64,000 nucleotides of DNA from Pseudomonas mandelii. Its GTDB lineage: Bacteria; Pseudomonadota; Gammaproteobacteria; Pseudomonadales; Pseudomonadaceae. Position numbers and translations under genes: made by a program. Below the pieces are notes generated by a model. That model saw only the letters and a program-made list of their open reading frames with translations. It had not been told where the DNA came from and did no database searches. Below, one piece after another: positions 1 to 64,000 of this stretch. The stretch's first letter is position 1, and each line of letters opens with the position of its first letter. The DNA is taken from positions 16,138 through 80,137 of the forward strand of contig NZ_NMOJ01000050.1 in the NCBI RefSeq assembly GCF_002251635.1. Direction: 5' to 3'.

Positions 1-564
1 AACTTCTTCATGATCTTCCAGCCTGGCACGTTGAAGGACCTGCCCGCCACCTACCTGACCAGCTTCTACCTGGCGCCTGGGCACGACCAGCAGATCGTCG
101 ACCTGTCCCGAGCATTCCCGGCAGTCACGATATTGCAGGTCGAAGCCTTGCTGGAGCAGTTGCGCAGCATTCTCGCCCAGGTCACCCTGGCCGTGGAATA
201 CGTGCTGCTGTTTGTATTGGCGGCGGGGATGGCGGTGTTGTTCTCGGGTTTGCAGGCGACCCTCGATGAGCGCATTCGCCAAGGCGCGCTGCTGCGAGCA
301 CTGGGGGCCGAACGGCAGTTGCTGGTCAAGGCTCGGCGGATCGAGTTCGGCTTGCTGGGCGCGGTCAGTGGCCTGCTGGCGGCCCTGGGCACGGAACTGG
401 TGACATGGGTGCTGTACCGCTACGCCTTCGACCTGGTATGGCATCCGCATCCATGGCTGTTGGTGTTGCCGTTGATTGGCGCGGTGCTGATCGGCGGCGC
501 TGGCGTGTTCGGTACCCGTCGCGCGTTGAACGCCAGCCCCCTGACAGTGTTGCGCGAGGGTTGA
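1..564 (+). CDS. FtsX-like ABC transporter permease, C-terminal part
   Basis: The reading frame is open from the first base, so the N-terminus lies outside the window. The visible 188 residues contain three hydrophobic segments separated by the cytoplasmic stretch [19 protein letters not shown], which is the typical signature of the FtsX/MacB permease domain (YbbP-type). The protein ends in the usual family tail [16 protein letters not shown]. Such permeases pair with a LolD-like ATPase, expected upstream of the window, and act in the inner membrane; the substrate is unknown. Base composition is high-GC and Pseudomonas-like, so this is probably core genome. A Gre-family gene follows after 34 bp. 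Confidence 0.9.
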
Positions 565-598
565 TAGACTCAAGGCCTTTCCCTCACAAGAAGTTGCC

Positions 599-820
599 AT
601 GAGCCGTTATCGCCCTCCCCGCACCGCTGGCACCGCGCTGATCACCCCCGAAGGTGAAGCGCGGATGCGGGCCGAGTTTCATGAGCTCTGGCATGTCCGT
701 CGGCCTCAGGTGACGCAATCGGTCAGCGAGGCGGCGGCCCAGGGGGATCGTTCGGAAAACGCCGAGTACACCTACGGTAAAAAGATGCTGCGCGAAATCG
801 ACAGTCGCGTGCGTAAATAA
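599..820 (+). pseudogene. Gre-family transcription elongation factor, truncated after the N-terminal coiled coil
   Basis: Only 73 residues remain of a GreA/GreB-family protein that is normally about 160 residues long. The N-terminal coiled-coil half is intact, including [20 protein letters not shown]. The frame then leaves the family consensus (expected VRYL or VRFL) and stops at VRK. The C-terminal FKBP-like domain that binds RNA polymerase is missing, so the product is probably not functional. The sequence differs clearly from the complete GreB at 8301, so this is a paralogue and not a duplicated attachment site. The break marks the left edge of the accessory DNA. Confidence 0.85.
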
Positions 821-1184
821 AGGCCTATAAAATAGTACACGTACTCCTAAAATCATACTATTTCAAGTATACGACCTCTTCTGACCGCTTACAATTATTT
901 ACATTTTAGCCTGCAGCAAGCGGCTCAATTCCTCTCTCCTCTCCAAAAGCGTCCTCAGATTTAGGGGGATCAATTGACCGCATTTTTGTCACCAAGCTCA
1001 ACAATGGAGAACACCAGGGGTGGCTCAGCAAGAACGTTTGGGAATGGATCAATGCACGGCTTTAACGTTGACCGTGCCCCTTCGCGGCTTTCGAACTCTA
1101 GCTTGCAGCGTTAAAGGAGGCTCGATGAGCAGATTGCCCCTTCTGAGGAAGATCAAATGCTGGCCATGCCGAAGCAAATAGTGC
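821..1184. other. Island left junction, no recognised gene
   Basis: Intergenic stretch after the broken Gre gene. It starts with an inverted pair AAATAGTA (830-837) / TACTATTT (856-863) around a GTACACGTAC palindrome, which could be recombinase-binding DNA at the junction. A short plus-strand open stretch ending at about 1064 (GWLSKNVWEWINARL) reads like the C-terminus of a small DNA-binding protein such as AlpA, but has no start and is probably a relic. No integrase gene is seen nearby. Confidence 0.4.
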
Positions 1185-3407
1185 TCACGCAATGCCCTCG
1201 CTCCGTTTAGCGTAGAAGTCCTTGACCTCCTCCCACGTCATCTTCATGGCAATGTTCCGTGCTGAAGTCTCATCTAGAAGATAAACCTCCACGTCAGGAT
1301 CCCTGATTGGTGAGAGGAATTTACCGATTCCCATCATCCGACCAGTCCCTACCGTACCGTCCTGGTTAAAGATAACTGCCGGGCGATGATCTCCCGATTC
1401 GAACAACGCCCTCACCCCAGACTTCAACCACTCCCAATCGACAGTCACGGGAAACGCAGGGCTAACGGTATGAAGAACGACTGGAACGATTGAGTCGATC
1501 CCTTTTACGAGTGTGCCGGGAAACGCTCTGAGAAGCTCAAGATCTGGAATCTCATCAGGCGCTGCGTCCAGCCGCACGCCGTCGACGTCGCTCTGCTCGT
1601 CTACACAAGAAGCTAAATGCAGGGCCAAGTATTCTTCAAAATCGAGATACTCCGCAGACTGTAAAAGCTGACCCTGACTGCCCTTCATCCGCAGAATCGC
1701 CCCTTTCAGGATACGCCGAATTAACACGGCCGCCTCGTGTGGTCGATCAGGAGGAATGCAATCAATGCTTCCCTCCTCGGATAACCTGAACAGCATTGCT
1801 TCCCGCAAACCCAGATCAAAACACGCCTGGTGGAACGGATGCCGTTCACTGATCAGATCCGTGCGCACCCAATTCGCAAGATCCTCCGTAGCCTGGAGTC
1901 TCTTAGACGGATCATTGGACAGCACGGGTATTGGAGTGACGATTTCTTCCGTCACGTCATACATCTGCTTCATTTCGATCGCATAACGCAGCGCCTCCAG
2001 CTGTGCCCACTCAACCATGGGCGCAATTCTCGCTGCATGCTCTTTGTCGGGAGCTGCATTGAAGGCGGCCAAGGCGAGATCACCCAGCGCCCGGCCCACG
2101 AGGAAGGCATCACTGCACTTGATTGTCCCCCCTGGGAACGGCACTCCCGCCGACAGGTTCTCCACCAATGGCATCGCAACGGCAGGGTCTGTCCAGTCGA
2201 GTTGGTTGTGGCTCATATAGGGCATGTACCAGTTCCGCACGGCCGGGTTACAGACGAACTCACGCGCGTGTTGTCCGAGACTACCCCAGAACTCGAACCT
2301 GGTAGGTACCCCTCTCAGACGGTATTGCCGAGCCTTCATTTGCCAACAAAAGTCTCCGCTGAACTCAGGCTCAAACTGCTCCTTCAGTATCGGGTAGGCG
2401 GCGTTGGCAAGGTCGTAGATTGTGGCAGGCGTCTGACCCGCAATATCGGCCTTGCGGCTGTCCAGGAACAAAGAAGCCTCAGAATCACGTTGGGGTAAAC
2501 CGTGCTCCTTGCACCAGGCGTACATTGAGTAGGGGTCGATGGCGCACAGGGTGATGCACCACCACCCTCGTCCATGGCCATTGACATCCCGCCACAGCAT
2601 CATGAAACCGTGTGATCCGGCCCGGTCGCCTGCACGAGCAATGATGTCCATTGCGGTAACCACCAAACGTGGCGGTATTCGCTCGTCCACACCGGTCACT
2701 CCAACGTGTCCACCATCACTCTCACCACCTTCGTATTCGTCGATAGCATCAGCCGATTTTTCGACTAGATACAGATCGATCGAGGGGAGTGCCTCGGGTG
2801 GCAGTTTTACACTACCAGTGAGATGCCATGCTTCAGGCAGATGAGCCTGCAGTCCAAATGAGGACTCAGTAGACATTAACTTGAGCGCCAAGCATTGCTT
2901 GCCCGACCACGCATTCATGCTACCGACTGCATGCGTCAGAAGCGTCGACCAGTCTGCAGCCACCACGACAAAACAAATATCGAAATTGCCCAGGAATGGA
3001 AGCAGGTTCCGCAGCTCCTGTTCATAACCTGCAAGCTCGGTAACGGTCTGCCGCTCGGTCTCACTGGCTCGTTTAACCTCAAAAACCACGAGGGTCTTCG
3101 ACTCGGGATTGAAACAGAGAATGTCGGGGCGTAGCACTTCACCGGTAGTGAGCGAAATGCTGGTGTTGATCGAAATGATCTCCAGCAATCCCAGGCGACC
3201 TAGCACATGCCCAGCAGCCTCTGCTGAGGCGCGTCGAGAGATGTAATCGATGCCAAAGGACGGAATAAAAAAATCCTGCCCGATCGCATCCGTTATGGAG
3301 GTGATGATTTCCTGGCCTTGAATGTTTTCGAGCAACTGGTCGTTTTCGATAAGCCTTTGCAGCCAGGTCACTACCTCAGACTCAGGAGGCAATTTTGGTT
3401 TGGACAT
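1185..3407 (-). CDS. Large hypothetical protein with a PD-(D/E)xK nuclease-like N-terminal region
   Basis: Predicted 740 residues. The ATG at 3407 is preceded by AAGGAAGGATC, a good ribosome site, so I prefer it to the ATG at 3446. Near the N-terminus, RPDILCFN (D95) is followed by VVFEVKRAS (E110, K112), the D...ExK arrangement of the PD-(D/E)xK fold, with a helical region after it. The rest (about residues 150-740) matches nothing I recognise. It stands alone, divergent from 3609. In an island with many nuclease-like and NAD-related genes, a defence role is a reasonable inference but is not shown by the sequence. Confidence 0.7.
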   Translation of the reverse strand: MSKPKLPPESEVVTWLQRLIENDQLLENIQGQEIITSITDAIGQDFFIPSFGIDYISRRASAEAAGHVLGRLGLLEIISINTSISLTTGEVLRPDILCFNPESKTLVVFEVKRASETERQTVTELAGYEQELRNLLPFLGNFDICFVVVAADWSTLLTHAVGSMNAWSGKQCLALKLMSTESSFGLQAHLPEAWHLTGSVKLPPEALPSIDLYLVEKSADAIDEYEGGESDGGHVGVTGVDERIPPRLVVTAMDIIARAGDRAGSHGFMMLWRDVNGHGRGWWCITLCAIDPYSMYAWCKEHGLPQRDSEASLFLDSRKADIAGQTPATIYDLANAAYPILKEQFEPEFSGDFCWQMKARQYRLRGVPTRFEFWGSLGQHAREFVCNPAVRNWYMPYMSHNQLDWTDPAVAMPLVENLSAGVPFPGGTIKCSDAFLVGRALGDLALAAFNAAPDKEHAARIAPMVEWAQLEALRYAIEMKQMYDVTEEIVTPIPVLSNDPSKRLQATEDLANWVRTDLISERHPFHQACFDLGLREAMLFRLSEEGSIDCIPPDRPHEAAVLIRRILKGAILRMKGSQGQLLQSAEYLDFEEYLALHLASCVDEQSDVDGVRLDAAPDEIPDLELLRAFPGTLVKGIDSIVPVVLHTVSPAFPVTVDWEWLKSGVRALFESGDHRPAVIFNQDGTVGTGRMMGIGKFLSPIRDPDVEVYLLDETSARNIAMKMTWEEVKDFYAKRSEGIA

Positions 3408-3608
3408 GATCCTTCCTTGAATTTCGGAGTCGCCGCTATTTGCCATCTGAGCTCAACGGTGCGTAAGGCGATTTGTCTGTAAGGCGCCGACGGATTAATC
3501 CTAGCAGAGCCATCCCCAACGCCGGCAAACAGCAAGAAGACTGCTGGCAGCTCACACGCATTTCTGCTACGAGATAAAGGTCTCCCACTCACCGATCAAG
3601 GACACTCC

Positions 3609-3995
3609 ATGGAACTCGTCACCCTCGCCCACATCAAGCTGAACAGAATCGGATCTGCGAGCGCTTCGGGCTTCGGATTTGGAAATCGTCGAGAGCAGAC
3701 ATTTATTACAGAGGTCTCTGATGCGGAGGTGGAAACACTCCGTCAAACTATGATCGAGATTGCAGAAGCGAATGGCGAATCTGCCGGGGCGCTGCATAGC
3801 CTTTGTCAGGAACGAGGCGTTGGTCATCCAGAAGGCATGGTAATTTTTAACATTCACGGCCCGAGCACGGAATACAGCTTGCCCTACGCAGAGTGCCAAG
3901 CATTCCCTGCCCTCAAGATCGGCAGCCGCTACTTTCATCTTGAGGAGGTTGATAACAAGGGAAGTACATTCTTCCGCTCAGATGCCGAAGATTAA
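3609..3995 (+). CDS. Hypothetical protein, 128 residues
   Basis: Start ATG has AAGGA seven bases upstream. The protein is soluble, with no signal peptide or membrane segment. The N-terminal part is glycine/serine-rich (IGSASASGFGFGNRREQ) and followed by an acidic helix. I do not recognise the family. It is a single gene between two leftward genes. Confidence 0.6.
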   Translation: MELVTLAHIKLNRIGSASASGFGFGNRREQTFITEVSDAEVETLRQTMIEIAEANGESAGALHSLCQERGVGHPEGMVIFNIHGPSTEYSLPYAECQAFPALKIGSRYFHLEEVDNKGSTFFRSDAED

Positions 3996-4135
3996 GCTAG
4001 AGCTGGCAGCCGAACAGTTACCAACGCTGAGTCAATGACAGCCCTACAGCGAATGGCTGCGAGGCCTGTCATTGCCTTTGATCCCAATGAGGTCACTATT
4101 AACGCGCGGGCTCACAAGGCAGGCATCGAACGACT

Positions 4136-5182
4136 TTACGTTGACAGCTTACGAGCGAAGCGGAACAACACGTCGTCCAGCCAACGACTGCAGGCAACGG
4201 AGGAAGCGGGGATCATGAGGTGGCGTTCCTCAAGGCTCTGCTCCGAGCGATGGGGCATAGAAAAGCCGGTGGCGGAGCCCGTAGGAGGTTCAGCAAACTG
4301 CTTATAGGCCACCCCATACAAACCGAGTTGGAACCATCCACTTTTCCCGTCGTTGAGCACATCAAAAGCCGCTTGCGCCTTCTCCCTCACCAGAGACGGT
4401 GAAATGTAATACGAGTTGAAGGGATTACTAGATGAAGATGGGTTAGCCAGGGAAATCGATAGCCAACTCATTCCACTGTCGTGATGCCGCCACACCACAC
4501 CTTTGGTATCCAGCCCCGTGAGCTCGGCGCTATCGAAATCATCGTACCCCGCCTTCAGCGAACTCAGGCCGGCCTGGCAGAGTTTCAGGAAAAAAGCCTC
4601 ATGTTGCGTATGAACGAGGCGCAGGCTACCCGCAAGCTTCGGTTGCGGCAGGAAAGCGAGCTCCAAGCGCGTCTCTTCATTCCGATTTCCCCATCGTCCG
4701 TTATTGGAACGCTGTTGAAGCTGCAGGATGAACTCCTGCTCCGTGATGGCTTGTCGGCTGACTGCCAGCTGATTGAGTGCACGGACGATTCCGTCCGAAA
4801 GCTCATGTTCATTGGTGAACGTTGCCCTGAACAGACCATCAACGTAGTCAGACACTTCCCAATGGAACTCTTTCTGCAGCCCCTCAACGGGTGCGTCTTG
4901 CAAAAACGCCAGGATGGGTTTTGCGCCAGCCTTTGCTCGACGAAATTCCTGCTGCGTCACAGACTCGCCACTACCGGTTTGAAAGCCAAAATCCGCTCCC
5001 AGAATGAGCACCACTACGTCAGCCTGATCGACCTCCGTCATGCACGCTTCCTGAGAGGAATAAGGCCTTGCCCCAAAGTCCTCGCACATGACTGGGGTAT
5101 GCCCAAGAAGCGACACGGCTTTCCTGGCTGCATCACGATACGGCCCAAAGTTTCGTACAACGGAGCTGACGAACACCTTCAT
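4136..5182 (-). CDS. DUF4062 domain protein
   Basis: 348 residues. The N-terminus MKVFVSSVVRNFGPYRDAAR, followed by ADVVVLILGADFG and VTQQEFRRAKA, is characteristic of DUF4062, a TIR-like Rossmann domain common in NTPase and immunity proteins. The C-terminal 200 residues show no NTP-binding motif and are not recognised. Ribosome site GAGGGA precedes the ATG. The TIR-like fold suggests nucleotide or protein-interaction functions, and DUF4062 proteins often lie in defence islands; here no STAND ATPase is fused. Function unknown. Confidence 0.7.
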   Translation of the reverse strand: MKVFVSSVVRNFGPYRDAARKAVSLLGHTPVMCEDFGARPYSSQEACMTEVDQADVVVLILGADFGFQTGSGESVTQQEFRRAKAGAKPILAFLQDAPVEGLQKEFHWEVSDYVDGLFRATFTNEHELSDGIVRALNQLAVSRQAITEQEFILQLQQRSNNGRWGNRNEETRLELAFLPQPKLAGSLRLVHTQHEAFFLKLCQAGLSSLKAGYDDFDSAELTGLDTKGVVWRHHDSGMSWLSISLANPSSSSNPFNSYYISPSLVREKAQAAFDVLNDGKSGWFQLGLYGVAYKQFAEPPTGSATGFSMPHRSEQSLEERHLMIPASSVACSRWLDDVLFRFARKLST

Positions 5183-5515
5183 AGAGATCCCTCAGTAAAT
5201 ACCTATGCGTCCAGATCGTAGGAGCGTCATTCATCATACCGTCTGGCTGAAGTGTCGGGTCACTGCAAGCAATTCCTTTTCCTGCCCTATCAGTGAACAT
5301 ACCTACTGCAAGTAAAGGGTCTTTTGATCGGTGTCCACGAGCGCACCATGTAGTCGTCTGGATTTCCCCAACACCCCGTTAGATTAAATGGGCGAACCGA
5401 TCGTCTAAAGGTTAGCTACGCCTGCCAAGCCACATCCCATCCATATGGGAGGTGGCTCCCTCTTCGATACTCGCTGCAGAAGCGAACCAAGCAGAACTCA
5501 GCCAGTACTTGGACG

Positions 5516-6373
5516 TCAACACGTGGATTCGAGATGGTGAGTTTTCTCAAAATCCCCTTCCCGATGGGGCCCCACATACAACAGAAAAACGTAGTAGCCT
5601 GAAGCCAGCGCTACTGCCTGGTAATAGATTCGAGGACAGTTCTGAGGGGCAGTCCTATCCCCCTTTTTCAGGTGTACGCAGGACGTTTCCTTATACACCG
5701 ACTTCCCACCAAGAAAGACCTCAAGCTTGATGTTGTCACCACCAGACTGCGCCAGATCCAGCTCCCTTTCACCGAAGAACTCTTCTAAAGTTCCTCCGGT
5801 TCGGCCTTTAAGTCCAATAAGCTCCACCAACGCATCAATACCGTCTCTGACGAATCGATAACGTTGCTTGCTGACCAAGTCACACGTGGCCACGGCGCTG
5901 GACACCACGACTAGCTGAGGGCAGTTTGCAACGGCGTCAGCGATATAGGCCGATGGGTTATCCGGCTTTTCTTCACCGCCGATGGCCTCAAGAAGCAACT
6001 GCGTGACAATGTTTGCCGTCGGCTGATCCAGTTGTTGACGCCGCTTGAGAAAAGGCCAGCCATCTGTCTCCTGCTCAAAACAGACAACCTTCGCCCCCAT
6101 CGCTGACATCTCTACAATCTCTTCAGCAACGTCCTCAGGGAGCAGAGCGTACGGAAGGACAAAAATGCGCGCGTCTTCGAACCCGTCACCAATCGTTTTG
6201 CAGTACTTCCATAACAGATGGATTGCGGAACTGGGGTGCGGCAAAAGAACGTATTCCCCTTTATTCCCCCAGCTACAGGGAATGATGTGAGCCTTCAACC
6301 GCCGCTTGAGCAACTTGCTCTCCACGCGACTTTGCTCACTTTGGGGCAGGCCAACAATAAAGACATTGGTCAT
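5516..6373 (-). CDS. Hypothetical protein in an operon with the LOTUS-domain gene
   Basis: 285 residues when started at the ATG at 6373, 15 bp after the stop of the upstream gene; a start at 6415 would overlap that gene. The N-terminus (MTNVFIVGLPQS) resembles the first beta strand of a Rossmann-like fold and the middle has several short hydrophobic strands (ARIFVLPYALL, AKVVCFEQE, QLVVVSSAVA), which suggests an alpha/beta domain. No catalytic motif is visible. It is co-transcribed with the LOTUS-domain gene at 6388, so the two probably act together. Confidence 0.6.
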   Translation of the reverse strand: MTNVFIVGLPQSEQSRVESKLLKRRLKAHIIPCSWGNKGEYVLLPHPSSAIHLLWKYCKTIGDGFEDARIFVLPYALLPEDVAEEIVEMSAMGAKVVCFEQETDGWPFLKRRQQLDQPTANIVTQLLLEAIGGEEKPDNPSAYIADAVANCPQLVVVSSAVATCDLVSKQRYRFVRDGIDALVELIGLKGRTGGTLEEFFGERELDLAQSGGDNIKLEVFLGGKSVYKETSCVHLKKGDRTAPQNCPRIYYQAVALASGYYVFLLYVGPHREGDFEKTHHLESTC

Positions 6374-6387
6374 CCCGGCAACCCCTT

Positions 6388-7290
6388 TTACAGACGGGAG
6401 TTGGCGAGTACACAACCTAGCAGTGCAGGAATTGCTATAGACACAATTTCCTGTTCAGTCATCATGCCCAGCAGCTTCTGCGCCTGTTCACGAGGACTCA
6501 GCTGCCCCGACGGCGTCGAGGTGGTCGTTTCGGCTGCTTCAGGTGATTGGCCGAATTTGAAGGTGAACAAAGGGCTCAGCGCGACGCTATGCTCACCTGC
6601 CCACTTCTGCACAACCTCTGTTACCCGTTCAGCACGGCAGCGCTTCCACTCGGACTGTCGCTTACCAAGCGCCCGCCCGAAAAGCACACTTAACTGACTG
6701 GAGTACGGCTGCTCAAGCAAATGGGAAAGCGAGGCGGCCTCGGCACCGGGGAAACTACTGGCCGCAAGGAAATGCTGCATCCAGGACAACTGGGTCTCAG
6801 CGTCGATTCTTGGAATTTCCACGAAACGCTCTGGCGCTCCGGCGACCAAAGCCGCGTTAGTGAAATCGGTATCCAAGAAGTGCAGAACCTTGCCACTATC
6901 TTTGTCCAGATAGCGTTTACGGTGCTCGTTGAGGTGCGTAAAGGCTTGCCAAACGTCGCCACGAATCAGTCGGACGGGAGGTGGCTTCGCTGATGGCACA
7001 TGAACGGTGTCATGTTGGCCAGCCGAAGAGCTCGGGAATGCTGCCGATTGATGCTTCAGCGTAATCTGGATATCACCGCCTTCGGGCGGCTTATCAACCA
7101 GCAGGTACTCGCCGAACTCGGCAATCAAAAATTCTGAGAATTTTCTGAAACCAAACTGTTTTTCGTCGAAGGCTGGAAGCCCAGCGTTCAAGAGGGTGCG
7201 ATTCAAGCGCTGCTTGAGTCGAGCGCCAACCTCTGAGGGCCGATCCGAGAGAAGCTCCAGGATGGCGGTCTGAAGGTATTGCAAGTCCAT
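6388..7290 (-). CDS. OST-HTH/LOTUS domain protein
   Basis: 300 residues from the ATG at 7290, which has GGAG six bases upstream; the longer frame from 7437 has no support. Residues about 1-65 match the OST-HTH/LOTUS winged-helix pattern: an initial helix LQTAILELLSDRP, then LKQRLNRTL, and the hallmark FDEKQFGFRKFSEFL. LOTUS domains in other proteins bind RNA, often G-rich or G-quadruplex RNA, and bacterial ones are usually fused to a NYN nuclease. No NYN domain is present here; the remaining 230 residues are unassigned. First gene of a two-gene operon with the gene at 5516. Confidence 0.65.
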   Translation of the reverse strand: MDLQYLQTAILELLSDRPSEVGARLKQRLNRTLLNAGLPAFDEKQFGFRKFSEFLIAEFGEYLLVDKPPEGGDIQITLKHQSAAFPSSSAGQHDTVHVPSAKPPPVRLIRGDVWQAFTHLNEHRKRYLDKDSGKVLHFLDTDFTNAALVAGAPERFVEIPRIDAETQLSWMQHFLAASSFPGAEAASLSHLLEQPYSSQLSVLFGRALGKRQSEWKRCRAERVTEVVQKWAGEHSVALSPLFTFKFGQSPEAAETTTSTPSGQLSPREQAQKLLGMMTEQEIVSIAIPALLGCVLANSRL

Positions 7291-8300
7291 AAAATCTCCA
7301 GGCAAATAACTGATACTCACCACAAAGCATATGGTGAGTATCGTCAATTCGTTTTTTTGCCCGGTTTCATTACTGTTCGCATCGTCATCTGGAAAGCGAA
7401 ACCGTGGATAACACGATCCAGCACACTGGCAATGCAACAGCCCTTGAGAACGAGTGGGTAGGTTTTGTTACCCAGTGATCTCGCGGTAGCCCTCCAAAGC
7501 ACGCACGTGCCAGCTTCGGAGCCGTGAATCAATGGTACGCATTGCATACTCAGCGCGTCAAATCTATTTGGTACAGTGATACTGAACGTTGCAAACGATA
7601 CGCTTGATTGTGCTGAATTCCTCAGGCGCGAACCAATCCTTGATTGTCCAAGCGTCTCACCTGCGAGAACCTCAGCGAGGAATGGTCGTTGTACAACACC
7701 GGGTTATCTTGACCACGCGTTCCTTAGTCATTTCTTTTGGCAGGTACTCCGCCTCCGAAGAGGTTGGACAGGGTCGAGAGGCGGCTTGGGTAGTAGTAAG
7801 GGAACAGGCCATGTTCGATGCAGACCATGATCAAGCTCCTCGCCTCATCGCCGTATGAAGCTGAACTGATCGGAGGACTCGGCGCCTCTCTAGCGGTTAT
7901 CTCATCCACAAAACCCAACACAAACATGAAGAAGGCACACCTATACCAGTCCAGGAGTTCCTGGACTGGTTCGCTGATCGCTCTCCGTGCGAACAGCAGG
8001 ATTTAGAGGATCTGAAGTTTGACTGAACTTACTGCCCTTGAATGCTAGCAATATCCTCACAATGATCAATCTCATCCCTCCTCGATTCACCTGCCAGCCT
8101 CACTCCTGGTATAGAAAACGCTAGCCGTACAAACAGGATCGCAAACTAGACAATCTCGCCCTGAAAAATGCCCACATGATAGGCTCTAAGCCCCGACCAG
8201 AGGGGCAATCCAAGAGCATTCAAGAAAAGCAGACACTCACCAGTGAACCGTCTTATATAACCATCGACTAGTAACGCCATTCGTAAAAAAGGAGGCCACT
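7291..8300. other. One-kilobase region without a confident gene
   Basis: Only short overlapping reading frames are found on both strands. A plus-strand stretch ending at the TGA near 8024 (VQEFLDWFADRSPCEQQ...) has protein-like composition but lacks a start, and a 67-residue minus-strand frame at 7724-7927 has no family resemblance. Probably degraded DNA. The segment directly before 8301 supplies the GGAGG ribosome site of greB. Confidence 0.5.
7946..7969. repeat. Perfect inverted repeat, 11-bp arms
   Basis: CCAGTCCAGGA and TCCTGGACTGG are separated by GT. There is no following T-run, so it is not a typical terminator; it could be a protein-binding site or a chance palindrome inside a relic reading frame. 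Confidence 0.5.
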
Positions 8301-8801
8301 TTGGCCACAAACATCATCACTCGCGGTGGCCACGACGCCCTTAAAGCCGAGCTCGACCACTTGTGGCGCGTATACCGTCCCGAGATCACCCAAAAGGTCA
8401 CCTGGGCTGCATCACTTGGAGACCGCAGCGAAAACGCGGACTATCAGTACAACAAGAAACTGCTTCGGGAGATTGATCGAAGAGTCAGGTATCTGCGCAA
8501 GCGGTTGGAGGACGTGAGGGTTGTCGACTACTCCCCCGAACAGGAGGGGAAGGTGTTTTTTGGCGCCTGGGTCGAGGTTGAAAATGACGATGGGGAGTTC
8601 AAGAAATTTCGGATCGTGGGCTACGACGAAATTTACGGGCGCAATGATTACATCTCGATCGACTCGCCCATGGCTCGGGCGCTACTGAAGAAGGAAAAAG
8701 GTGACGAGGCTGTGGTGCAGACCCCAACCGGTGAGGCCATGTGGTACATCAACAGCATTTCATACGAGAGCCTTGCAGATACCGGAAACACCGGGGCCTA
8801 A
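8301..8801 (+). CDS. greB: Transcription elongation factor GreB
   Basis: 166 residues, full family length. Start is TTG with AGGAGG five bases upstream. The N-terminal coiled coil contains GDRSENADYQYNKKLLREIDRRVRYL written here in two known blocks (GDRSENADYQYNKK and LLREIDRRVRYL), and the C-terminal FKBP-like domain has the GreB hallmarks EGKVFFGAWVE, FRIVGYDEIYGR and DYISIDSPMARALL. GreB rescues backtracked RNA polymerase by stimulating transcript cleavage through acidic coiled-coil tip residues. It lies inside the accessory region, 7.5 kb from the broken Gre paralogue. It is either the canonical chromosomal greB displaced here or a copy carried by the island. Confidence 0.93.
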   Translation: MATNIITRGGHDALKAELDHLWRVYRPEITQKVTWAASLGDRSENADYQYNKKLLREIDRRVRYLRKRLEDVRVVDYSPEQEGKVFFGAWVEVENDDGEFKKFRIVGYDEIYGRNDYISIDSPMARALLKKEKGDEAVVQTPTGEAMWYINSISYESLADTGNTGA

Positions 8802-9301
8802 TAAGCGCGCATTCGGCGATCTTTGTATAACTGGTGCGATTCGTACATCTGCAACCTGGGATTTCAGCGCCGCAGTGATCGCAATTTTTGCGATCACCAA
8901 TGTTGGCCCCGACTGGCGCGAAGATTCCCAGCAGCGACACGTAGCCCAGACCTACCTCAAACCTCCTCCGCGGATCGTTTTTTCCCGGCTCCCTACGCGA
9001 GAAGCTCACGGACATAATCAGTCGGCGCGCTTGTCATTGATGTCTGTTTAACCAGCCAAGCGCCCCGATCCTCTAACGATTTAATCCATGGAAAGGTGGG
9101 ATATTGGTCACCCGGATATCCTCTGGCCTTATGGTTCGCGTTCGACCAGTTGTAAGCACGAAAGAAGGCGGGAAACTCATTGATATTGACAACAGACAAG
9201 ATGCTTCCTTAGCGCAACTCAGCGACAGTTAATTTTGCGAAGGCAGTGACTGGTGTAGTTGCCGGTAGCTGTAGGAGCCCCTAATCAGCAAGCGTTTCGA
9301 C
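8802..9301. other. Intergenic region, nothing recognised
   Basis: 500 bp between greB and the leftward gene at 9302. Short frames only, no terminator with a T-run and no repeat seen. Confidence 0.5.
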
Positions 9302-10978
9302 TTAGCACTGACGAGCACACTTCCCTAGATACCAGGTGGGTAACGGGTGACGGTGCATCCTAGCTGAAATGGCCACCAGCACCTCCCAAGGTGTGTCGTG
9401 CCATGCGAACTCTTCAGACGAAGGACAGTTTCTTGGCAGGTTTTCAGATGCATCGACCTCCTCCGCTGGTGTCTTTCGAAATCCTGAAAGAGCCCGCGAC
9501 ACGCCGATGGAGTTCAAGCTGACATTAGAGCCCGTCAACGATTGGAGGCCTATTTGTGGAAACCACCTTTCCATGGTCACCCCTTTCAGCAAAGGGACAA
9601 CGTTTGTTGACAGCCTAGTGAGCAAATCCTGATCGTTCAGAATGCCGGCCACAGTTCCCAGCATCGATACCAAAGTGGTGGTTTTGAAGAATCGACTTTT
9701 CTGGGTGTCTTTTCTATTGCGTAGCGCCAGGGCATCTTCGATATCGTCGGTGTCTACAGGCATGGCGAGGTCATTGCGCAATGCTGTTTCGAAGCGATCG
9801 ACGCACTCGCTCACGATGGCTTTTGCGTTGGTAAAATCGCCTTCAGCCAAAAGGGCCGTCAGTGCGATTGAAAGATCAATGGCTTGTCCGTCGTAGACGG
9901 GCAGCAAGCACCCTTTGTGCAGATTGAGGAAGGTGATGAGTTGATTGTGCAGCGCCACGCGGTTTGACTGCTCCGCTCCCACTGCCCGGAGCAACAGCAA
10001 GGCTGTGCCCAGACGTCCAAGCTCATCGCAGACGAGGTCAATGTAAAGAACGTTGTCAGGACGGTACCTCAGCATCTTCCGCCGATTCAGCAGTGACGGC
10101 AGTACCCGATCGTAATAGCGGCTCAGAGCGTTTGAATGGAGTTGCGCCAGTGTTTTAAAGCGCTTGAGGAACTGAACGTCGCACTGTACATCGAGTGCTA
10201 TTGCTGCGCTCCACAGGCGTAATAACAGGTATTCGCCCGAGAGTATGCCTGGCTTCTGGTTGCCTTCGCTTTGCCCCCAAACGAGCAGCACACCCCACCC
10301 CATTGCCGCTGCAGCCGCGCGCTTTAGAAAACGTTGCTTACGAGCTTGCGGGGTTCTTTCTTCAGCATCTTCAGGTGCGTCTATGCAATCTTCGACGAAG
10401 CGAATGAACCTTGAGAAGGAGGCATCCGTGTCTTCCAGTCCGGCCAAGGCAGCCCGTAAATCCGATTTGCCTTTTTCCAGCAACAACGCATCGTCAAATA
10501 GGTGTTGCTCGATGAGAGGACTCAGATGATCCATGCCCCAGAAGTCTAATGAGCAGAGGGCGCAAATCTCCGAAACCTCTTTTGACAGTGATGAGTAATC
10601 AGATTGGGCGTCTTGCTTCAGGATGCCGTTTGAGACCAAAACGATCTTTTTCTTACAGGTGCGCAGGTGTGCCGGCAAGCGATTGCGGATGTACTCGGTT
10701 GCGGCCTGTCGGATAGAGGGATGGATCGCCTGCTGCCCACTGTAGAAGTCATTGCGGTTTACGTTGCCAAACTTGATCACGAATAGAAACGCTTCGGTTT
10801 CTCCACCGGCGTTTACTTGTGTAGATAGAACATCGACACCGCCCTGGTTGACCCCGACCTGAGCACGACTCAGCACTGAGTGCCCCATGGCGAGGAGCAG
10901 GTCTGGAAGAAGCGCATCCAGCTCATCACGTTCGCGCAGCCCTGAGAGGTAATGAGAAAGGACTAACTGAATGCTCAT
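9302..10978 (-). CDS. Nuclease-like hypothetical protein (degenerate Mrr-type core)
   Basis: 558 residues from the ATG at 10978, which overlaps the stop of the upstream gene as ATGA, so the two are translationally coupled. The N-terminal 80 residues resemble the restriction-endonuclease fold: LLLAMGHSVLSRAQVG, then GGVDV (D49) and FLFVIKFG (K69). In the usual core the residue two before the lysine is Glu or Gln; here it is Val67, so catalysis is uncertain. The remainder is mostly helical with alanine-rich segments and no recognised domain. Probably works with the protein from 10975. Confidence 0.65.
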   Translation of the reverse strand: MSIQLVLSHYLSGLRERDELDALLPDLLLAMGHSVLSRAQVGVNQGGVDVLSTQVNAGGETEAFLFVIKFGNVNRNDFYSGQQAIHPSIRQAATEYIRNRLPAHLRTCKKKIVLVSNGILKQDAQSDYSSLSKEVSEICALCSLDFWGMDHLSPLIEQHLFDDALLLEKGKSDLRAALAGLEDTDASFSRFIRFVEDCIDAPEDAEERTPQARKQRFLKRAAAAAMGWGVLLVWGQSEGNQKPGILSGEYLLLRLWSAAIALDVQCDVQFLKRFKTLAQLHSNALSRYYDRVLPSLLNRRKMLRYRPDNVLYIDLVCDELGRLGTALLLLRAVGAEQSNRVALHNQLITFLNLHKGCLLPVYDGQAIDLSIALTALLAEGDFTNAKAIVSECVDRFETALRNDLAMPVDTDDIEDALALRNRKDTQKSRFFKTTTLVSMLGTVAGILNDQDLLTRLSTNVVPLLKGVTMERWFPQIGLQSLTGSNVSLNSIGVSRALSGFRKTPAEEVDASENLPRNCPSSEEFAWHDTPWEVLVAISARMHRHPLPTWYLGKCARQC

Positions 10979-11874
10979 TCGTCTGATGCTCTCCACAGAT
11001 TCATCATAATTTGTGCATACCGGATCGGGTCAGTGATCCAGGTTTGAGGCAGCTCAATACTCATTTCTTCAGTGAACATCGGGATGATTGCATCATTGGG
11101 CTCGCTATGGGTCACGTACTCCATCGCCACGCTATTGGAGTATTTGAAATGCTGGGCCGTTGTGATCAGACCAAACAAAGAGTGCTCATGCACTTGCTCC
11201 ATCACTGATCGATTTTCGTCACGTCGCAAATATCCGAGGCTGCGTCGCATATCCGGTGACATCCGAAGTTCAACCAAATCGGGAAGTGCATCCAGCTCTG
11301 CGGTTTCAGTGACCAGCCGCCCCAACGCTGCCTGAGCGACTTCTGAATGAGCAAATGGTGAGTGCTCTACTTCCAGCAGGCGTTTGCACGTGTGAGGATA
11401 TTCCGCAACCAGGAAATCAATAACCTGGGTGGTCATGCATCGGACCTGAGGACTGAAAGGTCGCGCTTCATCAAGACTCAGGACCCAACCAAGAATGACT
11501 GAGACAGGCGCGGTCAACACACACATCCGTGGTGCAACTGCGATGGCAGATGACTCAGGCGCATCCGTCAAATCAAATTTGAGCAACTGATGGCATTGCA
11601 GATGGCGAACGCTGACGTGATGCATTAAGGCATTGCTGATGCTGCGATGTGCTTGCTTGCCTAACCACACGCAGGCAGCCAACGTGAACAGATCTGAGTT
11701 TGCGATTTGTTGCAGACAATCGTCTGCCTCTGCTAACAGCCTCTCTCGGTCAACTCCACCCTTCTCTGTCTCGCACCAAAGGGCATAAAACTCATTCAGT
11801 AGCGCCTCTCCATTCCCCTGTCGAGATTCGTTGTATAGCCGCAGATAAAGGTCATTGAACCGCATCATATCCAT
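10975..11874 (-). CDS. Hypothetical protein, first gene of a coupled pair
   Basis: 299 residues, soluble, mainly alpha-helical, no motif I recognise. AGGAG lies about ten bases before the first ATG at 11874; a second in-frame ATG at 11865 is possible. The stop codon overlaps the start of the next gene by four bases (ATGA), which indicates obligate co-expression with the nuclease-like partner. The helical make-up is compatible with a scaffold or sensor subunit, which is inference only. Confidence 0.6.
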   Translation of the reverse strand: MDMMRFNDLYLRLYNESRQGNGEALLNEFYALWCETEKGGVDRERLLAEADDCLQQIANSDLFTLAACVWLGKQAHRSISNALMHHVSVRHLQCHQLLKFDLTDAPESSAIAVAPRMCVLTAPVSVILGWVLSLDEARPFSPQVRCMTTQVIDFLVAEYPHTCKRLLEVEHSPFAHSEVAQAALGRLVTETAELDALPDLVELRMSPDMRRSLGYLRRDENRSVMEQVHEHSLFGLITTAQHFKYSNSVAMEYVTHSEPNDAIIPMFTEEMSIELPQTWITDPIRYAQIMMNLWRASDE

Positions 11875-12130
11875 CTACCATGAACTCCTGAGGCAAAGGT
11901 GATCGCTTGGTGCTGGTGAAAACCAGGTTGTCCAGGCCTGAATCGATTGGCTGCCTTCGTTGCGGGCCCTCACAGGTTGTTCACCCAGGCAGGTGAGCAT
12001 TACGTAATGGCTCTGTGCTACATTTTGCGCCACAAACTACATTGGATTGCCGAATTAAGCCAAGAAGCCACTGCGGCGCCAGGCCATTCATCAGCCAAGG
12101 AAGCAGCACCACTCACGACGGATCGCACTG

Positions 12131-12586
12131 ATGTCTTTGCTCATACCTATCCTACTTGCACTTCTGACCAAGCGTTTCCTTCATAGCCGGCTTTGCCAAG
12201 GTCAATATAGCTTTTCGACTACTTATTTCGGCTGGGGCGTTGCGGGAACCATCGCGCTTTCAATTGGTGTTTTTTGGCTACTGGGGCCAATTTTCTTTGA
12301 GCAGGATCATGGTAGAGGTGACCGAGCACTGTCGGTTACCTTTCGTATCTGGAGCCTAATCACCACCTTCTATATGGCAGGGATTGCTTTAGGGCTTAAT
12401 CAAATCCGTAAAACGGTCACTTCTTCCCTGCTCAAGTTCTACATCATTTTGCTGATTGTCAGCACAGCACTGCTGTTCTTGGTCAGCCTGGCGACAGCAC
12501 CGGTTTACTGGATTATTTACGCAGTGGGTGCGTTCGTGATGTACAAAATCGATGCAGCACAAAAGGCGACGGCACCCACGCGATAA
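12131..12586 (+). CDS. Small inner-membrane protein, four predicted transmembrane helices
   Basis: 151 residues with hydrophobic segments near residues 1-12, 33-53, 73-90 and 98-135, the last long enough for two helices. No catalytic or transport signature. It lies between the coupled pair and the giant protein at 12783 and has its own intergenic spaces. Family not recognised. Confidence 0.55.
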   Translation: MSLLIPILLALLTKRFLHSRLCQGQYSFSTTYFGWGVAGTIALSIGVFWLLGPIFFEQDHGRGDRALSVTFRIWSLITTFYMAGIALGLNQIRKTVTSSLLKFYIILLIVSTALLFLVSLATAPVYWIIYAVGAFVMYKIDAAQKATAPTR

Positions 12587-12782
12587 ATCCGTGCGGAATT
12601 TACGCGCAAAACGGACACAAAAAGCAGCCCTTTTCGAGCATTTGAGGCTCACCGCCCAAGAAAGACGCTTCAGGTTTTCGGCAGTTTTCGCATGCCCCGC
12701 ACATAGAAAAAAAGCGCATGGCTACGCACGGCACGTGGCGCCCCGCTAAAATGCAGCTGTATTTCAGGATTGCGAACCAAGT

Positions 12783-15700
12783 ATGGCAAAGGCTCCAAGG
12801 AAAAAGTCCGCAAAGGTGTCTCCAACCAACGAAGACCCGCCTGCAAAACGTGGACGGAAAAATGTAGCAAGCCCTGTCTCCACGGGCGATCGCGGCGGTT
12901 CATTCGAGCGCCGCGTTCAAGCTGTCCGCCTTCTCGCCATGTGTCTGGGATTGCAGTGCCCAGGTGCTCGTGATGAATTCGTTATCACCCGTTTGCTGTT
13001 CCAGGGCCGAGTTTTTGATCACGACACGGACGATTTGATCATTTTCCTCCGACATCCCCTCACCGGGCAGACTGCGAAGCAATGTTTGCAGATGAAGCGG
13101 TCCCTGAAGCCCACTGATAATAAAATCTTCAATGAGGCGGTCGGGCTCGCTTGGTTAGATTTCTCCAAGGCTAGTTTTCAACGCAACCTGGACGAACTCC
13201 TCATCGTCTATTACGCCGCCAGCATTTCCTCAATGCAGGGAGCCGTAGAGGTCGTACGTTATGCGATGGTTTCCAGCTCCGCTGACGATTGGCACGTGCG
13301 CGTTCACGCAGAAAAGTTTAGTAACGAGAGCAACCGCAAAGCCTACGCAGCGATCAAACACGCGGTGGAGCTCCAAAAAGGTGCAGAGGTGGATAAAGAG
13401 GACCTCTACCCCTTTGTGCTTCATCTTAAGTTCATGTCACATGACCTAGACTCTGACCGTACCATTGAGGTCGACAATCAGAAACAGCTCATTGGCCAGC
13501 GAATTTTTTCCCGTCAGAGCAACGATGTGTGGGCCTTGCTTCAGACCGTATGCGCTGAGCTGAACAGCTCGGCTGGGCAAATTTGTGAGGACACTGCAGA
13601 GCGTCATTTGGGCTCGCTAGCCCTGGAGTTTCAACTCACTCGTTCAATCTTCAATGGCTTCCATGCCGGTCAAGGTGGGGGGCTGGATGGCACAACGGGC
13701 ACGCTGACCTCCGCCCTCCCTTTAAGTCTTGAGATCCAGGGCCAAATTGCAGAGCTTTTGAAGCCAAAGCGAAGCAACAGTGCAGGCGTCCAAGGCGTTC
13801 TTATCGCGGATGACCTCCCCTCAGGTAGCGCTGCTTCTGCAAACTCATTCATATCACGACAACTCGATCAGATCACCGACGGGCAACGTGAGCATCGATA
13901 TGAGGACAGCCTGAGACAACTGGAGCTTCTTCAACGCGATTTGGATGACTTCGATGACCATCAGAAGGCCAGATGGTATCTGCTCCGCGGCCTTTCGCTC
14001 TGGCATCTGGGGAACGATGAGGCAGCTGCAAAAGATTTCGATAGTGCTGCTAGCCTTTGTGATTCGGATGACCGAATCGCTGCGGCCGCGGTGCGCGCTC
14101 GATTGCTTCGAGATGAATACCAGGCAGCACTGGAAATTGGCTGCGCGATGCTGGAAAGGTTTCCTGAGTCCTTTACCGTTTGGGCTGTGACAACCAATGC
14201 TCGGCTGCTCGCTGGCGAGCGATTAGATGAAAATGATATTCCGAGCAATTTTGCAGACAAGGCTGCGGCCTGGCAACTGATAGCCTCGTCGCTCGCTGGG
14301 ATGGGCGACGATGATGGCGCTGTACGTTCGATGCGCATAGCACTGGATAAGCCAGACTCTTCGATCTTCATCTTTGAGTCTTACCTTCGCTACGCTATTC
14401 GCCTCGCGACGCTGGATGAAGTTCGAGTGAACTGCCGATCACTATTGCCCGGTCATGCTGAGGTCTTATCGGACGCGATGTCTCGCTTCGATGACCGCGA
14501 CAATACGATCTGGTCTTCTCAAAGCCCCAAAGTAGTCAGCGATGTCATCGCTCACCTGGCCTATGGAATGATACTGCTTCAGCGCCCCTCAGAAGCTATC
14601 GAGCTAATCCAGCAAGCAAAAATAAAGGGCGTTCGTGTCACGGACGTCATGACCCGGGTTGAAGTCGAGGCTATGTGCGATCTCGATTGCTGGAAAGAAG
14701 TGATTGACCGCTTCGAGGATGCGATCGACACGTTGCCCGATGAGTCCCTACTTCGGTTCGGCCAGGCGTGCATCGCACAATCCCGTCCAGATCTCCTGCA
14801 ACTGGCTCGCGATGAGGTGGCGCGGCGTACAGAGTCCGACATTGCACCTCGTATTGCGATCATGCTTCGGCACATTCACTGGGACATGTTGTTGCTGCGG
14901 GACGATACAAAGGCCGTTCGCACTGAGCTGGAGGAGGCTGGCATCACGCCGCTCAGTAATTCTGTCATCGATTTGTGCTTTGCGAGCCGAGCGTATGACG
15001 ACGAGGCGCTGCAAAATCGTTATGTAGATCGCGTAGCGGAGCTTGCCCCTAAAAGTACTGAGCCGCAGGAGCTTGCAATGGGAGCGCGAGCGTTGCTTCG
15101 TGCTCACCGCTATGAAGATGCGATTGGTCTGTTTGAAAAGCTGCTGCCAGCGGATTCGTTTACACCGCTGCATGTTGATTTGCTTCACTGTTACACCCTG
15201 ACAGGTCGACAGGCGAAAGCCCTTAACCTCCTCGAATCGATGCCTGCAACTTGGCGCGATTCGCCCGAAGCTCGAGAGCAGGCGCTGTTCCTCTTCAATA
15301 GTGTGGGCGACTGGGCGCGCATGCGGGCGGTCGTAGAACAGTCAGTCTGCGAGAACCGTAAAAATGCGAACGCCTGGCTCACGCTGATTCGTGTTGCAGC
15401 GTGCGAAGGCGTACTCGATTTGGATACGCTCGTCTCGGACATGCCCCGCCATATGGAGGGAACCCCTAAAGACCTGTTGTTATTGGCCAGTATCGAAATG
15501 CGTCACGGTCAAGTTGAGAAAGGCTTGAACCGGATCGCCCACGCTGTGCGAAACAATCTCGGCGACGTTGAGCTGGCTGCAACTCATATACAGGTGATGT
15601 TGACCTTGTCGCAAGAAGCGACGGAGGTCATGGAAAAGGTACACCAGGCTCTGGATGTAGTAGAGCCAGGGACATCCATCGCGCTAGCCGACGAAAGAGG

Positions 15701-17366
15701 CAGTCTTCAACATGTCAGCATCGATTTTGCGGGCGCGACGTCCCCATCCTCGGGTGCTGAGTTCATCGCGCCTGATTCGGAGTTCGCGACGAGGTTGATC
15801 GGTCTGCGTGTGTCAGAAACGGTATCCTTCGACAATCTGATAGGCACTCAGGTGTTGGAGCTTAAGCACATAATGTCCCTTCATCAGCGTCTGCTGGAAC
15901 TGTCGCATAAGCTTGTCAGAGACTCAGTTGTACCGAGCAAGTCCCTCGTTGCAATGACGATCCCAACAGATGCCAATGGCGAGATGGATTTTTCGATCTT
16001 CCTGCAGCAACTCGATCGACATCAATCTCAGGTCGCCGAATCACTTGAGCTTTATGAGCAGCATCCACTCACGCTTAATTTGATCGCCGACCGATTGGGG
16101 CGAGATGTCATTGATCTTGTTCGCTGCTGGCCCTTGGACGGCCCCTACCTAGAAGTCTCCATTGGAGTGGGCACAGCTCATGACACCCTCCCATGTCCAC
16201 TCCAAGCATCGAGCTGGGTTGTTGATCTCGCCATGCTTACCGAGCTCGCGATGTTCGGCCTTTTGGATGTGCTGAGTCATCTGCCCAAGGTATACGTCAG
16301 CACCGCCACACGACGGGCGCTCGACATGAAGATGGAGTCCTCGGGTGCACTGCGCAAAAGTGGCACGTTGTTCACGCACGAGGGACAGCTGGGATTCCAT
16401 GAAGAAACCGAGGTAGCACGCGTTCGCGACCAGGCCTTCCTCAGCAGTATCGACATCGCAATTGCGAGTTTTTGCACTGTTGTACCTGCCTACGGCCCAC
16501 TTCAACCCGCGCCTGAGCTACAGCGACTCCGTGACATACTTTCTACGGAAGAGCATGCGTCTCTCATGCTTTGTAAGGAATATGAGGCTGGCCTGCTGAC
16601 TCTGGATGCCCGTCTACGTCAACTCGCCATCATCCTGAATGTGCATTCTGCCTCGCCCCAGATGCTACTCAAAGGCATGGCTGACGCTGGTGTCCTTAGA
16701 TATGTCGAATATTCATGCGCACTGATCAAAATGATCATCGCACGCCGCGGCTTCATCTCAGTAAGCATCCCTGATCTTATTGGGATGATGGACCAAGGCC
16801 TGGTTTTTGCGAACGCAGGTATCAAAAGCCTGCGGGCATACCTCGCGGCACCAACCGTGGAATTCGGATCGGCCAGCTTCACTACCATCGGCTTTATTTG
16901 TCAGATGTATGAGTCCGGCAGGTGCACCTTTGCCATGCTGTTGGAGTTGATTGTGCATCTGCTTGAACCTTTATTTCGGCATCCACATTGCCCCGATGAT
17001 TTTCTCAACCGAAGCCTCAAAGGGTTCTCGCCGTTGCGCGAGTACGGGTTCACAGCTACACACTTCGAGCTCATCAAGCGTTTGCTGATCAGGGCAAAAG
17101 ACGACTCGCAGCATCCGGAGCAGACAAGAACGCTGAATGCCCAAGTTGTTTATCTGCGGATAGCGCCGCTTTACAGCGTTGAAGACGAGGAAGCGTTGCT
17201 GGCCCGTACCGTGCCCCCTGAGCCCCCTATGGATGAGTCGATAACTCCCGAGCAAGGTGCTCAACAGGCAGGCACGCAGGCTGTGGATATCGTCCGGGGG
17301 CAAACCACGGGCAATACGCTAAGTGAAGCGGAAGCGCGAGTTAAGACAGGTGATACAGACGAATAA
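12783..17366 (+). CDS. Giant multidomain protein: nuclease-like domain, TPR-like repeats, PIN-like domain
   Basis: 1527 residues. The first 30 residues are basic and low-complexity. Residues about 38-110 look like a Cap4/Mrr-type nuclease: GGSFERRVQAVRLL, DDLIIFLRHP (D83, D84) and AKQCLQMKRSL (QxK at 103-105). Residues about 370-960 are helical repeats of TPR type (for example RWYLLRGLSLWHLGNDEAA, ALDKPDSSIFIFESYLRYA). Around 1135-1300 the sequence resembles a PIN ribonuclease domain: WVVDLAMLTELAMFGLLDVL followed by a late LLTLDARLRQLAI. The C-terminal 40 residues are again low-complexity. Nuclease plus repeat sensor plus second nuclease is an arrangement seen in anti-phage effectors. Domain edges are judged by eye. 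Confidence 0.7.
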   Translation: MAKAPRKKSAKVSPTNEDPPAKRGRKNVASPVSTGDRGGSFERRVQAVRLLAMCLGLQCPGARDEFVITRLLFQGRVFDHDTDDLIIFLRHPLTGQTAKQCLQMKRSLKPTDNKIFNEAVGLAWLDFSKASFQRNLDELLIVYYAASISSMQGAVEVVRYAMVSSSADDWHVRVHAEKFSNESNRKAYAAIKHAVELQKGAEVDKEDLYPFVLHLKFMSHDLDSDRTIEVDNQKQLIGQRIFSRQSNDVWALLQTVCAELNSSAGQICEDTAERHLGSLALEFQLTRSIFNGFHAGQGGGLDGTTGTLTSALPLSLEIQGQIAELLKPKRSNSAGVQGVLIADDLPSGSAASANSFISRQLDQITDGQREHRYEDSLRQLELLQRDLDDFDDHQKARWYLLRGLSLWHLGNDEAAAKDFDSAASLCDSDDRIAAAAVRARLLRDEYQAALEIGCAMLERFPESFTVWAVTTNARLLAGERLDENDIPSNFADKAAAWQLIASSLAGMGDDDGAVRSMRIALDKPDSSIFIFESYLRYAIRLATLDEVRVNCRSLLPGHAEVLSDAMSRFDDRDNTIWSSQSPKVVSDVIAHLAYGMILLQRPSEAIELIQQAKIKGVRVTDVMTRVEVEAMCDLDCWKEVIDRFEDAIDTLPDESLLRFGQACIAQSRPDLLQLARDEVARRTESDIAPRIAIMLRHIHWDMLLLRDDTKAVRTELEEAGITPLSNSVIDLCFASRAYDDEALQNRYVDRVAELAPKSTEPQELAMGARALLRAHRYEDAIGLFEKLLPADSFTPLHVDLLHCYTLTGRQAKALNLLESMPATWRDSPEAREQALFLFNSVGDWARMRAVVEQSVCENRKNANAWLTLIRVAACEGVLDLDTLVSDMPRHMEGTPKDLLLLASIEMRHGQVEKGLNRIAHAVRNNLGDVELAATHIQVMLTLSQEATEVMEKVHQALDVVEPGTSIALADERGSLQHVSIDFAGATSPSSGAEFIAPDSEFATRLIGLRVSETVSFDNLIGTQVLELKHIMSLHQRLLELSHKLVRDSVVPSKSLVAMTIPTDANGEMDFSIFLQQLDRHQSQVAESLELYEQHPLTLNLIADRLGRDVIDLVRCWPLDGPYLEVSIGVGTAHDTLPCPLQASSWVVDLAMLTELAMFGLLDVLSHLPKVYVSTATRRALDMKMESSGALRKSGTLFTHEGQLGFHEETEVARVRDQAFLSSIDIAIASFCTVVPAYGPLQPAPELQRLRDILSTEEHASLMLCKEYEAGLLTLDARLRQLAIILNVHSASPQMLLKGMADAGVLRYVEYSCALIKMIIARRGFISVSIPDLIGMMDQGLVFANAGIKSLRAYLAAPTVEFGSASFTTIGFICQMYESGRCTFAMLLELIVHLLEPLFRHPHCPDDFLNRSLKGFSPLREYGFTATHFELIKRLLIRAKDDSQHPEQTRTLNAQVVYLRIAPLYSVEDEEALLARTVPPEPPMDESITPEQGAQQAGTQAVDIVRGQTTGNTLSEAEARVKTGDTDE

Positions 17367-17772
17367 GCATGGCCACGGATTTGGATAACTTTCGGTGTTC
17401 TCCCCCCTGAACAGCTACAAAACTGGACGGCTGCAGTGGTTGAGCCTGTGTTGGGGTGGTTCCCCTCTCAGGTGATCCTGATTACGAATTCGACTCACAT
17501 AACAATATTGTTCGAATTCCTGAACCTCCTCCCCCTCGCCGGCAAACAGCACATATGAAATACGATTCTAGGTTCCAGACGAACAACTGAGCACTTCCGA
17601 ATAGCACATTTTTGGAAGATGTCTGGGCAGTTCGGCCAACATAATTGTTCGCTGCTAAAAGCTCATAGCATGGATGCATCGCTCGCTCACGCCTGCGTCT
17701 TCTCGTCAGGGCTTGGCTTTAGCAGCATTAGGAAAGATGCCACGTTGCCTACTAGATGCTAGGGAAGCCCTA
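17367..17772. other. Intergenic region upstream of the Thoeris locus
   Basis: About 400 bp with lower GC than its flanks. It contains the palindrome AACAATATTGTT and two EcoRI-like GAATTC palindromes within 35 bp, and probably the promoter of the TIR gene at 17773. No gene is seen. Confidence 0.45.
17501..17512. promoter_or_regulatory. Palindrome, possible operator
   Basis: AACAATATTGTT is a perfect 12-bp palindrome flanked on both sides by CGAATTC. It lies about 260 bp upstream of the first TIR gene. Symmetry suggests a dimeric regulator site; no regulator gene adjoins it. Confidence 0.3.
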
Positions 17773-18270
17773 ATGCCGATTCGCCAATCAGATTTGCTCA
17801 GCACAAGTTTCAATCGTTCAGCTCAAGGCCAAATCGGCCCACGTTCAGGGCAACCTACCGCTTTCCTGAGCCATAGCCACCAGGATGCTCCGCTCGCCTT
17901 GGGTTTGCAGGAAATGCTCAAGAGACAAGGATGGGACGTCTACATCGACTGGCAGGACCAGGCGATGCCTGCGACACCGGACGGTGAAACGGCTTTCAAC
18001 ATCAAGGTCGCAATTGTCAAAGCGGACTGGTTCCTATTTCTCGCCACACAAAACTCGATGGTGTCCCGTTGGTGCCCTTGGGAAATCGGCTTTGCTGATG
18101 GTAAGAAAGCCCATGACCGCATCGCGATTATCCCCACCTCAGACAGCCGGGGCCAGTTTTACGGCAACGAGTATCTGAGCCTTTACAACAAGATTGACGT
18201 GCCCAGTAACGGTCTTGGCCTCGCCCTGTTCGACACACGGGGCAATGGTACTTGGGTGCGCAACCTTTAA
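17773..18270 (+). CDS. thsB: TIR-domain protein, probable Thoeris ThsB
   Basis: 165 residues from the ATG at 17773, which has AGGGAAG five bases upstream; longer in-frame starts exist from 17674. TIR signature: TAFLSHSHQDAPLALGLQEML (first strand and helix), WDVYIDW, and SRWCPWEIGFADG with the probable catalytic glutamate in WEIG. In Thoeris, a ThsB TIR protein senses phage and converts NAD+ into a cyclic ADP-ribose-type signal that activates ThsA. It lies 26 bp upstream of thsA on the same strand. It could also be an unrelated TIR effector, but the context favours ThsB. Confidence 0.8.
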   Translation: MPIRQSDLLSTSFNRSAQGQIGPRSGQPTAFLSHSHQDAPLALGLQEMLKRQGWDVYIDWQDQAMPATPDGETAFNIKVAIVKADWFLFLATQNSMVSRWCPWEIGFADGKKAHDRIAIIPTSDSRGQFYGNEYLSLYNKIDVPSNGLGLALFDTRGNGTWVRNL

Positions 18271-18791
18271 CTTCACCTCTACGGTAGTGCAAGAGAATGA
18301 AAAGGGAACATTTACGGCTCATCGACACCCTGTCCAAAGAGCTGGCGGAAGGAAACCTCGCAATTTTCGCAGGCGCAGGCTTCTCGCAGGGTGCAGGTTT
18401 TGTGAATTGGAAGACGCTGTTGAAGCCAATAGCGGAGGAGCTGGATCTTGATATCGACAAGGAGACAGATCTGGTTGCGCTGGCGCAATACCACGCCAAC
18501 GCAAATGGTACTAACCGCTCGAAGCTCGACCAGATGTTGGTGACCGAATTTTCGGCAAAGGTTAAAACGACGGATAATCACAAGATCCTTGCGCGGCTGC
18601 CGATCCAGACTTACTGGACAACGAACTACGACAGGCTGATTGAAACTGCCCTTGACGACAACGAGAAGATTCCTGACGTCAAGTACACCGTCAAGCAGCT
18701 GGCCACGACCAAGCCAAAGCGTGACGCTGTGGTGTACAAGATGCACGGAGACGTTGAGCACGCGTCCGAGGCGATTCTTATCCGTGATGAC

Positions 18792-18798
18792 TACGAAC
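18792..18798. repeat. Target-site duplication, left copy
   Basis: TACGAAC directly precedes the IS21-family element and recurs at 21404-21410. Seven bases is within the range known for IS21 insertions. Confidence 0.9.
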
Positions 18799-18992
18799 TG
18801 TTGGCGCTGATGGAAAATTGACCCACCCTGCCGATTGAAATTTGACCCAGGGCGGATTGCTGATTTTGTTACCAGCAACTGTGGATAAGTCTACCAGCGC
18901 AGCTGCTGTTGCCCCCACTCCTTCGCTAGCCCAGTTCAGTTGTTTAAGACCTGCCACACGCAGCCATGTAGCAGGCCGTCGTCGCCATGAAA

Positions 18993-19796
18993 TCAGAACG
19001 GCTCATCGTCCTCCGGTTCCTGGCCGCCCTTACGCTTTCGCTCCCGTGATTTGATCTTGGCCTGGGCCGCCAAGCTACTGTGTTGCAGGCGATAGGACTC
19101 GTTACCGGTTTCGACGATGTGGCAGTGGTGGGTCAGCCGATCCAGCAGGGCGGTGGTCATCTTGGCGTCGCCGAACACGCTCGACCATTCGGCGAAGCTC
19201 AGGTTGGTGGTGATCACCACGCTGGTGTGTTCGTACAGCTTGGATAGCAGGTGAAACAGCAACGCACCGCCGGCCTGGCTGAAGGGCAGATAACCCAGTT
19301 CGTCGAGGATGACCAGATCCATGCGCAGCAGAGCTTGGGCGATCCGCCCGGCTTTGCCGTCGTGCTTTTCGCGCTCCAGCAGATTGACCAGATCGACCGT
19401 GGAGTAGAAGCGCACGCGCTTGCCGTGCCGGGTGATGCCGGACACGGCCAGCGCAGTGGCCAGGTGGGTTTTACCGGTGCCAGGCCCACCGATCAGCACC
19501 ACGTTCTGCGCGGTGTCGGTAAAGGCCAGACTGGCCAGTTCGCTGATCAAACGAGCGTCTGCGCTGGAGGCGCTGAAGTCGAAGCCGGCCAGGTCGCGGT
19601 GCATCGGCAGCTTGGCCATGTTCATCTGGTGGCTCACCGAGCGCATGGCGCGATCTGTGTGCTCTTGTTCCAGCAGGTGTTCGAGCAGCCACTTGGACGA
19701 GGCTGTGTTCGACTCACCCTGCGCAGTCAACTCCGCCCAGGCCGTGGCCATGCCGTGCAGGCGCAGCTCCTTGAGTTCCGCCATCAAATCACGCAT
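18993..19796 (-). CDS. istB: IstB helper ATPase of the IS21 element
   Basis: 267 residues from the ATG at 19796, which lies inside the 3' end of istA (8-bp overlap). AAA+ ATPase of the DnaC type with Walker [10 protein letters not shown], Walker [15 protein letters not shown] and sensor region [12 protein letters not shown]. IstB polymerises on DNA and directs IstA to the target. The C-terminus is basic (SRERKRKGG). Length and motifs are normal for the family. Confidence 0.95.
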
Positions 19797-21288
19797 GACC
19801 GATCTCCTCGGTCTGGCCACGCAGGCGGTCGTAGCGCGCCGTGTTAGCGACGGGGGCTTCCTTGAGCGACAAGTGGGTTTCGACGCTGGGTGGTGGTTCG
19901 GTCGCGGCCAGGCGCGCCACGACATTGAGGATGTGTTCGGCGCTCAGGCTGCCGCTTTCCAGTACCAGCTCAACAGCCACCAGCACCGCATCGAGCCCGG
20001 CGACCGGTACGGCAGCCAGAACTTGCGCCATGATCCGGTCACCGCCGGCATGACGCCCCAGACCGTGCTTAAGCTGACGCAGCGGCGCCGGCAGATCAGC
20101 AAAGGGCGCGCCGTTGCGCAGCGCACCGGGCTTGCGTTCGATCAGCGGGAGGTAGTGCTGCCAGTCATAGCTGACCTGGTCGCGATCCAGCAAGCGGACA
20201 TGGCTGGCGATCAGCGCGTCGTCAGCCACCACCTCGATTCGCGTCGGATACAAACGGCTGCTGACCCACTTACCCGCATACTCACACGGCACCGAGTAGC
20301 GGTTGCGCCCGACGCTGACCAGGCAGGTGCTGGAGACCCGCGCAGGCCGCTCGACGTAACCGTCGAATGGCGCTGGCACAGGCATCAGTTCAGCGCGCTC
20401 CAACTCCAGCACTTCGGCCACACTCAGCCCGCTGTATTGAGGGTGCGTCAGCTCGTTCCAAAGCGCGCGGCAGCGCTGGCCCAGCCAGGCATTGAGTTCC
20501 TCGAAGGAGTGAAACTGGCAGTCCTGGGCGTCTAGCCAGATACGCCTGCGGCTGTCTTGCACGTTCTTTTCAACGATGCCCTTTTCCCAACCAGCGGCGA
20601 CGTTGCAGAAGTCCGGATCGAACAGGTAATGCGCGCACATCACCGCAAAGCGCGCATTCACCGCCCGGCCTTTGCCCTTATTGACCTTGTCGACGGCGGT
20701 CTTCATGTTGTCGTAGATGCCCCGGCGCGGCACGCCGCCCAAGGAGCCGAACGAGCGTGTATGGGCGTCAAATAACATCTCATGGCCCTGGCTCGGATAC
20801 GCCACAAGCCAGAACGCACGGCTGGCACACAGCTTCAGATGTGCCACCTGCATACGCCGGTAAATGCCGCCGACCAGCAAGCCTTCCTCGCTCCAGTCAA
20901 ACTGAAACGCCTCGCCAAGAGCAAAGGTCAGCGGCACAAAGGCCTGCGACGCCTTGCCCTGTCCCCCTCGCCAGGCACGGATAAACGCGGTGAGCTGGCT
21001 GTAGCCACCGTCATAACCTTCGGCTTTGATTTGCGCCAACAGCGCCTTGGCACTGCGCCGCTGTTGCTTGGGCCGCAGCGAATCGGCTTTTAGCGCCTGC
21101 TCCAGCGTGGCGTGAAAAGGGCTGAGTTTGTTGAAGATCGCGCGGCGTTGGTAGACCGGCGGCTTGGCCTCAGGTGCTCTGACCCACTTGCGAATCGTGT
21201 TGCGCGCCAACCCGGTGCGCTTGGCTATCTCATGCAGCGACAGCTTGTCGCGGAAATACATCCGGCGAATTTTGCCCATCATTTCCAT
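19789..21288 (-). CDS. istA: IstA transposase of the IS21 element
   Basis: About 499 residues. The ATG at 21288 is preceded by AGGGTGAT; a GTG three codons earlier is also possible. An N-terminal helix-turn-helix ([21 protein letters not shown]) is followed by a DDE integrase core ([32 protein letters not shown]) and the C-terminal beta-barrel seen in IS21 transposases ([21 protein letters not shown]). It catalyses cut and insertion together with IstB. Confidence 0.95.
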
Positions 21289-21403
21289 ACTGATCACCCT
21301 GTGTTCTCCTGCTCAAAAATTGAGCAGAAGCAGTTGAACACCTGGGTCAGTTTTCAGTCGGCAGAACAGCCTCTACTGGGTCAGTTTTCGGTCAGCGGCA
21401 ACA

Positions 21404-21410
21404 TACGAAC
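21404..21410. repeat. Target-site duplication, right copy
   Basis: TACGAAC, identical to 18792-18798. Reading on from here resumes the thsA frame (YERYH). Confidence 0.9.
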
Positions 21411-22353
21411 GTTACCACGTGAAAATGCAGCCATTCATCACTGCGCTCAGTGGTGATTTGATTGCGAAGACCTTCCTGTTCTTGGGCTTCAGTTTTACCG
21501 ACCCCAACCTTGACTACATCTTGAGCCGGGTGCGTATCCAGTACGGAAAACACCAGCGCCAGCACTACTGCATTCTCCGAAAGGTCAGCCAGGAAAAGGA
21601 CGAGGAGCAGGCTGATTTCGAGTATCGCGAACGCAAGGAAGAGCTATTCAAGCAGGAGCTGCTTCGTTTTGGGATCAAAGCCATCTATGTCGACGATTTC
21701 CCTCAGATCACGGATATCTTGCGGGAGATTGAACATCGTCATAAGCGCAAGACCATCTTCATATCAGGTGCTGCCCACGACTACAGCCCCTGGACAGAGG
21801 CCGAATCCGAACAGTTCGTCTACAAGCTGAGCAAGGCCATCAGCAAAGAACAGTATCGCGTAATCTCCGGGTTCGGTCTGGGCATTGGCAGCGCGGTGAT
21901 TACAGGCGTCGTCGAACAAACCATCATGAACGGGCATCGTCTGGACAGCGATCAACTCATCTTGAGGCCCTTTCCGCAAAGCCAATCCGGTGAGCGTCCT
22001 TTGAAAGAGCTGTGGACGGAATATCGCCGGGACATGCTCGCTCATGCGGGCATCGCCCTCTTCCTCTTTGGCAACAAGCTCGAAAAGGATGGCGAGGTAG
22101 TACCGTCGAATGGCATGCGCGAGGAGTTCGATATCGCGGTGGCAAATGGCGTTTTTGTCATTCCGATAGGGATCACCGGCTCGATCTCGGCAGACCTCTG
22201 GAAAGAGGTCATTAAGACGTATGACGAAACGAAGTACGAGCATGGAAAAAACATCACTCCCCTGCTCCACGAATTGGGCAGTAAAGGCACAGACCTCGCG
22301 CGCGCCCACGACATCATCCTCCAACTGCTGCCCCTCATTTAAGGACGATCATC

Positions 22354-22794
22354 ATGGCAAGAAAGGTTTTCTTCAGCTTCCAGTACGAAGACGTACAGCG
22401 CGCGATGAACGTGCGCAACAGCAACGTCATCGCCTCCGACGACAAGGTAGGCTTTATCGACAAGGCCGAGTTCGAAGAGGTCGAGCGCAAGGGCGAAGCG
22501 GCCATCAAGAAATGGATCAATGATCAACTGTACGGCACGAGCGTCACCGTTGTGCTGGTGGGGGCAACGACGGACAAAAGCAAATGGGTGAAATATGAGA
22601 TTGAGCAAAGCATTGAGCGAGGCAATGGCATCCTGACCATCGATATCAGCAGCATTTCGGACTTCAATGGCAACCCAACCACTTGCTGTGCGCTTCGTGT
22701 ACCTGGTGCACCCCATTACCTATGGAAGAACAACGGTCGCGAAGACCTCGGCAAATGGATTGAGACCGCCGCGAAGGCAGCGGGCAAGCCATAA
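22354..22794 (+). CDS. thsB: Thoeris ThsB, TIR-like (DUF1863 type)
   Basis: 146 residues, 11 bp after thsA. The protein begins MARKVFFSFQYEDVQRA, has KKWINDQLYGTSVTVVLVGA and SKWVKYEIEQSIERGNGIL, the pattern of the MTH538/DUF1863 TIR-like family to which classical ThsB belongs; the conserved glutamate is in KYEIEQS. It is predicted to make the nucleotide signal for ThsA. Intact, but its effector gene is broken by the IS21 element. Confidence 0.9.
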   Translation: MARKVFFSFQYEDVQRAMNVRNSNVIASDDKVGFIDKAEFEEVERKGEAAIKKWINDQLYGTSVTVVLVGATTDKSKWVKYEIEQSIERGNGILTIDISSISDFNGNPTTCCALRVPGAPHYLWKNNGREDLGKWIETAAKAAGKP

Positions 22795-22804
22795 AAAAAC
22801 ATGA

Positions 22805-22820
22805 GGCGCCGGCAGGCGCC
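22805..22820. other. GC-rich hairpin between two thsB genes
   Basis: GGCGCC-GGCA-GGCGCC directly after the second TIR gene. No T-run follows, so it is more likely an mRNA-stability or attenuating hairpin than a full terminator. Confidence 0.4.
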
Positions 22821-22846
22821 CCCCTTCAAGCAACAAGGATTGTCCG

Positions 22847-23674
22847 ATGTATCTAGGCTTTGAAATCGAACACTACGAGCCGACAAATCACTTCCGTAAT
22901 TATCGTATCGACCGTTATGTAGATGACGCTGAGACTCGAATTGACGACCTCGCACGATTCCTCATCGGCACCTACAACCGCCGTAGTTTATTGGATGCCG
23001 AAGCACTGGCGGCGGCAATTTTTCCAGAAGCGCATTACGACGTTTTTCTTTCTCATTCGCATGCCGATCAACGTAACGCTATCGACTTCGCGTTGGCACT
23101 GGGAAACCGCGGCCTGAAGGTATTCGTTGACTCGACCGTTTGGGGGTTTTATGGCGATCTTGTGAGGAAAATCATCGACCAGACGAGTCCACACAATGAC
23201 GAAACGAAAGCAGAGCACATCCACCGTATCCATGCCGATGTCCACATGATGCTGGCAGGTGCCCTGCACCGCACGATTGCCAGGGCTGAGACATTCGTTT
23301 TTGTGCGCTCTAAAGAGTCTGTTCCTTTAAATTTTGGCGACAAAGCAAGAACCCTGTCACCCTGGATCTACTCCGAGCTACAGTTCAGCTTCCAAGTCCA
23401 GCATGCCACTCCGAAGCGAATACAAGACAGGATACAAGGCGCGACTCTGGACGACGTCAAAGGGTTCAACAACATGAGCCTTGAGAGCATGCAACATCTC
23501 ATGGCGTTTAGGGCCTTCAACGACCACTTGCCTCCTGTCCGTGGCAGCGACCTACGTGAATGGCTCGTTGAGCTGCCGGCAAGCATTCAAGGCAATGGCA
23601 TGCTGGACTTGCTCTACAGTCGATTCGACCTGCCTGGACAATACCGTCGTCGCAGGGAGTCACTGAAGCTTTAA
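22847..23674 (+). CDS. thsB: TIR-domain protein, third probable ThsB
   Basis: 275 residues, with AAGGA seven bases before the ATG. A roughly 60-residue N-terminal extension (MYLGFEIEHYEPTNHFRNYR) precedes a TIR domain: YDVFLSHSHADQRNAIDFAL, LKVFVDSTVWGF and the probable catalytic glutamate in SPWIYSELQFS. The C-terminal 80 residues are helical and unrecognised. Last gene of the Thoeris locus. Several ThsB proteins with one ThsA are known and widen the range of phages sensed; here three differ strongly from each other. Confidence 0.8.
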   Translation: MYLGFEIEHYEPTNHFRNYRIDRYVDDAETRIDDLARFLIGTYNRRSLLDAEALAAAIFPEAHYDVFLSHSHADQRNAIDFALALGNRGLKVFVDSTVWGFYGDLVRKIIDQTSPHNDETKAEHIHRIHADVHMMLAGALHRTIARAETFVFVRSKESVPLNFGDKARTLSPWIYSELQFSFQVQHATPKRIQDRIQGATLDDVKGFNNMSLESMQHLMAFRAFNDHLPPVRGSDLREWLVELPASIQGNGMLDLLYSRFDLPGQYRRRRESLKL

Positions 23675-24220
23675 CTTCTAGCCAGCATGAAATTGACTTG
23701 GCCTACTGCCAGTTTGTTTGTACTCGGGATGCGGCTTTTGCGCATCCTTGAGGACCTGACCGATAAGCCGTATGCGTTATCCTGTATCTCGCGAAGAAAA
23801 CACTCCCTGGCTGTATTGATCAGCACGCTAGGTCAACCGAGCGCAGACACGATCTCAGCGTCTAGATGGTAATCGCATTGACTTGCCCAGCCATTTTGCA
23901 TTCGACCTGACCAATCGCTACGATGAAGCTACCGCCGCTGTTGAGAGACAGCGGGGCATCGTGAGGTCAGTGAATTATGAGATGGTGCGGTTTGCAGCAC
24001 TCGTCTACCCACGTATTTCTGAGGGTATGACACGTATAATAGAGGCATTGCGCCATAAAACAGGCAAGTCGAGGAGGATAAATCATTGAACATGAAAATT
24101 TATCAGCGAGCGCAATCACCTAGATAAGTAAAATAATACCAATAATTAAAAAAGTTACTAACCTCAGGCTTACATCATTACATTTTTTGTATTTCCAGGC
24201 CAAATTGATCAATAAAACAT
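23675..24220. other. Region with a gene fragment only
   Basis: A plus-strand frame ending at 24089 (about 70 residues, starting near DLPSHFAFDLTNRYDEATA) looks like the C-terminal remnant of a larger protein; it has no ribosome site or convincing start. A hairpin GGATGCG / CGCATCC sits at 23727-23747, without a T-run. From about 24100 the DNA becomes clearly AT-rich, marking a change of origin. Confidence 0.45.
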
Positions 24221-24412
24221 CTAATAATTGGCTGGCGAACTTCTACCTCTAAACATAGACCCTCTCATCATTTCCGCCGCATGAGCTATCCAATGCCGGC
24301 ACTCAATACTACGCGCGATACTACCGGCAGAAACTTGCCCAAAACCCAAGAACGCTCCGCCATTGACCATCAAAGTCAAAATTAAAACCACCCACAACTT
24401 ATTAGCTTTCAT
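24221..24412 (-). CDS. Small exported protein, 63 residues
   Basis: The ATG at 24412 has GAGGTG seven bases upstream. The N-terminus MKANKLWVVLILTLMVNGGAF is a basic then hydrophobic signal-like segment, possibly cleaved after the VSAG region. The mature part is short with one cysteine and has no known motif. It follows the gene at 24441 after 28 bp, so they are probably an operon. Confidence 0.5.
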   Translation of the reverse strand: MKANKLWVVLILTLMVNGGAFLGFGQVSAGSIARSIECRHWIAHAAEMMRGSMFRGRSSPANY

Positions 24413-24440
24413 AACGGCACCTCGGGGAACGTTGACCTTA

Positions 24441-24641
24441 CTACCAGTTAAAGTTAACATGCTTGGTTTTTTTTTGGATTAAATCTGGGACACCGCGACC
24501 TTTGCCATTAGATCTGTAAAAGTCATGAGCCCCTTTGGCTTCCGATTCAACTACAGTTTTCCCTAGCGCAGGGTCACTAGCTAAATCCATCAGATTATTT
24601 TTTTGTGGGGCTTGGTTATCAATTTCGATAGTTACGTTCAT
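24441..24641 (-). CDS. Small hypothetical protein, 66 residues
   Basis: Soluble, charged, begins MNVTIEIDNQAPQKN and ends in a lysine-rich tail. No recognised family. First gene of a likely two-gene unit with the small exported protein; the pairing recalls toxin/immunity or secreted-peptide units but nothing in the sequence proves it. Confidence 0.45.
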   Translation of the reverse strand: MNVTIEIDNQAPQKNNLMDLASDPALGKTVVESEAKGAHDFYRSNGKGRGVPDLIQKKTKHVNFNW

Positions 24642-25072
24642 TTTAATTCGCTCGACTGTATACGATCACATGAGTTAATTTAGTGCGCATCCGAATAAAA
24701 ACAGAGCTATTTCAGTGCATTTTGTTGTGTTATTAATTCTTACTGCTTAAAACAAACAGTAACACCAGAACTATTGGACGATAACCCTTAAAATCTAATA
24801 AGGTTGATCTCACAATTCGAGAGGAATGGAGTCGGTGTGCCTTTAGCGCATGCACCGGAGCAGAGATAGCATCCTCGTACCGCCATCGCTTTAATCTCTT
24901 TCATCATTTAATCTGATGCCGATGTAGGAAGCGCCTCCTAGACTGATCCTGAGTGCACTGATCACAACGATGTCTTGAACGGTGGGATCGGTGACATTAC
25001 TGACCTGTAAGTTCGCGGGTTTCGGTGAAGCGGTTGCCACATTTGCTTCGATTTCAGTGCACCTCAATACAC
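24642..25072. other. AT-rich intergenic region
   Basis: No gene supported. It separates the small-protein pair from the first copy of the 1.6-kb duplication. Confidence 0.45.
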
Positions 25073-25148
25073 GGAGCGAAAAAAGCAGTCATCACTGGTT
25101 TCGGAATAGGTTCCAATCAAGCGCAAGCAGCCACCCCCGTAAAGTAAA

Positions 25149-25176
25149 AACGGGACTTCGTTAACGAAGCCCCGTT
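25149..25176 (-). terminator. Rho-independent terminator of the first AhpD-like gene
   Basis: AACGGGACTTCG-TTAA-CGAAGCCCCGTT, a 12-bp stem with one mismatch, followed on the minus strand by TTTTT. It lies 57 bp after the stop of the gene at 25233. Confidence 0.85.
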
Positions 25177-25232
25177 GAGAACAGCAATCGAAGTCATCTG
25201 TAAAAATGATTTTTTTCAGACGACCGCATAAC

Positions 25233-25769
25233 TTAGGCTGCTGTTACGCTAGGGAAATCGATATCGCTGTCAGCCATGTTATTCATGAAGTTCGTCAGAA
25301 GGAACTGCACTGCCAAAGCGGTGATGTCAATAATTTCTGGGTCTGTATAACCTCCAGCGCGTACAGCGGCGAGTTCCTGATCCGTTACTTTGCCACGGCG
25401 CTCTACCAGGTTTTTAGCAAACGTAGCTGCAGCAGCACGCTTTGGATCTTCGGAGCGACCTTGGCGATTCAAGGCGATTTCTTCGGCCGAACTTTTCACC
25501 AAGTTAGTTGCAATGTAAGTGTGCGCTTTCATGCAGTAATGGCAATCGTTAACCTGAGTCACAGCCAAAGCGATAGCATCACGGGTTTTTACGTTCAATG
25601 ATTTGGACATCGCCGCCTGGAAACCGATGATACCTGCAAAAGTATCTGGGCTCGAAGCGAGCATACGAAACATATTTGGAATAAAACCAACTTGACTACC
25701 AATCGCATCGAGGGTGGCGTGGGTGCTAGCAGGAGCTTGGTCGCGAGTTGGGGTTGTAATACGTGCCAT
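25233..25769 (-). CDS. Carboxymuconolactone decarboxylase/AhpD-like protein, copy 1
   Basis: 178 residues from the ATG at 25769 (GAGGAT six bases upstream). It shows the peroxidase-related branch of the CMD family: an N-terminal helix with VGFIPNMFRMLASSPD, then the active-site block VNDCHYCMKAHTYIA with CxxC and the conserved histidine, and a C-terminal FLLTNFMNNMADSDIDFP. AhpD-like proteins use the CxxC as a disulfide reductant or peroxidase. The protein is identical to the one at 26929. The substrate is unknown. Confidence 0.88.
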   Translation of the reverse strand: MARITTPTRDQAPASTHATLDAIGSQVGFIPNMFRMLASSPDTFAGIIGFQAAMSKSLNVKTRDAIALAVTQVNDCHYCMKAHTYIATNLVKSSAEEIALNRQGRSEDPKRAAAATFAKNLVERRGKVTDQELAAVRAGGYTDPEIIDITALAVQFLLTNFMNNMADSDIDFPSVTAA

Positions 25770-26928
25770 CTGTAGATCCTCTTTCAATTAGCCATTATTG
25801 GCGTGAGAAGAAGCTTATATTTTCGAGCCTATGTTGATAATCCCCCGATATCGGGAACCACTATTTCAGATTTCGAGAATTTTGAATTTAGAATTTATCT
25901 GCCATCATTGTATACAGATGACACACACGGCTTGCCGGAGGAGGTCAAAGGACGCCTTTGAGATATTCAGGCCTCTTATTTATTGTCCATTGTTGGTTAC
26001 CGTTACGACTCTCGCAAAAACTCGGAGCTTGTGCAGCCAGTTTCCAACATTTGGTATTAATTCTCATCCCTATACTCTGAACATTGTCGTGCCTTACGAC
26101 TCACACATGCGGTTTTTACCTTGAACTGATAGGACATATCCTGCATTGCCAGCAATCCGCCCAGACCACTGAATCAGATCTGGTGCATGAACGGTTTAAT
26201 GTGCACCAGCACGATCCAGGCGTTTTCGTTCAGCGGTGCGTCTTACGCTATATAGAGGTCACAGGTGGAACCGATATAAGATCTTTGCATCGATCATCCA
26301 TGGGTTGTGCACGATATGGCGTGCAGCCGTTTTTAAGGTGAGTCGTGCAGACTTCTCTGGCGTTGCGGCTCACCCGTACGATGCACTTGGTAGAGGTAAA
26401 AGCTCGGACCAACGGGTACTTGGTGGTGCCCAGTCCAAGGCAAAGATCGAGTTCGGTGCCGTTCTGGCGCGTCAGGCTTGACGTTGAACGTGTAGGCCGA
26501 GATGCAAACATGCACCAGCGGGCCTTAGATCAGGGCTTGTGATAGGAATGTAGGAGATATAACGCAAACGATCGGCAACACCTAGGCTGCAAGCTTCGGG
26601 GTCGTGAGTACCTCTCAGTCGAAGTCGCAGTAGACAACGCCAACCAGCAAGGTCAAAAGCGCAACCAACGAAAACGGAGGGGCGCATGCAGATCAACTAT
26701 TTCATCGAGAGTGTCTTTCCAATGCATGACCACGCCAAATGCAATCACTGCCATAAGCAGGACGAACATGGAGCGTAAAAAGCAGTCAACATTGGCTTCG
26801 GAATAGGTTTTCAATCAAGCGCAAGCAGCCCCCCCTAAAGTAAAAACGGGACTTCGTTAACGAGGCCCCGTTGAGAACAGCAATCGAAGTCATCTGTAAA
26901 AATGATTTATTTCAGACGACCGCATAAC
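25770..26928. other. Non-coding part of the duplication
   Basis: Holds the promoter region of copy 1, about 900 bp of sequence with only short overlapping frames on both strands, a 66-bp spacer at 26704-26769 and the terminator of copy 2. The frames are conserved in copy 2 simply because the whole DNA is duplicated; none has a family resemblance or ribosome site. Confidence 0.5.
26845..26872 (-). terminator. Rho-independent terminator of the second AhpD-like gene
   Basis: Same hairpin as at 25149 with one base change in the stem (CGAGGCCCCGTT), followed on the minus strand by TTTTT. Confidence 0.83.
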
Positions 26929-27465
26929 TTAGGCTGCTGTTACGCTAGGGAAATCGATATCGCTGTCAGCCATGTTATTCATGAAGTTTGTCAGAAGGAA
27001 CTGCACTGCCAAAGCGGTGATGTCAATAATTTCTGGGTCTGTATAACCTCCAGCGCGTACAGCGGCGAGTTCCTGATCCGTTACTTTGCCACGGCGCTCT
27101 ACCAGGTTTTTAGCAAACGTAGCTGCAGCAGCACGCTTTGGATCTTCGGAGCGACCTTGGCGATTCAAGGCGATTTCTTCGGCCGAACTTTTCACCAAGT
27201 TAGTTGCAATGTAGGTATGCGCTTTCATGCAGTAATGGCAATCGTTAACCTGAGTCACAGCCAAAGCGATAGCATCACGGGTTTTTACGTTCAATGATTT
27301 GGACATCGCCGCCTGGAAACCGATGATACCTGCAAAAGTATCTGGGCTCGAAGCGAGCATACGAAACATATTTGGAATAAAACCAACTTGACTACCAATC
27401 GCATCGAGGGTGGCGTGGGTGCTAGCAGGAGCTTGGTCGCGAGTTGGGGTTGTAATACGTGCCAT
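26929..27465 (-). CDS. Carboxymuconolactone decarboxylase/AhpD-like protein, copy 2
   Basis: 178 residues, amino-acid identical to the protein at 25233, while the DNA carries a few silent changes. The same ribosome site, CHYC active site and terminator are kept. Identical protein with silent differences suggests either very recent duplication or selection on both copies, perhaps for dosage. Confidence 0.88.
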   Translation of the reverse strand: MARITTPTRDQAPASTHATLDAIGSQVGFIPNMFRMLASSPDTFAGIIGFQAAMSKSLNVKTRDAIALAVTQVNDCHYCMKAHTYIATNLVKSSAEEIALNRQGRSEDPKRAAAATFAKNLVERRGKVTDQELAAVRAGGYTDPEIIDITALAVQFLLTNFMNNMADSDIDFPSVTAA

Positions 27466-28710
27466 CTGTAGATCCTCTTTCAATTAGCCATTATTGGCGT
27501 GAGAGGAAGCTTATATTTTCGAGCCTATGTTGATAATCCCCCGATATCGGGAACCACTATTTCAGATTTCGAGAATTTTGAATTTAGAATTTATCTGCCA
27601 TCATTGTATACAGATGACACACACGGCTTGCCGGAGGAGGTCAAAGGACGCCTTTGAGATATTCAGGCCTCTTATTTATTGTCCATTATTGGTTACCGTT
27701 ACGACTCTCGCAAAAACTCGGAGCTTGTGCAGCCAGTTTCCAACATTTGGTATTAATTCTCATCCCTATACTCTGAACATTGTCGTGCCTTACGACTCAC
27801 ACATGCGGTTTTTACCTTGAACTGATAGGACATATCCTGCATTGCCAGCAATCCGCCCAGACCACTGAATCAGATCTGGTGCACGAACGGTTTAATGTGC
27901 ACCAGCACGATCCAGGCGTTTTCGTTCAGCGGTGCGTCTTACGCTATATAGAGGTCACAGGTGGAACCGATATAAGATCTTTGCATCGATCATCCATGGG
28001 TTGTGCACGATATGGCGTGCAGCCGTTTTTAAGGTGAGTCGTGCAGACTTCTCTTGCGTTGCGGCTCACCCGTACGATGCACTTGGTAGAGGTAAAAGCT
28101 CGGACCAACGGGTACTTGGTGGTGCCCAGTCCAAGGCAAAGATCGAGTTCGGTGCCGTTCTGGCGCGTCAGGCTTGACGTTGAACGTGTAGGCCGAGATG
28201 CAAACATGCACCAGCGGGCCTTAGATCAGGGATTGTGATAGGGATGTAGGAGATATAACGCAAACGATCGGCAACACCTAGGCTGCAAGCTCCGGGGTCG
28301 TGAGTACCTCTCAGTCGAAGTCGCAGTAGACAACGCCAACCAGCAAGGTCAAAAGCGCAACCAACGAAAACGGAGAGCCGAATACAGATCAGCTATTTCT
28401 GGCTCTATGAGAAAGGGGCGGTGGCTAGCCACACGATTAAGCTGTTGAAGCAAAACGCCTTTATGTGACTGATCGCAAGAGAATCAATGCGATGATTACC
28501 AGCTTAGGTATGAGGAAGCGTATTACATCTAATGCCTTTAGACCGCCATACACCGCAGTGAATCATAGAGAGCCGACCATTGGCTAGAATGCTTCCAATG
28601 CTCGTTTTCATAACATCCTGCTAGACTATCGATTGGCATGACGAGACATCTATAGACAATATTTTTTATCCATTACAAGCAGTGATTAGATGGGTAGATT
28701 TTGATACGCG
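27466..28710. other. Non-coding part of copy 2 and its right flank
   Basis: To 28399 this repeats the non-coding part of copy 1. From 28400 to 28710 it is unique and AT-rich, with no gene seen. Confidence 0.45.
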
Positions 28711-29256
28711 TCAATACGGCCCCAACATTTGGACCTTAGGAAAATCAATTTTCGTATCAAAAACATTATTAATGTAATTGGTAAACATATATTGAACACT
28801 TAAGCCGATGATGGACAATATTTCCTCATCAGTGAAACCTGCTTCGCGAATTAATTTGAGCTCGGCTTCAGCGACGTGCCCACGGGTAGTGACGAGTTGT
28901 TTGACAAACCGTCCCACTGCTGCCATTTTCCGATCGTTAGACATGCCCTGCCGGGCAAGTAATAGGTCGCTCGGGTACATTCCTCCAAAATTCATGCCTA
29001 TGTACGTGTGTGTTGCCAAGCAATACAAACATGTATTTACCTCAGACACTGCGAGCGCGATCTGCGCGCGGAGTCTCGCATCGAAACTATCGCCCAACGA
29101 CAGTTGCATTTTGTCCAAGGCAGTTAGCGCGCTAGGAGAAAGTGATGTCAAACGCAGCACATTAGGTACAAACCCAAGTTTTTTGTAAACGGCATCAAAC
29201 GTAGGACGCACCTCCTCTCCTGCGCTGTCTCGTGTAGGAATTATAGTACGGGTCAT
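28711..29256 (-). CDS. Carboxymuconolactone decarboxylase/AhpD-like protein, third paralogue
   Basis: 181 residues; GAGGTG lies five bases before the ATG. It has the same architecture as the copies at 25233 and 26929 (KLGFVPNVLRLTSLSP, then VNTCLYCLATHTYIG with CxxC and His) but is well diverged. It ends MFTNYINNVFDTKIDFP, close to the paralogue at 29349. Predicted cytoplasmic disulfide or peroxide chemistry; substrate unknown. Confidence 0.87.
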   Translation of the reverse strand: MTRTIIPTRDSAGEEVRPTFDAVYKKLGFVPNVLRLTSLSPSALTALDKMQLSLGDSFDARLRAQIALAVSEVNTCLYCLATHTYIGMNFGGMYPSDLLLARQGMSNDRKMAAVGRFVKQLVTTRGHVAEAELKLIREAGFTDEEILSIIGLSVQYMFTNYINNVFDTKIDFPKVQMLGPY

Positions 29257-29348
29257 TGCTACACCTCGATAGAATGTTTACTGGTAGCTTATCGAAAATG
29301 GTATATAGACACTATCGTTGCTACCGATTAAGCGGATTTCTCAGCTCG

Positions 29349-29885
29349 TTAGACTAATGTATCTGTCGGAAAATCAATATCGGTATCGAATACATTATTT
29401 ATATAATTGGTTAGACTAAACTGAATTACCAGGCCAATAACCTCGATAATTTCTGCGTCAGAGTACCCTGCTTCCCGCACGCAAGCTATTTCATCCTCAC
29501 TTACGTGCCCGCGCATTTCTGCGACTTTTGCAGCGAATTGAATGATGACTCGAATCTTCGAATCAGTCGACTGCCCTTTTCGAGCAAGTGTAATTTCTTC
29601 TGGGCTGTCTTTTGCCAAGTTTAAAGCAACAAAGGTATGAGCAGCCACGCAGTAAGGACAGCCGTTGACCTCCGAAACAACAAGCGCAATTCGCTCACGT
29701 GTTTTCAGGTCCAGTGCTTTCATTAACGGAGTCTGTATTCCTACCAACGCCGCGAGGGTTTTGGGGCTAATCGCGGTGAGCCGGTAGAGGTTCGGAAAAA
29801 AACCGAAGCGCTTCGCGATTGCATCCAGCGTTTCATGAGTCTCTGGTGGTGTGTTTTCCCGGCTGGGAATTTCAACGCGTGACAT
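29349..29885 (-). CDS. Carboxymuconolactone decarboxylase/AhpD-like protein, fourth paralogue
   Basis: 178 residues from the ATG at 29885 (AGGTGG five bases upstream). Active-site block VNGCPYCVAAHTFVALN with CxxC and histidine; C-terminus FSLTNYINNVFDTDIDFP. It lies 92 bp upstream of the third paralogue on the same strand, so the two may share transcription. It is divergent from the LysR gene at 30242, which is the likely regulator. Confidence 0.88.
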   Translation of the reverse strand: MSRVEIPSRENTPPETHETLDAIAKRFGFFPNLYRLTAISPKTLAALVGIQTPLMKALDLKTRERIALVVSEVNGCPYCVAAHTFVALNLAKDSPEEITLARKGQSTDSKIRVIIQFAAKVAEMRGHVSEDEIACVREAGYSDAEIIEVIGLVIQFSLTNYINNVFDTDIDFPTDTLV

Positions 29886-30241
29886 ATTTTCCACCTGCAA
29901 GGGCTGTGTTGTGTTCGGTTTAGTCTATCGAGTCAAATAGCCGGTGATAACCAAGGAATTTTAAGAAGAACCATTTCAAAAAATGAGAGCAAAAGTCAAT
30001 TGACGAAGGTGACATGCACGTCGCACCATAGCGTTCGGGCACTGCCTGGTCACGCAAAAAACGACTTTTGAGTTTAAAATGCCGAACAAAAGAGAGCCTC
30101 CAGAACACCTTAACTTCCTGTTAAAAATACATGATTATCCCGTATTTTGCATAAGTCAAACCTCACCTTTACTTACATAGAAGGTGACTGATAGGTTATT
30201 GAGCATTGCCAAAATGTGTTCTTTCTAAGAGGTTTAACAAA

Positions 30242-31204
30242 ATGGATCGTCTTGAAGCGATGGCCATCTTGGTAGCTACGGTGGAGGCTGGGAGCTTCTC
30301 CGCTGCAAGTCGCAAGCTTTCTGTTCCGCTGCCAACGGTCAGTCGAAAACTCGCAGCATTAGAAGAGCATTTAGGGGTTCGGCTATTGATGCGCTCTACG
30401 CGTAGCCTGACTCTAACTGAAGCTGGATTGACCTACCTCCAGTCTTGTAAGCAGATCCTTGATCAGGTGACTGAAGCAGAGCGCTCCGCATCTGGCGAAT
30501 ACACAACACCTAGAGGTGAGCTGGTTGTTACTGCTCCTGTCGTCTTCGGGCGCCTTCATCTCTTACCAATCATTAATGATTTCTTGGCCTCATTTCCTCA
30601 AATTAATATTCGATTGATATTATCCGACAAAACAATGCACCTTGTAGATGATCATATCGATGCCGCCGTACGGGTCGGAAAATTACCGGATAGCAGCATG
30701 GTTGCCACTCAGGTTGGAACTGTCTGCCGAGTGGTATGTGCGAGCCCGGAATACCTTGCCAGTCATGGCAAGCCGAAACATCCCAACGATCTCACGGAGC
30801 ACTCATGTGTCAACTTCGAGGGATTGCCCTCCGGTCCGATGTGGAGCTTCACTTCAGCTTCAACGCCGACGGATCTACTGACTGTAATAGTAAAACCTCG
30901 TCTTTCCGTAAACACCGCTGAAGCTGCTATTGACGCGGCCATCGCGAGTGTGGGACTAACTCATATTTTGTCATATCAAATTGCCCATGCCGTCGAACAA
31001 CAAAAATTGCGATTAGTTCTTCGTGAATTCGAACCCACACCTATACCTGTTCATTTAGTTCATGCAGGTCAAATACCATTACCTGTTAAAACTCGTAGTT
31101 TTTTTGACTTCGTCGTACCACGCCTAAGAGCCGTCTTGCTCGGCGATAAAGACAGATTGCGGGTAGGAATGAGCACCTTGGTCCCTGAATACCCAGACCT
31201 ATAG
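30242..31204 (+). CDS. LysR-family transcriptional regulator
   Basis: 320 residues from the ATG at 30242 (AAGAGG upstream). Winged helix at residues 1-60 (MAILVATVEAGSFSAASRKL, VSRKLAALEEHLGVRLL) and a periplasmic-binding-like effector domain starting GELVVTAPVVFGRLHLLPII; this start places it in the DsdA/YafC-like branch of LysR proteins with a PBP2 CrgA-like domain. Position divergent from the AhpD-like gene at 29349 suggests control of that gene and perhaps the neighbouring paralogues. Confidence 0.93.
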   Translation: MDRLEAMAILVATVEAGSFSAASRKLSVPLPTVSRKLAALEEHLGVRLLMRSTRSLTLTEAGLTYLQSCKQILDQVTEAERSASGEYTTPRGELVVTAPVVFGRLHLLPIINDFLASFPQINIRLILSDKTMHLVDDHIDAAVRVGKLPDSSMVATQVGTVCRVVCASPEYLASHGKPKHPNDLTEHSCVNFEGLPSGPMWSFTSASTPTDLLTVIVKPRLSVNTAEAAIDAAIASVGLTHILSYQIAHAVEQQKLRLVLREFEPTPIPVHLVHAGQIPLPVKTRSFFDFVVPRLRAVLLGDKDRLRVGMSTLVPEYPDL

Positions 31205-31751
31205 TTATTCAGGTGCACGTGATTGATGATGCCGCATAAAAGACCAGCAGTACTTATTACTGCTCGCCTCTTCTTTCACCTAGATAACAAACAAGAAAAA
31301 TTGAGAAATTTAGATATACAACTGGGTGACCACCAACAAAACCAACCACACCAAACTTAGTTAGCAGCCCGATCTTTGATTCCATTAGTTCAATTAAGCC
31401 CAGTTTTTCCTATCAGGGAGCAATCACGGTTATTGCCTGATTATTGCGGCTGCCGATCGGGTCTCATTCATCGTACAGGTTACCAATCAATCCGATCATG
31501 AGATCCCCTTTCAGGATCTCGAACGGGAGGGTTACATATTGATCACAGTGGCCGGGCGGTGCCTTCTCATCATGCGGTGCGTTTTTCGCGTGGCCTTGGC
31601 AATTAAATCTTTGAACTACATTTGTGATCGCTTAAGGGATAGATCTACAGTCTCTTAAAATGGTGAGTTGCGGGACGATCTTCTCGCCGAAGGCAATTGA
31701 TGGCGCCCCTTAAATTTTAGTTGGCATATCAATGTCATTACGTATCGTAAG
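31205..31751. other. Intergenic region, nothing recognised
   Basis: About 550 bp between LysR and the orphan sdhC, both ending here. No terminator with a clear T-run, no gene. Confidence 0.45.
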
Positions 31752-32126
31752 CTACCAAATCCATAGTGCGCCAATGGCGATTAACAATCCAGACACTACT
31801 ATGACGGTGATAGATCCGCGCTTGCTTCCCTCCAATGTATGCCCTATGCCTATGTCCATAACAAGGTGACGAATACCGGCGACCAAATGGTAAATAAATG
31901 AAGAATATACTACCCAGGTACTAATTTTACCGAAGGTTGAAGACAACATGCCTTTGATCTCGTTGAACCCTTGTTCTGAGTCCAGCGATTTAGCTAGTGT
32001 ATAAAGCATCAGGGCCAGAAAAATGAAGAGTAGTATTCCTGAAATTCGGTGCAGAATTGATGTAAGAGCCGTAAGAGGAAGCTGAATGGTTCTAATATCA
32101 AGATTAACCGGCCGTTTCTTATTCAT
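31752..32126 (-). CDS. sdhC: Orphan succinate dehydrogenase cytochrome b556 subunit (SdhC paralogue)
   Basis: 124 residues from the ATG at 32126 (GGAG five bases upstream). It begins MNKKRPVNLDIRTIQLPLTA as SdhC does in Pseudomonas, keeps the quinone-site motif SILHRISG and the haem-ligand motif YHLVAGIRHLVMDIG, and has three membrane helices. No sdhD, sdhA or sdhB is adjacent, so it must be an extra copy that could assemble with chromosomal Sdh subunits. The sequence is intact and clearly diverged from a housekeeping SdhC, which argues against a simple recent duplicate. An inhibitor-insensitive replacement subunit is one possibility (inference). Confidence 0.9.
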   Translation of the reverse strand: MNKKRPVNLDIRTIQLPLTALTSILHRISGILLFIFLALMLYTLAKSLDSEQGFNEIKGMLSSTFGKISTWVVYSSFIYHLVAGIRHLVMDIGIGHTLEGSKRGSITVIVVSGLLIAIGALWIW

Positions 32127-32252
32127 GTTCACTCCTATTAACAACGCTATTTTTGATTTGATTAACTGGGAGCTAACAACACTCTTGCCACCTCCCGCAC
32201 ACCTAACTAAAGTTATGGGTGTGTTCTTGCAATATATACGGTACTTCAACCC

Positions 32253-33068
32253 TCAACAACCCATTTTCCTCTGTCCATGATTGAGTAGACTGATAAGCCT
32301 GTTGCCATCGTTGACCGGTCCGGTTGAAGTCAAAGACCGAGTGTCCAAAGGGAAAAGCCGCGGAACCACATGTATAGCCGCCCGAGGGCTATACAACTCA
32401 ATGTCTCGCACCAATTGACTCATGCTCATAAGATTCAGTGTGTGCAGCGCTAGCGCGAGCGACTTTTTGGGCGGGCCGGTGCTAGCGCTACCGAACCCGG
32501 TGGGTACCACCACGATCCGCGTTGCCCCTAGGGCAACCGCACTGGCAATTGGCGTATTGCTGGCTACGCCGCCGTCGATCAAGAACTTTTTGCCGATTCG
32601 CACGGAGGGAAACACCAGCGGAATTGCAGCACTGGCGAGCAAGGCCTGTTCAGCATTACCACTGGACAGAAGTTCTTCGGCGCCGCTGAGCAGATTGGTG
32701 GTGACAATATGCAGGGGTAGTTCAGTCTCTTCGATTAATTCGACCGGGAGAGATCTGCGCACTAAACGATGCAGCGCCGAAGCACTCAGCAGGTGACCGC
32801 GACCTCGCAGGACTCCTGTTTCGGTATCTGTCAGCGAAAATGGAAATACATCAGCCATGCATAGATTACGCCAGAAATCTACGAGCTCAGACACTCCCTG
32901 TGCATGTGGTCTAACAGCAAAATACGCGCCATTGACAGCGCCGACAGAAGCAAGAACCACCAAGTCGATAGTCACATCTACCTCGACGAGTGCTTGCAAC
33001 ATGCCAACCTGGACCGCACCGGGTATTCCGCCACCCGCAAGAACGAGTGCAGTTTTTTCAGCAGCCAA
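32253..33068 (-). pseudogene. Patatin-like phospholipase, frameshifted and with altered nucleophile motif
   Basis: TTG start with GGAGG upstream. Closely related to the patatin at 37885. The oxyanion motif GGGIPGAVQVG and the aspartate motif DGG are kept, but the nucleophile elbow reads VVLASVGAVNG where the relative has VVGASVGAING, so the first glycine of GxSxG is lost. After PLDT the frame shifts by one missing base compared with the relative; reading the other frame restores SVFDFNRTGQRWQQAY and a stop near 32203. Both changes suggest decay, although a 271-residue protein could still be made. Confidence 0.75.
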
Positions 33069-34110
33069 GGCATACCTCCGAAAAGAATCAATACGAGACG
33101 AAGCCGCATCAACCAGACTATGGATATTAGCTTATTTCTCGGATTATAAAATGCCCCTTAGAGCTCTGACCATAGAACTTTTAACCAATCTTTGAACTCC
33201 TCCCTAGCAAATCAGCAAGAAATTGAAAGACAAAATCATCGAAATACGAAATCGAATCATATACCAGTCCTTACTATTAGAATAACACCTTCCCTCCGAA
33301 GCAATAAAAAATCTATCGCAGTGCAGACTGCGCCAAATTCGCTGACCGCATCCGTACAGCCAATTCACCTATACGGATCATCTACTAAATTAAAAACGAG
33401 TACTTCTTCGTTTTCGCGTCAAAATTTAACTTGATCAAAATCACCTAGCTTCTGATTGTGTCGCTGGCCAGATCCGTGAAACTGGAGGTCAACCCTTCTC
33501 ACGAATACGCAAACAATTACTTATGAACCCTCGTTCATCGACTATTCTCCTTAGCTTGATATGATTTTTCTCATAAGCACGGGTCATGCACATTGCCTGT
33601 ACAAAAAGCATAATTTTGAAATCATATTGCCAAGAACGATGCTAGCGTGTTCACAAACACCATAACCCGACGTTGGCCAGCACTTTTAGCTACAAGAGCA
33701 ATCTAGCTCCAACAAATAGATCACACACTCGGAGGCGCTTCCATGAAGATAACAAATAATCTCATGTTATCCACGAGCGACAATCTTTGCTGGTTGCGTC
33801 GCTTGAGCAGGTAACGTGTACAAAAAATCACTCTATGCATTAGGCTTTCTACTCGAATTGTACCTTCGATGCCTTTTGCTTTCGACGCCATCTTATGCCC
33901 GAGATATTACACAGGATACGTAATCTGAAATCCGCTGAATGTTTTTACATGATGATCCGGAAAGCTTGAGGATTTAGTGTTGTTGAAGAAGCATCTTACT
34001 AACACTCCAAAAGAAGGATAATTGAACAAGTGGATTGATTAAAAACTTATCGAATTTAAAAACCCACTCAATCTTTGCGGGAGCCCCCAGTGACTCTGCG
34101 GGAATCACAT
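33069..34110. other. AT-rich region with a relic
   Basis: About 1 kb without an intact gene. 33568-33800 is a relic of the leader and first codons of the lactonase-like gene at 35241. The rest, including the OmpW promoter region 33800-34110, has no recognisable coding sequence. Confidence 0.5.
33568..33660 (+). repeat. Upstream element, copy 1 (relic promoter)
   Basis: TCATAAGCACGGGT...CTACAAAAAGCAT...TTTTGAAA...CGATGCTA(A/G)CGT is shared with 35061-35155. Downstream at 33743 comes ATGAAGATAACAAATAATCTC, similar to the start of the lactonase-like gene, but it stops after about 23 codons. Confidence 0.65.
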
Positions 34111-34788
34111 ATGAATAAATATATCCTCATTGGACAACTATTAGCGTTCGCGATTGCCCCCGGTTTTGCTCGTGCATATGAAGCTGGCGACATCATCGTT
34201 CGAGCTGGTGCGATCACTGTTGAGCCGAACGAAGACAGTTCCGGCGTGAAGAGTCCGCTAGGCAATTTGGGGGGCAAAGCAACGGTTGACAGCGACACTC
34301 GACTCGGCTTCAATTTTGCTTACATGATGACGGACCATTTGGGTATCGAATTATTGGCTGCGACATTCAGCCACGACGTAGGGGTACATGGTCTGTCAGG
34401 TGATTTGGTAGGGCTAAATGGCGATCTCGGTGATATCAAACAGCTGCCACCCACTCTGAGCTTGATCTACTACCCGCTAGAAAAGAACGACGCGTTCCAA
34501 CCGTATGCAGGTATTGGGATTAACTACACAGCTTTCTATGACACTCGCACCTCAAGCAGTGCTGAAGCCAAAGGTTACAGCAACCTTGACCTGGATAACT
34601 CTTGGGGTATGGCCGCACAAATCGGTCTCGACTACATGCTTGACGATCATTGGATGGTTAACGGTCAGGTGCGCTACATTGACATTGACACCAATGCCCA
34701 TGTCGACTTGGCCGGTGCCGGAGACTTGAAGCTTAATGTAGATATCGATCCTTGGGTATATATGATCGCTCTGGGGTATAAATTTTAA
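34111..34788 (+). CDS. OmpW-family outer-membrane protein
   Basis: 225 residues from the ATG at 34111. Signal peptide MNKYILIGQLLAFAIAPGFARA, then the OmpW pattern: YEAGDIIVRAGAITVEPNEDSS, YMMTDHLGIELLAATFSHDV, LPPTLSLIYYP, FQPYAGIGINYTAFYD, and the terminal aromatic YMIALGYKF that marks barrel insertion. OmpW proteins are eight-stranded barrels with a lateral opening thought to pass small hydrophobic compounds. Single gene in the AT-rich region. Confidence 0.95.
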   Translation: MNKYILIGQLLAFAIAPGFARAYEAGDIIVRAGAITVEPNEDSSGVKSPLGNLGGKATVDSDTRLGFNFAYMMTDHLGIELLAATFSHDVGVHGLSGDLVGLNGDLGDIKQLPPTLSLIYYPLEKNDAFQPYAGIGINYTAFYDTRTSSSAEAKGYSNLDLDNSWGMAAQIGLDYMLDDHWMVNGQVRYIDIDTNAHVDLAGAGDLKLNVDIDPWVYMIALGYKF

Positions 34789-35060
34789 GCCCATCCTGAC
34801 AGTAGTCACCACAAGGGCCGAACTTCACGAACGTCTTCTTAACACTCCACCTCGCAGACCGTTACGCACTAAGTAATTCGAGCGATTCCCGCTAGGGGAC
34901 GCGCAAAACGGCACAGTCGAGTTAGTCCATATGGAGCAAGTAATTGACTTGCATAGTCGACGCTGTCGTATAGGAGTTCATACGTATATTTTGAAAGTGT
35001 GCCGAAAAGGTAAAAATATTCATAACCCTCTCTCATTAATCTTTTTTCGAAGCTAACGAG

Positions 35061-35155
35061 TTTTCATAAGCACGGGTTCTACACATATTACCCCTACAAA
35101 AAAGCATATTTTTGAAAGTAATCAGCCTATAGCGATGCTAACGTCATCACACAAG
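35061..35155 (+). promoter_or_regulatory. Upstream element, copy 2, in front of the lactonase-like gene
   Basis: Conserved with 33568-33660: TCATAAGCACGGGT, CTACAAAAAAGCAT, TTTTGAAA, GCGATGCTAACGTCA. It lies 85-180 bp upstream of 35241 and probably includes its promoter; GATGCTAACGT could hold the -10 region. Which regulator binds is unknown. Confidence 0.5.
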
Positions 35156-35240
35156 CACTTTAGCTTGAATTTCAAAGCAACTGTTATCTGTAACGATAGT
35201 CTCATCCACACCAATAAATCGGTTACCTGAGGACGTTTCA

Positions 35241-36614
35241 ATGACAATAACACCTAAACTCATTTTGTCAGCAGTGGCTATCTGTGTAAGCTGCAATGCT
35301 TTAGCGGACAGCGAGAAAAAATTCCTCTACACATTAACCAATAACATTAAAGAGAGCGAAAACACAGTTGCGCAATACAAGCGACTTAATGATGGCACAA
35401 TTCAATTTATAAGATTCTATAAAACGAATGGCACCGGGATCAACAATGATACCCACGGAAAACTTGGACCGCAGGATAACGATTCGCAAATTATCGTCAC
35501 AAATGATAAAAAACGACTTTATGCAGTAAACACGCATAGCAACAATATATCCGGGTTCAATATTAATAAAGATGGCACCCTGACCGATATTCCTGGTTCA
35601 CCATTCCCTTCAAAAGGTATCGCACCGGTCAGTATTAATATTTCAGGAAACATCCTAGTCGCTGCTAACCGGAACGAGGACTATCATCAAAAAGCGAGCT
35701 TATCTGACCCTGAGGGAGCCAGTTACACTTCTTTTGAAATTCAGCAAAATGGAGCCTTGATGTATGCGGATAGCTTGAAGGTGCCTGGCTTCCAGAAACC
35801 TGCACAGATTCATGCATCCAAAACAGTAAAAAATTTATTTTTCGCCGATGAATTTCAGGTTGACGTTGATTTTGACGGAGATGGTAGCCGGTCATTTTTA
35901 GCCGGCCCTAAAAACAGTGTTCAAGGTCAAGTTAGAACCATGAGGGTCGACGACAAGGGAAAAATTACGCTTACGGACGTAGCCACACTACCAGAGACTA
36001 TAGAGAACTATCTATACATTGGCTCGCCAGGTGTTCCCTCAATGCCATTAGGCATTTGGAGTCATCCATCACAAAACATCCTATATGCAGGGTTCGTAAC
36101 GAGAAATCAACTGGGTGTATTTTCATACGACCACTTTGGGCGCCTCAAATTCGTAAATGCAGTAAACAATAGCGGTCAAGATATTTGTTGGGTACTGGTC
36201 AACAAGCAAGCGACGCGACTTTACACAGTGAACAACTTGCCACGCTTAAACACGCAGCAGACTGCTAGCACAATATCTGTTTATGACATTGCAGGCAAAA
36301 ATGCCTTATCTCCTATGGAAATACAAGTCGTTGATGTTCCCATCCCTGGTGAGTCGTTCATCAACAACCGAAACTTACTACAGCCAGGGAGCACTTCATT
36401 CGAGATAGCGCTTTCACCTGATGAGGATTTCCTTTATGTCATCAACCAAAGAATCAATCAGACCGAGGAAAATACTAAAAAAACTGGTAACGCCATACAT
36501 AGTTTTTCTGTCCGAAAGGACGGTTCGATTAAGGCAGCAGCCTCAGTCGACCTTTCAAAAGACGGATTTCCTTCGAACTCTAGGGCTCAAGGAGTCGTTG
36601 CGGTTGACCTCTAA
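35241..36614 (+). CDS. Exported beta-propeller (lactonase-like) protein
   Basis: 457 residues. Signal peptide MTITPKLILSAVAICVSCNALA. The body shows repeated propeller blades with the family pattern (RLYAVNTHSNNISGFNINKDGTL, NILYAGFVTRNQLGVFSYDHFGRL, DFLYVINQ), as in the 6-phosphogluconolactonase-like YncE/Pgl group. An FDGDGSRSF segment could bind calcium. The protein is probably periplasmic, so a role in central metabolism is unlikely; substrate unknown. AT-rich codons compared with flanking clusters suggest horizontal origin. Confidence 0.82.
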   Translation: MTITPKLILSAVAICVSCNALADSEKKFLYTLTNNIKESENTVAQYKRLNDGTIQFIRFYKTNGTGINNDTHGKLGPQDNDSQIIVTNDKKRLYAVNTHSNNISGFNINKDGTLTDIPGSPFPSKGIAPVSINISGNILVAANRNEDYHQKASLSDPEGASYTSFEIQQNGALMYADSLKVPGFQKPAQIHASKTVKNLFFADEFQVDVDFDGDGSRSFLAGPKNSVQGQVRTMRVDDKGKITLTDVATLPETIENYLYIGSPGVPSMPLGIWSHPSQNILYAGFVTRNQLGVFSYDHFGRLKFVNAVNNSGQDICWVLVNKQATRLYTVNNLPRLNTQQTASTISVYDIAGKNALSPMEIQVVDVPIPGESFINNRNLLQPGSTSFEIALSPDEDFLYVINQRINQTEENTKKTGNAIHSFSVRKDGSIKAAASVDLSKDGFPSNSRAQGVVAVDL

Positions 36615-36764
36615 AATTCAAATTTCGAGATAATCGCTTAATCATTTACCTGCTTGCTTTAAAACTCTATCGCGCCATAGCAATAAAGGCGAGATGGAAA
36701 CCGTTAACATTTCAAAAACTGTTGGAATTTTTTCTGTAACCCATACTCATTACTGGAGCAAATC

Positions 36765-37046
36765 ATGAAAAATAAATTCGCACTAATCATGTCGATTGCC
36801 ATTTCCGCATTTTCAATCCAGTCTCAAGCTGCTGATAATTTGTGCGACGTCAATCTACAAAATATTGATGATATTCTACATACAGCCGGTCAGAACCTTG
36901 GAGGAGGTAAGGTAAATAATCTTGAGCAAGTAAAGATAGAAGCAATGAAAGCAAAAGAGGCCGGAAATATTGACAAGTGTATTGCCCTAACACAGCGCGC
37001 AATCACTAATATCGATAATTCTACTATGGGTGGAGGTCGAAACTAA
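36765..37046 (+). CDS. Small periplasmic protein, 93 residues
   Basis: Signal peptide MKNKFALIMSIAISAFSIQSQAA with a probable cleavage at SQA-AD. The mature 70 residues contain two cysteines (LCDVNL, DKCIALT) that may form a disulfide, and are helical. The ribosome site is GGAG eight bases upstream. It follows the lactonase-like gene on the same strand by 150 bp. Family not recognised. Confidence 0.65.
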   Translation: MKNKFALIMSIAISAFSIQSQAADNLCDVNLQNIDDILHTAGQNLGGGKVNNLEQVKIEAMKAKEAGNIDKCIALTQRAITNIDNSTMGGGRN

Positions 37047-37297
37047 ACACAGCTTCATGATTTGGCGTGCAACCAGAGGCAAGCTGATGATAGCAATATA
37101 TAATTTAAAGCGAGAAATTGCGTTAACCTCAATTCCACGCCAAATATCATTTAATTTTTCTATCCCGAATGTCGTGATATTCACCTAATCCGATCAGATG
37201 TTTAAAATACCAAGCTTCGAGTCGAGTCTTCACCCCAGCAAATGGGGCGTTTTCATCCCTCGTGCCCTTTTCCATACCGTTTCCCAGTCTGATCCTC

Positions 37298-37910
37298 AGT
37301 GACCTTGAACAATGTGCGCAGTACGCCAATCAGATCGAACAAGCTGGTCTGAGAGTGCTTCAACTGAACATCGGCGCTCCTCACGGTTAAGAAGGCACCA
37401 ACGGCGCCATCGTCCTTGAACGCGGTGCAGCACGCATTAATGCCGTTCTTGTGCGTATCCGACGGGCCACGACATTACCGCGGTGGATCAAACTTACAGG
37501 TCAAAGCGGGGGCGTTGTCAGCCTTGCTCAGGCTGCGGTCAGATGCGGAGCCGACAGTGTTGTAACGAAGAGCCGCTTCATGGGCTTTCTGCCCGACCTG
37601 GAGATAGGTCTGCCCATGCTGGGCACCAGTGTCGCAATCGGTGGTGGCCGGACGCTACCGCTGACCACGCGCTGGCTGATGATGACTCGCAAGGCCATGG
37701 GCGACGATTACCCGCTGATGGCCACCAACAATGCTCGCAATGGACTGGACGTCGCGCGCTTTCTCCTATGGGGAGTCTGCGCCACAGAGATGACTTCGAC
37801 GGTGGCGGCTACGACGTATTGTCCCGCGATGTGCAGGAACTGGAGGAATACGTAGCCACACGTGGCATGAGCGTCGAACAACTGTCAGGCAGTGCAGCTG
37901 ATCAGGTCAG
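37298..37910 (+). pseudogene. Dihydroorotate-dehydrogenase-like gene, degraded
   Basis: Reading SDLEQCAQYANQIEQAG ... LQLNIGAPHG, a TAA stop, then EGTNGAIVLERGAARI, PRWIKLTGQSGG, ADSVVTKSRFMGF and MATNNARNGLDVARFLLWG, which resembles the TIM barrel of dihydroorotate-dehydrogenase-like flavoproteins. A later frameshift is needed to read YDVLSRDVQELEEYVATRG. With one stop, one frameshift and no N-terminus it is a relic. Confidence 0.65.
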
Positions 37911-39030
37911 ACCAATCAGCAGTAACCAGATCGGCCTGAGTGGTGGAAAGGCTTCGCCCTGGAGTGCCCAGGGTCTCCAGTCTGAAACGGCTTGGTCGCG
38001 AGATCACTGATAATTGGCGGTTGATGTTGCCGTGAGAAAAGGGCCCGGTGGACTCTTTCCATTTTATAATTTTCAAATCAATGGCCCCTGTCACCACACT
38101 TTGAATATCTGCCAATAAGGTAGCAAATTCGTTAGCAACACCATTGAGAATGAACAAACTAACCTTGCCTGCATGATGGGTGTGCGCCTGCAGCGAATCC
38201 GGAACCCCGATTCGTATCAATCCCCCTCCTTCAATCCACGTTTGGGTCGAATGATACGCGCGCTGCAGCAGTTGATCGGTCTGGCTGAAGTCGAACACCG
38301 AGGCGTCCAGTGGGCATAAGGGGGCGACGACATGGATAGAGGCGCGCGGGGAGTATAGTTCAATGTCGCGCACCAATTGGCGCATGCTCATCAGGTTCAG
38401 TGTGTGCAGGGCTAGCGCCACGAGCCCGAGGGGCGGTGTCGGGCAAGCACAACCGAAACCGGTGGGTACCACCACGATCCGCGTTGCCCCTAGGGCAACC
38501 GCACTGGCAATTGGCGTATTGCTGGCTACGCCGCCGTCGATCAAGAACTTCCCACCGATCTGCACGGTAGGAAATACCAGCGGGATCGCCGCACTGGCGA
38601 GCAATGCCTGCTCCACATTGCCACTGGACAGCAATTCTTCGGCACCGGTAAGTAAATTTGTGGTGACGATATGCAAAGGCAATTCTGTTTCTTCAATCAA
38701 CTCTACTGGCAGCGACCTGCGCACTAGGCGCTGTAATGCCGAAACGCGAAGCAAATGTCCTCGCCCCTGCAAGATCCCCGTCAAGGTATCTATCAGCGAA
38801 AACGGAAACACATCGGACTTGCGTAAACCACGCCAGAAGGCCGCGAGTTCCAACACCCCTTGTGCATTTGGTCTCGCAGCAAAGTACGCACCATTGATGG
38901 CACCGACTGAAGCACCAACCACCAAATCGAATGTAACACCCGCTTCGACGAGTGATTGCAACATGCCAACCTGAACCGCGCCGAGGCTTCCACCACCCGC
39001 GAGGACGAGTGCAGTTTTTTCTGTGGACAA
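37885..39030 (-). CDS. Patatin-like phospholipase
   Basis: 381 residues from the TTG at 39030 (GGAGG seven bases upstream), the same start arrangement as the relic at 33068. Oxyanion motif GGGSLGAVQVG, nucleophile elbow GASVG (Ser) and the catalytic dyad aspartate in LIDGGVASNTP are all present, so it is probably an active acyl hydrolase of the RssA/patatin type. The last 40-50 residues run antisense into the dihydroorotate-dehydrogenase relic and look unlike patatin, so the natural stop may have been lost and the tail added by read-through. Confidence 0.85.
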   Translation of the reverse strand: MSTEKTALVLAGGGSLGAVQVGMLQSLVEAGVTFDLVVGASVGAINGAYFAARPNAQGVLELAAFWRGLRKSDVFPFSLIDTLTGILQGRGHLLRVSALQRLVRRSLPVELIEETELPLHIVTTNLLTGAEELLSSGNVEQALLASAAIPLVFPTVQIGGKFLIDGGVASNTPIASAVALGATRIVVVPTGFGCACPTPPLGLVALALHTLNLMSMRQLVRDIELYSPRASIHVVAPLCPLDASVFDFSQTDQLLQRAYHSTQTWIEGGGLIRIGVPDSLQAHTHHAGKVSLFILNGVANEFATLLADIQSVVTGAIDLKIIKWKESTGPFSHGNINRQLSVISRPSRFRLETLGTPGRSLSTTQADLVTADWSDLISCTA

Positions 39031-39229
39031 GGCAAACCTCCAGCAAGAATCAACACAAGATGATGCTACAACAGTAGCAACACCCCGACCCATAGCTCAT
39101 TACAAGAATGATAGGATCGACTCTAGGCACACACTCGCCGCGGACTGAAACCGTGAATCGCAGAGACTTCTGGTCGAATCTGACGGGCAGCTTGTGCCCC
39201 CGAATATCAATGAGTAGCAGGAATAAAGT

Positions 39230-39391
39230 ATGGCAGTGGCGGTGCATAAGCTAACGGGAACTGACATTCCGGAATGTTTTCGAGGACCGAATGTCAGGAC
39301 GGTATGGCTCGTAGTGGCTGATGGTGCGGCAATCAAATACTGTGCAACTGAAACTGAAGCTTATGCCCTGGCTGCGTTACACACTAGCTGA
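39230..39391 (+). CDS. Small conserved-looking protein, 53 residues
   Basis: ATG at 39230 with GCAGGA eight bases upstream, ending TGA at 39391. The protein begins MAVAVHKLTGTDIPECF and contains VRTVWLVVADGAAIKY, an alternating pattern consistent with a small beta fold. It overlaps the 3' end of the convergent HAD gene by 15 bp. Family not identified. Confidence 0.55.
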   Translation: MAVAVHKLTGTDIPECFRGPNVRTVWLVVADGAAIKYCATETEAYALAALHTS

Positions 39392-40057
39392 TTGTATTTT
39401 ACTAGCTACACCCTCCAGCCCTCGTACCACGAGATCAGGTTCCACACCCCACGGATCAAAAATCACCGTTGGATCGCGACGCAGCCAGACGGTACGCAAA
39501 CCGTAATTAGCCGCACCAATAACATCGAAAGGATTGCTGGAAACCAACCAGACATCTCGTGCTGGCACCCCACATTTTTTAACAAGGTACTCATATACAA
39601 TTGGGTCCGGCTTGAAGGAACGCGCCTCCTCAACGCTCAATACATCAATAAAGCTCTCTCGTAGCGTTGCATGCCGCAAGAGGACGTCAATGGCCGTACG
39701 GCTACCATTGGAAAAAGCAAAAAGTCGGAGCCTTGAGCTTAGCAAGTCAGCCAACCCGTCTTTCACATCGTCAAAAGCCTCCAGCTCTGTATAGGCATGC
39801 ATCGCCTGCTCCTGCTCTAGGGTGCTTAGCTTCACACCATTGCTTTCACAAGCAAACAGAAGCGCATCACGTGTACAAACAGAGAAATCCCGATATTCCT
39901 GCATTAATCCTCGACGAAAACTGTATTCCAACTGCTTCTGTCTCCAAAGCTCCGAGACAGCTACAGATTTTTGGCCGACCAACGATCTCAAGACGTTCTC
40001 TACGGACCTAGTGTCGATCAACGTACCGTACACATCGAAAGCAATTGTTGCAGTCAT
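39377..40057 (-). CDS. HAD-superfamily hydrolase, haloacid dehalogenase type II-like
   Basis: 226 residues; GAGGATC before the ATG. All four HAD motifs are visible: FDVYGTLID (nucleophile aspartate at residue 8), FSNGS (motif II), KPDP (motif III lysine) and VSSNPFDVIGA (motif IV region). The VSSNPFDV form and length fit L-2-haloacid dehalogenases, but many relatives have other substrates. It is followed downstream by nothing on its strand. Confidence 0.88.
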   Translation of the reverse strand: MTATIAFDVYGTLIDTRSVENVLRSLVGQKSVAVSELWRQKQLEYSFRRGLMQEYRDFSVCTRDALLFACESNGVKLSTLEQEQAMHAYTELEAFDDVKDGLADLLSSRLRLFAFSNGSRTAIDVLLRHATLRESFIDVLSVEEARSFKPDPIVYEYLVKKCGVPARDVWLVSSNPFDVIGAANYGLRTVWLRRDPTVIFDPWGVEPDLVVRGLEGVASKIQSASV

Positions 40058-40112
40058 CTGCAGATCCTCAATAGTGACGCAGGTGCGATTAAATACGAAC
40101 CAGTCGGTTCAA

Positions 40113-41093
40113 TTAATCCGGCAATAGACCAAGCGTTCGTGCCCTCATGCGAGCCAAGGCATAGACAGTACGCGTGTGAGTCATTGGCGCCCCTGCTAGA
40201 TCAGCCACCGACATCAAAGCTCCCAAAATAGCCTCGATTTCAACGGGTTTGTGCCCTTCAACATCTTGCAGCATCGACGTTTTCACTTTACCGAGTTTTC
40301 GTGTAATCGCGATCCGCTGCTGAGGATCAATCTTGGGTGAGATGCCCAAACGGCTTCCTAATTCAAGGAGTTCGCTCATCATCTCGATGAACAACACGTT
40401 GAGGTTAGTGTCATCGATCATCTCATCGGTGGCGCAATTAACTAGCAGGCTGACGGGATTGAAACACGCATTTCCCAGCAGCTTAAGCCAGATTTCTTCA
40501 CGTATGTTTTCGTGTGCATGCGCATCAAAACCGGCCTTGAGAAAACAGTCCGTCACGTTTGAAATACGGCTACTGATGCCACCACCAGGCTCTCCGAAAA
40601 CGATCTTGCTTCCGGACATATGCCTCACCACGCCAGGGCTCTCAACCCTACAAGACGGAAACACAACACATCCGATGATGATGTCAGTCGGGATATTCCT
40701 TTCGATCAGGCCGTCAGGATCGACTGCCTTTAAACGCGTACCTGACAACGCCGAATTGGCTTTCAGGAAATACCACCAAGGAAGCCCATTGAGCGCAGGG
40801 ATGACGATGGTTTGTGGACCGATCAACGCTGTTGCAACTTCAACAGCTGTCGGCAATGCCGGTGCCTTTACGGCAAGAATCACCACATCCTGAACACCCA
40901 GCTCTTTTGGCTCAGATGTAGCCTTAAGTGGAGCGATCAGAAGATCGTTGCCCGTCTGCAGTTGCAATCCCTGCTCGCAAATAGCATGAAGTGTCGCGCC
41001 ACGAGCTATGACACTGACGTCATGCCCGGCCGCAAACAATTTGCACGCCAGAAAACCTCCAATAGCACCCGCACCTACGACAGTGATTTTCAT
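40113..41093 (-). CDS. 2-dehydropantoate 2-reductase-family oxidoreductase
   Basis: 326 residues. N-terminal NADP-binding motif VVGAGAIGGFLACKL, then VVILAVKAPALP and PALNGLPWWYF, and the C-terminal helical domain with EEIWLKLLGNACFNP. This is the PanE/ApbA fold. The surrounding GST, HAD and TetR genes suggest a catabolic or detoxification role more than pantothenate synthesis, for which a chromosomal panE would be expected. It lies 56 bp upstream of the HAD gene on the same strand, so a shared transcript is likely. Confidence 0.9.
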   Translation of the reverse strand: MKITVVGAGAIGGFLACKLFAAGHDVSVIARGATLHAICEQGLQLQTGNDLLIAPLKATSEPKELGVQDVVILAVKAPALPTAVEVATALIGPQTIVIPALNGLPWWYFLKANSALSGTRLKAVDPDGLIERNIPTDIIIGCVVFPSCRVESPGVVRHMSGSKIVFGEPGGGISSRISNVTDCFLKAGFDAHAHENIREEIWLKLLGNACFNPVSLLVNCATDEMIDDTNLNVLFIEMMSELLELGSRLGISPKIDPQQRIAITRKLGKVKTSMLQDVEGHKPVEIEAILGALMSVADLAGAPMTHTRTVYALARMRARTLGLLPD

Positions 41094-41188
41094 AATCGAC
41101 TCAGACCGATTACATCTTCCATACTTTATGAACTGCCTTCACAGACCGACCATAAATGTATGATGGATTGTTCTTCACCAACGATCGC

Positions 41189-41887
41189 TTATCGAACCGT
41201 GCTCGCGTCCTGATTGAATAGCAGCTTGCGTGTTTCCTCGTCGACGACCGGAGCGGTGTTGATTCGTTCCGCCATCGCATATGCACGCTTTGTCGCAGGT
41301 CGATCACCTACTCGCTCAAACCAGCGAGCCAAATGAGGGAAGTCGGCAAGCTCTTGCTGCTGCCGGACGTGGGGCACAATCCATGGATAACTGGCCATGT
41401 CGGCAATGCTGTAGTCGCCAGCGATGTAGTCACGGCCATCCGCCAAGTGTTTATTCAACACGCCATACAATCGAGCGGTTTCGTTGACGTAGCGCTCCTG
41501 CGCATAGGGAATTGGCACCGGAGCGTATTGTACGAAGTGATGATTCTGCCCCGCCATCGGCCCCAACCCACCCATTTGCCAGAACAACCACTGCAAGGTT
41601 TCGTTGCGCCCTCGTAGATCGCCAGGAATGAACTGATGAGTTTTATCTGCCAGGTACAACAAAATGGCGCCCGATTCGAAGACTGACAACGGCTGACCAC
41701 CGTCCAGTGGCACATGATCGACAATGGCTGGAATGCGGTTATTGGGCGCGATGTTCAGAAACGATGGAGTGAACTGCTCCCCCTTCCCGATGTTCACCGG
41801 CACGATGCGATAAGGCACACCCGATTCCTCAAGGAACAAAGCGATCTTGTGGCCGTTTGGAGTAGTCCAGTAATGCAAATCGATCAT
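41189..41887 (-). CDS. Glutathione S-transferase, YfcG-like disulfide oxidoreductase
   Basis: 232 residues. Thioredoxin-fold N-terminal domain (MIDLHYWTTPNGHKIALFLEE, FLNIAPNNRIPAIVDH, SVFESGAILLYLADK) and an all-helical C-terminal domain. The pattern TTPNGHKI with FESGAILLYL is that of YfcG/Ure2p-type glutathione-dependent disulfide-bond reductases. It is 12 bp after the second GST, in one operon with it and the TetR gene. Confidence 0.92.
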   Translation of the reverse strand: MIDLHYWTTPNGHKIALFLEESGVPYRIVPVNIGKGEQFTPSFLNIAPNNRIPAIVDHVPLDGGQPLSVFESGAILLYLADKTHQFIPGDLRGRNETLQWLFWQMGGLGPMAGQNHHFVQYAPVPIPYAQERYVNETARLYGVLNKHLADGRDYIAGDYSIADMASYPWIVPHVRQQQELADFPHLARWFERVGDRPATKRAYAMAERINTAPVVDEETRKLLFNQDASTVR

Positions 41888-41899
41888 GACCTGGCACCT

Positions 41900-42577
41900 T
41901 TACTGAGCAATCTGCGGGAACATTGCCTTACGGGCGTCAGCATCCATCTCGGTCTTGTAACTGTGCTGGGTCTTCAGCTCTTCGGTTCGCTGTGCTGCCG
42001 GTCGAGCATTGATGTCATCAAGGAGCCGTTTCACGTTTGGAAGTTTTACCCAAGCGTCATTACCTAGGATGAAAGGTACCGCGCGCGCCCACCCCCATAC
42101 GGCCATGTCCACCAGCGTGTACTCACCTCCGAGCATGTAAGGCCGTTTGGCCAGGTGCTCGTTGATGATGGTCCAATGACGCCAGGCTTCGAAGGTGTAG
42201 CGGGTAACGGCGTAGTCTTTTGGCTCAGGTGCGAAGTGCTTAAAGTGGACAGCCTGTCCAGAGTACGGGCCGATGCCGGTCGCGACGAACATGAGCCAGG
42301 AGTACATCTCCCCTCGCGCCTTGAGATTGTCAGCAGGCAGGAACATCCCGGTCTTTTCGGCTAGATAGAGCAGTATGGCGTTGCTGTCGAATACCACGTT
42401 ATCACCATCAATCAGAGCCGGTGTCTTGGCATTCGGATTGATCTTAAGAAACGCCGGATCGTGCTGTTCACCCTTGCGCGTATCAACAGGGATGAGTTCG
42501 TACTCAAGGCCTGACTCCTCCAAGAACAGCGCAACCTTCGCGGGGTTAGGAGACGGGTGATAGTAGAACTTGATCAT
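41900..42577 (-). CDS. Glutathione S-transferase, YfcG/Ure2p-like
   Basis: 225 residues. MIKFYYHPSPNPAKVALFLEE at the N-terminus, FLKINPNAKTPALIDGD and FDSNAILLYLAEK complete the glutathione-binding half; the C-terminal helical half follows. About as diverged from its neighbour as typical subclass members, so not a fresh duplication. It lies between the TetR regulator (21 bp upstream) and the other GST. Confidence 0.92.
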   Translation of the reverse strand: MIKFYYHPSPNPAKVALFLEESGLEYELIPVDTRKGEQHDPAFLKINPNAKTPALIDGDNVVFDSNAILLYLAEKTGMFLPADNLKARGEMYSWLMFVATGIGPYSGQAVHFKHFAPEPKDYAVTRYTFEAWRHWTIINEHLAKRPYMLGGEYTLVDMAVWGWARAVPFILGNDAWVKLPNVKRLLDDINARPAAQRTEELKTQHSYKTEMDADARKAMFPQIAQ

Positions 42578-42598
42578 GTTGACTCCGTACAGTGGCCT

Positions 42599-43210
42599 TC
42601 ATTGAGTGTCGCAACGAGCCAAGGGCGGAAGCCCCAGGCTGGTGAGTGCAATTCCAATAGCGTCGGTTACACACGCAGGATCCGGATTGATCCGTGCCAA
42701 CACGCGAATCCCAAGTAATACGCTGAGCAAGTGATGAGCGCCCTGCTTTGCATCGATCCCTGTGGCGACTGCGCGTTGCAAGCTGAAGGCACGTAGGCGG
42801 CTTTCAAAAAAACTGCGGATGGTCTCAAGTTCTTCTGACACTGCCTGACGCAAGTCTGCATCTTCTGCATTCGTTTCGAGGGCAGAGTTCACCAACAGGC
42901 ATCCACGATGAAGTGGATCGGTTAGCGTGCGATTCAGCACTTCAGCAAAAAACCCTGTAATGGCCATTCCTGCGTTTGGCAAAACCTCAAGGCGGCGGAT
43001 GCGGTCACGCACGCTGCACTCCAAGTAGTGCTCAAGGGAACGAAGATAGAGACTGCGTTTGTCGCCAAATGCGTTGTAAAGGCTCGGCTGGTTTAGGCCG
43101 GTGCACTTGACGAGATCTCTCGTCGAAGTGCCTTCATACCCCCGCGTCCAGAATGCTTCGACTACAGCGGTAAGAACCTTTGATTCATCAAATGCACGAG
43201 GGCGAGCCAT
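42599..43210 (-). CDS. TetR-family transcriptional repressor
   Basis: 203 residues. N-terminal helix-turn-helix (ARPRAFDESKVLTAVVEAFW, STRDLVKCTGLNQPSLYNAFG, KRSLYLRSLEHYL) is the AcrR/NemR-like form. It leads an operon with two GST genes, as NemR-type electrophile sensors often do; three cysteines in the ligand half could sense electrophiles (inference). Autoregulation from the region upstream of 43210 is likely. Confidence 0.93.
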   Translation of the reverse strand: MARPRAFDESKVLTAVVEAFWTRGYEGTSTRDLVKCTGLNQPSLYNAFGDKRSLYLRSLEHYLECSVRDRIRRLEVLPNAGMAITGFFAEVLNRTLTDPLHRGCLLVNSALETNAEDADLRQAVSEELETIRSFFESRLRAFSLQRAVATGIDAKQGAHHLLSVLLGIRVLARINPDPACVTDAIGIALTSLGLPPLARCDTQ

Positions 43211-43657
43211 GGACTAAATATCTCTGCGGGTTTGTCGTCGACCCTATCATAGGTTTTGTATCAACCGCCACAATATAAAATAGCAAAAAACCTCACCTGA
43301 GCCGAGCTTCCATAGCCAGCGAAATCAGGATCCATTTGGACATTCCTGGAGACAGGAGCGGATAGCGCCTACATTCAGCCCTCCACCTTTCTCACAAAGC
43401 TTCAGTCGGCATCAGTAGTCGCTCGATGAGCGTGAGGGGAAATTTGATGGACGACCTGAAGGCTTTCTGACGCAGCATAGGGAGTGCAATGCCCATCAAG
43501 CTGGGAACTAAAACAGCCCAAGCCGCGGTTGCACGCAAAAAGCTGTAGTCAAACTCCATAGCCTCAAGTCGGAATCGGAAAGACGTCTCTAAAGCACGCA
43601 TCTGTCCTGCCAGGGACAACATACTATGAGGCAGCGTGACACAATGCCCACCTAAAC
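43211..43657. other. Intergenic region with a possible fragment
   Basis: Contains the TetR promoter region next to 43210. A 76-residue leftward frame at 43392-43622 has no ribosome site and no family resemblance, and is probably a remnant. Confidence 0.4.
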
Positions 43658-43682
43658 AAACGGCGCCATGAGGCGCCGTTTT
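43658..43682 (-). terminator. Hairpin terminator of the AhpD-like gene at 43724
   Basis: AAACGGCGCC-ATGA-GGCGCCGTTTT, a perfect 10-bp stem. On the minus strand it is followed by TTTGTTT and lies 40 bp after the stop of the gene at 43724; it may also work in the other direction (TTTT). Confidence 0.85.
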
Positions 43683-43723
43683 GATGGTGCAGTATCGAGC
43701 CTCGGCCCACTCGGCTGGCCGAT

Positions 43724-44269
43724 TCAGACCGATGCTGGGATCGCTGGGAAATCGATGGTGGTGTCATTTACTCGGTTGAACAGGTTGGTAAAGGTGATGA
43801 TCGATATCACCAGACTGATTTCTGTCAGCTGTACGTCGCTATAACCGACTGCTTTGATAGCGTCAAATTGATCCTTGCTGACTGTACCGGATGTCTTGAC
43901 AAGCAGAGTCACAAAGCTGATCAAGGCGTCCCGCTTGATGTCGCCGGTCGGACGTCCCAAACGAATGTTTTGAAGTACTTCTACACTCAGGCCAATCATT
44001 TTAGCAATCGTAAAATGCGCGGTTTCGCAGTAATCACAACCGGTGAGATTGCTCACCAACAACTTGATAACTTCCTGATCCTGCTTGCTCAGTGTGCCTT
44101 TGGCCAGAGTGCCGTCTGCGCCGAGGATTGCACCCAGACCTGCTGGAATCAGAGCACCGATTGCAGCGTAGGCGTTTGGCACCATACCTACAGCTTTTTT
44201 GATGTTGGCGTAAAGTTCAGCTGTCGCGCCGGTAGCAGTGCTGATTGCTGGGGTTTGAATACGGCTCAT
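43724..44269 (-). CDS. Carboxymuconolactone decarboxylase/AhpD-like protein, fifth paralogue
   Basis: 181 residues; GGGAGT six bases before the ATG. It belongs to another branch of the family (KKAVGMVPNAYAAIGALIP, then LTGCDYCETAHFTIAKM with CxxC and His, ending FTNLFNRVNDTTIDFP). It is divergent from the AraC gene at 44391, an arrangement common in pseudomonads where AraC controls an AhpD-like stress gene. Terminated by the hairpin at 43658. Confidence 0.9.
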   Translation of the reverse strand: MSRIQTPAISTATGATAELYANIKKAVGMVPNAYAAIGALIPAGLGAILGADGTLAKGTLSKQDQEVIKLLVSNLTGCDYCETAHFTIAKMIGLSVEVLQNIRLGRPTGDIKRDALISFVTLLVKTSGTVSKDQFDAIKAVGYSDVQLTEISLVISIITFTNLFNRVNDTTIDFPAIPASV

Positions 44270-44390
44270 GGTGTGACTCCCGGGTAAATCGTTAATGGGT
44301 GAGCCGTTACTTTATAAAACACCCCCATTACAGGTAAGCTCGAAAACCCTCACAAATAACCTTAATCGTATCAATTTGGAAAAGTCTGCT

Positions 44391-45335
44391 ATGTCACCCC
44401 CATTGGATTGGTTAAGCCAGTTGCTGGCAATGGTTCCTGTCTCTGGGCACTTGGATACCCGTTGCTACTACGGCGCACCTTGGCAGGTTACCTATGACCT
44501 TTCGCCTGCAGGGGAGATGCCATATCACATCGTGCTCAAGGGGTCGGCGATAGTAAATGCACAAAGAGATTACCCCGCGCAGCAATTGGATGAAGGGGAC
44601 ATCATCCTATTCGCCCACGGAACAGAACACGTTCTCCACGACGGTGGCGCAAAAACACCTCGAGAAGCGAGCTTTAAACAGGAGCTGAATTTCGTCGTCA
44701 GTGAAAACAACGAAATCGGTGAGCGACTGGACATGCTCTGTGGACGCTTCATTGTCCGACCACCGTATGACCGCCTCCTGCGCACGTATCTACCTCCCCG
44801 ACTGATCGTACGCTCAGTGCCGGAGACTCCGATCAGTTATTCGACCGCAAGCCAACTGGCAAACCTCGTTAACCTGATGCGCCATGAATCCGCAACTCCG
44901 ACTCTTGGTGCCCACGCTATGCTTGGCGCGCTTTCCGCAGCCTTGTTCACCCTTGCGCTACGTCTGGCCGGTGAGGACGAGGAGGCCCCGTCAGGGCTTT
45001 TGGCAATGGCCGGACACCCTCGTTTGGCACCTGCGTTGAACGCTATTCTGCATGACCCTGGGCACCCATGGACTCTGGAGAACCTTGCCGGACTCTGCAA
45101 TATGTCACGGGCAACTCTCGCCAGGCATTTCAAGGAGCGAATCGGCTCTACCACAAATGACTTCATCACAGACGTGCGCATGACGATGGCGATCACCGAA
45201 CTAAAAAATCCTTCGCACTCTACTGAACAGGTCGCGGAGCGCGTGGGATACCAATCAATCTCTGCCTTCCAAAAAACATTCAGACAGCGCATTGGAATGA
45301 GTCCCGCGCAATGGCGCAAACATCGCGACACGTAG
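44391..45335 (+). CDS. AraC-family transcriptional regulator with cupin N-terminal domain
   Basis: 314 residues from the ATG at 44391. The N-terminal half is a cupin (YHIVLKGSAIV, LDEGDIILFAHGTEHVL) of the AraC_binding_2/cupin_6 type; the C-terminal half has the two helix-turn-helix motifs (WTLENLAGLCNMSRATLARHF and TEQVAERVGYQSISAFQKTF). It probably controls the divergent AhpD-like gene in response to a small molecule. Confidence 0.94.
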   Translation: MSPPLDWLSQLLAMVPVSGHLDTRCYYGAPWQVTYDLSPAGEMPYHIVLKGSAIVNAQRDYPAQQLDEGDIILFAHGTEHVLHDGGAKTPREASFKQELNFVVSENNEIGERLDMLCGRFIVRPPYDRLLRTYLPPRLIVRSVPETPISYSTASQLANLVNLMRHESATPTLGAHAMLGALSAALFTLALRLAGEDEEAPSGLLAMAGHPRLAPALNAILHDPGHPWTLENLAGLCNMSRATLARHFKERIGSTTNDFITDVRMTMAITELKNPSHSTEQVAERVGYQSISAFQKTFRQRIGMSPAQWRKHRDT

Positions 45336-45646
45336 CCATCGAAACATAAATCACCTGTGGATCTACCGGTCTTCGAGCATCAGGCAACGACGTAAAAGGT
45401 ACATTCCGCGGACGGTTATTCGACGCTCACCTAGCCTGGAAGTTTTTTGCCACGCATTCGGTTTTGATATCAACGCATCCCTTCTTTGATGGCCACGAAA
45501 TACTGAAACCGAACCTATCGAGCGCACCAGATATGGCACTGAGAAACGAGCTGCTGCCTGATTTTCGACGATACCTTTTCGCCACCACGTCCGGAAAGAC
45601 ACGAGCGTGCTTTGTGCGGTGTTGTTTTTCGATGTACAGCGCCCTA
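45336..45646. other. Intergenic region before the sphingolipid cluster
   Basis: 310 bp between two converging genes. No gene supported; no T-run terminator seen. Confidence 0.4.
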
Positions 45647-47407
45647 CTACTTACTGCTCTTCTGTAGAGCAATTTGGGTATCAGAGCCTAACTGCGGCTC
45701 GGTAGGCAGCAGACTGAAATCCCGCAGGCTCCGTGGATCGTGAGGGTTGCCAATCAGCATTCGCGTTGGTTTGAATCCAGCGTTCACGATGCTTTTTGCA
45801 GGATCGAATTCATCGAACCGCAGCCCCGCAAGATCCACCCAGCTATGAATAAAGTGCGATGTACTGTAAGGGCGCGCTAGGTACTCAAGGGGCTCCACCA
45901 TCGCACCTTGTACTGACTTCCAGCTGGGCGATTTCCACACAATGAAGGGCACGGTATACATCGGCCGTGTCGGGGCTGCTTCATTACGACCCAAGACATC
46001 CGGAGCGACAGGGTCGTAGACAGACTCTCCGTGATCGGACAGGTACAGCAGAAAGCCGTTGGGGTCGGTTTCACTGAATCGCTTGATCAGCGACGACACT
46101 ACGTAATCGTTGTAGCGTACGGCATTGTCATAGGCGTTGTAGAACGCCAACTGGCTTTGTGTAACGTTGGCCGGCACCCCTGTTCGATCCTTGAAATAGT
46201 CGTACGGCTCAGGGTAGCGGTACTTGTAGCTCATGTGCGTACCGAGCAGGTGAACCACAATCAGCTTTCGCGGGGCATCGTCGTCCAACACCTTTGAGAA
46301 GGGTTCAAGCACATCCTCATCGTACTGGCTGGTCTGGTTCTGGTCACGATTGTTGTTCAGGTACGTCTGCTCATCAGCCTGCTTCGAGAACAGCGTTAAC
46401 ATGGTGTTGCGCTTGGTCATGGTCTGCTGATTGGTGATCCAAAAGGTTTTGTAGCCGGCTTGCTTCATCACGCTGATCACCGTCGGAGTGCTAAGGAAAA
46501 GTTCCGGATGCTCCTCGTCTGCAAACGTCAGAACCTGCTCCAGCGTCTCGATTGTGTAGGGCCGCGGTGCAATGACGTGATCGAACACCTCCAATTGACC
46601 TCGCAGTTGATCCAGGTTTGGCGTGGTCTGCCGGGAGTAGCCATACAGACTCATGCGCTGACGGTTAGTTGATTCTCCGATGACCAGCACCAGCGTTGAG
46701 CGCTGTCCGGCATGGATATCGGAGAGGTTCTTCAACGGAGGTATCTGCGCCTGTACAGTCAGCATTTTCGACATTTCATCCAGTTGCTGAAGGTACTGGT
46801 GATAACCAACGACCATTTGCCATAGCGCCGCAGCCTCAATGTTTTCTTCGAATTTGGAGATCGCAAGGCTTAGTGTTGGGCGCTTGCGCAACTGATTGAC
46901 CGCATTGAAACCTGCCCCCACTACGACGAACATCGCGCAACACACAACGATCGCGCTGCGAGACAGGTATGCGGGCCGAACACGAGTCCAGAGCGCCAAC
47001 CCGCCAATGCTATAGGCGGCGAGCACGCTAACAATTGACCAGGAGAAATAGTGCCCCAAATATTCGGACGACTCCTGCATGTTCGAATCAAACATGATGA
47101 AAATTACGCTTTGGGAAAACTCCTGACCGTATATCAAAAAGTAAACCAAGCCTGAGAGCGACGATGCCCAGAGGACAATGCCGATCAGCCCCCCCAGTAC
47201 CCGCGCTCTGGCTGGGAAAAGGATCAATGGAATCAACCACAGCAGCGTGACCATCGATGCCTGAATCATTCCTTTCCAACCTGCCACACCTGCATGAACA
47301 ATCAGCAGTTGCGTCACCCCTGAGAAGTACCAAAAAAAAATGAAACTCCAGATTAGACCAGGCCAATCTGTAGGTTGCCGGACTGAATCAGATTTCTTCG
47401 CGCTCAT
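45647..47407 (-). CDS. CptA/EptA-type phosphoethanolamine transferase
   Basis: 586 residues from the ATG at 47407 (GAGGG five bases upstream). Five N-terminal membrane helices, then a periplasmic sulfatase-fold domain: VLVIGESTNRQRMSLYGYSR near 240, APRPYTIETLEQVLTFADEE with the probable nucleophile threonine, and the metal site YLSDHGESVY near 455. These features are CptA-like. The enzyme transfers phosphoethanolamine from phosphatidylethanolamine to a lipid or sugar at the outer face of the inner membrane. At the end of the sphingolipid arm it may decorate a ceramide head group or lipid A; which one is not shown. Confidence 0.9.
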   Translation of the reverse strand: MSAKKSDSVRQPTDWPGLIWSFIFFWYFSGVTQLLIVHAGVAGWKGMIQASMVTLLWLIPLILFPARARVLGGLIGIVLWASSLSGLVYFLIYGQEFSQSVIFIMFDSNMQESSEYLGHYFSWSIVSVLAAYSIGGLALWTRVRPAYLSRSAIVVCCAMFVVVGAGFNAVNQLRKRPTLSLAISKFEENIEAAALWQMVVGYHQYLQQLDEMSKMLTVQAQIPPLKNLSDIHAGQRSTLVLVIGESTNRQRMSLYGYSRQTTPNLDQLRGQLEVFDHVIAPRPYTIETLEQVLTFADEEHPELFLSTPTVISVMKQAGYKTFWITNQQTMTKRNTMLTLFSKQADEQTYLNNNRDQNQTSQYDEDVLEPFSKVLDDDAPRKLIVVHLLGTHMSYKYRYPEPYDYFKDRTGVPANVTQSQLAFYNAYDNAVRYNDYVVSSLIKRFSETDPNGFLLYLSDHGESVYDPVAPDVLGRNEAAPTRPMYTVPFIVWKSPSWKSVQGAMVEPLEYLARPYSTSHFIHSWVDLAGLRFDEFDPAKSIVNAGFKPTRMLIGNPHDPRSLRDFSLLPTEPQLGSDTQIALQKSSK

Positions 47408-47537
47408 GAAACCCTCTTTGTATTCAAACAACGTCCCTCAGCACCACCCTCGCTGCAGGTGCCGGATCACGTCGATGTTTCGAGAAGAACAGCAGTACAT
47501 GCCGACTGTTTAAACAGCCCCTATCGCAAGCGAACGA

Positions 47538-48269
47538 TTAGGCACCGTTCATCATTTGCCTGATCAGATCCAAACACCTGCTCTGAACTTCAGGGAGAGG
47601 CAGCTTCGCGTCGACATCAACGATTCGCGCGCCGCCGAAACGCAGCAACGGTGTCGCATCCACTTTTCTTTTGATCAACTCTGGGATGTGATCAGGCTTG
47701 CGCGCCAAAGCAGTTTCCACGTCAATATTCAAACGAATCACCAGGGTGGGTCGGTAACGAGCCATGTGCTGATATAAAGCAAACTCATCAATAGCGAGCA
47801 AAGCCGTCAAATAACCACGTGGTCGCGCTGCGCTAAGACCCGGTCCATCGTAAAAACCAGATATCTCTACTTGCGGATAGCGATCACAGATGATCAGCCC
47901 GGCCTTTTTACGCACATTCAGCATCTGCTTGAACCGACGAGCCCGCATCCTGGAAAAGACGTAAATGGTCAGCGCAGTGAAGAGACCGGGAATGCGTTCT
48001 TCCACGGTACGTGCTTGCAGCGCTTTGGATGACAAACTGCGCTCTAATATAGGGCCTATCAGTGGCCATGCTCGAATCTTCAATCCGATTGAGCCGGAGC
48101 CAAGCCCGAGATACAAATAGGTTGCTCCATCGCCTTTCAAGGCGTCGCACAAATAGGACGCGATCGTGGTTTTGCCCGCTCCGTCAGAACCGATAATGGC
48201 AATCAAAGGTGCTGCTGAGCGGTGGCGTTCTCTGGACGGAATGTAAAACTTGGAATCATTACCAGGCAT
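47538..48269 (-). CDS. Thymidylate-kinase-like P-loop kinase, paralogue 1
   Basis: 243 residues. Walker A IIGSDGAGKTTIAS at 25-38, the DR motif LIICDRYPQVE, an arginine-rich lid-like segment ALARKPDHIPELIKRK. The length and the DRYPQ motif follow the thymidylate kinase fold, but the substrate loop differs from true Tmk, so the phosphoacceptor is unknown. It sits 7 bp after its paralogue in the sphingolipid operon. A role in phosphorylating a head-group precursor is inference. Confidence 0.8.
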   Translation of the reverse strand: MPGNDSKFYIPSRERHRSAAPLIAIIGSDGAGKTTIASYLCDALKGDGATYLYLGLGSGSIGLKIRAWPLIGPILERSLSSKALQARTVEERIPGLFTALTIYVFSRMRARRFKQMLNVRKKAGLIICDRYPQVEISGFYDGPGLSAARPRGYLTALLAIDEFALYQHMARYRPTLVIRLNIDVETALARKPDHIPELIKRKVDATPLLRFGGARIVDVDAKLPLPEVQSRCLDLIRQMMNGA

Positions 48270-48276
48270 AAATCAC

Positions 48277-49083
48277 TCAACCATTTTCTAAATGAGGAGA
48301 CACAGCTGCTTTTGCCCGTGCGATGACTTCCTCAAGAGGCAAGCTGCTATCCAAATCCAGAATGGGTGCACCTTGGTATTCGAGCTGCGGAACACTTGCG
48401 ATTTTCAGTGCGAGAGACTCATAACGATGATCCGGTTTGCGCGCAAACGCGGTTTCCAGGTCAACGTTCAAGCGGATGACAAGATCCGGTCGGTAGCTGA
48501 TCATGTAGGCGTAAAGCATCCGTTCACACCCAGCGAGAAAGCGAACAAATCCGTTGCGATGCTTGACCTTCAGAAGTCCCGGACCATCGATCTTCATGTT
48601 CGCCACTGCAATCTGGGGATAGCGATCAGCAACAACAGCAATCCCGCGGCGACGAAGCGCCATCATCTTTCGGTATCGCCTCCATCGCCGAACAGACAAT
48701 AGAAAAACTACTAAGGCAACGAGTGTGCTCGGCCCTTTCCCAGTACTACGAAATGAAGAGTTACTGCGAGCGGAATTCGCAACAATCAAACGTCCGATGG
48801 CGGGGCCCACCAACGGCCATTTCACCACCGCTTCACCCAATGATTTGGACTGGATACCCAGGTGACAACTCTGCGCGTCCCGTGATTCTTTTATCCAGGC
48901 AAGAACAGCGTCGGACACAGTAGATTTGCCGGCACCATCGCACCCCACGAAAGCAATCAGTGGTGCCAGTTTGCCTGGTAAAACATCTGAATGAGGCGTT
49001 TGAGGGTATACAACCTCATCTTGAATATCCCGCTTCGTATCCTTGCCAGCCACCGTCTGTTTTTTATGGATTGTGCTGCTCAT
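48277..49083 (-). CDS. Thymidylate-kinase-like P-loop kinase, paralogue 2
   Basis: 268 residues, with a 40-residue hydrophilic N-terminal extension before Walker A FVGCDGAGKSTVSD (45-58). It shares AVVADRYPQIAVAN, DLVIRLNVDLETAFARKPDH and the PLEEV tail with paralogue 1, so they form a diverged pair that may make a heterodimer or act on successive substrates. Follows the ABC exporter by 39 bp. Confidence 0.8.
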   Translation of the reverse strand: MSSTIHKKQTVAGKDTKRDIQDEVVYPQTPHSDVLPGKLAPLIAFVGCDGAGKSTVSDAVLAWIKESRDAQSCHLGIQSKSLGEAVVKWPLVGPAIGRLIVANSARSNSSFRSTGKGPSTLVALVVFLLSVRRWRRYRKMMALRRRGIAVVADRYPQIAVANMKIDGPGLLKVKHRNGFVRFLAGCERMLYAYMISYRPDLVIRLNVDLETAFARKPDHRYESLALKIASVPQLEYQGAPILDLDSSLPLEEVIARAKAAVSPHLENG

Positions 49084-49122
49084 TGAAGGTTCTCCACCTC
49101 GATCATTGGGGGCAGTACGGAG

Positions 49123-50904
49123 TCACTCATTACTACTGAATGTCTCGTTCGTCGTCGCTGTAAAATTGAAGACGCTCGTTACCCGCCCATCCCTCACCTG
49201 CATGACCCGGTCAGCTAGTTCGATCAGGCGAGGTCGGTGAGAAACGGCGATGATGGTGATCTCTGGCGTCAGTGCTTTAAGGGATGTGCAGATATCGAAC
49301 TCCGATTCGGGATCAAGCGCACTAGTCGCCTCATCGAGAATCAGGAGGCGCGGACGATGAGCCAGAGCGCGGGCAATCACGATGCGCTGACGCTGCCCGC
49401 CGGAGAGTTTTCCGCCGCGCTCACCGACGACAGAATCCATACCATTGGCAAGGCTCTGTACGAAGTCCCATGCTCCTGCCTGGCGCAGTGCCCGTTCTGC
49501 GTCCTCGCGCGTCAGCGCCGGTTCACCTAGCGTAACGTTCGCGAACACGCTGTCATGCAACAAAAGGGTTTCCTGAGTGACGTAGCCAATCAAGCGGCGC
49601 CACTTACGGCGATCGAGGTCATTCAGGGAGGTGCCGTCAACACGTATTGTTCCTGCCTGAGGATTCAGCAATACGCAAAGCAGGTCGAGTATGGTGGTCT
49701 TACCCGCTCCAGAAGGTCCAACCAGCGTGGTCATCGTTCCGACTTCAAATGAAAAGGATGTCTTTTCAAGAATCGTGCGTTGCTCGTAGGTGAACGACAC
49801 GTTGTCGAAATCGATGTGTTGGTGAAGCGTGGGCTCACCATTACCGCCTTGAGGTTCTACTTGGGATTCAGCAGTCTCTACCGCACGACGTAATGCCCAG
49901 AATGCACTCTCCTGCCCCGCCATACGGTGATATCGCTGTTGCGCCTTGTGCATTAGGCCAAGCACGCGAACGACCATAAAGATCAGCACCATCACCGATG
50001 ACAACGGTAACTGCCAGACCACTAAACCTGCGTAGAGCCCGGCAGCCGCGAGGATGGCTAACAAGGGCTCCTGCAGGGCACGCAGTGTCTCCCGGCTGGT
50101 CACCTCTTTTTCCATCGCCGCATTTAGCTCGGTGGCTTGGTGTCGCAACAGAGAGTCGGCGATGTCTTCTCGTGCCATGGCCTTCAAAGGCTTAACCGAT
50201 CCGAGCGTGTCGGTGAGGCTCACCAATAAATCCTTCATGAGGCGAGTCTGACTTTTACCTGCGCGACGCGATGTTTTGACCAACCCTCGAAGACCAATAA
50301 GAATGGTCAACCCCACAATCAGGCATACCGCCGCCGCCTGCCATGACACGATCAGCGCAATGGCTGCGTAAGCCACAGCCTGGATCGATAGTGCAAGCAT
50401 ATTGGCTGCGTGTTCATACGCAGTGGACGCTCGGTAGGCTTCCGTCGCCACCGCATTGGCCAACGCCCCACCTGGTTGATGCAGGTAGTACTCCCACCGG
50501 CTTTCCAATGTGGCGTTGATCAGATCCACCCGCAGGTCAGTGGCCACACGTGCAACGGTGTACCCCACTTGACGGTTGGCCAAAAGGATCAAAAAACTGC
50601 TGATTGCCATGCCGACGACAATGACAATCAACAATGCCGGTATCGTCGGCTCCAGCCCCATGCTCTGCAGTGCGTCGATAACGCGCACACCAAATTTCGA
50701 ATGAGCGTTGTCGCCCAACATCACCGAAACTAGTGGCAACATGGTGGTCAGGCTCACGCTCTCCACCATTCCAGCGATCACGAGACTAAACAACATCAAG
50801 GCGGTACGTCCCGGGTAGGATCGACCAAACGCAAAGATAATTCGCATAGCACCCACAGGTAATAACAGGCTAAGCGCCTTCAATATTTTTGTCGCACGCC
50901 CCAA
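49123..50904 (-). CDS. ABC exporter (fused membrane and ATPase domains), MsbA-like
   Basis: About 593 residues if started at the TTG at 50904; the ribosome site there is weak, and an ATG (MRIIFAFG) near 50847 is an alternative. Residues 1-330 hold six membrane helices; the ATPase has Walker A LVGPSGAGKTTILDLL, signature KLSGGQRQRIVIARAL, Walker B PRLLILDEATSALD and the switch SHRP. The last is slightly unusual (SHR as in type-IV exporters). Placed between spt and the kinases, it is a candidate flippase for ceramide-type lipids. Confidence 0.9.
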   Translation of the reverse strand: MGRATKILKALSLLLPVGAMRIIFAFGRSYPGRTALMLFSLVIAGMVESVSLTTMLPLVSVMLGDNAHSKFGVRVIDALQSMGLEPTIPALLIVIVVGMAISSFLILLANRQVGYTVARVATDLRVDLINATLESRWEYYLHQPGGALANAVATEAYRASTAYEHAANMLALSIQAVAYAAIALIVSWQAAAVCLIVGLTILIGLRGLVKTSRRAGKSQTRLMKDLLVSLTDTLGSVKPLKAMAREDIADSLLRHQATELNAAMEKEVTSRETLRALQEPLLAILAAAGLYAGLVVWQLPLSSVMVLIFMVVRVLGLMHKAQQRYHRMAGQESAFWALRRAVETAESQVEPQGGNGEPTLHQHIDFDNVSFTYEQRTILEKTSFSFEVGTMTTLVGPSGAGKTTILDLLCVLLNPQAGTIRVDGTSLNDLDRRKWRRLIGYVTQETLLLHDSVFANVTLGEPALTREDAERALRQAGAWDFVQSLANGMDSVVGERGGKLSGGQRQRIVIARALAHRPRLLILDEATSALDPESEFDICTSLKALTPEITIIAVSHRPRLIELADRVMQVRDGRVTSVFNFTATTNETFSSNE

Positions 50905-50959
50905 CCTGATGACTCAGCTCAAAAGCGGGCTCGCTATCAACCAAACAACCCGACCACCG

Positions 50960-52153
50960 TCAACCGACCAAGCTCGCCGTTGAACGTAGCATCGTGAAAG
51001 CATGGATAATCTGGTCGATCTGATCAGGGGTGTGGGCAGCACTGACGCTGCATCGAACCAGCGTCACTCCCGCTGGGGTCGCAGGCGGCAGTACCAAATT
51101 GACGTAGACACCGTGCTCGATCAGCGCATGCCAAAACTGCAGGCCTTGTTCTTTTGTACCCACCATGACGGGTACGACCGGGCTGACATTCGGGCCTAAC
51201 GAATAGCCGAGCTTCTCCAGCCCGTGGTACAGACGATGGGCATTGCTCCAAAGCTGATCTCGAAGCTCGGGACGTGTCGCGATCGAACGCAGCGCTGACC
51301 GAACCGACGCGATGGCCGAAGGCGACGGTGATGCCGTAAAGATGTAAGGTCGACTTGCATAACGCAGTATTTCCATACTGCTGCTCTTGCCTGCTGCAAA
51401 ACCGCCAATCGCTGCCAGACTTTTGCTAAAGGTGCCCAGCAGAATGTCGACCTCGCTCTCTACACCGAGTGCTTCGGACAGACCTCGTCCATTGGCCCCC
51501 ATAACTCCGAAGGAGTGGGCTTCGTCAACAAGCAGATATCCGCCAAGCCTTCCCTTGATCTCAACGATTTCTCTGAGCGGCGCGGTATCTCCCAACATGC
51601 TGTAGATGCCCTCTACGATAATCAGCGCATGTTTGGCACGTTCGCCCAGGCGAAGCATCCGTCGTTCGAGATCCTTGGCATCGTTATGCTGAAACCGGAT
51701 AATTTCAGCGCCGCCCAGCGCGCACGCGTCATAGATACTGGCATGACAATCTGCATCCAGAAGCACTACCTCTCCTGGCCCAGCTAACGAACCGATCACC
51801 CCCAAGTTCGCTACGTATCCCGTGGAAAACACGATGACTGAGGGCCGATTCAGAAAGGCCGCAAGCTCAGCCTCTAGCGCCATATGACCACCATAGCTGC
51901 CGTTAGCCATTCGCGACCCTGTGGTGCCCGTACCGTCTATAGCCAGTGCCTGTTGAGCGGCCTCAATGGCGCCAGGATCAAAAGTCAGCCCCAGGTAATT
52001 GTTCGTTCCTGCGAGGATGACGTTTTGATCGCCTATGCGCCCCTCGGTAGGCGAATACACCGCATCAATACACGTACCAAATGGACTCGGCGTCGTATTC
52101 TGCAGAGTAGAACGCTCGGCTGCCAGGCGGATGAAACGGTCATACAACCCCAT
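50960..52153 (-). CDS. spt: Serine palmitoyltransferase
   Basis: 397 residues from the ATG at 52153 (GGAG seven bases upstream), overlapping the acyl carrier protein gene by 14 bp. It belongs to the alpha-oxoamine synthase family of PLP enzymes: NYLGLTFDPGAIEAA, GTGTTGSRMANGSYGGH, the stacking histidine in DADCHASIYD, DEAHSFGVMGANGRG and the PLP lysine in LGTFSKSLAAIGG (about residue 240). Relatives make 8-amino-7-oxononanoate, 2-amino-3-ketobutyrate, aminolevulinate or 3-ketosphinganine; the cluster of dedicated ACP, reductase, acyl-ACP synthetase and ceramide synthase identifies serine palmitoyltransferase. It commits the pathway by condensing serine with an acyl thioester. Confidence 0.88.
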   Translation of the reverse strand: MGLYDRFIRLAAERSTLQNTTPSPFGTCIDAVYSPTEGRIGDQNVILAGTNNYLGLTFDPGAIEAAQQALAIDGTGTTGSRMANGSYGGHMALEAELAAFLNRPSVIVFSTGYVANLGVIGSLAGPGEVVLLDADCHASIYDACALGGAEIIRFQHNDAKDLERRMLRLGERAKHALIIVEGIYSMLGDTAPLREIVEIKGRLGGYLLVDEAHSFGVMGANGRGLSEALGVESEVDILLGTFSKSLAAIGGFAAGKSSSMEILRYASRPYIFTASPSPSAIASVRSALRSIATRPELRDQLWSNAHRLYHGLEKLGYSLGPNVSPVVPVMVGTKEQGLQFWHALIEHGVYVNLVLPPATPAGVTLVRCSVSAAHTPDQIDQIIHAFTMLRSTASLVG

Positions 52154-52400
52154 GGCTTTTCTCCACATAGGCCACCACAGAACTAGCCAACTGTTGTGGG
52201 GTTCTGACGTCCATCAATATGTTGATGGGGATGGACAGGTCGTACTCGTCTTCCAACTTCATCAATAGATCCATCATTTTGACGGACTCCAAACCCAAGT
52301 CGTTGACCAAGTCACTCTCGGCGCCCACTTCTTCCGATAACGGAACGATTTCTCGCAGGCATCTCAGGACATTTTTTAGAGTCGTGTCTAGCGTAACCAT
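52140..52400 (-). CDS. acpR: Acyl carrier protein dedicated to sphingolipid synthesis
   Basis: 86 residues from the ATG at 52400 (AAGAGG six to seven bases upstream); a TTG two codons earlier is also in frame. Motif DLGLESVKMMDLLMKLE carries the phosphopantetheine serine (Ser39). An acidic helix follows, as in AcpP. It sits between spt and the reductase and probably presents the acyl chain to Spt after loading by the synthetase at 53346. The Caulobacter equivalent is AcpR. Confidence 0.88.
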   Translation of the reverse strand: MVTLDTTLKNVLRCLREIVPLSEEVGAESDLVNDLGLESVKMMDLLMKLEDEYDLSIPINILMDVRTPQQLASSVVAYVEKSHGVV

Positions 52401-52434
52401 GGCCAACCTCTTGGACGATTGAATTGACGCGTTT

Positions 52435-53346
52435 TTAGAACAGCCGGTCTTTCAGCGCGCGACGCAGCTTTATCTGGGGTACCCACCCAATGGCATCGGT
52501 AATGACAGCGTTGCTGCATGTCCAATCGTCGTGAACGAGCTCTTTGACCTTGCTGGTCGTAAGCATCGGCTCACCCGGAATCAGGTAGGACAAAATGAGG
52601 TTCAGTCGCGCCAGGCTGTTCAGCGCAACATGGGGAATAGTCATCTGACGTACAGGTGCCTTGCGTACATCAACCCCAATACACGCCAAGCCATTCCAAC
52701 TGTATCCACCCAACGCACCGTCACTGATCTCATACATCGCCGGCCTCGCCAACGGAGTAGTGATCCATTGCAATACGGCAGCGGTGAGATCAAACACATG
52801 GACGAAACTCAGGCGCGAATGGCCCGCACTCAACCTGATCAACAACCCACGCAGCAACCAGGAAAACAAAGGTTGCAACTCTCGATCGCCCGGGCCATAC
52901 ACAGCGGTAGGCCTGAAAATACTGACTTCGATCTTTCCGGCCCCATGAAGGACTTCTTGCTCCGCGTAATACTTGGAATTCGAGTACCAGGAAAGCTCGG
53001 GATGACGTGCTGCCAGGGACGACATATGCAGAAATCGCTCACAGTCTCCGCCGACACGTGCGGCTTCCATGACTCGACGGCTACCGTCGACGTTGGTGAC
53101 ATGAAAGACACACTCCTCTCGCCCTCTGACGGCTCCCGCACAGTGAACAACCGTGCGTGCGCCCATCACCAGCTCAGACAGAGACCGTGAATTTTCAAGC
53201 GAGCCTCGCACCCAATAAATTCCGTTGCGTAGACCTGACTGCGTCCGACTCAACGCACGAACATTGAACCCTTGGGTTACCAACATTCGCCCAATCAGGC
53301 TGCCGATGAATCCGCTCCCTCCGGTCAGGGCCACTGTCGGCACCAT
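52435..53346 (-). CDS. cerR: Ceramide/3-ketosphinganine reductase, extended SDR family
   Basis: 303 residues; the ATG at 53346 shares a base with the TGA of the synthetase gene (TGATG), so translation is coupled. NAD(P)-binding VALTGGSGFIGSLIGRML, conserved STVVHCAG-like segment ARTVVHCAGAVRGRE, and the catalytic YxxxK in SWYSNSKYYAE, followed by FRPTAVYGPGDRE. This is the epimerase-type SDR fold. In Caulobacter the equivalent gene (CerR, in the same position next to spt, acpR and aasR) reduces the ketone, there after N-acylation. Substrate by analogy. Confidence 0.82.
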   Translation of the reverse strand: MVPTVALTGGSGFIGSLIGRMLVTQGFNVRALSRTQSGLRNGIYWVRGSLENSRSLSELVMGARTVVHCAGAVRGREECVFHVTNVDGSRRVMEAARVGGDCERFLHMSSLAARHPELSWYSNSKYYAEQEVLHGAGKIEVSIFRPTAVYGPGDRELQPLFSWLLRGLLIRLSAGHSRLSFVHVFDLTAAVLQWITTPLARPAMYEISDGALGGYSWNGLACIGVDVRKAPVRQMTIPHVALNSLARLNLILSYLIPGEPMLTTSKVKELVHDDWTCSNAVITDAIGWVPQIKLRRALKDRLF

Positions 53347-55097
53347 CACGCGGAACCTGCGACGGCGAAGGTTTCCTGGCGCACCACCAGCTGACTGAGA
53401 AAGCGCTTACGCGCTTCAGCTCGCGCAGGTTTGCCTGATGAGGTGCGAGGAATGCTATGTGGTGGAACGAGCTCGATCATGGGTGAGAGCCCGAACTCAC
53501 TGTGGATCTTGGCAAACAAGGTGTGCAGTAGTCGTTCGCGCGCCTCTTGAGCGACGATCCGACATTGCACCTGTACTACTACCGACGTCTCCCCGTTGTC
53601 TTGCACAATGAACACGATGGCGTCTCCCGGCCTGACCTCGGGCTCTGATTCGGCGACCAGCTCGATATCCTGGGGCCAGATGTTCCTACCCCGGATAATG
53701 ATCAGGTCCTTCTTGCGCCCGGTGACATACAAGTCACCGTCAAGCAGATAACCCAGATCACCGGTGTCCAGCCATCGTGTAACTTCCAGCTGCTGTCTCG
53801 ACTCCTGATCCTCAAAGTACCCTGCCATGAGGCTTGGGCCAGAAATGACAATTCGACCGATGCATCGCTCGGCGAGTGCATGGCCAGTGTCATCTAGCAC
53901 CTGTAGTTGATGACCCGGCAGAGGGCGACCACAATTAACAAATGTGCTGACGGCCGCGGATTGTTCAGTGGCTTTAACTGCCCGCCCTTCTAGTTCCAGA
54001 ATGTCCCGGTCCACTCGATCAACCTGCCCGCCAGCTCCAGGCGCTGCGAAGCTGACGGCTAACGTATTTTCGGCCAGGCCATAACATGGCATGAATGCAC
54101 TTGCTTTAAAGCCCGCAGGAGCAAAGTGCTCGGCGAAGCGGTTCAGCGTGGAAATCGCAATGGGCTCCGCGCCTACACCAGCCACCCGCCACTTCGAAAG
54201 ATCAAGGCTTTCGACCTCTGCAGAACTGCAGCGTCGTACGCACAAGTCGTACCCAAAAGGCGGTGCGACAGACACCGTACCTCTGTTACGACTCATCAGA
54301 TTCAACCATTGCTTGGGGCGCATGGCGAAATCTCGTGTCTGCAGATAGTCAACCGATAGCTGAGTGGCGACCGGAGTCAGGACGAAACCAACCAACCCCA
54401 TGTCGTGGTAGTACGGCAACCACGAAATGCAACGATCGTGGGGCTGTAGCCTGATTCCATGAAGACTGATGCCTCGAAGATTAGCCATTACTGACTGCTG
54501 CGTTACGACCACGCCCTGAGGAAAGCGGGTACTACCTGAAGTGTACTGCAGGTAGGCAATATCATCCGGTTGCGGACGCACGAGTTTGACGTCGGACATG
54601 GCGAGCGCTTCGACCGAATCAAAGTCACCAGTGAATTTCAGTGCGGAGGCATCTACAGCCTCATTCACATACGGTAACCACTCTCGGCCGCCGACAATTG
54701 CCGAGGGAGAGCAACTGGCCAGCAATCCTCGCAGCTTTTCAACGTACGCATGATGGTGTCCTACCCCTGCGGGAATAGGCAGTGGCACCGGAATGAGACC
54801 TGCGTATTGACATGCAAAAAAAGCTTTAACGAAGCAGGGTGTCGTGTCTGCGATGAGTGCTACACGATCTCCCTTCCTCAGACCAATACCTAATAACTTC
54901 TTGGCCGCGGCTACGGCTCGAGCCTGCAATTGTCTGTACTCAACAACGGCCACTAGATGACAACGTCGGTCGTAGAAATTCATGCCCGTCTGGCCAAGCG
55001 CCGCGTAGTCAAGCGCTTCAGCCAATGAAGAAAAATCTGCAAATCGTTGAGGCAGTGAACGTACAGCGCTTGTCTCTGACAAATAGAGAACGGTCAT
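53346..55097 (-). CDS. aasR: Acyl-ACP synthetase / fatty acyl-AMP ligase
   Basis: 583 residues, ANL superfamily. P-loop YLQYTSGSTRFPQGVVVTQQ near 182-200, FAAL-type WLPYYHDMGLVGFVLTP near 222-238, MPCYGLAENTLA, the ATP motif TGDLGYLLDGDLYVTGRKKD, and the C-terminal lysine region SIPRTSSGKPARAEARKRFL. FAALs make acyl-adenylates and pass them to ACP. As the first gene of the leftward arm it most likely charges the ACP encoded at 52140 for Spt, as AasR does in Caulobacter. Confidence 0.87.
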   Translation of the reverse strand: MTVLYLSETSAVRSLPQRFADFSSLAEALDYAALGQTGMNFYDRRCHLVAVVEYRQLQARAVAAAKKLLGIGLRKGDRVALIADTTPCFVKAFFACQYAGLIPVPLPIPAGVGHHHAYVEKLRGLLASCSPSAIVGGREWLPYVNEAVDASALKFTGDFDSVEALAMSDVKLVRPQPDDIAYLQYTSGSTRFPQGVVVTQQSVMANLRGISLHGIRLQPHDRCISWLPYYHDMGLVGFVLTPVATQLSVDYLQTRDFAMRPKQWLNLMSRNRGTVSVAPPFGYDLCVRRCSSAEVESLDLSKWRVAGVGAEPIAISTLNRFAEHFAPAGFKASAFMPCYGLAENTLAVSFAAPGAGGQVDRVDRDILELEGRAVKATEQSAAVSTFVNCGRPLPGHQLQVLDDTGHALAERCIGRIVISGPSLMAGYFEDQESRQQLEVTRWLDTGDLGYLLDGDLYVTGRKKDLIIIRGRNIWPQDIELVAESEPEVRPGDAIVFIVQDNGETSVVVQVQCRIVAQEARERLLHTLFAKIHSEFGLSPMIELVPPHSIPRTSSGKPARAEARKRFLSQLVVRQETFAVAGSA

Positions 55098-55658
55098 AGG
55101 TCTGAGCTCTTTATCAGGCGCACTACTAAATTTCGCGCTAAGTTTTAGGTCACTACATGCATGGGAGAAAACTTCGCCCTACGCAATTAGCGAACAATCC
55201 AAAATCATGTCACCAGCCGACAAGTCATATAGATATCTGAAAATTTCTAATTCGTGCGCCTAGGCATTCCTGCTCTAAAAATGCATAAAGTCAATCCACA
55301 GCAGCTGATAAGCACCGTCATTTAAGACCCACCTTCAAACATATCATACGAAAAAAAACAGCTTAGCCACCGATGACAGACCAGCCAACTTATGATGCAA
55401 CCTCAACGAAGGCACATCATGTTCAACGCATGGCTCACCTAGCAATCCGCACACCTGAAAGCAACCGAAAACCGGGCATTTCAGAGGAGTTTCATTCTCC
55501 TCGCTGGTTCTATGGCTTATTCGCTTTGTCGTGTTATATATAGCCGTAACGAAATATTTCAGCAACAGATAAATACAGTTTTTTATCGACCGAGCTCAAT
55601 GGTTCGCAGACACGCGAATTGACTAACCATCCATTAATGCAGAAAACAGATAACAGTC
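55098..55658. promoter_or_regulatory. Divergent promoter region of the sphingolipid cluster
   Basis: 560 bp, AT-rich, between the leftward synthetase arm and the rightward ceramide-synthase arm, so both promoters should be here. A hairpin GAGGAG-TTTCATT-CTCCTC lies at 55484-55502, and a TTGTCG...TATATA stretch near 55526-55545 could be a rightward promoter. No regulator gene adjoins the region. Confidence 0.5.
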
Positions 55659-56801
55659 ATGGACAAAATGAACCCTTCAATAAAAACAACAATGGTTAAA
55701 GATCAGCAAGATCTTGATATCTTTATTTCGCTTCCTGGCATGCTATATAAGAATGATCCTTGTTGGATTGAGCCGCTGCACTTAGAACGGCGTGAACATC
55801 TGTCAAAAAGGAATCCAACTTCCGAACATATTACTTGGCAAGCTTGGATCGCAACGTGCGAAGGCGTACCTGTGGGTCGCATCCTCGCGCAGATCGATAC
55901 GCTGCACCAAGAGCTTCATGGTGCAGATACCGGTCATTTCGGGATGCTTGATGCAATTGACGATCCAGAGGTGTTTCTCAGTTTATTCACCACCGCGGAA
56001 GCATGGTTGCAAGCGCGTGGAGTCAAGCAAATTACCGGGCCATTCAGCATGAATATCAATCAAGAGAGCGGATTACTGGTTGAGGGTTTTGATACGCCTC
56101 CTTCGGCCTTCATGAATCATCACCATCCTTACTACCAAAGGCACCTGGATACTCTAAATTACCGCGAAGCCGTCGACCTTCTAGCCTACTGGATGCGTAC
56201 CGACGAGCTGAATTTCCCTGCAGGGCTTCAGAGGATGATGAATCGCGAACGCTCTCGAATTCGCATCAGGATGCTAGACAGGTCAAGGTTCAACGAAGAG
56301 ATGCAAACGCTGCGCGATATTTTCAACGATGCCTGGGAGAACAACTGGGGCTTCGTACCCTTCACCGAAAGAGACTTCGGCGACATGGGCAAGCAACTGA
56401 AATTCCTGGTGCCGAATGACCTCATCTACATCGCTGAAATAGACGATGAGCCCTGTGCATTTATCGTCGCCATGCCGAACATCCATGAAGCAATCGCACC
56501 CTTGAAGGGCAAGCTTTTGCCTTTTGGTTGGCTCCGGTTGCTATGGAAATTGAAGATCGCCGGCACTCGAACGGCACGAGTTCCATTGATGGGCGTCAGG
56601 CAACGTTATCAATTCAGTAGGCAGGGGCCGGTATTGGCGTTGCTGCTGATAGAGGCGCTCAAAGCTCCCTTTGTAAGACGCAAACTCGATGCTTTGGAGA
56701 TGTCATGGATTCTTGAAACGAATACCGGCATGCGCACGATTCTTGAACGCATTGGTGCGACAGACTACAAGCGGTATCGACTCTATGAAAAACGTATCTG
56801 A
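55659..56801 (+). CDS. bcerS: Bacterial ceramide synthase (GNAT-like acyltransferase)
   Basis: 380 residues. Characteristic features of the bCerS-type N-acyltransferase family: NDPCWIEPLHLERREHLS near the N-terminus, ITGPFSMNINQESGLLVEGF, PPSAFMNHHHPYY, NNWGFVPFTERDF, FLVPNDLIYIAEID, and the C-terminal ETNTGMRTILERIGATDYKRYRLYEK. These proteins fold as double GNAT domains. In Caulobacter bCerS acylates the amino group of the sphingoid intermediate using acyl-CoA. Position at the head of the rightward arm, opposite spt, supports the same role. A second ATG lies three codons downstream and may be used. Confidence 0.87.
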   Translation: MDKMNPSIKTTMVKDQQDLDIFISLPGMLYKNDPCWIEPLHLERREHLSKRNPTSEHITWQAWIATCEGVPVGRILAQIDTLHQELHGADTGHFGMLDAIDDPEVFLSLFTTAEAWLQARGVKQITGPFSMNINQESGLLVEGFDTPPSAFMNHHHPYYQRHLDTLNYREAVDLLAYWMRTDELNFPAGLQRMMNRERSRIRIRMLDRSRFNEEMQTLRDIFNDAWENNWGFVPFTERDFGDMGKQLKFLVPNDLIYIAEIDDEPCAFIVAMPNIHEAIAPLKGKLLPFGWLRLLWKLKIAGTRTARVPLMGVRQRYQFSRQGPVLALLLIEALKAPFVRRKLDALEMSWILETNTGMRTILERIGATDYKRYRLYEKRI

Positions 56802-57594
56802 GCCGGTGCGCTTTTCAGCGCTAGTACTGGCGGGTGATCGACAAGCCAATGATCCTGTAGCTGCTATGAGTGGTTTGGGGTGCAAGGCCCTCACGAAAGT
56901 CCAGGGTATACCGATGCTTCATCGCGTACTGGCTGCCTTGAGAGCTAGCGATCGCGTTGCTGAAATTACTTTGATGGGACCTTCGCGCCAGGCTTTAGAA
57001 AATGATCTGCGCATGCACACATTATTGGGACGCAGAGAAGTTTTCGCTCTGGAACCTGCCTCCACGCCCAGCGCCAGTGCGCTACGGGGACTACTGCATG
57101 TAAAAGCCCGCCCCGTATTTGTCACGACAGCTGACCATGCACTTCTGCGCCCGGAAATCATTGACTATTTCCTTGATCGCTCACGCGAGAGTGGTTGCGA
57201 CGTCTCTGTAGCTTTAACGCCTCTGGAAACGGTGACGACGATGTTTCCTGGCCATCGTCGCACCGCAATCAAACTCAAGGGTGGTCCTTATTGCGGCAGC
57301 AATATGTTCGCGTTCATGACGCCGCAAAGCGAGAAGCTCGCTGCATTCTGGCGATCTGTCGAAGAGCAGCGCAAAAGCCCGAGAAAGGTGATCGCAAGCG
57401 CCTTGGGGCTGAGCGCGACCTTGAAGTACCTCATGGGGACGCTATCGCTCGAACAGGCGCTGGAGCAGGTCTCATCACTGGTGGGATTGAAGATCGGCGC
57501 TGTCCTCATGCCATTTGCGGAAGCTGCCGTGGACATCGACTCCATGAGTGATCACGCGCTCGTGGAGCGATTTTTATTGGAGCGAGAGCGTTGA
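56785..57594 (+). CDS. MobA-like nucleotidyltransferase, possible phosphoglycerate cytidylyltransferase
   Basis: 269 residues from the ATG at 56785, overlapping the ceramide synthase gene by 17 bp. NTP-transferase fold: FSALVLAGDRQANDP, CKALTKVQGIPMLHRVLAAL, VFVTTADHALLRPEII and FPGHRRTAIKLKGGPYCGSNM. The overall pattern is that of the MobA/CobY-type nucleotidyltransferases. In Caulobacter a cytidylyltransferase of this kind (CpgD) supplies the phosphoglycerate unit for ceramide diphosphoglycerate, which would fit here, but this assignment rests on context and memory. Confidence 0.7.
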   Translation: MKNVSEPVRFSALVLAGDRQANDPVAAMSGLGCKALTKVQGIPMLHRVLAALRASDRVAEITLMGPSRQALENDLRMHTLLGRREVFALEPASTPSASALRGLLHVKARPVFVTTADHALLRPEIIDYFLDRSRESGCDVSVALTPLETVTTMFPGHRRTAIKLKGGPYCGSNMFAFMTPQSEKLAAFWRSVEEQRKSPRKVIASALGLSATLKYLMGTLSLEQALEQVSSLVGLKIGAVLMPFAEAAVDIDSMSDHALVERFLLERER

Positions 57595-57730
57595 TGCGAA
57601 AGCTCCTTTAACAGCCTGAAAATTCAACGCCTCTTACGTTGTGACGCTCCGTCGAATCTACCCAGCCGAATGTCGCCACGGAATGGCAATAGGAACACCC
57701 CATTGCGACGCCTGACCACAAGGTCCAAAT

Positions 57731-58804
57731 ATGCTTTTGATCGAGCGCTACATCATTGCTGAAATTCGTCGCCCTGTATCGATCATGGTGGGCATTTTGA
57801 CGTTTGTATTTGCAAGCTATTCAGCGGAGCGCTACCTGACACAAGCAGCAAACGGTACCCTAGCTTTGCAATCAGTGATCGACATGGTGGTTTACAAGGT
57901 CATCATTGCGCTTGAAATGCTAGTGCCGGTCGCGCTGTACGCATCGGTGGCCATTGCCATGGGCAGGCTGTACCACGACTCAGAGATCACCGCCATTCTG
58001 GCCTCCGGTGCGAGCCCATTAAGACTTTATCGTGCCATCGCGCTGATCTCCATTCCGATCGCAATTGCCGTGACGGCTCTTTCAATCTACGGCCGCCCCT
58101 GGGCATATACCCAGACATATCGGTTGGAGCAGGAGTCCAAGACTGATCTGGACGTGAATCATCTGCTGTCTCAACGATTCAACCTCAACCCCGACAACGG
58201 CCGAATGATTCTCGCAGAACAAGTTGACCATGAATCAGGCAACCTGAAAAACGCGCTCATCTACGATCCGGGCGAAGGGAAGACTCGTATCTTTCGCTCC
58301 AATTTTGCGAGAGTGGCCGACCCTAATCCGGATGATCCGATAATCGCAATGACGAACGGGACATCGTACACACTGCAGCATGCCGGAACGAAAGACATCA
58401 CATTCCTTTTCAATACTATGGCGCTGCACCTGAAGCCCATCGAAGCGGAGGAAGACAACAAGCGCAAAGCAACATCAACAGTGCTGTTGAACGCATCCCC
58501 CCTGCCGAAGGACAAAGCGGAATTACAGTGGCGTGAAACGCGCGGTATCAGTGCATTTCTCCTCGCACTACTCGCTGTCCCCTTGAGCCGAAGCGCGCCT
58601 CGCAAAGGCCGTTTTTCCACCTTGCTACCCGTCAGCATGCTCTTCGTAATCATCTTTTACGCCGGCAATATCTTTCGGACGTTAGTGGCAAATACCACCA
58701 TCGCTCTTACACCCGGCCTCTGGCTGATGCCGTTACTCATGGCATTGGGAGTTCTTGCGTTCATGGCGCGAGATCTGTCTCTGTTGCGACGGCGCCCACA
58801 ATGA
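57731..58804 (+). CDS. LptF-like permease (YjgP/YjgQ family)
   Basis: 357 residues with six membrane helices: MLLIERYIIAEIRRPVSIMVGILTFVF start, ALEMLVPVALYASVAIAMGRL, ILASGASPLRLYRAIALI, a periplasmic beta-jellyroll between helices 3 and 4 (about 125-265), then LLAVPLSRSAPRKGRFS. This is the LptF fold that takes lipid from the inner membrane onto the Lpt bridge. The chromosomal LPS genes are not nearby; it lies within the sphingolipid arm and overlaps its LptG-like partner as ATGA. A dedicated sphingolipid extraction role is inferred. Confidence 0.85.
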   Translation: MLLIERYIIAEIRRPVSIMVGILTFVFASYSAERYLTQAANGTLALQSVIDMVVYKVIIALEMLVPVALYASVAIAMGRLYHDSEITAILASGASPLRLYRAIALISIPIAIAVTALSIYGRPWAYTQTYRLEQESKTDLDVNHLLSQRFNLNPDNGRMILAEQVDHESGNLKNALIYDPGEGKTRIFRSNFARVADPNPDDPIIAMTNGTSYTLQHAGTKDITFLFNTMALHLKPIEAEEDNKRKATSTVLLNASPLPKDKAELQWRETRGISAFLLALLAVPLSRSAPRKGRFSTLLPVSMLFVIIFYAGNIFRTLVANTTIALTPGLWLMPLLMALGVLAFMARDLSLLRRRPQ

Positions 58805-59880
58805 AAATAGCGAGCTTTTACCTGATTCGTAATGTCCTGATCGGGTTCGTCGCGGCAGTAGCATTGCTACTCCCCTTGTTCACCACTTTTGACTTGATCA
58901 ATGAGCTGGAGGATGTAACCCCCAATGGCTATCGATGGAATCAGGCGCTAATGGTTGTACTGATGACACTGCCCAGACGCGCTGTTGATCTGAGCCCCTT
59001 TATTGCGTTGCTGGGGGGTATCGTCGGATTAGGCCAACTAGCAACCACGCAAGAATTGACTGCGATGCGCGCAGCCGGCGTCTCAATCGTGCGTATCGCA
59101 GCCACAACCGTTTTAGCTGGTTTGATTTTCGTCTTAATGATGGGAGCCATGGATGAATGGGTTGCATCGCCATTGCAGCAGGGCGGGATGTTCATCAGAA
59201 ACGAAGCCATGGCAGCCTCAGGTCAGCCAGCAAGCCCCAATGGCAGCATCTGGGCGCGACGAGGCGATGAGGTGGCGCGAATCGGCACGATGGCACGACA
59301 CAACACTCCAATCAGCATTGAGATCTTTCGATACAGCTCAGACATGAGACTTACGTCTTACGTGTTCGCCGACAGTGCTGATATCCGTCCAGGCGGAACC
59401 TGGTTGCTCAAGAACGTCCAGATCAAGGAATGGCAGCAAACCGATGAAAGAGTTAGTCAGCAAGATCACCTCGTATGGCAGTCGGTGTTTTCAGAACAAC
59501 GCCTGAATGACCTGACCCTGCCTATCGACAGCTTCTCCATCAGACAACTTTATCGCTACATCAAGTTCTTGGCCGATTCTGATCAACCTACGGCCGAGTA
59601 TGAAATGGCGATCTGGCAAAAACTCGGACGTCCCGTTCTGACACTGGCGATGATCCTTTTTGCTGTGCCCTTTACGTTCGTTCACCAGCGCTCTCCCGGG
59701 CTAGGCGGGCGCCTGGCGATAGGAGCCGTATTAGGCCTGCTGATCTACGTATGCAATCAAATCATAGCCAATCTCGGTTTGTTGTTCGCAGGCAACCTAA
59801 TGCTCACTACGTTACTGCCATCGTTCGCTCTGCTTGGCATCGGCATGATGCTCGTACATCGATTCGACCGGGTGCGCTGA
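58801..59880 (+). CDS. LptG-like permease (YjgP/YjgQ family)
   Basis: 359 residues. The ATG overlaps the LptF-like stop codon by four bases. Six membrane helices with FYLIRNVLIGFVAAVALLLPL, the LptG-type loop LPRRAVDLSPFIALLGGIVGLG and LTAMRAAGVSIVRIA, a periplasmic jellyroll, and ILFAVPFTFVHQRSPGLGGRLAIG. It forms a pair with the LptF-like protein. No LptB-like ATPase gene is seen in the window, so the chromosomal LptB would have to serve it. Confidence 0.85.
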   Translation: MKIASFYLIRNVLIGFVAAVALLLPLFTTFDLINELEDVTPNGYRWNQALMVVLMTLPRRAVDLSPFIALLGGIVGLGQLATTQELTAMRAAGVSIVRIAATTVLAGLIFVLMMGAMDEWVASPLQQGGMFIRNEAMAASGQPASPNGSIWARRGDEVARIGTMARHNTPISIEIFRYSSDMRLTSYVFADSADIRPGGTWLLKNVQIKEWQQTDERVSQQDHLVWQSVFSEQRLNDLTLPIDSFSIRQLYRYIKFLADSDQPTAEYEMAIWQKLGRPVLTLAMILFAVPFTFVHQRSPGLGGRLAIGAVLGLLIYVCNQIIANLGLLFAGNLMLTTLLPSFALLGIGMMLVHRFDRVR

Positions 59881-59955
59881 TGAACATTTTCACAATACTT
59901 TCAGTGAACCGGCACGACTGCTTCCCCCCATCCATCACTTCTGCAGGTGATTCGA

Positions 59956-60945
59956 ATGATTGATCCGATAGCGCTCCCGAGGCACATTGGTGTCGTACTC
60001 AACCCCCTGAGCGGACATGTCAGGCGAAATCTCAAAAAACTTCGAAGACTCGTATTACAAATACCGCAGTCCACGGTAATCGAAGCTTCAAACCCTGCTG
60101 AAATCGCACAGGCGTTAGACATTTTCAACCTCGGGGTGAACGATCTATTAGTAGTTATTGGTGGAGACGGCAGCCTTCAGGCCGCGCTTACCGCCTCACT
60201 CAGGCGCTCTATGGAGTTGGCGCCCTTCGTTCTGGCGCTACCTGGCGGCACAACCAACATGAGTGCGATTGATCTGGGAGTTACCATGACACCGGCGTCC
60301 ACGCTCGAGGCACTGATCAGCTGGCTCGCGGGAGATGCCCCCCCGCCCTCGGTCAGCATTCGATCAATCCTACAGGTCTCCGATGCCAGTTCTACCCTTC
60401 CGCAATTCGGGTTGTTTTTTGGAGCAGGTGCGATCATCGATGGCGTCAAATACTTCCACTCCGAAGTTCGCCCTAAGGGCATCCAAGGCAATTTGGGCCC
60501 TGCCTTCGCGTTTATGCGCATGCTGCTTTCCTTGTTTCGACACAATGAGCAAAGTGTCGCCTCAGCCACCCTGGCCGGCCTGCAACTGCAGCATCAGTAT
60601 CTTTATTCCCCATGGCTACTGATCCTTGCCACTACGCTTGATAAGCTGTTACTCAAGAGCACTCCCTATTGGGGACTGGAGCGCGCGCCGATGCATTTCA
60701 CCGCAATCGCCCACCGCGCACCGCGTCTTCTTTCATCTCTGCCGTTCCTGTTGCGTGGCAAATCCAACGCCGCCATGCAGGACAGCAGAGCATATGTCAG
60801 CCAAAACCTGACTCATGCAGTCATTGATGACCTGAGCGAATATCTGTTGGACGGGGAACTCTTTGCGACCCGAAGTTCGCTATATCTGTCAGCGGACGTT
60901 AGCGCTCGGTTTATCCTATTTGATGACGAGCTACACAATGCGTAG
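59956..60945 (+). CDS. Diacylglycerol-kinase-fold lipid kinase, possible ceramide kinase
   Basis: 329 residues from the ATG at 59956 (AGGTGA six bases upstream). Family motifs: VVLNPLSGHVRRNL (16-20), VVIGGDGSLQAAL (69-73), ALPGGTTNMSA (96-101) and a C-terminal LDGELF. This is the DAGK/sphingosine-kinase/YegS fold. In Caulobacter a member (CpgB) phosphorylates ceramide. Sitting between the Lpt-like pair and the second nucleotidyltransferase-type gene, ceramide phosphorylation is the likely role here, though diacylglycerol or other lipids cannot be excluded. Confidence 0.83.
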   Translation: MIDPIALPRHIGVVLNPLSGHVRRNLKKLRRLVLQIPQSTVIEASNPAEIAQALDIFNLGVNDLLVVIGGDGSLQAALTASLRRSMELAPFVLALPGGTTNMSAIDLGVTMTPASTLEALISWLAGDAPPPSVSIRSILQVSDASSTLPQFGLFFGAGAIIDGVKYFHSEVRPKGIQGNLGPAFAFMRMLLSLFRHNEQSVASATLAGLQLQHQYLYSPWLLILATTLDKLLLKSTPYWGLERAPMHFTAIAHRAPRLLSSLPFLLRGKSNAAMQDSRAYVSQNLTHAVIDDLSEYLLDGELFATRSSLYLSADVSARFILFDDELHNA

Positions 60946-61858
60946 CACACGACTTGTCGAGCCTGCACCAGCATTACTGCAAAGCGTGAATCAAGAAAGC
61001 TCACGTCCGGTAGCATCGGACCTTCTGACGATCACGGAAACGCTACGAGCGCGATTCGGTTCTGCGCTGATGGCGCTGCTGTTCTATGGCTCGTGTCTTC
61101 GTGAGGGAAATTTGAGGGACGGTCTAGTCGATCTCTATGTGCTCCTGGATGACTACACCAGTGTACGCACGGGTCTTGTGTCCAGATTGGCCGGTCGATG
61201 CCTGCCGCCCACCGTCTTCCTACTCAAGTCACCAGCACCAGGTGGTGGGTTCTTACGTGCAAAATGTGCTTTGGTAACCCTGAAAGATTTCGAAAAAGGA
61301 ACATCGATCTGGTTTCAAAGCTATCTGTGGAGCAGGTTTTCGCAACCCTCCAGGCTTGTGTATTACCACGATGAAATTATCAAATCACGTATCCATTATG
61401 CGTTGAGTCGGGCAGTGATAAGAATGGTGTCCGAAGCTGCCTCCGTTGCACACTCCGCCATCTCAATTTCTGAACTCTGGGAGCACGCCCTGTCGCTAAC
61501 CTATGCGACCGAATTACGGCCTGAAAAATTGAGCCGCTCGAGAGAAATTGTCAGTGCCAACGCCGAGTACTTTATCCAAATGACACACGGAGCCGCCGCG
61601 TCGATACCTGATCTGAGCCCAGTTGACGGTCGACGGGAACTGTTCGTGTACAGCGGCGATGTATCAGGAAGGCAACGCTACCGGTGGAAATGGAAAGTCA
61701 GGCGTCTGCAAGGTCGTATGCTGAATATCTTGCGGTTGATCAAGGCTCTTTTTACATTTGAAGGCGCAGTCGACTACGTCCTCTGGAAGCTGCTTGCTCG
61801 CGGAGCCTCCCTCGACAAGATCAACGACCCTGTATCACTTACTCCCATCGTCCAGTGA
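60938..61858 (+). CDS. Nucleotidyltransferase-fold hypothetical protein (Tam41-like core)
   Basis: 306 residues from the ATG at 60938 (GACGAG seven bases upstream; another in-frame ATG at 60923), overlapping the kinase gene by 8 bp. LLFYGSCLREGNLRDGLVDLYVLLDD resembles the GS...DxD-type core of pol-beta nucleotidyltransferases such as Tam41 phosphatidate cytidylyltransferase. The rest is helical with basic C-terminal segments (RQRYRWKWKVRRLQGR). Operon position suggests a step in head-group assembly, perhaps activating phosphorylated lipid as a CDP derivative; this is inference. Confidence 0.65.
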   Translation: MRSTRLVEPAPALLQSVNQESSRPVASDLLTITETLRARFGSALMALLFYGSCLREGNLRDGLVDLYVLLDDYTSVRTGLVSRLAGRCLPPTVFLLKSPAPGGGFLRAKCALVTLKDFEKGTSIWFQSYLWSRFSQPSRLVYYHDEIIKSRIHYALSRAVIRMVSEAASVAHSAISISELWEHALSLTYATELRPEKLSRSREIVSANAEYFIQMTHGAAASIPDLSPVDGRRELFVYSGDVSGRQRYRWKWKVRRLQGRMLNILRLIKALFTFEGAVDYVLWKLLARGASLDKINDPVSLTPIVQ

Positions 61859-61989
61859 GGTGGTTTCAATCACTCTGAATCTTGCGTGCATGGTTGTTTT
61901 CCGTGCCGTCGTGCGTGCCTTCTTTGTAGGCTTCCGGCCAAGTCATCTACCCAGCCCCGCAAAGCCAAGACATGGTGTGCACTTAAATT

Positions 61990-63520
61990 TAAGTGGGCAC
62001 CAGTTCTAGCCTTTTAAGCGTGTATTTCATGCAGCCAACACGCCGTTCCTATTCCAAGTCTTTCAACGCCCAATTCATTCAAGAGTGTGCCCAGGCCGGT
62101 GCTTCGATTGCTACCATAGCGCTCAGCAATAGCCTCAACGCAAATCGAGGTGAGGTAGAAGGCGGGCTCCAAACCAGCCCGGTAGAACTCGTATTTGGCT
62201 TCCCGACGTAAGTTTTTACAACGCCAAAATTCCGAAATTCGCACGCAGCAGCATCGAATATCTGCGTTGAAATCCAGCACCCGCGCGGCACCGTCAAAGT
62301 GAACTGGCCAACCGAGAACAAGCAAAAGCCCAAGCGCACTGCGTTGCCGACTGAGTTTCCACGCACCTTGATCCATCACGAACTGGACAACACTCACTGC
62401 CCATGTGGTTGCGCACTAAAGCGTATCGGTGAGGGCGTCAGCGTGAAGCTGGACTACACGCCCGGCGTGTTTACCGTTGAACGCCATGTGCGGGGCAAGT
62501 GGGTCTGCGATGACTGCGAAACACTGATCCAGGCGCCGGTTCCGGCGCAGGTCATCGACAAGGGTATTCCGACCGCCGGGCTGCTTGCCCACGTCATGAT
62601 CGCCAAGTTTGCCGACCACCTGCCTCTCTACCGTCAGGAATCGATCTTCGGTCGGGCGGGCTTGGCGATTCCACGCTCAACCTTGGCTCAATGGGTTGAC
62701 ATGACTGGCGTGCAGTTGCGGCCACTGGTCGACGCGTTGCGCGTCGTGGTGCTCGGGCAGCAGGTTATCCATGCCGATGAAACACCCGTGCAAATGCTCA
62801 GACACATCCCTCCCGCGTCCCCTATCCGCTATTGACCCCTCTCCCTCTGGAGCCTGACGGCTGCAGATCTTGTACACAGCGTATACCGTGGAAATAGTGG
62901 TATGAGCCCGATTTCATTCTCATAACTTCCCGCAAGGCTGGAAAGGTAAGTTGGTCTGCAACGATTTTAGCGGTTACAAGGCCAGCTTCGAACTCGGCGC
63001 GACCGAGCTTGGCTGCCTGGCCCAGGCCCGGCGCAAATTCTTCGAATTGCGCGCTACTAATAAGAGCCAGCTCGCCGAGCAGGCCCTGCGTTGCGTCCAG
63101 TGGCTGTACGAAATTGAGAGTGTTGGGGGGCAGTATTCAATCAGCGCCAACAGCCTGAACCCAGGCCCACTGAGAATCCGACTTTTTCAGCAGAATCGGC
63201 CATGCCTGGATGGTCGCCCAGCGCGACCTTGTGCCGGAGTGATCGACTATTGCCAATTTGCTGGATTACAGCCTAAAGCGATGGGTAGCGCTGACACGCT
63301 ATCTCGATGATGGTGCTGTGTCCATCGACAACAACTGGGTGGCCGGCCGCGTGCACTTGGGCGCTTGAACTGGCTATTTGCAGGATCGTTACGCAGTGGC
63401 AAACGTGCGGCTGCGATCATGAGTCTGATCCAGTCGACACGGCTCAACAGGCATGATCCACATGCTTTTCTGAAGGACGTTCTCACGCGCCTACCGACGC
63501 AGTAAGCGAGTGCAATCAGC
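61990..63520 (+). mobile_element. Degraded IS66-family element
   Basis: Relics of the IS66 genes in order: a tnpA-like start at 62029 (MQPTRRSYSKSFNAQFIQECAQ, soon broken), a tnpC middle at about 62290-62810 (PCGCALKRIGEGVS, VCDDCETLIQAP, MIAKFADHLPLYRQE, VIHADETPVQML), a later piece at 62951-63120 (VCNDFSGYKASFELGATELGCLAQARRKF) and the C-terminus near 63290-63505 (VSIDNNWVAGRVHLGA, GKRAAAIMSLIQSTRLN). Frames are interrupted many times and the DDE core is split, so it cannot transpose. Exact ends were not found. Confidence 0.85.
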
Positions 63521-63693
63521 GACCTGCTGAGACATAAATGGACGTCAATCTAACCACGCAAGTTGAATTGGGCAGACACTTACGTCGAAATCGTTCTGGT
63601 TGTGAGTGCTGACGAGCTGATACGGTCGTTCAAGGCAGCCCGAGATCCTTGATCCTTCGCTACACCGAAGAAGGGGCTGCTGTTTATTCCCCC

Positions 63694-64000
63694 ATGGTAC
63701 TAAAGCTCTATGACTGGTGGGTACTAGGCGTCTCCAACCGCTTTGCTTGGCGATGTCCAACAAGGGAAGTGTTGCTACCTTTCTTCAAACAACATATTGG
63801 CCTGCAGCACTTAGATGTGGGAGTCGGTACAGGCTATTACCTACGCAATGCTCATCTGTCCGACCAGACTCATCTCACATTAATGGACTTCAATCCCAAT
63901 AGTCTGCGAGCGGCTAGCGTTGGCTTGGATTGCGCATTGATACAATTGATCCACCATGATGTGATGACCCCTCTGCCCCTTCAGTCGGGTGGTACCTTTG
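63694..64000 (+). CDS. SAM-dependent methyltransferase, N-terminal part
   Basis: Runs off the window after 102 residues. The class I methyltransferase motif I HLDVGVGTGYYLRNA and motif II TLMDFNPNSLRAAS are present, with the motif I strand preceded by the helix PTREVLLPFFKQHIG. The start ATG at 63694 is the first plausible one (the frame is open from 63613). The protein may still belong to the lipid cluster, separated from it by the IS66 relic, or to another operon. Substrate unknown. Confidence 0.75.
   Translation, partial: MVLKLYDWWVLGVSNRFAWRCPTREVLLPFFKQHIGLQHLDVGVGTGYYLRNAHLSDQTHLTLMDFNPNSLRAASVGLDCALIQLIHHDVMTPLPLQSGGTF

Follow-up and report, generated by a model that had tools for sequence, protein, structure and literature searches.

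Does this stretch of a Pseudomonas genome encode a whole route to an exported sphingolipid and, if so, how would its headgroup be built? The window, meaning the whole 64,000-nucleotide stretch of Pseudomonas mandelii DNA that was analysed, holds a 14-gene cluster at 45647-61858 (16.2 kb), and all 14 genes are intact ORFs in the ORF listing. A first-pass annotation had described five ceramide genes in two divergent arms at 50960-56801. These are intact, with boundaries that had been given exactly or to within a few bases, and the proposal of a complete set in a Caulobacter-like order holds, as SPT, AcpR, CerR, AasR and bCerS are all supported by family. The accompanying statement that Caulobacter needs five genes for ceramide agrees with the available text of PMC11324152. 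The annotation was right about this gene set but covered about 5.8 kb of the 16.2-kb cluster and missed nine further genes. Lipid kinase, exporter and headgroup genes are among these nine, and it is here that the cluster truly departs from what has been published.

Gene content of the cluster

The 14 genes are, from left to right:

45647..47407, minus strand: cptA-like phosphoethanolamine transferase, CptA subfamily, second copy (PRK10649 824 bits, cutoff 404)
47538..48269, minus strand: tmkB, P-loop kinase-like, YghR/S/T family (weak dTMP kinase matches below cutoff)
48277..49083, minus strand: tmkA, P-loop kinase-like, YghR/S/T family (thymidylate kinase fold)
49123..50904, minus strand: ABC exporter that joins membrane and ATPase domains in one chain, a candidate flippase for sphingolipids (ABC_membrane, ABC_tran)
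50960..52168, minus strand: spt, serine palmitoyltransferase (NF047599 610.8 bits, cutoff 500)
52140..52406, minus strand: acpR, dedicated acyl carrier protein (PF00550 44.9 bits, cutoff 20.8; GLES site)
52435..53349, minus strand: cerR, extended SDR, 3-oxo-sphinganine or oxo-ceramide reductase (PF01370 69.4, cutoff 20.9)
53346..55097, minus strand: aasR, FAAL-type acyl-AcpR synthetase (PRK09192 fatty acyl-AMP ligase 840.6, cutoff 600)
55659..56801, plus strand: cerS (bCerS), ceramide N-acyltransferase, YghO family (63.8% identity to E. coli YghO)
56785..57594, plus strand: cerS-linked nucleotidyltransferase, MobA-like, in the CC_1153 position (PF12804 56.7 bits, cutoff 27)
57731..58804, plus strand: lptF2, second LptF permease (TIGR04407 272.5 bits, cutoff 230)
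58801..59880, plus strand: lptG2, second LptG permease (TIGR04408 294.7 bits, cutoff 240)
59947..60945, plus strand: cpgB-like lipid kinase (PF00781 40.6 bits, cutoff 23.6)
60923..61858, plus strand: cpgC-like protein, Tam41/CDP-DAG-synthase fold (predicted structure)

The PLP enzyme had been read as SPT rather than KBL/BioF, and family models, PDB ranking and tree all bear this out. The rival models stayed below their cutoffs (bioF 331 against 426.45; glycine C-acetyltransferase 305.2 against 460), and the ten best matches of a PDB sequence search were all SPT (best E 3.6e-119, versus 4.8e-64 for KBL). The single other SPT homologue found in the genome is 34% identical and lies outside the SPT clade. 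With model cutoffs, PDB ranks and tree position all against it, the KBL/BioF reading was rejected. The motifs GTFSKS, DADCHAS and VDEAHS align with an SPT structure, and we take them to have the catalytic roles that they have in SPT. The acyltransferase falls inside the bCerS/YghO family, as first proposed, given its identity to YghO, which the text available from PMC9386255 gives as the N-acyltransferase in the ceramide set of E. coli BL21. No Pfam or NCBIfam family matched CerS at E <= 0.001, and identities to the outside-genus relatives examined were 31-68%. Eleven of the 21 CerS matches within the genus were not counted as bCerS (eight of 24-27% near full length and three partial).

CerR carries GGSGFIG and YSNSK motifs, is 52% identical to the gene in the CerR position of E. 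coli PN43, and keeps its operon place across the genus clusters. Both acpR and aasR lie in one run of contiguous minus-strand genes with spt, and cerS, on the opposite strand, is a separate transcription unit. The same five genes occur in the same divergent order in 9/9 other sampled genus genomes with a close cerS (in one, L038, about 3.8 kb separates cerS from aasR), a recurrence that argues against chance.

In the window, as in each of the nine other genus clusters, the ABC exporter is the neighbour of spt; the exporter's best NCBIfam matches, HepA (280.8, cutoff 725) and MsbA (243.3, cutoff 602), are both below cutoff. The nucleotidyltransferase comes after cerS in 10/10 genus clusters, and its family (PF12804) and place would fit CC_1153. 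CpgD was considered as an identity for this gene and rejected (blastp E 0.47, not significant, to the CpgD-type protein of pBYT5-2; place that of CC_1153; no close CpgD-type gene in the six tmk/cptA genomes). Another LptF/G pair is encoded elsewhere in the genome, on contig C233.

The CpgB-like protein has GGDG at residue 72 and lacks CxxxCxxC, which fits the published description of CpgB, the ceramide kinase of Caulobacter; for CpgC, the available text of PMC11324152 gives CC_1161 as carrying a CDP-DAG synthase domain. No Pfam, NCBIfam or PDB sequence match was obtained for the CpgC-like protein. Its AlphaFold model (pLDDT 86.8) matched Tam41 in Foldseek (E 1.6e-9, TM 0.50/0.55), and VIA-align gave Z 19.6 and rmsd 3.0 over 227 aligned residues. 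On these matches and models, 59947-60945 is a CpgB-type kinase and 60923-61858 is a CpgC-type protein, the latter named by its predicted Tam41 fold.

TmkB and TmkA scored 36.8 and 25.5 bits with the dTMP kinase model TIGR00041, below its equivalog cutoff of 83.25. For TmkB, GxDGxGKxT and RKPDH are invariant in a 24-row alignment, and the AlphaFold model of TmkA (pLDDT 82.1) matched thymidylate kinase structures in Foldseek (E 3.0e-9). As modelled, what TmkA/B have of thymidylate kinase is its fold only, and a fold names no substrate. The cptA-like protein is above cutoff for PF00884 and below it for the stricter NF012179 CptA model (828.1, cutoff 900). It holds GES, TTPN and SDHG motifs, whose roles are presumably those known from the EptA/CptA family. 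A housekeeping CptA is also present in all ten cluster genomes (recovered as two pieces, with a gap in frame, in the window genome), which rules out the cluster copy as the sole CptA of the strain. In the tree, the six copies from clusters group together in a clade that excludes the ten housekeeping ones (support 100/100).

Genomic setting and distribution of the headgroup genes

The GC content of the cluster is 0.532, compared with 0.587-0.610 in five other stretches. It is 0.599 in the 16 kb left of the window and also low in the 40 kb to the right (0.478 and 0.523); the assembly consists of 251 contigs. ORFs to the right, recognised by eye, are ones that we take to be ccmI/ccmF-like, and together with the GC content on the left they do not support the window as a plasmid. 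The cluster DNA had no plasmid match beyond 42 bases, which occurred in 2 records; related clusters are present on plasmids. Low GC, patchy distribution and plasmid copies of related clusters support mobility, and on such compositional and comparative grounds the cluster was probably acquired horizontally and is probably chromosomal.

A close ceramide cluster was found in 10 of the 398 sampled genus genomes. tmkA was found with confidence in six, all among these ten (4e-11 by free draw, the genomes being related), and was not found in the 388 sampled genomes that lack a close cerS, except for one 22% match with stops. Within the ten, six have TmkA/TmkB/CptA and lack CpgA and a close CpgD-type protein; in the other four the reverse holds. 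A query for CpgA, a CDP-alcohol phosphotransferase, taken from L034 (PF01066 40.3 bits) gave no match at E <= 1e-5 in the window genome and the other five tmk/cptA genomes, and one match in each of the remaining four. The CpgD-type query was the pBYT5-2 protein, annotated as phosphocholine cytidylyltransferase family and typed by the COG1213 family description and its place. Its counterparts are 68-70% identical in the four cpgA genomes, and the six tmk/cptA genomes have no close one, just NTP-transferase matches of 28-38%, mostly partial (in the window genome a single match of 34% over query residues 9-131).

Across 87 non-redundant cerS loci (window excluded; L085 and L093 dropped from counts and trees as the same genomes as L037 and L038), tmk occurred in 15, cpgA in 34 and both in none. 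A CpgD-type protein was present in 24 of the 87, one of them just 29% identical, and never alongside tmk. In a sample of the phylum, 43/398 genomes have cerS, and all six with strong tmk matches (our own included) hold it; three have weaker tmk matches and no cerS. In family f50, G436, G686 and G707 have their tmk pairs at a large distance from cerS, and the stretches examined around these pairs had no spt or cerS match. Clusters in E. coli and on a P. veronii plasmid contain tmk and no cptA, so that tmk does not need CptA. In 5426 complete E. coli genomes, spt had a match in 4088 and yghS in 4630.

The best SPT tree (matches with <330 aligned residues left out; L089, L092 and L143 without a headgroup label) implies two changes between cpgA and tmk, and its well-supported branches alone force one. 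The complementarity thus has few independent replicates, and an independent-pairs test gave 1-2 pairs, too few for significance. Our literature search found no description of the exchange of CpgA/CpgD for TmkA/TmkB/CptA, nothing joining ceramide phosphoethanolamine with a phosphoethanolamine transferase, and, among the papers listed, none joining yghS/R/T/Q with sphingolipid; of these, PMC9386255 alone pairs yghO with sphingolipid.

Proposed product and alternative explanations

We consider it reasonably probable that this is an acquired cluster which makes and exports a ceramide-based phosphosphingolipid with a headgroup varied via TmkA/TmkB/CptA. The gene families suggest, as the likely product, a phosphosphingolipid of the outer membrane whose headgroup is a variant one, perhaps phosphorylated by kinases and capped with phosphoethanolamine. 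By homology, AasR would load a fatty acid onto AcpR, and SPT would condense acyl-AcpR with serine. N-acylation by bCerS and reduction by CerR, in either order, would then yield dihydroceramide. The CpgB-type kinase and the Tam41-fold CpgC-type protein correspond to the pair that Caulobacter requires for ceramide phosphoglycerate (CPG), the ABC exporter would flip the lipid, and the second LptF/LptG pair would transfer it to the outer membrane. The pathway appears to differ at its headgroup end, where the genome lacks the CDP-glycerate module, whose CpgD-type cytidylyltransferase and CpgA transferase supply the second phosphoglycerate in Caulobacter. Two YghR/S/T-family kinases and a dedicated CptA paralogue may stand in for it. 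In our proposal, TmkA/TmkB act first, phosphorylating the headgroup in the cytoplasm, and CptA then attaches phosphoethanolamine to this phosphate in the periplasm, ahead of export by LptF2/G2. A kinase and CptA act likewise on the LPS core.

Explanations without a new headgroup were weighed against this one. The product could be as in Caulobacter, either plain CPG or CPG2 in which enzymes that escaped recognition carry out the CpgA and CpgD steps; the retained CpgB- and CpgC-like genes, the nucleotidyltransferase in the CC_1153 position and the weak 34% relative of the CpgD-type protein would fit. We judge this unlikely, since the six tmk/cptA genomes yielded neither a CpgA homologue at E <= 1e-5 nor a close CpgD-type protein, and since the CPG2 scheme leaves the dedicated CptA paralogue without a role. 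Still less likely is a ceramide that is made and exported beside TmkA/TmkB/CptA as mere neighbours modifying LPS or another glycolipid. CptA belongs to a family known for LPS modification, and the f50 tmk pairs are not adjacent to cerS, which speak for such a role; against it are the separate housekeeping CptA in all ten genomes with a clade of its own for the cluster copies, the lack of tmkA in sampled genomes without a close cerS (the 22% match with stops aside), and the occurrence of related kinases with spt/cerS in Enterobacterales as well as on the P. veronii plasmid.

The island might also be silent or conditionally expressed, with no sphingolipid in ordinary growth. Its low GC relative to other genome parts and its patchiness (10/398) are compatible with this, as is a crude scan that found no sigma-70-like promoter in 55000-55750, although with 1.4 expected in shuffles the scan is uninformative. 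All 14 ORFs are intact, however, and five other genomes preserve the 14-gene layout with some genes down to 44-54% identity, which implies selection and makes silence quite improbable. We give almost no weight to an ordinary BioF/KBL-type alpha-oxoamine synthase at the head of a block for a non-sphingolipid: SPT, BioF and KBL have a common fold and the enzyme does match BioF/KBL-type models more weakly, but only the SPT cutoff is passed, SPTs rank far above KBL in the PDB, and the divergent homologue elsewhere in the genome is the one outside the SPT clade.

The wider form of the preferred explanation is offered tentatively, as something we think somewhat more doubtful than not. It holds that the lipid is an undescribed outer-membrane sphingolipid, a ceramide phosphoglycerate in which the second phosphoglycerate of CPG2 gives way to a kinase-added phosphate with a phosphoethanolamine cap, that YghR/S/T are headgroup kinases and that headgroup modules are exchangeable. 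An anionic, polymyxin-binding lipid would then become more zwitterionic, the orphan YghR, YghS and YghT of E. coli would be sphingolipid headgroup kinases, and ceramide clusters would consist of a conserved synthesis and export core with swappable modules (CpgA with CpgD, or Tmk with or without CptA). The CPG2 headgroup helps Caulobacter to survive without LPS (PMC12275187) and, in the text available from PMC11324152, is held responsible for its polymyxin sensitivity; a swapped headgroup would accordingly bear on the envelope barrier and on behaviour towards peptide antibiotics. Phosphoethanolamine on bacterial sphingolipids is already known (PMC12275187). The complementarity of CpgA/CpgD and Tmk/CptA offers a testable handle on YghR/S/T function and on the assembly of bacterial ceramide headgroups.

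Comparison with known systems

Ceramide synthesis by a Pseudomonas is not new in kind. The earlier remark that it would be unexpected for pseudomonads is only partly right, and unsupported as it was put, given published P. luteola and Azotobacter clusters, the lipids of MYb115 and the 10/398 genomes. Contiguous ceramide/CPG2 clusters are on record for both Azotobacter vinelandii and Pseudomonas luteola in the available text of PMC11324152, and P. luteola is represented here by P. asuensis and P. duriflava (L080, L096). According to the part of PMC12134224 available, P. fluorescens MYb115 makes sphingoid lipids by a different, PKS route; the SgaAB system is an iterative PKS pathway for secondary metabolites, and its gene set is other than that of the window.

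Caulobacter crescentus (CC_1168-CC_1152) was compared by family, fold and position, the way in which CpgA, CpgC and CpgD were named; no Caulobacter was among the best 80 loci of the contig scan. Judged by the families named in the accessible text of PMC11324152, the two systems share the aasR-cerR-acpR-spt order, a separate cerS with a nucleotidyltransferase after it, an additional LptF/LptG pair and CpgB- and CpgC-like genes. The window differs in lacking CpgA (CC_1159) and the CpgD-type gene (CC_1152) and in having TmkA, TmkB and the CptA paralogue. The same text gives A. vinelandii as lacking a CC_1166 orthologue; it has the same ABC gene, and the ABC exporter is therefore probably not CC_1166. 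A. vinelandii CA (L095; SPT 73% and CerS 64% identical to the window) also has the window's ceramide genes and its cerS-nucleotidyltransferase-lptF-lptG-cpgB-cpgC arm, with gene order conserved. Its lptG2 and cpgB are separated by cpgA, a CpgD-type gene follows the cerS-linked nucleotidyltransferase, and tmk/cptA were not found in the stretch examined. The 23-kb stretch of E. coli PN43 (L160) has no CpgB-, CpgC-, CpgA-, CpgD-type or CptA match and encodes a lipopolysaccharide-biosynthesis-type protein where the window has the ABC exporter; it shares with the window the divergent arrangement of spt-acpR-cerR-aasR and yghO (cerS), an additional LptFG and the yghR/S/T-type kinases.

Ceramide genes and their spread in Pseudomonas

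The first-pass annotation had described a five-gene ceramide set in two divergent arms. This was confirmed, with aasR-cerR-acpR-spt on the minus strand, cerS divergent on the plus strand and all five open reading frames intact. The reading of these genes as a ceramide synthesis pathway was also right, though the pathway is ordinary for its kind. SPT and AasR gave clear family scores, AcpR and CerR were supported at the Pfam level, and CerS, for which neither Pfam nor NCBIfam returned a match, was 63.8% identical to E. coli YghO, described as the N-acyltransferase of the E. coli ceramide set (PMC9386255). The PLP-dependent enzyme was identified as SPT and not KBL/BioF: SPT structures in the PDB (E 3.6e-119) ranked far above the best KBL (4.8e-64), and the one further SPT homologue found in the genome (34% identity) was placed outside the SPT clade in a tree. 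The catalytic Lys, His and Asp motifs are retained in alignment with an SPT structure. Two papers leave open which of bCerS and CerR acts first and what reductant CerR uses in the periplasm (PMC11087976; PMC11324152).

CerS matches were found in 21 of 398 genus genomes (E <= 0.001), of which 10, the window included, were close (66-100% identity), eight had 24-27% identity over almost the full length and three were partial. The divergent layout is the same in all nine close genomes besides the window. The CerS profile matched in 43 of 398 phylum genomes, and 4088 of 5426 complete E. coli genomes carried an spt match (4047 over at least 80% of spt length). From these counts, ceramide genes in the genus are uncommon yet unsurprising. 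The earlier claim that the set was unexpected for pseudomonads was right only in part: A. vinelandii and P. luteola had already been described as having the genes in one contiguous cluster (PMC11324152). In eight genus genomes (L039-L046), the CerS-like GNAT of 24-27% identity lies near an acyl-AMP-ligase-like gene in a different cluster; in one of them (L040), a ketosynthase-like ORF and an aminotransferase-like fusion of class III were also recognised by eye. Two other genus genomes (L048:7970-17946 and L049) have a weak GNAT adjoining an alpha-oxoamine synthase (29% to SPT), preceded in L048 by LuxR- and AHL-synthase-like ORFs and followed by SDR- and ketosynthase-like ORFs, these ORFs being read by eye; a further lipid cluster, sphingoid-like or quorum-linked, may lie here.

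The cluster likely has a history of horizontal acquisition. Its GC content is 0.532, versus 0.587-0.610 in five other stretches of the genome; the flanks gave 0.599 for 16 kb left of the window, and 0.478 and 0.523 for 40 kb to its right. Related clusters lie on the Pseudomonas plasmids pBYT5-2, which is typed conjugative, and pPNP1, which is typed non-mobilizable and whose cerS contains an IS5 element, and on a P. veronii megaplasmid. Elsewhere in the window (18297-22342), ISPst3 (IS21; 18799-21407), which many plasmids carry in 100% identical form, separates two ORFs that by eye resemble the two parts of a single SIR2-like gene; TIR-like ORFs lie alongside, and a defence gene may have been interrupted here. 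A 184-aa carboxymuconolactone-decarboxylase-like protein (by eye) occurs in two copies of identical translation (25233-25787 and 26929-27483), and similar ORFs are present at 28711, 29349 and 43724.

Two kinds of candidate headgroup genes

The cluster extends past the five annotated genes on both arms. Beyond spt, the minus arm holds an ABC exporter, two P-loop proteins (tmkA and tmkB) and a CptA-family phosphoethanolamine transferase; beyond cerS, the plus arm holds a MobA-like nucleotidyltransferase, LptF, LptG, a cpgB-like kinase of the DAGK type with a GGDG motif, and a protein without a database family. A model of TmkA (pLDDT 82.1) matched thymidylate kinases (3.0e-9), and both TmkA and TmkB missed the dTMP kinase cutoff by far.

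The part worth following is a swap of headgroup genes. The ten genus clusters are of two kinds: six, including the window, carry tmkA, tmkB and cptA, and four have none of these and carry instead a CDP-alcohol phosphotransferase after lptG2 (PF01066, tested on the L034 protein). We named it CpgA, because Caulobacter CC_1159 is described as such an enzyme (PMC11324152). Whole-genome searches of the ten genomes found one CpgA copy in each of the four and none in the six. CpgD is given as a COG1213-type cytidylyltransferase (PMC12275187), and a protein annotated as phosphocholine cytidylyltransferase adjoining cpgA on pBYT5-2 was used as the CpgD-type query. It was 68-70% identical to proteins in the four cpgA genomes and gave just 28-38%, mostly partial, matches in the six. 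By these searches, the six genomes have neither of the steps by which the second phosphoglycerate is added. In one cpgA cluster (L038/L093, P. umsongensis DSM 16611), no cpgB-type kinase was matched in the interval from cpgA to the cpgC-like gene; in L038, cerS and aasR lie ~3.8 kb apart.

The same pattern was seen more widely. TmkA was found in 7 of 398 genus genomes, namely the six and one with a 22% match containing stop codons. Among 87 non-redundant cerS loci, many of them incomplete in extent so that absence there is weak evidence, tmk occurred in 15, cpgA in 34 and both in 0, while the CpgD-type protein occurred in 24, none with tmk and one (L145) just 29% identical. The SPT of L145, a record that bears the title Klebsiella pneumoniae MAG, was placed on a long branch far from other enterobacterial SPTs; the record is possibly mislabelled or mixed. 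Of four records compared from the plasmid collection, two (pBYT5-2 and pPNP1) combine cpgA with a CpgD-type gene, ~5-6 kb past the cpgC-like gene, and lack tmk; the other two, from E. coli PN43 and P. veronii, carry tmk but neither cpgA nor a CpgD-type gene. The plasmid clusters (L159:26808-33187 and L176) have a further set of headgroup genes, in which a metallophosphoesterase, a glycosyltransferase and an Asp/Asn beta-hydroxylase accompany cpgA and a CpgD-type gene. The PN43 ceramide cluster (L160:1-13122), flanked by pitB and the glc genes, contains yghO, yghS, yghT and a third kinase gene that is unnamed but probably yghR; among the 5426 complete E. coli genomes, 4630 gave a yghS match.

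In the SPT tree, tmk-type and enterobacterial clusters form one clade (support 100/100), within which the two cpgA plasmids are nested on moderately supported branches. The best topology has two changes between tmk and cpgA states, as if the headgroup module had been exchanged and re-exchanged, but starred branches alone force only one, and the independent-pairs test had too few pairs. No report of the tmk/cptA variant was found in the literature covered (bacterial ceramide and ceramide synthase, Caulobacter and Pseudomonas ceramide, ceramide phosphoglycerate, Azotobacter, ceramide phosphoethanolamine, yghO/R/S/T/Q), a scope outside which most subscription papers fall.

Proposed pathway and comparison with Caulobacter

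Homology shows that the cluster encodes ceramide synthesis; it also supplies candidates for the ceramide kinase, for CpgC and for a flippase, and a predicted pair for outer-membrane export. Given CpgB and CpgC, ceramide phosphoglycerate would be the expected intermediate. Family chemistry and the complementarity with CpgA/CpgD suggest that TmkA/TmkB may phosphorylate the headgroup and that CptA may cap it with phosphoethanolamine, replacing the second phosphoglycerate. All ten genomes have another CptA (in the window's genome as two pieces with an in-frame gap and no stop), and the six copies from the clusters group together in a separate clade (support 100/100). A paralogue set aside in this way speaks for a substrate of its own. 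Several results count against this headgroup reading. The cluster CptA falls short of the NF012179 cutoff (828.1 of 900 bits), and tmk occurs without CptA in the E. coli and P. veronii clusters. Weaker tmk matches (2e-19 to 2e-37), the best ones lying in frames of >500 residues and two having stops, came from three phylum genomes that gave no CerS match. In three genomes of one family (G436, G686 and G707 of f50), the examined stretches around the strong tmk pairs matched neither spt nor cerS.

The CpgC-like protein, modelled from a 24-row alignment (pLDDT 86.8), best matched Tam41 CDP-DAG synthases, both in Foldseek (1.6e-9, TM 0.50/0.55) and in VIA-align (Z 19.6 and rmsd 3.0 across 227 residues, against Z 7.6 for the next family), in agreement with the CDP-DAG-synthase domain reported for Caulobacter CpgC/CC_1161 (PMC11324152). 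In A. vinelandii, among others, a relative of the pBYT5-2 CpgD-type protein adjoins the cerS-linked nucleotidyltransferase, a position that matches the Caulobacter order CC_1154-CC_1153-CC_1152. As another LptF/LptG pair is present elsewhere in the genome, the cluster pair is a second set, such as Caulobacter also has.
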